Shown: positions 1 to 64,000 of the stretch, piece after piece
How positions within the stretch are numbered: the first letter of the stretch is position 1
Layout of the letters: every line of letters starts with the position of its first letter
Source of the DNA: Pogonophryne albipinna
Lineage: Eukaryota > Chordata > Actinopteri > Perciformes > Artedidraconidae
Reading direction: 5' to 3'
Assembly: GCA_028583405.1 (NCBI GenBank)
Contig: CM053264.1
Span: 12,288,787 to 12,352,786, forward strand
Length of the DNA: 64,000 bases
The notes under the pieces: generated by a model
Told to the model about the DNA's origin: nothing
Databases searched by the model: none
What the model saw: the letters and a program-made list of their open reading frames with translations, nothing else
Made by a program: the position numbers and the translations under genes

Positions 1-2639
1 GGGAACGGGAGATAGTATTGTTGTATTTTTTGTACATTGTGAAGAAAAGCCAACAGACTTGACTTCTCTTCCACTGGCCAGAGCCCAGTTTAGTGTGTTT
101 ACTTTATTGTAGGTCAGTGTGTGCACACCCACTAACTACAGCCAGGGCCCCAGCATATAAAACCCTAAATAATATGTCTACATTTAGAGAAATCATCGGG
201 TGTCGCTGTGGAATGCAACACCATTGTGGTGAGGCGTTTTCACAAAAGAGCAAACAACCGCTGGAGAAAGCCAGAGAATCAGGGACAATATACTGAAGTG
301 ATGTTCATACATAGACCAGTATCTTTTATGGCGTTAATCAATAAATAGCGTTAAATGTTGCTTTGGAATTGAACTTGTAAAATTGTGCTGTGAAAAGGGC
401 CTTTCTTTCATCTCAATAAAGTAACACCAAAAGTCATAATACCTCATAGATTTCTTTCACTAACAAAGCTATTTAATACATACATAACATTATGTATAAC
501 TGTTCTCTCCTGCGATTTGATTGGATGTTGTTGGGGTGGTCAAACAGACACAATAAAGGAGATTCAATGGATTTATGGACTCTTTTTAAATAGCATACTT
601 TTTTTAATCCTTGGGTTAGGGAAGGTATTTTCAAGGCAACGGGTTTAAGTCCTTTGTGTTCAGTTCCTAGTCAAGTCTTTTTTGATTTTGTAAGATGAGT
701 CTAAAGTCATCCAAATCTCTGCGATCGTCTTATCTAACTCTCGCCAGGAATGAAAATAAACTTTTCCCTGGAATGTCAAACTATTATAAAAGAAATGCAT
801 AAAAAATTGAACTGTGATGGAAATATTTGAGAAGACATCTACTGCAAACTTTAATGTGTCACTGATAGTTGAGTCCATTACTAAATATAACCCTGAGGAA
901 ATAAAATAAGATCTTAAAGACACAATTTCTCTGGATATCGCTACGCTGTGATACTGTCGAAGATGTCTCAACTTACTACTTAAATACTGGGGGGATCATT
1001 TGAGAATGAAGCCTTGATGCTACGCAGGCTCCATATGATCTTTGTTTTGTCCTGATAAACAACATTTGACAAGAAGCACAAACTAAAGGAAAGCCTTCCT
1101 CCTCTGATAACCTAAACACACTTGCATGCAAAGACACATGATTGCATATACATAAAGCCACATGTCCAAGTTGATCATATTTGCCGGTGAAGTCCTATGA
1201 TTGTAACATAAACAACATGCTTCACCAAGAGGGAGGTCTGAGCCCTGTAGTCACCTGAGTGTTCGCAGACATGAAGGTGTGTGTTTACCAGAGTGTGTGT
1301 GTCCTCTCGTGTAAGGAAAACGTTCGACCTTGCTCTGCTCTGCCAGACTACAAAGTGACTTCATCTTTTGTTGAACCATCACATCTCCCCGCCGCCTCCC
1401 CCAGCAAAGCCACTGCCATTTAGAATAACAGATGAATAAATGGACGAGGGGGAAAAACAGAGGACCGAAACCACAGCGGAACTCAGTAATGGTCAGCCAG
1501 GCCCACCACGCCTCAGCAAATGTTTGTCCAAACCTGTTATTTCTGGCATTGTACTGTCTCAAGGAGATCATTTTATTCTCCGGGAGGAATGCAGCGGCTA
1601 TAAATAGTGTGGAGATGAAGGAGGGGAAATCAGAGATTTGTAGAGTAATTACAGAGCCAGAGCCGAACCCTTCTGTTATGGCTCATTTTTCATCAACCTC
1701 TGTCTCCACGACTGTCTGACTGACTGACCCACTGAGGTATAATGGACGCTTTCTCCATGGGAAATGCATGTCTGACCTGATATTTGACCTCGATTTGTTC
1801 TGCTTTTATCCACTAAAGAGTCAAGATTTAAAGGAACAGCTGACATTTTAGCAAAGAAGCTTGAGAAGATGAAAAACTAGACATTTGACATGTTTGGTTG
1901 TTTGGTTTCTGCCTGTTTGTCAGCAGGACAACGGAAAAATACTGTCTCGATATTTATGAAACTTTGTGAAAGGGTGTAGCATGGTCCAAGGAAGAACCCA
2001 TTACATTTGTGAAGGAAATCACAGGATGAAAGATGAATTATTGTAACTTTTTTAAAGCTTGCAAGATAGATTGGTGCTACTAATTTATGATGACATCTTG
2101 CCCATTAAATCAAAACATGTGTCAGTTATTTATCACATGTTCGGAGGACCGTAGATTCTCACAGAGAGTGGAAACTTTAAGAATCAACCAGGATTTTTTA
2201 GTTCAAGTCCAAACCCCTTAACCCCAGCATATCCATCAGTGTCAGAGTTGCGTCAAACAGTCGAGACATTAACCATTGCTTCCCTCTGGAGACGTTGAAA
2301 TTGATTGGGATTTACCTGCCGTCTTTTTCTGTTTCTCTCTGGTCCGTTCCCCTCACATTACTTACATCCTGACATTTCATGTAAACAAGGCAGACGACAC
2401 AATGAATGGCAGGAAGGAAAGTGTTTTATGGAAACAGGAAGTAAAAGTTTTGGAGTTTGTTTCACAGGGCTTTAGTCAAAACCGAATCCACAGCAAATTG
2501 AGTCAAGACAAAGATATGAAGGAAATTGCCCTATTAGGGGCTTATAAAACATACCCAGCTTCACACTCAAGACCAAGACAATTTAAAAAGAAAAAAGCCC
2601 AAGACAAGCGTGCAACTAAAAGAAAGTGGTCTTGATTCG
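1..2639. other. Intergenic DNA, no recognised gene
   Basis: No ORF here resembles a known protein and no chain of exons with consistent splice sites was found. Short AATAAA-type signals occur near 415-420, but no gene could be tied to them. The stretch 1380-1690 is less AT-rich and free of obvious repeats; it is listed separately as a possible regulatory element. Confidence 0.5.
1380..1690. promoter_or_regulatory. Possible conserved non-coding element with a MEF2-type site
   Basis: This repeat-free block contains CTATAAATAG at 1598-1607, which fits the MEF2 consensus CTA(A/T)4TAG exactly and could also act as a TATA box. Several E-box-like and homeodomain-like words lie around it. An ORF crosses the block on each strand, but neither looks like a real protein. 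That it is regulatory is inference from composition only. Confidence 0.25.
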
Positions 2640-2925
2640 AGCCGATGGAGTTGTTTTTTCATATGGGGAGAAAATAGATGCCTCGAAAATGTACAAAAGC
2701 AGCTACTCGTCAACTGGAAGGTCACCAGTTCAAGTCCCGGAAAGACCAAGTGCTACCAAGGTGAGCAAGGCACCGTTCCCTACACGGCTCCCCGGGTGCC
2801 GTACATAATGGCAGCCCACTGCTCCTAACACTAGGATGGGTCAAATGCAGAGAAACCGTTTCGTTACATGGTACCTGTACTGTGTAATGACAATAAGTTG
2901 AATCTATCTATCTATCTAAAAGTAA
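2640..2925 (+). mobile_element. tRNA-derived SINE
   Basis: The left part has a B-box-like word (AGTTCAAGTCCCG near 2727-2739), as in Pol III promoters of tRNA-derived SINEs. The right part ends in the stereotyped tail 'gtgtaatgacaataagttga' followed by an (ATCT)n microsatellite, a layout common in fish SINEs. Boundaries are approximate and no target duplication was identified. A second, shorter SINE-like piece sharing the 'ggaaggtcacca' word lies at 4033-4150. Confidence 0.6.
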
Positions 2926-4811
2926 AACAGCCTGTAAATAAAACCCTAACACTCTTCTCTTTAGTTTTTTTGTCCAAACTCAGCCAGTCAAGTTGCCCTG
3001 ACAGCACTTGTGTCTTTAAATGATCTTCGTGGAGCATAAAAAGACGTTTTAGCTGGTAAATTGCTGTAATTATCAAACATGCCCTTCTCATTTCGCACAG
3101 TCAGACCTCGTTGGCAAATTCACCCGACAATTAAGAGAAGCGGGAAATGAATGACATGTAATGGTGTGGCTCACATTACTCCGATGAGGACAAACAATCT
3201 GGAAAAAGGAGGTTGTATTGATGGGAAATTTGAAGAATTAGTCACTACTAACTTTTTGAAGAGAGGAAGGTGATTTCAAACAATAGTATTGATGGGATCT
3301 AGAGCAACCTAAAACCCTGTCCTCCCCAGCTATCACTGGTGGCTTTTCTCTCTGTTGGAGGCACTTAGTAGGCTTTGTAGTGACGCTTTGTTGTGGTCTC
3401 AGGGTGGAGGAGAAGGAGGAGGTGGAGGGAGATGCAAATGACAGTGTTTCTCAGCACTTTGTCGCCAATCATAAAGAAATTATAGCTCCATGAGGTTTGT
3501 ACATAACAAATAAAGTGGCGTCTTGAGGATCGAAAGTGGAAAAATTAGACTTGTGTGGAAGCTCAAGCTTGTTATATCTGGCCTATGAAAACTCCATTTA
3601 TTTAACCCTCATTAATTCATTTAAAAAGACACATTGTCACAGCAGGTTTGACACTCCTGCATTAAATGGGAAGCAAATGACCACATACAGTATGCTACGT
3701 TTAGGGAAAACACAAACAGATGGAGACATGTCGTGATATGTTAGTATAACCTACACTTTTCATTATTAGATATTTAAAGAGGGCATGAAGACGTCCCTTC
3801 AAGACCTTTGTATTCACAGAGGAATGGCGCCCCCTTGTGGGCAGCATCCTCTACTGCACCATGATGATGTGTAGCCTACTACTTACAAGACACAAATGAA
3901 AAGTGAAACCCTATCTTTCCCACGTAGCTCCCAATTTCCATGTTTGATTGGATGTATTTAAAATACTAGTTCAGTTTAAGATTGTATAGCATAATAATCT
4001 AAATAAATGAATTAACAACATGTTAACTAGCCATTGGAAGGTCACCAGGTGAGTCCGATACGACGGCGAGGATAAAGGTGGAAGAATCGACCAATCACCT
4101 TCCCCTCACTCGCATGGATGGATGAGCTGAGCGTGAGTCGCACCTGGAGGAAAAGTTAGAATACAAATCAAATGAAAAATAGTATATCAAATGTATGCGT
4201 GAAGCTAATTTCCAGGAGCCTCGTTAAATCTTTACTGATGCAAACTATAATCCTTCTAAAGAAAAGTGGGCTTATTAACACTGTTCTATATTTGAACATA
4301 TATATTTAAGAAGTAGCCTACAATAGCAGATGTTTAATTTGTGGGTCACATTTCATTATACTTTTTGAATTTGCTGTAGTTTGGACACCCCTGATTTAAG
4401 AGATCGTTGGAGCAGGAACTTATTATATTTGACTTGTCGTGTCTAAGATGGCTGATTGTTACAAGTCTTCTCCGCTCAGTCTCCCATGACAGCTGCAGCT
4501 AAACGCCTGAAATGTCAATGCAGAACGTGTGTAACAGAGCTGAGAAAAGTTAATTACAGTCTTCTCCTCTGAGGGACGTGAAACTCTTTGTCGAACTCGA
4601 GAGGCTGCTTTTAAATCTGGCGGTGCAGCCGGCAGGAAACCACTCCAATACATTATATTCTGCGCTAGCATCTGTGACACCTGGAATCTTCACAATGCTG
4701 TACAGTCATGCTTCGTGTATTCATATTTCAAGACATGCAAAGTCACAGAACACTTGGAGAGGTTTGAGTACCTTGAATACTATTTAAGTAAAATATTGCT
4801 ATGTCTGCGGT
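2926..4811. other. Intergenic DNA, no recognised gene
   Basis: AT-rich spacer. It holds an octamer word ATGCAAAT at 3432-3439 (POU-type site) in a relatively G-rich block (3400-3520), and hAT-terminus-like scraps such as 'tttggacacccctga' near 4380-4395. No coding region is supported. Confidence 0.45.
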
Positions 4812-5784
4812 CAGGGCCGGACTGGGACAATAAGTCAGGCCGGGAATTATACACCCAGCCAGGCTACTACCAGTTTTTTTTGGTGCCATTTTGCTAGATT
4901 TATTTGTCAATATGTACAGCGTTGCTGCCCGTAGTGATAGCCCTATAGTTTAAATCTACTACCCAAAAATAAACATATGGACATGGGCACTATTGAAAAA
5001 AATGTGAAAATCTATTTAGGAATCTATTAATGTGAACATATTTTTAGTGGGGGTGGACCTCAAACCCTATAGGGGGGTCCGGGGGCATGCTCCCCCGGTA
5101 AGATTTTTTTGTTAAATGTTGGACTTAAATGCATCAATCTGGTGCATTTTGAGGGGGAAATAAAGAGACTACACCCATATGAAACAGAACTGTATACATT
5201 TAAATAATCATAAAATCATAAGAACATGGCCATAACCAATAACATACCATATCAAATATTTAAAAACATTTGAACTTGTTTATTTATTTGTTTTTTGTTC
5301 ATTTATAGTTGTGAGTGTGTCTGGGCTCCTGAATCAGCCTCTCCTGTCTCCCTCCTCTCCCCCTTCTCCTCTTTGAGGCAGAAGCAAAGACTAGTTTTAG
5401 ATCTCAACCAGTTTTAAAAGTTTATCTTGCCTTTTTTCACCTAGTTAACTTTTTTTTTTATTATTCATGCATATTTCACTAATCTCACTCCTCCCTCAAA
5501 TGGAAATATGTGTTTACATAAATGGTGACCAAACCGTTTGAGACCCATAGAGATAACTTGGACAAAGTTCTAAACTCTCTTCTGTGAGTCCTTTACCTCA
5601 CCTGAGCTGAGGTTATCAGCCTCTCAGTCTGACTGGAGAGGACTCTCCCTCCACCTTGTTGTTGAAACAGCTCATTATATACGTTAGCGCAGCTAGCACC
5701 AGATGCTAACAGCAACAATACACGTAACCGATGCGTGCGCGCTCTCTCTCTCTCTCGCTCGCGCCCATGGATGCTCGCGCCACA
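4812..5784 (+). mobile_element. hAT-related repeat copy A (interrupted by an LTR)
   Basis: The segment opens with CAGGGCCGGACTGGGAC, a hAT-style terminus. From about 5120 it is clearly homologous to 10,970-11,560 inside the hAT element of the boll intron; shared words include 'atgtgtttacataaat', 'gagtcctttacctcac' and 'agctagcaccagatgcta'. The right part of this copy is cut at 5785-5789 by a solo LTR insertion. The two copies show the family is dispersed and older than the LTR insertion. Confidence 0.6.
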
Positions 5785-5789
5785 CATAC

Positions 5790-7031
5790 TGTTACGGCTG
5801 CTGCCTTCCGGGTCGTCTTCTGTTGTGTGAATGTGTGTATGCAAATGAGCTGTAAGGTTGCCCCGATGTCATTGGCTGTCCTGTCCTCGTTTCATCCGAA
5901 GAGAGGATTGGATCACGTCCTCCAATCCCTGCCTGCTTCCGGCACATCTTCCGGGGGAGGAGTACAAAGGCCGGGGACGGAGATCACTCGGGAGGCTCTG
6001 TGATGTGGGACCGATGTGTGGGACAGACGCCTCTAGCCTCTTGCTGTACTTTATTCGTTTGGTTGACGTTTAGTGCTTTTGTGTCATGTGTTAGAATTGT
6101 ACTGTTGAGCAGCGGGTTGAACTAGTGTTTCTGTGTTTAGTTAGGTACTGTGGTACGATTGTGTAAATAGGATCCAGGTATTTGCCTGTCGATTAGCAGC
6201 AGCAGCTGTGTTTTTGTGCGGCCTTTTCAGTTAGCCTATATGTACCACCAGTGGCGTTTTTATATGTACAAAAGTGGTGGGTCACAAAAAACGTAGATGT
6301 CTATAAGCTTCTGCAGTGAGGTTCATGGCTGGAGAGGCTCTGACTCTTCAGGTTTACAAATATTATATTTTGACCTAAATCAAAATATAATATTATTTTC
6401 AAAAGCTTTTTTTGTCTGATGCTACAATTAATTTTAAACAGACAGTTCAACAGAAGGATACCCAAAACATTTTTTTTTATCATTTAAATATTGAATTGTT
6501 CTCTCTTAGTAAGATCCCATTTTCAATAAAATTGCGGTCTTACCTTGACTTGAAGATGAAGTCCATTTGCCTATCCTTCTGGACAAAAATCTCTATTACT
6601 TTTTTGTTAAAGTCCTCCTTATCTTCTTGTAGTTTCAAAAGTCTATCATAAATCTAATCGATAGATTTATGATTAGAAAATTATAAAAGTAGGGTAGACA
6701 TGTGGATATTATCTGGCTGAACAAAACGTGCATTTATCCAACAGCTACGTTTCCCACAGATCTTATTTGGAGCTATTCTGTGCCCCACCTGCCCCTAGAG
6801 GTTTTTGTTTCCCTTTTTGTGTGTTACTTATTACTCTGTATAATCTGTAAACTCTCTTTTGGAGTTCTCTTTTTGTTGATTGTTAAACAATCCGTTTTGG
6901 CACTTTGTTTATGCCAGGCGGCACAAGTATTATTTTTGTCACCACTATTTAATTATAATAAACCCTTAGAACTATTACCAATACCAACTGGTGTGTGTTG
7001 TTCCTCTCTACCCCTAGAGAAGGGCGTAACA
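5790..7031 (+). mobile_element. Solo LTR of a Ty3/Gypsy-type retrotransposon (copy 1)
   Basis: The segment begins TGTTACGGCTGCTGCC and ends GGGCGTAACA, so it has TG...CA ends inside an imperfect inverted repeat (TGTTACG/CGTAACA). It is flanked by a perfect 5-bp direct repeat, CATAC, at 5785-5789 and 7032-7036. Its start matches, in opposite orientation, the solo LTR at 9101-9769, and its ends resemble the LTR of the gag-bearing element at 45,679-48,265. At 1242 bp it is longer than those copies, so part of the interior (roughly 6230-6700) may be an extra insertion. No internal coding region remains, consistent with LTR-LTR recombination. Confidence 0.85.
6646..6672. repeat. Perfect inverted repeat within LTR copy 1
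   Basis: Arms TCATAAATCTA and TAGATTTATGA (11 bp each) are exact reverse complements separated by 5 bases. It could mark an internal MITE junction or simply be a chance AT-rich hairpin. Confidence 0.7.
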
Positions 7032-7316
7032 CATACACACACCCTCCCGAGCTTGAATGACACACAGAGACCAATCGAGGGCAATAGTGTATGATCTGTA
7101 TGAAAGTGGCCATGTCGGCAGGCCACATCATGTAGACAGCCAGTCACCCTCTGTGAGGCAGAGTCAGACCCACATTTGCGCAGCGTTGCGTTCACAATAC
7201 ATACATAAAAAAAAAAGAATCCACAAGCCAGCAGGCCACTTAACAGGCCAGACAGGCCATTGGGAGGACCGGGAGGTTTCCCGGTGGCCTGGCCTGTCTG
7301 TGTGTGTGTATTTCAG

Positions 7317-8155
<839 letters not shown>

Positions 8156-8291
8156 TGGAGCCATCAGCTGTGAGAGGGGGAAGCACTGCTGTTCGATCTG
8201 CTTCACCTTCTCTTTACAGACACATCAAAACAAACTGTTTCTGTCCATACACATTTGATTGTATTTGAATATCTATATATGTCTGGCATGT

Positions 8292-8323
<32 letters not shown>

Positions 8324-8767
8324 TATTTATAGTGTCGTGGACAGTCCCCATCGATGAACTGTCACAAAAACAGTAAATGGTGCAGCTTTAGCCGACATGG
8401 CTAATTTCCAGCTGTTGTCCCCGGCCAGATGGTAATAGACACCCTTAACATTGTGAATGTGTTTTTAATATTGATACATTGTTTCATTAATATGTTTTAA
8501 AATGTATTTAATGACTTGTAATTCGTTTTTCTTGATGACGTATTTTTTAATACGTTTAAATCAAATCAAATGAATGTTGCAACATCAAATGTTTTAAAGT
8601 TGTGATTCAAGACCATCATTCATGGTGATGCAAAAAAAGTTTGAGGAAAATATTAAAAGAAAACGACGTAGTATAGTTTGTTGAAAATATGGGGAAAAAA
8701 CCATAGTGTGTAGAAATGTTTCAATATTGTTTTACGTCAAAGATTACTATACTATCTATATATAGAT
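8156..8767. other. Intergenic DNA, no recognised gene
   Basis: Contains a short (TTTAG)n run at about 8296-8322 and AT-rich spacer. No coding signal is seen. Confidence 0.5.
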
Positions 8768-8990
8768 TACTGAGGTAATGGTTTTTGGAGCCAAGGCAGA
8801 ACGTATACAAGTTAGCGCTGAGCTTCAGTCTGCAATGTTCAAAACAACAGATAAAGCCAGAAATCTAGGTGTAGTCATGGACTCTGACCTGAGTTTCAAC
8901 AGTCACATTAAAACAGTTACTAAATCAGCCTACTATCGCCTAAAGAATATATCTAGGATTAAAAGACTAATGTCTTTGTCTAACTTGAAT
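8768..8990 (+). mobile_element. LINE reverse-transcriptase remnant (L2/Rex1-like)
   Basis: The + strand reads through a peptide containing KARNLGVVMDSDLSFNSHIK, then KSAYYRLKNISRIKRL. This is the conserved block just after the reverse-transcriptase palm in L2/Rex1-type fish LINEs ('LGV..D..L.F..HI......A..RL..I..I'). About 70 residues survive; the upstream palm motifs and the 3' tail are missing, so it is a dead fragment. The clade is inferred from the motif only. Confidence 0.7.
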
Positions 8991-9100
8991 AAAAGTAATA
9001 CAGTTTATTACTTTTTAATGTACAAATACTTTGTTACTGTACGATATCAATAACAATAATCCACAGCTACTCTCTCTGCTCCAGAGGAAGAAAATAAAAT

Positions 9101-9769
9101 TGGGTGTCCCGAAAAAAAATTCAGGGCACCCCGGGGGGTACACACACTGCACACCAGTTGGAATTGGTAATAGTTATAAGTAGTTTTATTATAGAACAGG
9201 GTGAAACAAAATGGAAGGCACGCAGCCTGAACAAACAAAAGGGCCAAAAGGGCGCCGACTTAACTAAGGAACAAACAAAGGAAGGACTCTAACAAAAAAG
9301 AGCCTGTGTACATACAAAGAAATAGATAATAACGAACTAAATAGAAACTAAAACCCTCACTGTCAAAGTGGTACAGTCTAAAGAAGGGAAGCTGTAAAAA
9401 AACACAGCTGAGGCAAAGTACAACAGTCACACAACACTAAACTAATCGAGACACATCTAATCACAATAATACTGATCAACACGGACCACACAAGTTAACC
9501 TACTGTTTAACACATTCGCACACAAACTAGCCACTAGCGAGAGGCGTCTGTTCACCCAACAGAGCCTTCAGAGTGATGATTGTTCCCAGTCTTTGTAGTC
9601 ATCTCCAGCGCTGCGATTGGAGTGCATCGGGCCCGGCGTGCTCCAATCACAATCTTCAGGGGGCGGACCAGGAGATGGCAGCCAATGACGTCAGGGCACC
9701 CGCAGAGCTCATTTACATATAAGACAGATTAACACACTTAAAAGGACCAGCAAGGCAGCAGCCGTAACA
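9101..9769 (-). mobile_element. Solo LTR, same family (copy 2)
   Basis: On the minus strand the segment starts TGTTACGGCTGCTGCC at 9769, identical to the start of the LTR at 5790. It shares the words 'caccagttgg', 'attggtaatagtt' and 'ttttattata' near its other end. The left boundary (about 9101) is less certain because the terminal bases have diverged and no clear target duplication was found. No internal region or coding sequence is attached. Confidence 0.75.
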
Positions 9770-9836
9770 ATGTATAATTATAAATTTGAATATCTGGATT
9801 TTTTTTGTCTAATGCAGCTTGTTGTTTTTTTTAAAG

Positions 9837-12800
9837 ACTAATGGAGTATGTTTGAAAGGCAAGAAGCTCTGCATCGCTCAGGCTGTCCGCAAGCCCAGAG
9901 CCTCAGGACCACGTAACTCGACTTTTTTATTCAGCATATTCACTTTTTTTGCCATCATTTCAAAATATGAAGGTACATTTTTTATGGGAAACTGTTTGTT
10001 TTTTTACAACAGTAGGAACTCTAAAATAACTTGAATTCAGATAAGTTTTTTTTTTAATAAATTTTGTGCATAAATATACATAGATAGAACATAAACAGAA
10101 AAAATAATACATTAATATACACATGCCAAATAAGAAATAGAAATATAACAATATTCTTATAAATATATTTAAGGTTGACATTCGTTAAATTGGAATTATG
10201 TCTCATAATAATCTCCTATTTCTTTCTAACTTGAATCCAAAAGCATGTCAACTTTTCCATTATAAAAAAAGACTTTGACATGTTCACCCTCTGTTTCTGT
10301 TTTAGATGTTTTTTTTATATATCCAAGGAGCTGAGTGCTGGCTTTTCACAAATAGTTACTGTCCCACAAAACAAGAGGAGTAACTACTTCTTCCTGCTTT
10401 CTTTTTTCTCTCAGCTAAGAGGACGACCCCTTGCTTCACCGTGCTTCTGCCGATGAGCTGTGACAGCGAGTACCTGAACACATCTGCAGGGTTTCCATAC
10501 ACCTACAACAACGGAGTGGCCTACTTCCATCATCCATACTGCCCCAACATGAGCCCTCCTGCCCTCCAGTGGCCTGTTAGTAAACACTCATATCTAGGGT
10601 TGGGTATCGTTTGAATTGCCACGATTCTGATTCCGATTCCGATTCTACTTTTCGATTCCGGTTCTTAACGGTTCTCAATTCCGATTCTTTGAGGGGCAGG
10701 GTAAAAAAATGATACATGCTTCTTCCACCAAAAAAATTACATTTATTCGAGAAACTTTTACACAGGTTAGTTTACAGTAATATTCACATTAATCAGTCTG
10801 TTAATATTCACTGCTATGTAACTGTAACCTGAGAACCACTGAAGCTACAACAGTGCAACTTTTAAAGGAACCCCCCCCCCCCCCCCCCATTTAAAAACAG
10901 TTCTTGTTGAGAAAAACAAGCATATCTGCCTTCTCAGGCATACCGGGAAGAAATGTTTGAACATTTTAAAGTAAAATGCTTCAATCTGGTGCAATTTAAG
11001 CAGAATGACTAGAGACTAGATCTAGGGGGTACAACTCTAAACACCCATATGAAAAAGATCGGTTTACATTTTAATAATTAAATAAGTATGTGAACATAAC
11101 CAGTAACCCATAGCCAATAACAAATACATGTAAAGCATTTTATTTTTGTTGTTCATTCATATCTTATTTTACTATTTTATTTATGCATATTTTTGTATCT
11201 CTCCAGTTTAAAATGATATGTCTGGTTTACTGTCCTATAGTATACATTGGAATGATTTCAAACCTGTTTTATCCCAATAATTATAAAGGTGTGCCTTGGA
11301 AAATATGTGTTTACATAAATTGTGATCAAAATGTTTGAGACCCACTGAGATAACTTAGACTAAAGTGAACTATCTAAACACTCAGAGTCCTTTACCTCAC
11401 TGAGCTGTAGTTATCAGCCTCAGTCTGACTGGAGAGGACTCTCCCTCCACATTATTGTAGAAACATCTTCTTCTAATATCCGTTAGAGCAGCTAGCACCA
11501 GATGCTAATAACAACAGCGCTGGTACCGGTGCACCCTCCCTTTCTCCCTCGCTCGCTCCCACGCTCACTCGCACTTTGGCTGTGAGCTGCGGGTGCCAGA
11601 TAAGCCAACATCCCCCATTTTCATCACTTACAGCGCCCATCGTACAGGGCAAATGAAACGTGTAACCGGGATGAAAAGGGTGTTACATTTACTTAATTAT
11701 GAATGTTGTTACATCAAGGCCGAAAATTAGGATGAGCGCAAACAGTCAAAACATTATTTTTTTCTCCCAGAGCTGTCAGCGCACCGCCTCCACAGATCTG
11801 GCGCCTTAGGCGAACATCTATAACGCCAGTGCGACGGGCCGGCCCTGGTCCCAGCTTACGCTGTAGGAAGTGTAGGTACAACGCTACATTTCCCGCCCCG
11901 CCGCAGTCATACAGTAAGCTACGGAGAGCGGCGAGAAACATTTCCTCAGGCATCGAAAAGTGGAACCGAAATTCACATTTCTAAATGATGCCGTTGGAAT
12001 CGAAATGTTGGAATCTCGGTACCCAACCCTACTCATATCACACTTCACCTCAATAGCGTTTTTTAAAAGCAAGTTATTCAAAGTAAAGTGAATGTATTGG
12101 GTATTTAAAATTGTGCTTCACAGTTGGTAGAATAAGAAGATTTAACCTGCATTACATTTTTATGTACAGCATATGCGTTGTTGGAGGAGCATAAGACTCA
12201 ATCATATCCTAGCCAAAACTCTGCTGAAGCTAGTGTGCATATGACAGATAAAGCCATTCCATCTTTATGATCTTTTTGAAGATGAATGTGTTATTTTCTT
12301 CTCTTGCAGCCTGCTCCTCCAGTGATGCTTCATCCGTCTCCTCAGCCCGTCTACCAGCAACCAGTCTATCACCAGCAACCAGTCTATCACCAGCAACCGG
12401 TCTATCACCAGCAACCGGTCTATCACCAACAACCGGTCTATCACCAGCAACCGGTCTATCACCAACAACCGATCTATCACCAACAACCGGTCTATCACCA
12501 GGAACCGGTCTATCACGAGCAACCGGTCTATCACCAGCAACCGGTCTATCACCAACAACCGGTCTATCACCAGCAACCGGTCTATCACCAACAACCGATC
12601 TATCACCAACAACCGGTCTATCACCAGCAACCGGTCTATCACCAACAACCGATCTATCACCAACAACCGGTCTATCACGAGCAACCGGTCTATCACGAGC
12701 AACCGGTCTATCACCAGGAACCGGTCTATCACGAGCAACCGGTCTATCACGAACAACCGGTCCATCACGAGCAGCCGGTCTATCACCAGGAACCGGTCTA

Positions 12801-14423
12801 TCACGAGCAACCGGTCTACCACGAGCAACCGGTCTACCACGAGCAGCCGGTCCATCACCAGCAGCCGGTCCATCACGAGCAACCGGTCCATCACGAGCAG
12901 CCGGTCCATCACGAGCAGCCGGTCCATCACGAGCAGCAGCCGGTCCATCACCAGCAACCGGTCCATCATGAGCAGCCGGTCCATCACGAGCAGCAGCCGG
13001 TCCATCATGAGCAGCAGCCGGTCCATCACGAGCAGCCGGTCCATCACGAGCAACCGGTCCATCACGAGCAGCCGGTCCATCACGAGCAACCGGTCCATCA
13101 CGTGCAGCAGCCGGTCCATCATGAGCAGCAGCCGGTCCATCACGAGCAACCGGTCCATCACGAGCAGCCGGTCCATCACGAGTAACCGGTCTATCACCAG
13201 GAACCGGTCATTCACGAACAACCGGTCCATCACGAGCAGCAGCCGGTCCATCACGAGCAACCGGTCCATCACGAGCAGCCGGTCCATCACGAGCAACCGG
13301 TCCATTACGAGCAGCAGCCGGTCCATCACGAGCAGCCGGTCCATCACGAGCAGCCGGTCCATCACGAGCAACTGGTCTATCACCAGGAACCGGTCCTTCA
13401 CGAGCAGCCGGTCCTTCACGAACAACCGGTCCATCACGAGCAGCCGGTCCATCACGAGCAGCAGCCGGTCCATCACGAGCAGCTGGTCCATCACGAGCAA
13501 CCGGTCCATCACGAGCAGCCGGTCCATCACGAGCAACCGGTCCATCACGTGCAGCAGCCGGTCCATCACGAGCAGCCGGTCCATCACGAGCAACCGGTCC
13601 ATCACCAGGAACCGGTCTATCACGAGCAGCCGGTCCTTCACGAACAACCGGTCCATCACGAGCAGCCGGTCTATCACCAGGAACCGGCCTATCACGAGAA
13701 ACCGGTCTACCACGAGCAGCCGGTCCATCACCAACAACCGGTCCATCACGAGCAGCAGCCGGTCCATCACGAGCAGCAGCCGGTCCATCACGAGCAGCAG
13801 CCGGTCCATCACGAGCAGCCGGTCCATCACGAGCAGCAGCCGGTCCATCACGAGCAACCGGTCCATCGCGAGCAACCGGTCCATCACGTGCAGCAGCCGG
13901 TCCATCACGAGCAACCGGTCCATCACGAGCAGCCGGTCCATCATGAGCAGCCGGTCCATCGCGAGCAACCGGTCCATCACGTGCAGCAGCCGGTCCATCA
14001 CGAGCAACCGGTCCATCACGAGCAGCCGGTCCATCACGAGTAACCGGTCTATCACCAGGAACCGGTCTATCACGAGCAGCCGGTAAGTGCAGCCTGTTAG
14101 TGCTCCACTTTGCTGAACAGACATATTGGATTAAAACCAGGTTAAAAATTACTACTGTCGAGAAGCTTTCTGACTCTTTTTTTAGAGGAAACAGTATCTG
14201 GAGCTCACTTTGCCTTATTCTCATGTCTGCAGTTTGAAGATCCCACACTGCCGTAGGTTTTCCCGCTGTTTCCTCCCAGGAAAGTGAAGGAATGACGCCC
14301 TTTGTTCAGCAAACACAGCCACAGTACCTCCGTTACTTCCACCACAAGGACTTCCACTTCCTGCCAGGAGCCGCAGAGCCGCTGGACACCTCCATGCTTC
14401 ACACTCTCCAACCTGTAATGTAG
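9837..14423 (+). CDS. boll: boule-like germ-cell RNA-binding protein, 3' part with expanded hexapeptide repeat; ORF interrupted
   Basis: BOULE is the ancestral DAZ-family protein, an RRM translational regulator in germ cells. Four exons are visible: 9837-9912, 10415-10575, 12310-14084 and 14280-14423 (stop TAG). They join in phase. The first ends the RRM (CLKGKKLCIAQAVRKPRASG). The second holds the family signature SAGFPYTYNNGVAYFHHP; compare TSTGYPYTYHNGVAYFH in vertebrate BOLL. The third starts PAPPVMLHPSPQPVYQQPVY, matching BOLL 'PVMVAQPIYQQPAYH', then runs into a huge hexapeptide repeat. The fourth encodes a 47-residue tail ending HTLQPVM. Two in-frame TAA codons (13183-13185, 14041-14043) arise from CAA-to-TAA changes in repeat units, so a full-length product would stop after about 291 codons of the third exon. 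The RRM core exons were not found upstream in this window. It may be a recently decaying gene, a gene with 5' exons beyond the window, or a repeat-region assembly problem. Confidence 0.8.
10595..12031 (+). mobile_element. hAT-type non-autonomous element in a boll intron
   Basis: Terminal inverted repeats TAGGGTTGGGTA...TACCCAACCCTA are flanked by a perfect 8-bp direct repeat CTCATATC (10587-10594 and 12032-12039), diagnostic of hAT transposition. The 1437-bp body has no transposase ORF. It includes a poly-C run (about 10,870-10,888). About 600 bp (10,970-11,560) is homologous to 5120-5780, and a second hAT-style end (GGGCCGGCCCTG, ending near 11,848) lies inside, so the element is composite or has absorbed another repeat. 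It starts 20 bp after the donor site of boll exon 10415-10575. Confidence 0.9.
12346..14083 (+). repeat. Coding 18-bp minisatellite (hexapeptide repeat) in boll
   Basis: About 95 tandem copies of an 18-bp unit typified by CCGGTCTATCACCAGCAA (P-V-Y-H-Q-Q). The 5' third is mostly PVYHQQ, the middle mixes PVYHQE and PVYHEQ, and the 3' half is mainly PVHHEQ, with CAG-inserted 21-bp variants giving PVHHEQQ. Almost all length changes are multiples of three, so frame is kept over 1.7 kb. Because the period is a multiple of three, long open frames also appear in other frames and on the minus strand; these are artefacts. Confidence 0.95.
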
Positions 14424-16032
14424 GCACACTGACACACAGACACACACACACACTCCTCTGATCCAGTTAAAACCTTTTTTATACAGTTTTTAGTATGATG
14501 ATGTGAAGGAAACGTCTCTGCAGTATCGACACTGGACTGTGGTCTTTGAAACCATCTCGAATTGGTTTGTTTACAATGTAGACAAATGTATTTTATATAA
14601 AACAGACTAGTGCTTATTTTGCCAGGACAATTGAAACCCCATGAAATGGTTTTTTATGGGTACGTAGCAATTTAGTTCATCGGGATTCATAATTTGATAT
14701 ATTGAGAAATGTATTGAGAATTATTTAGATAAAACGAAAGTATTAAACGAGCATTAACCTCGAAGTGCCCATAATCCTGTTTGCTCAAACGTTTTATCGT
14801 TAATTGCTGATAAGACAAACCCAGGAACTCATCTCAAATGTGCTTATAAATTTATTTTCTTGGGTCATAAAGTGTTTTAATTCAAGTTAAAATGTTGAAA
14901 TACATCTTATTGCGTGATTTTTGTGACATTGCTTTTAGTTTTTTAGAAGTGGAATGTTAACCAGAGAATGTCCTCATGTTAAAAATGTGTATTTGTCTAC
15001 ATTTCGTTGACAACAAATAGTTCAGTGTGTTTCAAGCTGAAAATAAATGGTCTACGTGCAACAGCCTTGTTTTGCATTCATATGGAAAAAATCCATCTAA
15101 ACCTACATCATGTTTGAACAAAGGTTAGTCATTGATTTGTCGTGAATGAGCTTAAACGTGTAAATCAGAAATATAATAATAATAATAATGCATTTTATTT
15201 ATATAGCGCTTTTCACAACTCAAAGACGCTTTACAGTATGAGGGAGGATAGACAAATAAGGACAGGCAAACAAGTAAGTATAGTAAAAATACATTTTTTT
15301 TTTTTAAAAAGGTATAAGATAGACATGTGGTGAATTAATTATTTTGAAAGGATTGATTTGTACAAGATGGGGGATCCAGAAGAGATAGATTTGAAAGGAT
15401 AATTGTCCAAATATAACCAGCAGGGGCCAAGATATGCTGAATCATATGGGTTACACAACAGGAATACTACATTTCCCATGATGCAACTTGATAGCATCTC
15501 TTCAGAAAACACCTCATTGTCTTTATTAGTATGTGACAATGGTTTACGATCTTGTGATGCTAAAGTAAAGTTCCTATAATATAATTTATTCAATCACCTG
15601 ATTGCAGAGAACAACAGATAAGGAGCACCAAAGCATTACCAGCCATCAGGTGTCTCTAGATGAAGAAACTGTCATTAATTGTATTGGTTTTGTGGGGTAA
15701 CTATTTGGAAAAACTATATTAGAAACCTACAGCCCTTCCTTTATTTTTGTGTACATTGATTAAACTCGTACATGATGTTTTGGGCTGAGCTTAAGGACCC
15801 AAAAAGGCTTGTTCTGTGTCCGACATATAACATTACAAACTTGTTTTGACTGAAGGGGACACAAATAACGGTTGTTGTTTTGCTGAGACTGTGCGCGGTC
15901 GCCCCGGGGTCACTGGTGTTTTGATGAATATGTGAAAACTGAACAACAATGCGTCGCTATACATAACCTAATTTTCGTTATAAAACCTATTTGGATGACA
16001 ATACTTTATGCTGTGCCATCAAACTGCCACTT
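14424..16032. other. boll 3' flank and intergenic spacer
   Basis: An AATAAA at 15,042-15,047 could end a roughly 620-base boll 3' UTR. At 15,170-15,245 lies a dispersed fish repeat ('tttatatagcgcttttcaca', 'caaagacgctttacag'); a second copy is at 63,526-63,595. No coding region is seen. The word TTGCTGAGAC near 15,880, upstream of the first crystallin, contains a Maf half-site (TGCTGA). Confidence 0.5.
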
Positions 16033-16040
16033 TATATAAA
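16033..16040 (+). promoter_or_regulatory. TATA box of gamma-crystallin gene 1
   Basis: TATATAAA lies 59 bp upstream of the ATG at 16,099, the usual compact spacing for gamma-crystallin promoters. Confidence 0.75.
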
Positions 16041-16098
16041 AGGACAGCGGCGCGGAGAGCGTCTATTGAGCGCCAGTCTGGCCCCCAGCGACGAAACA

Positions 16099-17262
16099 AT
16101 GGGAAAGGTGAGGTTGTTATGTGTTCTTATTGTAAATATAGTAATCTTCAAAATATTTTTTAACATCAAGCGTCCATAATTAATCAGTTTTTTTTCGACG
16201 AACGTTTGCAGATCATTTTCTACGAGGACAGGAATTTCCAGGGTCGGCACCATGAGTGCATGAGCGACTGTGCCGACCTGCACCCTTACTTCAACCGCTG
16301 CAACTCCGTTAGGGTGGAGAGCGGCTGTTTTATGGTGTACGAGAGACCTCAATACCTAGGCCACCAGTCCTTCCTCCGCAGGGGGGAGTACTCCGACAAC
16401 CAGCGCTTGATTGGCGTCAATGACTGCATCCGCTCCTGCCGCATGATTCCCATGGTAAGCCTCAGATGATATTAAAGAGGTATCGGGTCAGTTAAAGGGG
16501 AAAACTGAATAAACAAAGGCAATGAGACATAATTTAATCTTACTGCTACCTTTATGTTAAGGCTTAGCACAAACAATGTACAACTTAAGGAAAATTAAAG
16601 AGTAGCTAATGGTATGTTTTCCTGGAAGTGTTAAAAACAGTCCCTCAAATCCTCATTGCCTAAAGTAGATTAAACCTTAGCATCTTTCTCTAGTTTAAAG
16701 GACTTTTGGGGCAAGTCAATCCCAAACAACTCAATATTTCTTTAAGCTAAAATATGCTTGGATTTAGCGCATACTGGTACCTTTTATTCAGCCTAAAAAA
16801 ATGGTTAGTTGAGGAGGGACTTGTTGCTTTAAACTGCTTTCACACACCCTTGTTGTTGTTACTGTGTTACCTGCAATTAGTATTAGAAAGTTGGTACTTA
16901 TTTATGTACCAAAAACTAATACTATAAAGCACATTAAGTATGGCAAAAACAATGTATCTGACTCATACATATTCTTGTTCCTGCAGCACCGTGGTTCCTA
17001 CAAAATAAGATTGTATGAGCGTTCAGACATGAGCGGCCAAATGCATGAGGTGAGCGATGATTGCCCCAGCGTCCAGGACCGCCTGCGTATGTCTGACATT
17101 AACTCGTGCAACGTGGTGGACGGCCATTGGCTGCTGTACGACCAGCCGAACTACAAGGGCCGGCCCTACTACCTGAGACCTGGAGAGTACCGTCGATCCT
17201 TGGACTGGGGAGGCGCCAGTCCAAGGATCGGCTCTCTCAGGCGAATCACCGACTTTAATTAA
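16099..17262 (+). CDS. Gamma-crystallin 1
   Basis: Lens structural protein of the beta/gamma-crystallin superfamily, with four Greek-key motifs in two domains. The gene structure is canonical: exon 1 16099-16107 (MGK), exon 2 16212-16454 (81 codons, motifs 1-2), exon 3 16987-17262 (motifs 3-4), all phase 0, giving 175 aa. Exon 2 begins [12 protein letters not shown] and carries the Cys-rich [13 protein letters not shown] block. Exon 3 has [12 protein letters not shown] and ends [10 protein letters not shown], close to mammalian gamma-D 'GSLRRVIDF'. The second domain keeps two Trp ([18 protein letters not shown]), while the usual first-domain Trp positions are Phe and Leu. It therefore sits between Trp-rich gamma-S/D types and Met-rich gamma-M types. 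It is convergent with gene 2, their stop codons about 330 bp apart. AATAAA is at 17,298-17,303. The exact paralogue name needs a phylogeny. Confidence 0.95.
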
Positions 17263-17297
17263 AAGTCTTTTCAAACCTTTTTCCTGTCTCTGTTCTC

Positions 17298-17303
17298 AAT
17301 AAA
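17298..17303 (+). terminator. Poly(A) signal of gamma-crystallin 1
   Basis: AATAAA 36 bp after the TAA stop; a very short 3' UTR is normal for crystallin genes. Confidence 0.8.
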
Positions 17304-17590
17304 CATGCTGGGCTGAAACTGTGTGTGTGTCTCTGTATATAGACATGAAAACATATTTTAGCTTTTATTCTTGTCTCTTTCCTTTAAGTAGCTTATAGCT
17401 AGCTTATATTTGCTTTGTCCACTCCAAAACATATGCATCAAAGACGCCCAACTTGCCACCTAAGCAACATTTTAAATCCCCTCACCACTCTCAACTCAAA
17501 CAGCCCAAAGAAAACAAAAGCACCAGTTGACAGAACATTGGTTATTGTATAGATTTATTGACAGTACTTCACATAAACAGTTTCTGGACA

Positions 17591-18379
17591 TCACACAGCG
17601 ATACGTCTGATGGATCCCACCCGAGACGTGGTGCTTCCCCACTCATTAAACCTCCTGTATTCCCCGGGGTTCATCAGGTATTGGCGTCCCCTGTAATTGG
17701 GGAGTTCGTAGAAGATCCAGTAACCGTCCCTCACATTGCAGGAGGAGACGTCGTTGCGGTTTAATAGTTCGTTCAGCGAGGGGCAGTCGTCAGTCAGCTC
17801 CATCGTCTCTCCTCCTAACTCTGGCCGCTCGTATATCATTATCCTGTGAGAGCTTTGGGACTGCAGGAAAAGACTGTATTACCCTCTAGATCAGACTTAT
17901 TGTGAAGTGAAAGGCATAAGATAAGAAGTACTTTGTTGATCCCAAGTTGGGAAATGTTTGTGTTGCAGCAGCATAAAAAGACATTGTACAATAAAAACAA
18001 TTATAATAATATACCATAGGGATCAAACGGCAGGATCGCACACAGTCGTTGAACCCCATCCATTGCTGGTAGTCGGGGAACTCGCCCTTCTTTAAGAAGT
18101 ACTGGTACCCCATATATCCGGGTCTTTCAAAAACCATCCAATCACCGCTGTCCACTCTGATGGAGTTGCAGCGGCTGAAGTGGGAATGCAGGTCCGAGCA
18201 TTCGCTGCCGCACTCGTAGGAGCGACCCTTGAAATTCCTGTCCTCGTAGAATATAATCTGAAATGTAGATGCCTCAAATTAAGAGAAGTGTGCATAACTA
18301 TACCACTTGAAAGATTACTCTCAGTTCACCGATTTGGGATGAATAATCCGTGCACACAGCAGAGACTTACCTTGCCCAT
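17591..18379 (-). CDS. Gamma-crystallin 2 (Trp-retaining)
   Basis: Three exons on the minus strand: 18379-18371 (MGK), 18257-18015 (81 codons), 17860-17591 (stop TGA), giving 173 aa. Exon 2 encodes [20 protein letters not shown] and then [20 protein letters not shown]...[18 protein letters not shown]. Exon 3 begins [14 protein letters not shown] and ends [10 protein letters not shown]. Unlike the M-type members it keeps four Trp (SGDWMV, QQWMG, GYWIFY, FNEWG) at the buried positions of mammalian gamma-D/S, so it is a less derived type. The second domain is slightly short and acidic ([19 protein letters not shown]). Intron 2 (17,861-18,014) contains a LINE-tail fragment. The product is a lens structural protein with no catalytic role. 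Paralogue identity (gamma-S-like or gamma-X-like) is not settled by reading alone. Confidence 0.95.
17915..18008. mobile_element. LINE 3'-tail fragment in intron 2 of gamma-crystallin 2
   Basis: The words 'agtactttgttgatcccaag' and 'ttgggaaatgtttgtgttgc', then 'agcagcataaaaag', match the common fish LINE 3' tail 'tactttattgatcccaaattgggaaat' as remembered. A related piece ('agtcccacagaggggatatg') lies at about 22,773-22,815. Confidence 0.55.
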
Positions 18380-18433
18380 TGTGTCGGCTCACCTTCGTCA
18401 CACTGAAGCGGCAGATGTGTGCTCCGTGCTGCC

Positions 18434-18439
18434 TTTATA
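18434..18439 (-). promoter_or_regulatory. TATA box of gamma-crystallin 2
   Basis: TATAAA on the minus strand, about 55 bp upstream of the ATG at 18,379. Confidence 0.75.
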
Positions 18440-19546
18440 ACCCACGGATGACCTGTGTCATTGTGATTCAGAACAATGCGCGGGGCCGTCAGCGCTTTAT
18501 CACAGAACTATTTTTTGTTTTGTGTGTGTGTTTGACTAAGCAAATCCACTGTTTTGAGCAGTTGCTTTGAAATCGCTCTGGTAGATGGTATATGGAGTGA
18601 ATTAGATGAAGAAAACACTACAAATTAAATATTTAAACATACATGTATTGATCGGAATGAATTGTTATTACATATTACATGTAAAAATATACATATAATA
18701 ACATGAAAAAGTCAAGGCACTGCTGATATTTGTTTGTACAAAGTTTATTTATGCATCACCAATTTACATATAGATGTATCTTTGTACATTATAACACTTT
18801 CTATACAATTTAAAGCTGTTAATGCATACGCTCATGGTACTGTATGGAGACTTTAAACATGTTAACGATCAACTTGACTGAAATGTATTTTTTTGTATAA
18901 CGTAGATGCAGGATCGAATATTCAACACCCTGTGAAGTGAACTCAGCTTCTGCCTTTCCTCTGAACACAGCAGCAGCCTTTTATATGATACAGTTCACAG
19001 ACTGTTATTCTCCGCATGTCAGCACAGCAACATACTGTACAGAGTCACCAGCATTTTCAGTTTTGTTTTGCATTTAATCCCCCCCCCCCCCCCCCCCCAT
19101 AGTGTGATACGCTCTATAGACTAAGCTCTGGAATACCGTTTCATTATGTGCATGATCCGTTTTGTACAGTAGCTCAACGAAAAGCAAATGCATTTATCAT
19201 GATTTTGCATTTAGGTGCATCTTATGTACAATAAATGGCTTAACATATGCAAAAGAAATGCACTGTGACCATATACTGTATTTTTAGACCCCTCTTTATA
19301 TATTTGTTATTATTATATACAGTCTATGAAAAAGACGTCTGATACGGTGCAATATTCACTCTAATTGTACGCTTTGCAACTGCCTATCAAGTCTTAAAAT
19401 CAAGTTAAAACTAGAAATATGTTTTATGTCCTTTGTAAAAAATATCTATTGTATATGTTTGTGCTCCTGTCATCCATCTACTCTCTAAAGTAGCCATAAC
19501 ATCTCCCTGTTTATATTCAACCTTAAACTATTACTCACTGCAATAT

Positions 19547-20066
19547 CAGGGGGTCCGCGGGGTCTTACAAAGTATTACAAGTTGATAAATCAATTTAGCG
19601 AAAATTAAGGCTATTATAAAGTATTAAACAGCATTTTCCAAGGTATTACATTTTGTAGCTTGTCTTCAATAAGTATATAAATTGTCCAAAGAGGTTGTAT
19701 TCTACAGTCTGCCTGAATGTAATCATTGCGTAGGTGTGTAGTGTGATTCTGTGTAGTTTATTGATGGCATCCCGTTGGATTTGACGTAATCTGAACAGGA
19801 CATCGCACGCTCACTGCTTGATAGCGCGCGAAGGTCCGTTTACGCCGGTTGCTAAACAACATCGTTATGGGGAAATGCAAGTCTGCGTCCAAATGGTTGG
19901 AAGATAAGGAGGAAGGACAATCAATACTGTATATCGTCAATGTGAGGTGAAGTGTGTCGCCAAGGTAACCGGTTAAAACTCAAAGTGGCGATGAGGTCTT
20001 AAAATGTATGGAAAGGGTCTTAAAAAAGGTCTTACATTTGAATTCAGGATTCCTGCATATACCCTG
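19547..20066. mobile_element. hAT-like non-autonomous element (boundaries uncertain)
   Basis: The left end CAGGGGGTCCGCGGGGTCTT and right end reading inward (minus strand) CAGGGTATATGCAGGAATCC resemble a common fish repeat rich in 'ggtctta' words (e.g. 'gaggtcttaaaatg', 'aaaaaggtcttaca'). No clear target duplication was found, so family and ends are tentative. Confidence 0.45.
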
Positions 20067-20417
20067 TGTCTTCATCAATTACTTTTTAACAACCTTGTTT
20101 GAATCACTTTCTTTGTATGTGATTGGTTTGTTGTAGTGGGGTTCATTCAATCTTCTATTAAATAAAGGGAAATAGAGAATTTGACCAAATCTATGCTGGC
20201 TTTAACAGAAATATCAGACATATTTATTTGGAGTTGTAGCCTTGCAAACACATCATCCTCCCCCACCTAATCAGATCATTGATTTAGATAGATTGCATAT
20301 AAACCCAATATGAAGTCTTTATCTATGTCTTTATATGTGTTACAGATTCACATTTGGGTTGCTGTACATTTGCTAAACCAGCTTTCACCCCAAGTTTGCA
20401 TTTGTATTCTTGTTTAA

Positions 20418-20922
20418 AGGGGACCTATCATGCAAAATGCACTTTTGTACGTCTTTTATACATGAATATGTGTCCCCGGTGTGTCAGGGAACTCACCAAG
20501 TGTCAGAAAACACAACCCTCTCTCTTTTCCCCCATACCCAAATCTCTAACGGATCTGACACAGACTGATACAGATTTGAAATATCTCTGACGTCAGAAAC
20601 AAGGAGCTCCGCCTATATGGGCAACTCTCCACCTATCAGGAGGAGACAGCCACGGCCATTGCCACTCGAAAGCGCTGGAGACGCTGTAGTACATATGCCA
20701 GGCCTGTAGGTGGCGCTGTAGTCTGCCACAAAAGCAGCGAAGAAGACTTCTCACAGAATCAGCCCCTGCAAAAACAGGGCTAAAAAAGAGCAAATAGAGC
20801 GAAATGAGACATGGCTAAAATGCATGATGTGTTTGGTATTTTGAAAAAAAAAAAATTCAGACATGTTTTATATAGGTGTGGCCCTACAATATATTATTCA
20901 AATATAGCATGATAGGTCCACT
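20418..20922. mobile_element. TTAA-type MITE (piggyBac/Kolobok-like)
   Basis: Termini AGGGGACCTATCATGC and, inverted, AGTGGACCTATCATGC match at 15 of 16 positions and are flanked by TTAA on both sides (20,414-20,417 and 20,923-20,926). TTAA duplications are typical of piggyBac and Kolobok elements. The 505-bp body has no transposase ORF. Confidence 0.8.
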
Positions 20923-21213
20923 TTAAGTAAATTAAAATGCCTGTTTGACTCAGATAGTGACTTATGGAAGTTGTGTGCAGAAAGAAATCCACCATAATTA
21001 TGCGGCAAATCATTTTATTGTGCCCATCACACAGGTATAGAGGTAAATTCATCGTGGCTGGATTGCACAGTACAACTGGAACTACATGCAAACAATGCAC
21101 ACATCACAGTTTCAGGATAAAAAACAAGGCTTCTTCATTTTTTTGTATCGCCTCTCACATCTTGTTAATGTTAATAAAACAAAGCATCTGCAAAACCTAT
21201 TAGCTAGAAGTGA

Positions 21214-22985
21214 TTAGACAGATTCTGTGATGCGTCTGATGGAGTTGAACTTCATGTCTTCACTGCTCATCTCTTTGAGGTTCCTGTACTTTCCCGGCTT
21301 CAGATAAGACATCCTGCCCTCGAAGTTTGGCTGCTCGAACATCAGCCAGTATCCCTCTATCACGTTGCAGGACTGCATGTCCGACATCTGGTATTGATCC
21401 TGGATGGAGTCGCAGTCGTCGGTCAGCTCCTGCATCTGCCCTTCGAAGTTCGCCCTCTCGTAGATCCTCATCTTGAAGGGTCCCTTGTGCTGTTAAAGTA
21501 CACAATGTCAAATGAAATATATGCATAGATCTAATAAGATAGGTATGAAAACGCTACAGGTCTAGATAGGAAATTGGAACGAGCTTAATTTAGAAATCGA
21601 ATTGGTTGCCATGCTAAATAAGAAGCTAAACCCTGTCAGAGACTCTATGACTCAGCCTATCATAACAACCTAGTGAGGCTGTCCAACAACATCATCTCTG
21701 ACCCAAACCATGTTCTGAACAGTGAATATGAACTGCTACCATCTAATCGGAGATACAGGGTCCCACCATTCAATAAGGTCAGACTGAAGCACTCCTTTGT
21801 GCATCAGTCAATCCTCACAGTAAACACAGAGCTGATCCCAGATCAAATGCACGCTGAAGGCTCTTTGAGCAGCTTTTCTCTCACTGATTGTGCTGTTATG
21901 TTAAATGTTTGTTGTTTGTGTTTCATGTATTGTGTCTAGATACTTGTCTGTTGATGTTGGACATGGAGCTGCTGTGACGCAAGTCAAATTTCAGACTTGA
22001 TCTGACAAATAAAGTAATATCGTATCGTATCGTAATAATCAAAGTCAACTTTATTGTCAATCTTCCAGTTTGTGTGTACATAATAATCAGTTTAATTATG
22101 TTAAAAGTCATCCTATTGACAACTGTATGAATTAAATTGCAGCCTTTGCTCTAAAAACTCTTAGAGGCATTGCTAGATAGCCAGCTAGCGTTTGTGGAAA
22201 TGTGACAAAAAACAAAAGATCTCAACCCGATAAAGCAGTTCCTTCCCTATTTACCCATCGTGGAAATATCACTACTGGAGGTACAGAATTGAATTTGATC
22301 CGGATATGTTCATCTGCTTCTGGGTAAGACTACCACCAAAACATATTTCTCATGTCTCTTTCCATTACTGATTGCCTCCGTCTGTTCTTTGTTAGTAATA
22401 TTGTGCTTTACCTCAGGGACCATGCGGCAGGACTGAATGCACTCATTGAAGCCGATGGTGTTCTGGTACTCGGGGTACTCTCCCCTGGTGAGGAGGTGCT
22501 GCTGGCCCGTGAAGTTGGGCTGATCGTAGACCATGAACGTCCCGCTCTCCACCCTGCAGGAGCTGCATCGGCCCAGATGAGAGGAGATCTCAGAGCAGTC
22601 GCTCATGCACTCATAGGAGCGACCCTGGAAGTTCCTCCCCTCGAAAAAGACGATCTAGAGAGAGAGACACACATTGGGTAATTACCTCTGAGAGCTAAAG
22701 GCGAGTGCTGTTCAGTTTACACACAGTTGCATAGCAGAAACTACAGTATGTTACTACATAGAATCATTATTAGTCCCACAGAGGGGATATGTACATTGTT
22801 ACAGCAGAAACGAGCCAAAAGCAGCTTAATGTTAACTAAGTAGCATGCATAAAATAATATTTAAGTTACACAAATACAAACATCCTGTAACAGTTCTGAA
22901 GATATAGCAGCCAGGTATATACAGCATAATATTTAGCAGTGAATAGATCAGGCTGTTTTGCTCCCTTCATTACCTTTCCGCTCAT
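21214..22985 (-). CDS. crygm: Gamma-M-crystallin 3
   Basis: Minus-strand gene with exons 22985-22974 (MSGK), 22654-22412 (81 codons) and 21489-21214, giving 176 aa. Exon 2 starts [20 protein letters not shown] and ends FNECIQSCRMVPE. Exon 3 starts HKGPFKMRIYERANFEGQMQ and ends NSIRRITESV. It has the M-type pattern: only one Trp ([12 protein letters not shown]) and Met at many surface positions (MSD, MQS, RMSYL, EMSSEDM). In fish lenses gamma-M proteins pack at very high concentration. It is oriented like gene 4 and opposite to gene 5. Intron 2 (923 bp) carries a LINE 3' end. A Maf-like TGAGTCAGC lies 102 bp upstream of the ATG, and a CATAAAAG TATA-like word on the minus strand lies near 23,030-23,038. 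The symbol marks the family, not a specific orthologue. Confidence 0.95.
21620..22036 (+). mobile_element. LINE 3' end in intron 2 of gamma-M-crystallin 3
   Basis: The + strand encodes a peptide with YELLPSNRRYRVPPFNKVRL and KHSFVHQSILTVN, the C-terminal block of fish non-LTR ORF2 proteins ('LLPSGRRYR.P......R...SF.....'). It is followed by a 3' UTR and a short tandem tail (ATCGTATCGTATCGTA, 22,019-22,034). It lies antisense to the host gene, and its tail tandem repeat is typical of CR1/L2-like elements. Confidence 0.65.
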
Positions 22986-23086
22986 GGTCTCGGTTTTTGA
23001 TTTCTGTTGTTTTACCCACTGGCGCGCTGGCTTTTATGCATCATGTGACATCAAAAGAATCTGCCCCTCAATTGTACAAAATACCA

Positions 23087-23095
23087 TGAGTCAGC
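23087..23095 (-). promoter_or_regulatory. Maf/AP-1-like site upstream of gamma-M-crystallin 3
   Basis: TGAGTCAGC on the + strand (GCTGACTCA on the gene strand) is nine bases of the T-MARE consensus TGCTGAGTCAGCA. It ends about 102 bp upstream of the ATG. L-Maf/c-Maf activation of crystallin promoters through such sites is established in vertebrates; its use here is inferred. Confidence 0.55.
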
Positions 23096-23099
23096 TCAT

Positions 23100-25397
23100 C
23101 GGCATGGAAGTCCCTACTGTATTATACATCGAAGCTGTGCACGGATTAAACAGTAGTGGTGCAGTCACAAAGCAAACTCTAGTTATTGCATTACTTTTGT
23201 TTTCAGTTTTATTATATGGGAACAGTATACAGTGGATAAACGAGGCAAAATATGATACTAAATGCATTGACTAAAGCTCAAATACATCACTTTTGAAACA
23301 CAATTCTTCCTTAACAAAAGTAGAATTCATGAAACACAGCTTAGTTCAATACACTGAGGATTTCTGCTGCCATTTGCTGCTATGATTTTTACTTGTGACA
23401 CATCTTTAAATGTTTTTACACTATTTCTTCCATTGTTCTTTAATTACCACCACTATAATGACAATCTTTCTTTGCACATGTAATTGGTGCCTAAAATAGG
23501 AATCCCAGCATGTTGTGGTTCTGCTTATCTTTCAGCCACAATGTCCTCTTGTGCAAAATGTTATTTACAGAACACTACAATACTATCTGACTACATTCAT
23601 GCTTCTCGGAGGTAGAAAGCATCCAATTTAGGACACTGTGTTGTCAGCTTGTACACATTATAACGCAAAATATAACATACATTCATGTTCTCATGGGGAT
23701 ACAACCTATTGAATTAAAAGAACCAGTGTGTAGGATGTAGGAGGGATTATTGACAGGAATGGAATTTCATTTTCATAACAATGTTTTTATTAATCACTTA
23801 AAACTAAGAATCATGTTTTTTATTTGCTTAGATTGGGAACAATTAATCTGTCACCATGTTTCTACAGTAGCCCAGAAGGGACAGACCAAACTCCAGCCCT
23901 GTAAAGGACCCTTTTAGGTTTTTTATGTTACCTTAAGTTGCTTTGCCGTCTGCAACCTTATAGATTTATGTTATCTACTGAATTAGGAACCGTTGCAATG
24001 ACGGCAGACGAACATTTCTTGGGAGTTTTGGTAAAAGGGTTATCCACTAAAACACATGTGTCAAACTCAAGGCCCGGGGGCCAAATCAGGCCACAGGTGG
24101 ATTTAATTACTATTAGATCTGGCCCGCCGGTATATTGCACACACACCTTCACTCCATCCTGAGGGTCTCCTCAGCTCAGAGCCTGAGCCCAAACCTTGAT
24201 GACCTTGCACCCAAGATGAGATGCCAAGTATCTGAACTAGCATCACAGAGCAGCACACTGAGTTTAATGGATGTTTCCTTCTGCACTTTTTCTCTCACGA
24301 CAACAGGGCATGTTTGGTTTGTTCTTTGAGGGAAATTGTTTTTTTGAAGCTGTTGTTGGCCTGTGGGAAAATGTAATCATAAGAAATGACTCTGCAGATA
24401 GAGCCATAAGAAATGAATGCAACTGATTATTTAATGTTTAATGTTGTTTTTATAGGCAATAATTTAAGCTTTGTTAGTTCCAGGTTTAATATGTGCAATA
24501 AGTTCATTTCAATAAGTTTTGCAATAAACATTGAACCAGTCCGGCCCTCGACTAGTAGCCTACCCATTTTTTAATTTTGGCCCACTGTGTATTTGAGTTT
24601 GTCACCCCTGCACTAAAACCTTTAAAATGGAGGTGTCTGTGACTTGAATGTTGATGAAGTTAAGGCCGAATGTCTGTCGAATCATGTGTGATTTACTTGG
24701 TTTGAAATAGCTGCAATTGGTCCAACTATTGGCCAATTATGAACAGGCCAGTTTGAACCGGGCACTGCACTACGTAAGGGATAATGTGCAGCGAGGCGGT
24801 CATTATGGGGAAAAGAACACCCGACAGGCTCATCAGGGAGCCCGACGCGATTACACGCCCATATACTAAACAAACTAACGACTCGACTCCCAATATTAAT
24901 TGAAATGACTTTATTGACTTAAAAATTATCGTATTTCTTCAGCTAAGAAAAATGTCTGGACCGTTGCGTAAAAAGGAGGTTTTCTGCCCCGTTACTTCTG
25001 CTTTTCGGCCAAACTGTATACAGTTCAATCGAACTGACTTGTTTGTGCAGATGTGAGCGTCCTTAACAACGGTCAATAAGTGCTTGACAGCGGTCTGTAC
25101 TACTGGATTAACAACGTGTCACGTGTTCTGAATTCACCAATCAGAATCGAGTATTCAACTAAGCCATGTAATAAATAGTAATATTAACATTATTTAAAAA
25201 TGCTTTTTAGTGTGGAATCAAAGAGGTATGAAATGTTTTATAACTGCGTTTAAGATAAATCTTTATTCAAGAATCATAATCTATCACTAGCAAAGTATGT
25301 AGTCTGACTCCACATAAAGTAAACTACAAAACAACAGAGAGATACTTCAAAATATGGTTTTTATTCTTCACCCACAGTTTCTTTAATTACACAACAA
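23100..25397. other. Intergenic spacer between gamma-crystallins 3 and 4
   Basis: No coding region is seen. It contains a hAT element with perfect TSD (24,053-24,610), described separately, and otherwise AT-rich sequence. Confidence 0.6.
24053..24610. mobile_element. hAT non-autonomous element with perfect 8-bp TSD
   Basis: Left end CACATGTGTCAAACTCAAGG and inverted right end CAGGGGTGACAAACTCAA form imperfect inverted repeats. CACTAAAA flanks both sides exactly (24,045-24,052 and 24,611-24,618). The 558-bp body includes 'ggcccgggggcc' and 'tctggcccgcc', words common in the fish/tetrapod hAT families that end in TGTCAAACTCA. No transposase ORF is present. Confidence 0.88.
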
Positions 25398-26270
25398 TCA
25401 GCACATGTCCATGATGCGCCTGATGGAGCTGATTCTGGACATGTTGCTTGCTGCAGAGTCTCTGAGGCTCCTGTACTCTCCGGGCCTCACGTACAGCATC
25501 TTGCCTCTGAAGTTGGGCTGCTCGAACATCAGCCAGTGGCCGTCCATCACTTGGCAGGACTGGCAGTCAGACATTAGGAAATGATCCTGCAGAGACTCGA
25601 TGTCGTCAATCAGCTCGTGTATCTGGCCTCCGTAGTTCTCCCTTTCGTAGATCCTCATCCTGAAGGGGCCCCTGTGCTGTTGGAGAAAAACAAGGAGAGC
25701 ATTCCAATGCTTTTCTAAACTACCTTTCTTGAGTAGTTTCCCATCTTCATATTTGGTTCAAACTTCTCTTCGAACTTCTTACCGCGGGGATATCATTCCA
25801 ATGCTTTTCTAAACTACCTTTCTTGCACTGGAGGCGGAGTTTGCCAGCTTTAAATTAGCCAAACATGTCTTTGGACCGTTCAAATGTATCTTCGAACTTC
25901 TTACCGTGGGGATCATGCGACAGGAGCGGATGTTATCCATCATAGCCATGCCCTGCATTCCCATCATGCTTCCCATGCGCTGAAAGTCGGAGTACTCCCC
26001 TCTCTTCAAGAACACCTGATTGCCCATGTAGTTGTGGCGGTCGTACACCACGAAGCAGCCGTTGTCCACCCTGCAGGAGTTGCAGCGGTTCAGGTGCATG
26101 TGGATGTCGGTGCAGTCGCTGCTGCACTCATGGGAACGACCCTGGAAGTTCCTTTCTTCATAGAAAATAATCTGCAAACAAAAAACATGCATGAAAAGTT
26201 AGATTAGTGAGTTTAATAGACTTTTACTGCACCAATGATACAAACATGTGATATTATTTACCCTGCCCAT
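25398..26270 (-). CDS. crygm: Gamma-M-crystallin 4 with Met-rich loop insertion
   Basis: Minus-strand gene with exons 26270-26262 (MGR), 26171-25905 (89 codons) and 25676-25398, giving 184 aa. Exon 2 starts [20 protein letters not shown]. After SDFQRM it has an eight-codon-longer segment, [20 protein letters not shown], before the splice junction, where sister genes have about [15 protein letters not shown]. Exon 3 starts [20 protein letters not shown] and ends [10 protein letters not shown]. One Trp remains ([11 protein letters not shown]). High Met content and loss of Trp are M-type hallmarks. The gene is divergent from gene 5 across a 518-bp interval with a TATATATAA box on its strand (26,315-26,323). 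Intron 1 is 90 bp; intron 2 contains two copies of a 'cattccaatgcttttctaaa' word (25,699 and 25,795 regions), a small internal duplication. Confidence 0.95.
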
Positions 26271-26788
26271 GATTACGCTTTTAGTTTTAGCAAATGATGA
26301 CAACCCAGCGTCACTTATATATACAGTATCAGCTGCAGACCACTTCACACACCTTTGTGCAAAACATCATGACTCATCACTAAGTTCAAGTGGCCTTGCT
26401 TTTATTTTGAACAGCCCACCTGAATAGTTATTGTATGTTAAATGTAGTTTCGAGAGGTCAAATCAGGTCATAACAGAAGCAAAACAATCCTCAAATTATG
26501 TTTTTAAATGTAGTTGTATTTAATAGTTGTTCACCTCTTAAGGAACGCACATGAATAAATAGTTGAAGTTTCTAGAAGCACATATAAACCCAGTATTCAC
26601 AATAACTACTGCAGAATCTGACATACAGTGACATCTGCCACCCTATGGTGCTGCGCAGAGCCACAATATAGAGTGATGACTCAAAGGTTTCAGCACAAGC
26701 CATGTGGAAATGCTACGGCCGTGCGATGTATAAAAAGGGAAACGGGTCGATGTTGAAGCAGCACATCTGAAATTAGCACACAATAATC
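26271..26788. promoter_or_regulatory. Shared divergent promoter of gamma-M-crystallins 4 and 5
   Basis: The 518 bp between opposing ATGs holds a TATA box for each gene (26,315-26,323 minus; TATAAAAA 26,729-26,736 plus). It also holds a TGACTCA site about 100 bp from each ATG (26,370-26,376 for gene 4; 26,677-26,683 for gene 5), and a Maf half-site TCAGCA at 26,690-26,695. The mirror layout suggests a common lens-specific control region. The sites are seen; their function is inferred. Confidence 0.65.
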
Positions 26789-27892
26789 ATGGACATGGGC
26801 AGGGTAAGTGAAGCTTTCCAAACATCACAGAAACATGGAAGAGGTGTCGTCTGGAAACTCAGGTCCACTTTGTTGTTTGCAGATCACATTCTATGAGGAG
26901 AAGAACTTCCAGGGTCGCTCCTATGAGACCAGCAACGACTGCCCTGAGCTCACCTCCTACCTGAGCAGGTGCAACTCCTGCAGGGTGGAGAGCGGCCTCT
27001 TCATGGTCTACGAGAAGCCCAACTTCATGGGCCAACAGATGCTGGTGAGGAGGGGCGAGTACCCTGACAACCAGCGCCTGATGGGCATGACTATGAGCGA
27101 CTGCATCAGGTCCAGTCGCATGATCCCCACGGTAGGTTTATCGCTCTCAGCTGCAATAAGTAAGCCACAAATTACAATTAATTTGTGGTTGCAACAAAAA
27201 CAACTTTGTAAATTGGCTGAGCTGATATTGGACTATCATCAGCATTTCTATTGGTCGACAGCACAGGTTAAAGTTAAGCAAATGCAAAATGCTTGCAGGA
27301 AATCTGTCATAAAATATTCTAAACTCAGGTTGCCTTTGCTGAGGAAGCCTGTACATTTGATGGGAACATGGCTGCCATTAATGGTATTTGCAAACCCATT
27401 TTGTGAGTCTTTAAAATAACAAAATGAATATTGTAACGTCTCTTAAGATTCCCAGTACTTAGGCCCAGAACCAGTGCTGTTACAATAGTGTTGTATCAAC
27501 CATCACAGTGGTTTTTTCACGATAACAGGTTGTTTTCTTGAGATAATCAGGGCATTAACACGTGGATCTGATGCTTTAATGCCCTGATTATCCTGACGTA
27601 TCTTCACCTACAGCACAAGGGACCCTTCAGGATGAAGATCTACGAGAATGAGAACTTCGGAGGCCAGATGCACGAGCTGATGGACGACTGTGACAACATG
27701 CAGGATCGTTTCCGCATGAACGAGTGCCAGTCCTGCAACGTGATGGAGGGCCACTGGCTGATGTTCGAGCAGCCCAACTACAGAGGCAAGATGATGTACG
27801 TGAGGCCCGGAGAGTACAGGAACCTCAGAGAGATGGGGATGAGCAACATGACAAGGTTCAGCTCCATGAGGCGCATCATGGACTCCTGTTAA
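26789..27892 (+). CDS. crygm: Gamma-M-crystallin 5
   Basis: Exons 26789-26803 (MDMGR), 26883-27131 (83 codons) and 27614-27892, giving 180 aa. Exon 2 starts [20 protein letters not shown] and has the M-type loop [20 protein letters not shown]. Exon 3 is [20 protein letters not shown]...[20 protein letters not shown] and ends [10 protein letters not shown]. About one residue in ten is Met and there is a single Trp, a composition associated with very high-refractive-index fish lens proteins. The start is the first ATG after the TATA box and gives an N-terminus slightly longer than its sisters; the internal Met (MGR) matches the family start. AATAAA is at 27,910-27,915. Intron 2 contains a perfect 17-bp inverted repeat just before the acceptor of exon 3. 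Confidence 0.95.
27542..27592 (+). repeat. 17-bp perfect inverted repeat beside a 3' splice site
   Basis: Arms GATAATCAGGGCATTAA (27,542-27,558) and TTAATGCCCTGATTATC (27,576-27,592) are exact complements with a 17-base loop. The stem ends 21 bases before exon 3 of gamma-M-crystallin 5, occupying the usual branch-point zone of the intron. Confidence 0.9.
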
Positions 27893-27909
27893 CTCCGAAT
27901 GTACGGGGA

Positions 27910-27915
27910 AATAAA
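27910..27915 (+). terminator. Poly(A) signal of gamma-M-crystallin 5
   Basis: AATAAA 18 bp after the stop codon. Confidence 0.8.
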
Positions 27916-29331
27916 GAAAGCTGAAATCTAATGGTTCTGATTGTAGACTTTGTGCAAGCATGTTCTGAAAACACAAGCATTCACACATAACTCTAGACAC
28001 ATGGTAATTAGTTTTCTTATTTTGATCACTTATGGAGTTAAAACAGGGATTTGTATGGACTGAACCAAGATGATATTATGTTTTAAAAGATATCCTCCCA
28101 TTATGCAAACCAGTTTTGTCAGACACTCCCCGTTTGGTTATTGTCCACACATTTAAACTCCACGGCCAAAGTTGGTCACACACACTTCCTGTTATAAGTT
28201 CAAGCTCCAAACTAAAACTAATACATTCACTTAACGTGTACAATTGGTGGAGTTATCCTATCCATATCTCTAAGATGTATCAGTCAGTTTCTTCATGAAG
28301 CTGCTATTTGTCTGCATGTTTCTCTTGTTGAAGAGGGTACAGGAAAATAGTTAATAAAAACAAGTACACTGAAGCCAATAACACACATTTTACAAAATGA
28401 ACAGCATGCATGTGGTTTACCGACAGTATTCCTGCAATTTTACCTTAGTGTCGGATTAAAGAACAGGAGGGGTCCAAACTCCAAATGGTTCATCCTCTGA
28501 GGAGCATGAATGTACAATCTGCCTATTAGATCATATATTTCTTGGGTACAAATGGGATTATTAAACATTGTAGAATAGTCCTGACTGGATCTAGAGGCTA
28601 GTTGGATTCATCCTCTGGGAATTAATAATCATTTTAAATTGAAAGACAATAGTATTGTTATTTAGCGCTAGTCTTTTTCCGTATTCAGATCTAAATACTC
28701 AACAGTCATTTGGATTAATCAGATGTTTTGCTTTTTCTGATGTCGCTTAACATCAATATCATAACTATTATCAAACTAAAACAATGAGCCACTATTGCCA
28801 AGCTCAGGAGTGCACCGTGTTTAATATAAAGACATTTTCTTTGTCTAAAAGGACAGTTCTGGACTCACTGACTCAGCTCGTTTCATATCAAACCAGATGT
28901 CTGGCAGTGCCGTTGTTTTGTCAGCTCGCTTTGCCGCAATGCTTTCCACTTTGCATTGTTCAGAGCAACAGGATTCCCAGCTTCAGAACAATGTGATAAA
29001 CCTGGATAAATATCTGAATCACTGACTGATTTATCCAGGTGACACAAAGCAAACCATGTGCTAATTGTTCTGTGTAATGAGAGTATTGGAGACAACACAA
29101 AACTAATAATGAAGTGATATTTTATATATTTAATACATATTTTATGCCATATTCTTCTAAATGTGTATAGTCATTGATCTGATATGTCAATTTATTGAAA
29201 CCTCATACTACTCTTTGCACTTTGTGGATGCTTCATTTTGTTGTACTCATTTGGCAAAACGATGTCTCTTAAAACTTTGCTCGAGTAAAAGCCATTTCAC
29301 CGCCTTGTACACATATGTTGTTGTTGTTCAG
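27916..29331. other. Intergenic spacer, nothing recognised
   Basis: AT-rich sequence between gamma-M-crystallin 5 and the crystallin relic. No ORF, splice chain or repeat of note is seen. Confidence 0.5.
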
Positions 29332-29430
29332 ATCCGTTTCTACCAGGACGAATACTTCCAGGGTCGATTCCCTCAATCTGGTAATGACTCCAGCAACATG
29401 CGCACGTACCTCAGCCGCAGCAGTAAGTGA
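29332..29430 (+). pseudogene. Truncated gamma-crystallin exon-2 relic
   Basis: After an intact acceptor (ttgttcag) the sequence reads IRFYQDEYFQGRFPQSGNDS and then SNMRTYLSRSSK and stop. This is recognisably motif 1 of a gamma-crystallin (compare [12 protein letters not shown]...YLSRCNS). The Cys-Asn that should follow YLSR are replaced, and the frame ends at TGA, inside a perfect donor-like word GTAAGT. No exon 1, second half of exon 2 or exon 3 was found nearby. A hAT element starts 37 bp later. It is best read as a decayed copy in the cluster, same strand as its neighbours. Confidence 0.8.
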
Positions 29431-29466
29431 GTATACGTTAAAAACTAAATTAGATATGTCTACAGT

Positions 29467-30217
29467 CAGAGTTGGGTGTAACGCGTTACAAAGTAATAAT
29501 AATATTACTTTTGTCGGTAACGGAGTAGTGTAACGCGCTACTTTTATAATTCAGTAATCACACTACAGTTACTAACATTGCCCCGACACGCGTTACTTCG
29601 TTACTTACTAAAATCAGTCATAATCAAACGTCAACAAACACCTGCAAAGAACACATGCTAAGGTGAAGCTAACGCACAGCTATTTGTTGTTTGTTTATAT
29701 CACGTAGTCTGTTCTTCTTCTCTGTTTTCCGGTTGTTGCCTCTTTTGAATGACGAATACACACTACCGCCGCCTGCTGGTAAGGAGAGTTATTGCCACTC
29801 ACGCATGCGCAGTTCGTACGTGATCGGCTGAAGTCTTTGCGGTGTGCTCCAGTCTGGTTCCAGTGCAACACATGGCCAACACGCAGGAGAACACGCCGAC
29901 GCAACAGCGTGAGCAGAGATAGACTGCGCAAAATATACAGATAGCAGGAGACAGAGGACAGCCATGGTCAGATAGGAAAACATTCAGGATCTGGATCAGT
30001 CTTATGCGACAATGGAAACTGAACTAAAGAGAACATTTGAAACTTTTGCAGTCTGCGTGATCTGCCTGCAGGGAGGGGCGGGCCGGCCCTGCGAGTAAAG
30101 TAACGAGTAAAGTAACGAGTTACTTTATGTAGAGAGTAACGAAGTAGTGTAATATATTACTTTTTTTTAAAGTAATATGTAATATATTACTTTTTTTTAG
30201 TAACGACGCCATCTCTG
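29467..30217. mobile_element. hAT-type MITE ('GTAACGCGTTAC' family)
   Basis: Ends CAGAGTTGG and, inverted, CAGAGATGG, with subterminal runs of 'gtaacg' and 'taacgcgttac' words. It is flanked by TCTACAGT (29,459-29,466) and TCTACAAT (30,218-30,225), an 8-bp duplication with one mismatch. The 751-bp body lacks a credible ORF. Its terminal words match those of the larger element in the etv5a intron at 45,333-49,049. Confidence 0.82.
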
Positions 30218-30521
30218 TCTACAATATAATTTAATCAATGTGCCTTTTAGTTTTGCTTGTATTCTGTGTTGCCGATGAGATAAAGTATATGCAATATAAA
30301 TCATGTCATGAGACAACACAATGTACCGAGTGCATAAAATAATACAGTTTGAGATAAAACGCATTGACATCATTCATTCGCAATTTCTGCATCACCCACA
30401 GGAGAAATCAAACAGCAGCCATGGATTTTAAAACAATTGCAGCCTCAGCTAATGTGGCAACGTTAATGGAGAGCTCATTTGCATGACAATCGTTTTCCTG
30501 GCAGTGCATTTCATCCGCCTG

Positions 30522-30530
30522 TATAATAAA
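30522..30530 (+). promoter_or_regulatory. TATA-like box of crygs
   Basis: TATAATAAA lies 70 bp upstream of the ATG at 30,600. Confidence 0.55.
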
Positions 30531-30599
30531 GTGGAGCATCGGGGATGCAGGGAGAACGAGGCGCTTTGATTTGATCGTGTGAGGAGGAACGGAAGGACC

Positions 30600-33120
30600 A
30601 TGGATCGCACAGGGAAGGTGAGAGGCGATAATACGATGCACCACATGCTAAATGCTAAATGCTGTATGTCATTTAAAGAGCTTTTATGCATGCACTTCAG
30701 GCAGGAAAGGATAGTATCTTTCTTTAAATATCTTCTGAAGACTTTGATTTATGGCTGTCTCTTAATTGATGATGATTCATATGTTAAGTTGTGATTCCTA
30801 AAAAAACGTTCAAAAATAAATACATTCTCAAATATTCTCTGTCATGTTCAACAGGGGCAAGAAGAAGCTTTCAAAAATGTTTCTGTTCCCTATAGCGTAC
30901 ATTTTTCGTCATCATGTTCGTCACAAAACAACCAAAAAAGAAATAACTTTTACAATGACAGTATGAGTTCACAGGTCCTGCTCATAACCATTAATGATTT
31001 GGTTTCTAGATCATCTTCTACGAGGAGAAGAACTTTAAGGGCCATCACTATGAGTGCAGCGGGGACTGTCCGGAGCTCAACTCTCACATCCAGCACTGCA
31101 ACTCCCTCCGGGTGGAGGGGGGGGCCTGGGTCCTCTACGAGAGACCCCAATACCTGGGATACCAGTACGTGCTCATGAGGGGCGAGTACCCCAACTACCA
31201 GAGCTGGAACGGCTTCAACGACACCATCCGCTCCTGCAGACTCATCAGACATGTGAGGAAATAGATTTAGCTGAGCTTATAGTATGTGTTTTAATGTTTT
31301 ATTTAAATGTGTAGGGGTTTATTTAGCTTGTGAACATTATTTCAGACCAACTAAGAAGCTGGTTATTACATTAGTTTTTCTGTGTCTTTATTCACACATT
31401 TCTGATATTTTGGCTGAAGAAACTCACTTTGTTTTCTTCAGCCATAAACACTAAAACAAAACCTCCAAGTTTAGCATAAAGACATAAAGACTGAAGACAG
31501 GGGGGAAAGCTTATTTTTATTTTTTAAACTTTGTGTATTGGGTTTTTTCAACAGCATACAGTTATTCTATCAGAGCATGTATCAAAAGTAGATAAACAAA
31601 TCTTCACTTCATAGAAAAATAGGTAGAGTAACAATGTAAATACTGCTTAACACCTAGGGTATACTACGAAGCAGGATTTTCGCTTAGCGGCTAAATTCAG
31701 GGGAAATTCCGGCTTTCCGGTCCTACGAAGCTGGTTCTCTTTTTAGCAGGCTAGATCTCCATGGTAACTGATGCTGAGCGGCTAACCTGCCCCGGAGCAG
31801 GTTAGGTTGCAGGCTAAGAGCTCAACTCAGTGAAAGCACTGCCTGCTGACCAATCAGAGCTCAGTGTGCGGAGTTTAAAGCGATCAAGTCATATTACAGG
31901 AGAAAGGAAATACAGAAAAGCTGCCGTCGCAGGAAAGACGGCCGGCAAAAATCCCCGACTGTGTGAGCGTGAACATTAATAGAATATCACCTCCCATCTT
32001 CAGAGCAATCTGACTATTATAACATTAGCGTTAAGAAAGCTTAATTAAATATCTGCCCCAACAGAAGTAACCGGATCAGAGTAACATTAAGTACAGTCCG
32101 CGGCATATCACTTCATAATGTATCATATATCTCCTTATCTGAGTCAGCTGAGCCGTATCTGGCCGTGCAACACTCACAGTGTCACATACTGTATGCAGAA
32201 GGATTATTTTAAGCAACACATTAAGTTGACGAAACACTCGAGTCAAATGTAATGAAAGTCAGATCGTGTCTTAGACGGGCAGTGATATCATAAACCTGTT
32301 AATGTACGCATTCAAACACTTGTTCTGTTACCAGCTGTATTCACCTTGCAGGTGCAGCTCTGTGGCTTTGATCCTGGATCAAGTGTTTAAGTCATGGATG
32401 TTTAAAGTTGAACTTCTTCATGTCTAATATTATAGTTGACTTTTCATTCAGGAAGTATGACGCTGCGCTGTCAGTACGCTTCTCCATGTCTGTGATTGGT
32501 CGAATGCTCCAGATACCACCCCTTTCATGTGAACGCGCACCTAACTAGATAGGGCACGGCTGGCTTGAGCGATCCACTTGATAACCCGCATCGTAGGACC
32601 GTTTAGCGAGAGCGCGTATGTTTTGGATTAGGCCAACCGGCTAACTCAAACATATCCAGGTTAGGTTGAACCAGCTTCGTAGTACAGGCCTCTGGCTTCA
32701 ATTACAAAAGGAGTTTGACTTTTTGACAAATCAATAAAGATACGTAGCTTGCAAAATATAGTGGCTTATAAACTATTTACAGGGGTAAATCTTATCTCTC
32801 TCTTATCTTATTTAAAGCTCACTAACAAAACATTATAATTTCAGCCTTCCAGCATGCACAGGATCCGCATCTACGAGCGTCCGGACTTCAGCGGCCAGAT
32901 GATCGAGTTCAGCGACGACATGCCCAACCTGATGGACCGCTGGCGCTACCGGGACCTCCACTCGGCGCACGTGCAGGACGGCGTCTGGGTTTTCTACGAG
33001 CACTCGAACTACAGGGGGCGCCAGTACCTGCTGGAGAAGGGCGAGTACAGACGTCCCGCAGAGTGGGGGGCGCTTCATCCCGCCGTGGGGTCCATCAGAC
33101 GGGTGGTCGACTCGTCTTAA
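30600..33120 (+). CDS. crygs: Gamma-S-type crystallin
   Basis: Exons 30600-30617 (MDRTGK), 31010-31252 (81 codons) and 32845-33120, giving 178 aa. Several features point to gamma-S: the longer N-terminal exon, [20 protein letters not shown] in domain 1 (human gamma-S has [20 protein letters not shown]), and [20 protein letters not shown] followed by a [11 protein letters not shown] ending. Trp is kept at five positions, in contrast to the M-type genes next door. Domain 1 still has the Cys cluster (ECSGDC, HCNS). Gamma-S is the main beta/gamma member of adult lens cortex. Its position just upstream of etv5 matches the human order ETV5-CRYGS region on 3q27. Intron 2 (1592 bp) carries a roughly 1 kb TIR element. 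AATAAA is at 33,173-33,178. Confidence 0.93.
31657..32691. mobile_element. TIR DNA element in intron 2 of crygs
   Basis: Left end GGGTATACTACGAAGCAGGA and inverted right end GGCCTGTACTACGAAGCTGG share the core TACTACGAAGC(A/T)GG, and further 'aggttag' and 'ggctaa' words repeat inside. No transposase ORF is seen. Flanking duplication is not clear, so superfamily (PIF/Harbinger-like or other) is open. Confidence 0.65.
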
Positions 33121-33172
33121 AATCACTTCCTGTTTCCCCACCTTCCTCCAGTCATTACGCCTGAGTCAACTT

Positions 33173-33178
33173 AATAAA
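33173..33178 (+). terminator. Poly(A) signal of crygs
   Basis: AATAAA 53 bp after the TAA stop. Confidence 0.75.
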
Positions 33179-33264
33179 AGCTAATCAAACTGCAGCAGCA
33201 GAATGGATGGGAGTGGTTTGAGTTATTGGGATTGTAAATGATAATGGAACAAATAGACAACATA

Positions 33265-33440
33265 CAGAAGGCAAGGCAGGTGTATTTATATACATTTCAA
33301 CACAAGGCAATTCAAAGTGCTTTACAAAAAGACATATTATGAAATTACATTTAAAAGCAAAGCCACATGAATAAAAGTGACAGTGCAGTGTGAGATACAC
33401 ACATCTGAAATGTTTAGGTCTGACTCTCAATCAGAAATAG
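33265..33440 (+). repeat. Dispersed fish repeat, copy 1
   Basis: Words 'acacaaggcaattcaaagtg' and 'aaagtgctttacaaaaa', then 'gtgtgagatacacacatctg' and 'tctgaaatgtttaggtctga', recur in reverse complement at about 44,960-45,150, where the segment reads 'aaagcactttgaattgcctt'. It is a high-copy SINE/LINE-tail-like element of fish genomes as remembered; family not assigned. Confidence 0.65.
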
Positions 33441-36839
<3,399 letters not shown>

Positions 36840-36961
36840 CAGCGATCAGAGCTCTTCATTGAGAAAAATCCACAGCCGAGTTTTTATCCGAAGAGCTGCA
36901 GGGGATGTAGGGAAGAGGAAATCTTGGTTTTTAAAACACTGACGACAAACTTCACATATCA
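36840..36961 (+). other. etv5a: Probable 5' non-coding exon of etv5a
   Basis: A GC-richer block has a CCAAT word in 'agccaatgggagcg' (36,799-36,812) shortly upstream, and ends at a strong donor, CAA|GTGAGT at 36,961/36,962. The next acceptor in the gene (ttgttccag|GG at 38,698/38,699) precedes the start codon by 18 bases, so at least one 5' UTR exon must exist; this is the best candidate. The transcription start is not determined. Confidence 0.5.
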
Positions 36962-38447
36962 AGTGAGTGCTGCGTTATTACTACTACATCACGTTGTACG
37001 AACTAGATGCTTGGAGTTGTTTGCTTGCATCATTGCAGGCTGTGTGGAGCAGATACTGGCTAAGAGACGAACGCCATTTTCTGGGAAAATCAAAGGCAAC
37101 ATTGCGTCCATTTTTCCCGCATCTGTCAGCACTGCAGGGCGGCATTTCCGTCTGCCGCAGCTGTCTTTATGGTCTGTTAGCATCGTGAATATTTCTCTGT
37201 GCTCTGTTGTACATTTTCTCAATGGTTAGCCCCCCCTTCACCACCACCACCCCCCCCCCCCCCCTTATTCTGCAAAGGCTCAAGTTTCACTTCATTGAGA
37301 AAAACAAGGAGGTCTCACGATGCCTTGCGTCACTCCAAAAACTCCATTCACAAATCTTTACAGTTAGTTTTATTTAAAGTCAGGTTGAAAACACCACGAA
37401 CCAAAGTCATGTTGTTTATCTTGGTGTTGATATCATTAAAGCAAATGGAGTACGCTTCAAATTGAACTTTTGACTTGTTTCTAACGCCCTGTTATAAGAA
37501 CAATAGCAGTTGTGGCGAGGTGTTGTTTACCTACGGAAGCCCTCTGCATTCATCAAAGGATGTGTGACTTCCGTATGAGGTAATCACCATCTAACAGTTA
37601 AAAGATAAGGGTTTGAGAACTTCTATCTCCTATTATAATACTGACTTTAACTCGTTAGAGAAAGCAATCCTTTTAGAGTATGCTGACCTTGTGAAATCAA
37701 TCTCAACTCAAAGCTCTACTTTTTTATCAGCGTTAAACCAGATTTCACTGTCCTCATTATGTGTTGACACTTGAATCAGCTCCATTAACTTGTCAAAACT
37801 GTACACATATGGTTAAAAGCTCAGAAAAAGATGGCATGTGTCAGAGAATTATAACATTTTTCATCACAAATGGTCATATTTATCATTTAAAGCCTGTATA
37901 TAATCGAAAATGAAATCATGTGTCATGTAATCTTCAGGACATTTCCCCAAGGACTATTCCTTAAAATATCTTCCTATAATTTGATCTGTTGCCTCCAACT
38001 AATCCCCTGCAGACTGGAAAGCTTCACCTGAGTATATTGTGTCATTTTAACCACTAAAAAACAACTATTTCTCATGCTTTTGTTGATGCTTGTATCATTC
38101 CTTTTTGTGACATAAAGAAAGCATTTACTCAAACCACATATTCAGCGATACCACTTTGTAAAAACATGGTAAGGTCACTACAGTGCAGACAGAAGGAGAA
38201 AACAAGGCGTCACATTTTTATTGCACCATACAGCTGCTTTCTGTTTATCCCCTTAAAACCAGCAGCACTACTCAAACATGTTTGAAGTGTATTTCCTCCT
38301 GCGGCGCGTCTACATGATTTAACATACAGGACGTTGCATAACGCTGTATTGACGACAAGGCTTTTATAGCCACTGTAAATCCTGCTGCTGTGGGGCCAGG
38401 ATGTAAAGAGGTGCATGGCGAGAAAGAGGAACATTGGTAGAGATGAT

Positions 38448-38636
38448 TACATTACATTACATGTCACTTGTTAGACGCTTTTATCCAAAGTGACTTACAC
38501 ACTCAATATCCCCACAGGAGCACTTTGGGGTGAAGTGTCTCAGGGACACAACGACATGCTGACTGCAGTGGGGTTTGAACCTGTGCCCCCTGAGCCAAAC
38601 ACCAACGCACAACCCACTGCGCCACACACCTCCCAC
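38448..38636. repeat. Dispersed fish repeat upstream of the first coding exon of etv5a
   Basis: Stereotyped words 'ttacattacattacatgtca', 'agacgcttttatccaaagtg' and 'gcagtggggtttgaacc...cactgcgccac' mark a very common repeat of teleost genomes. It ends about 60 bp before the exon acceptor at 38,698. Confidence 0.6.
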
Positions 38637-38716
38637 GATCAAGCTAATTATGCCTTAAAATGTCTCTAATATTTCCTCCCATTCCCTTATTGTTCCAGGG
38701 TGAAGACTCCTGCAAC

Positions 38717-49990
<11,274 letters not shown>

Positions 49991-51153
49991 ACTCCACAGG
50001 TTGGACGAAACATGAGATATTTGACAGGAGGAAGCTGAATTACTGAGCAGTGTTTAACATGTATATGTACGTCCCAGGAAAGAGGAATTCATCAGAGATT
50101 TCTTTTATTTTTTTAACTGTCTTTTAGCCAAAAGTACTGGTTGCAAAATTGGAGATGGTACATTTTTTGTCCAATACGGTTTAATTCTGATTTAGGTCTT
50201 AATTGTTTTCTTTTAAAAAGCTTTAACATTTAGATTTAAAGTTATATTAAGAAAATAAGACGCATTACTTCAAGATGTGGTTGTCATTTTGGGAGAAAAT
50301 GGTCCATATTTTGAGGGGAAAATGTACAATTGGTCATAATGTAATTTTGAGATAAGGTCGTAACTTAAATTATACTAAAACAAAAAAAAACAGTACTTTT
50401 TCCCATAAACATGCGACCGGTTCTCGGAATATAACAGGTTTTAATATTTGACTCATCAAAAGACTCACAGCCTGTTCCCCTCAGCCTGCCTGGTTGTACT
50501 TTTTGTAGCATGGCCGACGCCGTAGTCCTCGCGTACGTGAACTCTGGGATCTGTATTTCAACCAAAAAGTATCTCAAAACCATGAACACTCCTTTAACTA
50601 ATTTACTTCTAATTGTTGTTTTTGCTTGAAAGGGACACACTTGTATTTTACAGATGTTATAGTCCTCCTATAAACATGTATATTGAGAAATGTCTTTTGT
50701 GTACTTTTTCTTGTTTTCAAAAGCTAATATTTTTGGCATTATATGAACTTTTTCCTAAACTGTTTTATGACAAAGGTACTGCTACTATTTTTCTGTAATA
50801 CTGTCACTACGATGCTACTAATAAGCATAGACTTTCCTACAACCGGCTCATCTGTTATCGCACCAAGCTAGTTTTCTGCATTTTGTATAGTTAATTTGCT
50901 TCAATGTGTAGAAAAGGTGTATAATTATATATGAATATATTTTTGCAAAAGGCTGCATTTGCTTGACGTTGTACTATGAGCTGAAAAGTGAAGCCTGCTA
51001 ATGTATTGTATTAATTCCAGCCTCTGAGAGATAATGTAATGGTATATTTTACTATATGATCACAAAGTGGAGAAGCTGGAGAACGATACTGACACCGGAG
51101 TAACGTCTGCGCTCAGATACTGTACGTGTGCCTTCTGTTGATCTAACTGATAC

Positions 51154-51159
51154 AATAAA
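51154..51159 (+). terminator. etv5a: Poly(A) signal of etv5a
   Basis: AATAAA in 'gatacaataaagtatttt' about 1.16 kb after the stop codon; the AT-rich interval 49,991-51,180 is the likely 3' UTR. Confidence 0.65.
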
Positions 51160-51180
51160 GTATTTTACTCTTTTCTTTCG

Positions 51181-53500
51181 CCTCAAATCTCTGTCTCCAG
51201 TGTCAAATAAACTTAAAACTACTATAAAGTATATTTATTTAAACAGTAACAAATAAACAGAATACTACATGTGTACATATTAACAGTGAAAGATGTATAC
51301 CTAGAGTATCTCTATTAAATATACAATTGAAGTCAGTGTACTTTGATAGACCAGCCTACAATTAAACAATGCTAACTATTTACATTATTTAGCAAGTGAA
51401 TTACAATTTGGAATAGCCTAGATTTAAATGCACAATTTCGAAAAAAGACATACTGATAAGTGAATTAGAGTTATTAAGAAAAGGAGCAACTAAAATAATA
51501 ATGAAAGAAACTCATCCTGTGATTCCCATTTCGCTAGGACGCACGCGACTTCGCTCGGGTCGGCGAACAAACAGCTCGAGCGGATACCTCGCGCAGACAA
51601 GATGAAACATGAGAGATATGGTGAACACGACAGAAAGAAGTGAACTTTCCTGTGAGTTATGAGGTCAGTTAAATCCTCAACAAACACACAAACAAACACG
51701 AGTCTCTGCGTTTGTTGCTAACTCGTGCTTTCTGTAAAGTTGCTAATTTGTTTGAGGCGAAATAAAAAACGTTTAAACTGTCTAATAAACCTAAATAATG
51801 CAGGGGTGAAAAGTAGTGATTATGTAAGGAGGAATTGTGTTTTTATATCGAGTTTTTAAGACTTTCCCCTCTGTTATTGTCTGATGTAATCACTCCACCT
51901 GTTGACTACACAACCAAGCTACCTGCAGTTAATTGTCCTTCAAGTACTTTAAAGACGTCATACGTTATAATGTGGTGGATATATGGTTTGTTAAGCTTAT
52001 TGCATTATTTTGTGTAACATATTCAGCAGCAGTTGTCTTTTACTGTGCACCTTTAATTTACAGCAAATGTTGCCTATTCTCTGGCATTGCTTCACATTAG
52101 CATCTGCGAAACTGTGTCTGACTTCTCTATGATTCAGCAACGACTCAGTACTCAGTATATCTAGTGTTACTAAACAAGTGTTTTAATGTGATACAACTTG
52201 CCACAGATCCCAACACTAGGTCATTTAGTGTTTCCTTAAAACACACTTTCATATAAGCTTAAATGTTTTAAATAGATATGAAACTGAAGTGAATTATTCA
52301 GTGTGAATATCCTATTGTTCTACACTACACACGGCTAGCTTGAATGTTTGCAACATGGTTTAATTTGCAACTAATATAAATAAATTCAACTTAAAATGTT
52401 AATGATATTATTTATTTTGTGTTTCAGTGTTTTTTGTGTTTTAAAAGTCATTAACATTATGCACCTTTCCTCTTTCCAATGTTGATTAAAGTGCAGTTGC
52501 GTTGGATGTTACGCTTTTGTTTGTCACACACTTGTAGAAATGCAGCTTCATTGGAAGACATCTGGGAAGAATCCAGAGCAGCTGAAGGATCATCTTCTCT
52601 CTTCTGAAGCTCTGAGGTAGGACATTTTTAATATATTTACCAGCTGCTGTGTTTGGTGTTGAAAGCATACAACATGTTTGAGCTTCTTTACCCTTGGACA
52701 CTCATTCAGTCTGATTTACACTTCCTGAGAAGATCATTACTCCTATTGTGGCGTTTGAAACATACGTATAGAATATGTAGTCCAGCTGTTTGTTTGTGTT
52801 GACACTTAGCCTCTGACTGACTCACAGGAAACTCCAGATGTTTCCTCCAGTCTTCCTCCTTAGTTGTTCTCTTCCTCCATACATATTTATGGAGCAGCTT
52901 CATTACTATTTGTGCAAACTATCTGATCAATTTGCCCTCTTTTCGCTGAACATAAGCACAAGAGTACTTTTATTTCTTGAAGACAAATGAACAAATACAG
53001 CGTTATTTTAGCCGAAAAAGAAGGATGTTTTGTGGGGATGATGACCCATGCATGCCCGGAAAGCGTCAACAATTAAATAAAACAATGACGTTTATAGCAT
53101 CCCAGACTTTATTTGATGTTTCGAGGTGCTTTCTCAAGACCCAAATATAGTCGTGTTGCTAGTAAACTACTACAGTAGAAGCTGACAACACGTATTTGGC
53201 GCCATCTAGTGGACCTAATGAATACAACTAGCAGTGATAGATCCACAAGTAAACCCAGTGCAGTGCTTGCTGCTGGTATCATTGTTTATTTGATACTATC
53301 TTAACTTTCTCTTTGCTCCTAGTAACACAGCTTTAATGAATGTGATGCACCTGGTTGGATTGTTTGATTATTGATCTGGTTATTGAAGGACAGGGGTGAT
53401 GATACACCATCAACTTGAGGACATGCCTTAACAAAACTCAGGTTGTAAGTGCAATAAAAAGACAATTAAACATAACATTTTAACCGGCAGGCATTTGAAC
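51181..53500. other. Intergenic spacer between etv5a and ndfip2 (tail to tail)
   Basis: No recognised coding region. A CpG-rich island-like patch at 51,530-51,620 stands out from AT-rich surroundings. A strand-+ segment at 52,545-52,618 ends in a donor-like GAG|GTAGGA and could be a non-coding exon, but no partner exon was identified. Confidence 0.45.
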
Positions 53501-55716
53501 TTTATTGGCATTTTTGCAAGAAATCATTGGTCATTAAATTCCAGTTACAATAAATGCATAACACCTGTTTCAGACGACGTTACAAGGATGACCTCGGACA
53601 AAAAATTGTTTGGCTGCCGTGTCATTTTTTCTTTCTTTATTTACAAACAAAGAAATGTAGTTATGATTCATTCTAATATGAACCCTTACTCGTTCAGGTG
53701 GATAAATCATGCAGCAGAGCTTTGAGTCCTTGACGTCGCTGAAAGAGGCTTTAGAGTTCGAAAGAGAGGAAAGAAAAGCATTTTAAAAGTTGGCTAGAGT
53801 AGACGCAACAAGACACACAATAACAATATTATCATTTTTGAAAAACAAAAAGTGCAAAAGGCAAATTATCCATTTGGGATGATTAAGAATTCCAGTTGTT
53901 AAACTTGGATGGCTACTAGTTTCTCTCTCTACCCACCACATCAAGTTAAGCAGATCCACACATCATACTGTACAGAAAGTTATTCAAAGTGCAAATATTA
54001 TGAATTGGCATAAGCTGGTATATACATTTCATTTTTCTGGATGACAAATAATCACAAAAAAAGCCTGTTTTGATTCGTCCAGTCAGGATCCATTTCCACG
54101 GCTTCGTCGCTGTATCACTCACTGATATTGTTCTCAGTTTACCAAATGATTTCTCTACCTATAAGCAACATGCTAACAGGAAACATCATCAAAACGCTTC
54201 TCGCTGTATGAAAATATCTTTTTTTTCCTGATCATAAAAGCTAAAGTCCGAGGGCGCGATCCAAGTGTTTCTCTGCATGAACAACCAGTCGTATTTTAAT
54301 CGTTTTTATTACAATGACTAGTAATCCAAATATTTAGTTGGCGAGTGTGCTCCGTTCACACACTCAATATCTGATGAATACACCTATTCCACGATCACAG
54401 GACTATTGTAGGTCTTTACAAATCACTACATTGCATACAGAGTTTTATTCTAACCTGGCACGCAACCATATTTCAAATGCTAATTATTAATATTATGAAG
54501 CTGCTTTTCGGGTACTTTCCTCCGATCTGGAAACACTGATTCATCTCCAAAGAGCCTCCTCTGATCTCCTCAGTGACTGTTTCTCCAGATGAGTTTCTGA
54601 ACCGCAGAAACGTGAACAGAGATTTGGTTTTGATAGTTAGGCAGATGCTTTTCCATTTGTCTTTGATTCAAGTGTAGCCCTGCTCCTCTAAGTGAACATC
54701 TTCACTGCATGGGTCAGATCAGCAAGTCTTATAAAAGGCAAAGAAAGCAAAACTAAGCAACTTCTGTAGATCTGCGCGTATCCAGTTAGCTTTTGCTATT
54801 TATTTAGTAAAGCACACATTTGTCTGCTAGTGGCTCAAAAAGAGAGTATTACAAATATCTTGTTTCCTTTTCCAGCTATTTCAAAATACCTAATTTTTGA
54901 ATTAATTCAGTTCTGTCATATTTTAACACTAAAAGCTTCAGGGTCTCTATATTCTCCATTTCCTCTTGGCTCAGATGTTAGAAGGATGCACACTGTCAGC
55001 TCAAGTAGACTGACTTTCGCCACACGTTAGTTCAAATGTAAAAATGCTACAATAAAGTAGGACTTTTTCCAAACACCCTGAACTTAAACATTGTGGAATG
55101 GCTTAGCGAGTGCTCAAACTGCTCCACAATATCATTTAATGAGCAAAAGGTCAATCAAGCTGCACTCTTGATCCTTGATCTTTGTCGCATTAATGATAGG
55201 TGAAGCTGACGGGGAGATTTTAATATCAAATGTTTCCACTTCCTGTACATTGTCTGTTTGTAAATGTCAGACACAAGCTGGAAGCCCTGGTGTCTCGTTT
55301 GTTTACACAGGGGAAGTTATTGCATCAAGAATGATTGTATGGTATTGAGATACATGACGCATACATGGGACCCTTTCTTAAATGTTAAGAGCTTTGAATC
55401 AAAGGGAAATGAAAAACAAAGCCAGGGAGGAGATCTGATCATCAAAGACTTGTTTTTCGACTGAGTTCAGTGAGGCGTTTTTTAATGAGACTAGTAGCAC
55501 TTTCTCCCTACGTTCTCTTCCCCGTCTCCTCTCTTCACTGCAAGGCTTCTCACTCAGGTCATTCGAGGAAGGGGCGGGGCGGGGCGGGCGGGGGGGGGGG
55601 GGGTTACATCAGAAAGGAATGGTAATAATGTGGAAACCTGTGAGAAATCAGATCAAAAACATTACAGAAAGAAAGCAGCGATGTTGTGACCTATTTTTTC
55701 GAAGATATTTACCTTT
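53501..55716 (-). other. ndfip2: Probable 3' UTR of ndfip2
   Basis: AATAAA on the minus strand (TTTATT at 53,501-53,506) lies about 2.2 kb beyond the ndfip2 stop. The interval has no other gene and contains a G-rich tract on the + strand at 55,571-55,603 (C-rich in the transcript). That this is UTR is inferred from position. Confidence 0.5.
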
Positions 55717-58700
55717 TTAGTAGAGGAAGAACAGGCGTGTTCTATGGTTAGTCGCCATATTCTCTGACATGTTGCGGACTTTAAGATAGTTAATGAATCC
55801 CCTGAAGAACAGCAGGATGCCTGAGGAGGGAAAAGACAGTTCACTTGAGAGTGGGCAAAATAATGCAAGACTTTAAAAAGGAATAAACATTGCAATATAT
55901 TTACCGAGCAGCAGGAAGATCCACCAGAGCCAGTATTGCCCGTTGAAGTAGCCGGTGAAGTAGTCAGAGAACTGAACACACGGACCGTCACATTCAGTAC
56001 ACAAGGAAGTTACAATTCAATTAGGCACAGAAAGTACAACTGTGAACGTACCCTGACGATGAGGATCCACTTGATGAGGGAGAGGCCGAAGCCGCAGATT
56101 GCTCCGTAGCGTCCGGCGATGGTGTTTGTCAGACAGAAGGAGAGGCAGAACCCGATCCAGTTAAACAGGAAGGCCACTGCGGGGAAAACCAGATGTTAAA
56201 AACGACAAAAAGAAAGAAATAGCAGGGGTAAACACAGAGGCAACCACTCAAATGGTTTTAAAGAGACAGACATAGCAATGCCAAGTCTTCAAAACACTTA
56301 TTTATTGCAGAATCAATAATAAAGAAATGTGTTTTTGCGCTGGGCATTTATGTAGGGTGAGAATTGCATGTTGTTGGAGGCGGATACTTGAAATGAAATG
56401 CAGACGACGATAATCATCTTAATGTTGGCCTTGTGTGACGTCACGTTACGCCACGTGTTTACGTCAGGAACAATCCCAAAAGGGATACACGACACTGGAG
56501 TTGGCTCAAGCCCTCAGACTTACTGAAAAAGGCCAACATGAAGATTCCATCGTTCCCAACTCGGAGCTGATCGGCGTCACTGAAATCGTCTCTGGGAGGA
56601 AATTCATCATCCTGCATTTACCAAATATACATTCAGTTAAACATCCACTACACAACGTTCACAGATCACCCTGAGAGCGGTTTGACTAAGAGGCGTTGCC
56701 ACAGATCATCTCTAAATCAACTCTGAAGAAGAATGACTCGTCTGATACTGGTGGAATTCATCATATGTAGCTTAGCACATAAGAGACGTGATACAACTTC
56801 TACCTGTAATGAAGACCAATTACTACCATTTATTTAGTTCATAAGTGTCGGTAAGTTGCAGAATCAGCATCCCAAGCTTGCAGTTAATTGTACTTTACAA
56901 GACTTTAATGAAATAAGGTAATAGAAACACAGAACAGTGAGCGTGTGTCCTCACCAGTGGCATCACATCCACAGCGGAGGTAGCCAGTGCGGCTGCTTTG
57001 GCGTTCTCTGCTTCGTCATAAGTGGGCAGTGAGGTGGCGACGCTGTAGGGGGGGGGCACTGGGAAGTCCGCTCTGTAACCGGTCTCTGTGGGGAGAAACA
57101 GAGAGCGAGAAGAGGGGGTTAAAAGGAGGAAGAAAATCATTATCATGTTTTCTGGGACTGCCCTGTTATCGAGGTCTTTTGGAGAGAGATACATAATGCC
57201 AAATGTCATGTTCCCATGGAGAGTAAGACTTTGTTTTTTGGACTCATTCCTCAAGAATGGACTGAAAAAGCTGATATGTATAAACAAAGAAGTGGTTATC
57301 ACCTGATAGCCCAACTTTAAACGCATGGATCGATATTACCATGGACATTTACAAAATGGAGAGGATAACATCATCTGTCAATCACAAACTGGAACTATTG
57401 GATGGAGAAAGTGGACTGATTTCGTAAAACCTCATAGGCCAGATTTGACAAACATATGATTTCACTGAAGTCCTGATCGCTCCCTAATGTTCGTATTGTT
57501 CGGACAGACAAACTTAAGATGTACAATTACTATGTCTTGAAAAAACCACTAATTGTTTGCTGCCAAACGTCAATAAAAGAAAAGGGGAAGAAACAGGACT
57601 GCGGCTAATGAAGCTAATGTGTTAGCGCTGTCATGGAAACCACTGACTCGTGAGTTAGGAACTGGAAAATAGAGGAAGTAGATAATACAGAGTGTGGTTC
57701 AGTGCGTACCGGGTGCAGCGGTGGCTCCCAGGTCGATGGAGGCGTAAGGGGGGGGAGGAGCCTCAGAGTCAGACTCCCCCTGAGCGATGGATCCCGATGC
57801 TTCCCCTGCCAGCACCTGGGTCTGGTTCTGGTCCGGGCTGGATGTGGCAGCCTGGACGGAGGCAGAAGTGCACGGCTGCGGCTCGCTGGTCGAGGCCTCA
57901 GAAGAGTCGTCCTCATTGTGGAACTGGTACATAAAACAGATATAATAGTGCAAGTAAATACAATAGAATAGAAATAGTGCAGAATAGTCTATATGCAAGT
58001 AATTGGAATATTGATATGAGTTGCAGACAGATGATGAATGTTATGGATGTCCTTTCAAAAGTGGTGGATGAGTCGGGGTTAGAGAGTTCGGCGATATCAG
58101 CTGATCAGTCAGCCGAACAAACGAGTAGCTGCTCGAGGCGAAGTGTCAAGTTTCTAAAACTGGCATCAAGGACGGCTTTTTAGAGAGAAAAAAGAACAGC
58201 TTTCTGTAGAACACCATGAAACAGGGCCATTGATATTCAACCAATCAGTTTCACAGTGGCACTGAAAGCTGCACTGCATCAGGTAGTTATTAAGTAACTT
58301 ATGAGCTTTACACAATCTGTTTTTGTTTGTCAGCGCAGAACGGGTTCTTGTTCCCTTTTCTCTGTTCATACTCTAAGCTGAGCGAGTGTGTGTTGACATG
58401 GGCAACAACTTTGAAAAACATGCAGTGTGAAGTTGGTTGAAACTTCAAAGTGTATGATGGATGTTTCCAGTAGTTTAGATATTACTGTTTATATCACAGT
58501 GCTAAGAATAAAAGTGTAGTGCTGGTTAGTTTGTCTTCATAAGTTATACTCCCTTCAAGTTTTATGAAAATGAAACCACATTTATTTCACATTTTGAGGC
58601 CTGCATGGTGGCATTTATATTGAGTTATTACCTCTCCATGTAGTAGTTTAACTGGTATTGGCGTGTCCACTATTCCCACATTGTATTCAAATTGCCTAAC

Positions 58701-61104
58701 TATGAGGGATGTAAACCCGCTCCTTTGTATCTCATTGATGACAGCTTCAGTGTCAGAGCTGTATGAATTTACTGCAAATGAAAAAATATCTTTTTTAAAC
58801 TGGCTTAACACACGGTGGCTTTTATCGCGGTGCTTCCACTGAATTTACAACCTTGGATTTAACAGCTATCTGGAAGTATTTGTTGAGTTGAAAAAGTCTG
58901 CAGCTCATATGTTTAAACTTCCCCGTTTGACCTTCAGCAGAATGTTTGACACGGTAAGCAAAGAGACGTGAGACTGCAGTGGTATGTCGACACAGGAAGG
59001 TCTCTGAGAGCGTGATGCGTTCATGTAATCAGTTAATAAGAGACTCCACTACAGCCTAGAGAGTGACAGAAACCAGAGACAAACGTCCTCTGAAATGACA
59101 GAGAAGCTGGCGGGAAAACTGCATGGGCAAAGTGTGGGAGAAATTCACACAGTATCCCTCAATCTAATGCTCAATAATAACTATTGACCTGGATCAAATA
59201 TATGTTTTTTAGTTTTTAATCCTATATTATTGGGGAAAAGTCAGCAGTCCATATAATGTGGTGACTTTATGGTCCGTCCAGTGGTGTTTTCCCCTTAGAT
59301 CAGACTGTTATTGACAGATAAGAACTGTAGACGACTACTTCAATGTGGCTGAGCAAGTTCAACTAGTTAGTAAAATATTTCTTAAAAAACGAAATTGAAA
59401 GAAGGAAGTGTCTGTTTGAGTAAATTCCTAGAACACAATGTCCAAAGCTAGTGTTATGCAGTTGATCTGCTGACTTGTGTTGATACAAAACATTGAAAAT
59501 GTAATCACTTCTACCATTTCAGTCATTTCCTCCATTGCAGTTTAGTTGTTAAGGTTGTGTTGAATACAAAGTTGAAACCTATTTATCTACCAAGAATGAT
59601 AATGATCAGTGTTATACCCATGTGTATGAAAGGTAGGTTAAACAAAGTAAGTATTGTGTTTACTTAAGACTTAAAGGAAATATTCCTGTTGTGGTAAAGC
59701 AACACTTTCTGTAATAACAGCTGACTGATAACTACAGTCAGAGCTCAACTATCTACTAACCGTAGTCAAAAAGGAATACAGTGTAGTCCTTATTAGAAGG
59801 ACATTTGTTCAGTGGAATGCAGATAATGTTCTCAGAAATGAAACCAATTGAAACCACTTTGCAGCGGTTAGAGTGAATGAGTGGCTGAGAATCAAGGGCA
59901 AAGTATATCACACCCCCGCACACAGGACATTACATGAGATGGTAATAACATAGCCGCCTTGTATGTCCCAATATACCCAAAAACATGTGGGCCTGCTCAG
60001 AGAAGCAATACCATGTACTTAAAGCAATTTTAAGTGTTATTTAGGGAAGAATAATAGAGCTAAAGGGAAAAAGGCATTGAAGATCAGGCTGTCTAAAAAC
60101 CACATCAGATAACTTTTTTCTTTTATCAGCAAGGCAAGAATATGTTGTACAGCAAAGTGTCAAAACACATCCTTGAGAACCCGCTGTTTAAAAGCTGATT
60201 TAATCTCTGACATTTTGAAATCTACACTTTGTTCCAACAATTAGAGTTTGCTTTGGCTCGCACTGAATCCTGAGGGATTATAACTCACATAACCAGAACC
60301 ACAGGCATCAGAGCACAAAGCGCACTTTATTTCAAAGTGACCACCAACATGTCTCAGTCAGCTCAAACATCACCACATTGTCAGGTTGCCTTCTTTTTCC
60401 ATCCCTACACCCACATAGCTTTTTTTTCTCATAGTGGTAACACACATTTTACTGCCACGTGTAATCTCAATTAAGTTCTTAATTAAAATGTATGCAATGG
60501 GTTATAACATAGTCTGATCACTTATAACAGTTGGCTACTTTGTTATTATCATTTTTGCTAATATCACAATGTTAAATGTCATTATGGTCCTACCCAAGAG
60601 ATGGTTTATCAAGTGTATCACATATTTAATCAGGATGTTATCTTTCAAAGCTTAAATAAATGAAGCAAACGTAAAAAAGCCCAACAATTTAATCAATTTT
60701 AAAACACCTTAATTCATTGTATTTTATTGTAACACAAATTGATGTGATGTGGTTTTTTCTTCTGATATATTTGAATAATTGTTGTTTGTGGCTACAACAA
60801 AGAAACAACAACAAAACAAGATTAATTTCTGCTACATAGCTAACGTTAGCTTAGCAGATGCGGAAGTGCCAACTGTCAGTCAAAACATAACAATCTGAGG
60901 AAAAATAAACACCTTAAATGCAACAAAAATAACAATTTAGAAGCAAAATGACTTGTTTGACTTTATTATCTTTGTGATATGTGTGATATAATTTAAAATA
61001 AGTTTACCAAGGCCTTGTTTCCTGTGACAGGCCGAGCTATGATTCGGTGTTTAGAATATTTCTCAGCCCAAACTCACCACTTGGTATCGGCTCGTTGGAT
61101 CCAT
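55717..61104 (-). CDS. ndfip2: Nedd4 family-interacting protein 2
   Basis: Seven coding exons on the minus strand: 61104-61078, 57923-57710, 57085-56955, 56611-56524, 56176-56052, 55971-55905 and 55820-55717; 251 aa. NDFIPs are Golgi/endosomal membrane adaptors that recruit and activate NEDD4-family HECT ubiquitin ligases. The cytosolic N-terminus has three PY motifs: PPPPY (65-69), PPPY (91-94) and LPTY (100-103), within FPVPPPYSVATSLPTYDEAE, which is nearly identical to mammalian NDFIP2. Then come PPRDDFSDADQLRVGNDGIF and three membrane segments (about 147-170, 175-195, 205-225; e.g. NWIGFCLSFCL, GLSLIKWILIV, YWLWWIFLLLGILLFF). The protein ends HRTRLFFLY. The short first exon MDPTSRYQV joined to FHNEDDSSEAS matches NDFIP2 'GRYQVLLNEEDNSESS'; the long mammalian N-terminal extension is absent. 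Intron 1 is about 3.2 kb; intron 2 holds an antisense L1 fragment. Confidence 0.95.
57115..57595 (+). mobile_element. L1-type LINE 3' end in an ndfip2 intron
   Basis: The + strand reads HYHVFWDCPVIEVFWREIHN ... IPQEWTEKADMYKQRSGYHL and stop, the C-terminal 'H.FW.CP....FW..I' block of L1-clade ORF2. A short 3' UTR follows, ending 'caataaaagaaaagggg'. It is strongly 5'-truncated, as usual for L1 copies, and antisense to ndfip2. Confidence 0.75.
58000..61077. other. ndfip2 intron 1
   Basis: About 3.1 kb of AT-rich sequence with no ORF or repeat that I recognise. Confidence 0.5.
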
Positions 61105-62043
61105 CCCGACCGGATTCAGCTGGGAAAACAACCCAGAAGAAAACCTTTGAGTTGTTGTCACTCCGAGAGAGACTCCCCTCACAACAAACCTAGAATAAAC
61201 AGCAGGAGAAACAATCAGAAATGGCTGCTATGTACAGTCGCTTGAGAAAAACACCGTTCCTGGTGAAAAGCAACGGTCAAACGGTTTCTTTGACTCGATC
61301 ACTTCCTGTCGGATATTTCAAAATAAAATAATTAATAATCATAATTAGTATTCAAATAATAATAATACAGTAATAATCAACGAATAATTAATAACCTTTG
61401 ATTCCAGTTTTGGCTTTAACTTTTAGTCTGATAAATATAACTGTAATATATAAAAAATATATGTTGGACTGTATTTCTTGTGTCTTAATTTCTCTTATGT
61501 ACATTGCCTTGTTTTTTTATGCTGCTGCAATGCATATCTATCTTTCTATCCATCTATCCATCCGTCTATCCATCTATCTATCCATCTGTCTGTCTATCTG
61601 TCTATCCGTCCGTCCGTCCATCCATCCATCTATCCATCTATTTAGTTGTATAATATTGCATCACATTTTAAAGGCTGATTTGTTATTAAAGTACAATCTG
61701 AAACGGCAAAGTAGGTCATTACAAACGCCAAACAATTGATTATCATCTCTAGTATTATACTGATCTTATACCATACTTAACATATGCCATGTAGCCATAA
61801 ATAAATGAATACTAATAATAATAATAATACATATACATATATAGCCTTTAAAACTGACCTTAAGTACGGTTCTTGATATACTTGGGTTCCTTCTACCACT
61901 GCTTTAGAAAAATGATGTATTAGTACCAGGGGCGGATCTAGACAAATATTCATGGGGTGGCAAGAGGGTGGCAGGAGATTTTGAGGGGTGTCATCCCCTG
62001 GCAGAAGTATATGCTGATTTAAATCGCAATCATATCAATCAAT
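61105..62043. other. ndfip2 5' UTR/promoter region and upstream spacer
   Basis: The first ~150 bases upstream of the ATG are likely 5' UTR. Further out is AT-rich sequence, an (ATCT/ATCC)n microsatellite at about 61,531-61,641, and a repeat-like segment around 61,928-62,010 ('ccaggggcggatctagac'). Confidence 0.45.
61531..61641. repeat. Imperfect (ATCT/ATCC)n microsatellite
   Basis: Tetranucleotide run alternating ATCT, ATCC, GTCT and GTCC units; the Ile-Tyr-Leu-Ser ORF across it is an artefact. Confidence 0.9.
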
Positions 62044-63233
62044 TAGGGGTGTAACGGTACACGTACCCGTACTGAAATTATTCGGTACGGGCCCTTCGGT
62101 TTGGTAACGAAGTGTACCGAACGAATATAGCGTTAAACGTAAAAAATTGAGAACATGAACAACTTTCTGGAAGTAATCTCAGGTATATATCATAGAGCGA
62201 GCAAGTCATTTCATTGGACGAGAGGCATACTATGAGAGCTGGTCACAGGGATGCGTTCAAATGTAGTCAGTAATTTGAGGAACTGTCGAAATGGCGAACG
62301 CAGATAAAGTTGAGCTCGAAAATCCTCCAGCATCATTGAAGTCTCCGGTTTGGGAACATTTTGGTTTCGCAGTTACGTACAAGGATGATGGACAAAGACA
62401 GGTGGACCGAACCAAAGCTGTTTGTCGGCATTGTTAAACTAAAATTGGTTATATTACGCGGCTGGCAATACATCAAACTTGCACACTCATTTGAAAAGGA
62501 ATCACCCGAACGTGAATATCACCGGTACCAAAAGAAAAAAGCCTGAAGTGCAAACCCAACTCCCACTAGCATTTAAGCCTCCACCACTCACAAAAAGTTC
62601 AGACCGAGCCAAAGCTAATAAAAACGCCAAATATCCTTATGTTGCCATGTTAGCAAAGCGCTACCTGGCTGTATCTGCTACCTCTGTCCCTAGAGAGGGT
62701 GTTCTCCACAGCAGGAGACATTGTTAGTGCCAGCAGATCTGCCCTTTCGGCAAGCAATGTGGACAAGTTCATCTTTCTTTAAAAAAACATGAAAATACAA
62801 TGACAAGCAAGTCATAATGTCAAACTGGCTGCTTAGGTACTAGTACAGTTCAAATACAGATTATTTCAGTTCATCAAAATGCTGCACCTTAATGTTTATT
62901 TTATTATATTTTGTATTTATTTGAGTGAATATTCATAGTTTAATAATAATTAAAAATGCAAAACTAATAGTTTATGTTTTGTGAGTACTAGTACAGTAAA
63001 GTTCAAATACAGATTATTTCAGTTCATCGAAATGCTGCACCTTAATGTTTATTTTATTATATTTTGTATTTATTTGAATACATTATTCACAGTTTAATAA
63101 TAATTTAAAAAAATATATATTTAATGTTTTGTGATAATTTTTTCTGCTGTACCGAAAACGTACCGAACCGAACCGTGACCTAAAAACCGAGGTAGGTACC
63201 GAACCAAAATGTTTGTGAACCGTTACACCCCTA
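62044..63233 (+). mobile_element. Decayed ZBED-type hAT transposon with perfect TSD
   Basis: Ends TAGGGGTGTAACGGT and, inverted, TAGGGGTGTAACGGT are flanked by CAATCAAT exactly on both sides (62,036-62,043 and 63,234-63,241). Inside, + strand frames preserve pieces of a hAT transposase: a BED-finger remnant (AVCRHC ... HTHLKRNHPNV) and, after a large deletion, the C-terminal dimerisation signature AKRYLAVSATSVPREGV. Stops and frame changes separate the pieces. A roughly 120-bp direct duplication ('tcaaatacagattatttcag' at 62,850 and 63,003 regions) occupies the 3' part. Confidence 0.9.
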
Positions 63234-63525
63234 CAATCAATATTAACTTGGAAAGCCACAATATTAATATTTTAACTCAATGACATAGGTGATATTATTG
63301 TGGCACATCAGTAAAGCCTTACATATGCATATATAAGGTGGCAGACGTAATTTAATGAATTTTAACTGAATGAGTTTGTTTCACTCTTAGACCAGCAGGG
63401 GTACCAAATCTATGCAGACTGCTGCAATAAGTACATTAATTAACTGTCTCATCGATGTTTGTCTGAATGAATATGATACTATTAACAATCATATTATTCC
63501 TATCAGCTGTCAATCACTGTTAATA

Positions 63526-63595
63526 AATAATAATAATAATAGATTTAATTTGTTAGCGCTTTTACAGGTGCTCAAAGACGCTTTACAGATATAGT
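63526..63595. repeat. Dispersed fish repeat ('caaagacgctttacag')
   Basis: Shares (AAT)n, 'agcgctttt' and 'ctcaaagacgctttacag' with the copy at 15,170-15,245. Confidence 0.6.
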
Positions 63596-64000
63596 GAAGA
63601 ACTGTTATGATTCACATATTCATTTATTATTGAATAAACTATATTTTTTGGAGGAGTTAATGATGAATGTTCATCAAGATGCTTGCTCACCCTCCTTCAA
63701 ATTTGAAAAACAAGTAATTATATCATTATTGATATACAGTTACAACCTTGACTTTGCATCAGAAAGAACAAACATTAAAGAAGTGACTAACTGCATCAGT
63801 TAGGGTTAAAAAACGTGTATTCAGCTAAAACATATACATCGCTGCAGTAAGTTATTGTCCAGTGGAAAGTTCTTACCTACTGGCCTAGTTAAATCAAAGT
63901 GGTTACTTTTTTTTTGTCTGGGCAGTGTAGTTTTACACACCGTCTTATTTTACTTTCTCAGGACTTAAAACAGTTTTTTGGGGGCAGACCCCCTCACGCC
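63596..64000. other. Spacer at window end, nothing recognised
   Basis: AT-rich sequence with no coding signal; the last bases 'tttgggggcagaccccctca' resemble the start of another dispersed repeat cut by the window edge. Confidence 0.4.

Follow-up and report, generated by a model that had tools for sequence, protein, structure and literature searches.

The 3' half of boll (boule) has, in our assessment, been eroded in this notothenioid-type lineage, and a stretch of one of its exons has grown there into a 93-unit minisatellite, a reading that we hold with moderate confidence. The array itself probably contributes nothing functional to the protein, because its early stop codon would be expected to lead to either a degraded transcript or a truncated protein. 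The window, that is, the whole 64,000-nucleotide stretch of DNA analysed, carries the array, stop codons within and behind it, a change of frame and a fusion of two exons, and the middle exons of boll found no credible match in its first 16 kb.

The boll locus and its array exon

As judged by sequence comparison, the locus is boll, because its flanking exons correspond in order to those of percomorph boll and gamma-crystallin genes follow it; the preliminary description had thus named the gene correctly. The comparison used an HMM built from 60 percomorph rows. For this model and for the branch lengths given below, 66 ids were chosen, P0170, P0172 and lengths outside 280-400 residues were dropped, and P0159 was restored, leaving 62 rows. 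The exon coding for the last part of the boll RRM (TNGVCLKGKKLCIAQAVRKPRASGP...) lies at 9837-9912 on the forward strand (38.7 bits, iE 7.5e-12, at 9837-9908) and is followed by a low-scoring donor, CAC/GTAACT (0.33). The next exon, at 10415-10575 on the same strand and ending in MSCDSEYLNTSAGFPYTYNNGVAYFHHPYCPNMSPPALQWP, matched over 10447-10575 (67.7 bits, iE 6.7e-21), and the donor behind it, CCT/GTTAGT, is weak (-1.03). Four post-RRM exons (GYPYTYHNGVAYF, PAPPV..QPVYQQ, TEGMTP and HHKDYHYLPE) were matched in order, at 10447-10575, 12310-12375, 14239-14315 (in two frames) and 14316-14420. Among the RRM exons the last alone matched; no credible HMM match to the earlier ones was found in the first 16 kb of the window, and these may lie to its left. 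Percomorph boll proteins such as those of Siniperca (P0103) and Cottoperca (P0128) share with the window both the exon order and the conserved residues around the array.

Beside boll, beta/gamma-crystallin domain exons occupy 16206-33111 on both strands, and Pfam Crystall was recovered in all four open frames tested. This neighbourhood agrees with boll, because two fish models, P0170 (Nibea) and P0149 (Pampus), combine an RRM with crystallin domains in a single protein. Within a boll intron, an open frame at 8766-9053 on the forward strand resembles a LINE reverse-transcriptase fragment.

The array exon spans 12310-14082 on the forward strand; at 1773 bp it comprises 591 codons, and both of its borders are in phase 0. 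It begins with PAPPVMLHPSPQPVYQQ at 12310 and continues into tandem units, as the preliminary description had seen. Its first 22 codons (12310-12375) match a percomorph exon with 30.3 bits, its acceptor is good, and its donor, CCG/GTAAGT, is strong and the best of the three scored (6.62), the scores coming from a simple home-made donor matrix. The feature had been drawn as far as 14423, where the terminal coding region ends; its start stands, but the array exon itself stops at 14082.

The array is real as DNA. Tandem Repeats Finder placed it at 12356-14084 (period 18, 93.6 copies, score 2101), and subsequent splitting into units yielded 93 units of 29 types at 12361-14079 on the forward strand, close to the roughly 95 first proposed. 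The proposed 18-bp unit also held: 78 of the 93 units have this length and 15 measure 21 bp, all multiples of 3, and the 1719 bp of the array contain no non-triplet indel. The commonest units encode PVHHEQ (two spellings, 17 and 12 copies) and PVHHEQQ (8 copies), while the 5' end consists mostly of PVYHQQ units. The array aligns with QPVYQQPAYHHYQ of other percomorphs, in the part of the protein to which it had been assigned.

Several features stand elsewhere in the window. A SCAN-domain open frame of 591 codons at 45626-47401 on the reverse strand (SCAN 36.6 bits, with a weak zinc knuckle) is perhaps a retroelement gag-like or domesticated gene, and 37-bp tandem arrays lie near it at 45436-45678 and 48266-48632. 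A 57-bp tandem array occupies 39569-40209 (11.1 copies, 96% matches). Open frames at 56895-58040 on the reverse strand, with PPPPYASI and PPPYSVATSLPTYDEAE, have what we take to be an NDFIP-type look; no family match above the cut-off was found for them.

Stop codons in the array and the damaged 3' end

From 12310 the array exon stays open for 291 codons, 274 of which belong to the array. A TAA in the boule reading frame at 13183-13185 on the forward strand then closes it, and a second in-frame TAA follows on the same strand at 14041-14043. These two codons rule out the single frame of 570+ residues that had been proposed, and the sequence in its present form encodes no giant repeat protein. 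The further suggestion of a Tyr/His/Gln protein that phase-separates or aggregates is likewise not predicted; it fails because, besides the two TAA codons in the array, the C-terminal region carries a further stop, a frameshift and losses. The lesson is that stop codons can hide in an in-phase repeat read by eye.

Both stop-bearing units sit within identical four-unit runs (units 43-46 and 89-92, counted from 1). One CAA to TAA change copied by duplication or conversion would be the simplest account of both stops, although two independent changes may have occurred instead. The recurrence of the stop within this shared run makes it probable that units were still being duplicated once it had arisen. 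The stop mutation creates a GT at 13181 and 14039, but in a different phase. Splicing within the array to remove the stops was rejected, the best internal GTs scoring -1.72, -1.85 and -1.85 versus 6.62 at 14082, a comparison that is not decisive because the donor at 10575 scores just -1.03. The first TAA lies 897 nt before the end of the array exon. Nonsense-mediated decay is expected for a stop in this position, and an array-containing transcript would be expected either to be degraded or to yield a truncated protein.

In Siniperca and most percomorph rows listed, QPVYQQPAYHHYQ is followed by CVPNQYQWNVVQ, SPMPSS...EDTTPE, FLEP...TEGMTPIVLQHDPGK and NLMF..., with exon borders judged from isoforms among the listed proteins. 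Percomorph boll has QPVYQQPAYHHYQ or a similar string once and then the middle exons, whereas the window has the array instead. No credible HMM match to the middle exons NQYQW and SPMPS was found in the first 16 kb, the model of the former having 12 positions and little power, and the gap from 14082 to 14233 offers 150 bp only.

The terminal coding region runs on the forward strand from the homologous exon start at 14233 (FEDPTLP) to 14423. It contains a TAG at 14254-14256 and a frameshift before 14280, and after the TAG it resumes in the other frame as ESEGMTPFVQQ. One exon is thereby split between two frames, with HMM pieces at 14239-14280 (9.4 bits) and 14277-14315 (8.0 bits), on which tblastn and translation agree. 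Two exons of the relatives are fused here without an intron, joining QPQYLRYFHHKDFHFLPGAAEPLDTSMLHTLQPVM, and about 15 residues are missing (a gap of 15 versus Cottoperca P0128 by tblastn). The Cottoperca boll model does contain the regions that are missing or broken in the window, but its source labels it LOW QUALITY PROTEIN. The last part, ESEGMTPFVQQTQPQYLRY...LQPVM at 14280-14423 on the forward strand, is open over 48 codons with an AG just before it, and matched at 14316-14420 with 57.9 bits. The disabling changes in the boll coding sequence are TAA, TAA, TAG and the frame change.

Relatives of the array and selection on boll

None of the 222 boll-search proteins contains an array (at least two matches to the unit pattern). 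These 222 were the best listed of 858 and 365 matches, with candidates restricted to a query-like length range, so that an array protein could escape. Within this best-listed set, the absence of a described equivalent claimed in the preliminary description is consistent with our result. A protein search directed at the array gave 37 matches at E up to 10, comprising boll proteins without an array and others. Among the 37, P0249 is a boll fragment, and the seven other proteins inspected (P0223, P0224, P0225, P0227, P0228, P0234 and P0235) were set aside as unrelated and of low complexity. The Pfam matches of the array, Cementoin (above the cut-off) and Plasmodium_HRP (below it), were taken as low-complexity look-alikes. 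Turtle boll proteins P0039, P0045 and P0047 have three single PVYHQ copies between them and no array. Among the literature matches listed, no title or abstract start concerned a boule array in fish, and none was found with notothenioid and boule as whole words.

As in the window, a sequence behind the RRM of a DAZ-family gene has been amplified in tandem in primate DAZ. A single DAZ repeat of 24 residues is reported for BOULE and DAZL and 8 to 24 copies for DAZ, the unit being coded by exon 7 (PMC2322974). The DAZ unit is exon-coded and 24 residues long, whereas that of the window has 6-7 residues, about a quarter of this, and lies inside one exon whose frame is closed. Amplification of the 24-residue DAZ repeat is ruled out by the unit length of 6 or 7 codons within one exon.

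The nearest boll protein to the window among the 222 best listed is P0159 of Champsocephalus gunnari, an icefish (Notothenioidei). Ten short window strings, including CLKGKKLC, KRTTPCF, MSCDSEYL, HHPYCPN and the intronic VSKHSYLG, occur in P0159 alone of the 222, and 8 changed residues or gap groups separate P0159 from the window. A notothenioid origin of the window is probable on these strings, although one gene from one species is thin evidence. Because the annotation of P0159 ends within the intron that follows the GVAYF exon, this protein is silent on any array.

Changes among array units were counted on a minimum spanning network that joined 27 unit types, with 21-bp units trimmed to 18. 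Of its steps, 19 were nonsynonymous, 8 were synonymous and 1 was nonsense, where 72%, 23% and 5%, respectively, would be expected at random (transitions weighted 2), and no significant deviation from neutrality was found (one-sided P 0.30). The nonsynonymous to synonymous ratio was 8:6 in units before the first stop (P 0.09), a slight, non-significant lack of nonsynonymous changes, and 16:4 in units after it (P 0.74), with no significant difference between the two (Fisher P 0.25). The array units are compatible with neutral change, and weak constraint may act in the array's first half. That every unit is a multiple of 3 is weak evidence of constraint, because one 3-bp insertion copied often explains the 21-bp units.

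Among the 60 of 62 rows kept for branch lengths (those with at most 2 gaps), the RRM of C. gunnari has the longest terminal branch, 0.358 (next 0.296; median 0.045). The frame of this RRM is open and the domain is recognised as an RRM, with 43.4 bits versus 65.8 for Cottoperca, and 7 of its 42 aligned near-invariant sites are changed. These changes alone are no proof of decay, because P0180 shows the same number and three other proteins show 6 each.

Erosion, competing readings and significance

For the erosion of boll, it is the order of events, the loss of function and the fish group that we infer. The process would have started from an exon segment after the RRM, which in relatives codes for PVYQQPAYHHYQ-like (PVYQQ-like) residues, and this segment would have grown by unit duplication, most likely through slippage or unequal exchange, into the 93-unit minisatellite. 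One CAA codon would have become TAA, and the stop-carrying unit would then have been copied within the array. Constraint on the 3' half would have been lost, with stops, frame change and exon losses arising either earlier or later; the two following exons of the relatives would have disappeared and the last coding region been broken. We count in favour of erosion the TAA codons at 13183 and 14041 in their shared run, the TAG at 14254, the two frames in one exon, the unmatched middle exons, the mere 150 bp between 14082 and 14233, the unit changes close to random expectation and the C. gunnari branch. Counted against it are the last 48 codons, open and boll-like, and the stop-free frame on exon skipping, and further the open C. 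gunnari RRM, the modest margin of its branch, the equal number of changed near-invariant sites in another fish, the 8:6 ratio and the frame kept by every unit length.

It is also conceivable, though we think it rather unlikely, that Boule has been remodelled and not lost. The product would be a short and rapidly changing RRM protein, either lacking the array exon or carrying a repeat tail of 274 residues up to the first stop; the exon would then be a minisatellite whose length may vary. The main rival is a shortened Boule that is still made, because leaving out the array exon yields an open frame, and we give this a somewhat smaller chance. Either the internal AG at 14279 would serve as acceptor and the array exon would be skipped, or there would be read-through into the intron after 10575, and the array would be spliced-out or untranslated DNA. 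With the array exon included, stops are met with either acceptor, 14233 or 14280, and an intact open reading frame is present only if that exon is skipped; with the AG before 14280, the RRM end, 10415-10575 and 14280-14423 then form one open frame to the last stop. Read-through would be favoured by the weak donor at 10575 and by its product, VSKHSYLGLGIV followed by a stop (10576-10614, forward strand), exactly as in P0159, the annotated protein of C. gunnari, at its end. However, that protein is a prediction and no proof of expression, skipping is not obvious for an exon with a good acceptor and the best of the scored donors, and the 48-codon open frame could reflect chance and recent decay.

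We consider it improbable that errors of sequencing or assembly, or rare alleles, account for the stops and the frameshift and that the species' long-array boll is intact. Tandem arrays are difficult to assemble and a lone single-base frame change can be an error, but the absence of non-triplet indels throughout the array is unlike a poor consensus, the stop recurs within a shared unit run, and missing or fused exons are not base errors. Slightly less probable still is a truncated Boule, made and functional, with a repeat tail of 274 residues that runs as far as the TAA at 13183; it is a form whose 291 open codons from 12310 do join in phase to the upstream exons, but whose stop is expected to provoke nonsense-mediated decay, whose unit changes look neutral, and beyond whose stop the array keeps the same make-up.

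Boule is an animal fertility gene that is very widely conserved. Purifying selection on boule in insects and mammals and infertility of male mice upon its loss have been reported (PMC2904765), as has expression in both sexes in trout and medaka (PMC3017096). Erosion of boll in a fish lineage would therefore be notable. If true, a broken 3' half filled with a minisatellite would provide a test case for the dispensability of boll and for takeover by dazl, and a broken boll would allow the order of repeat growth and loss of constraint to be asked.
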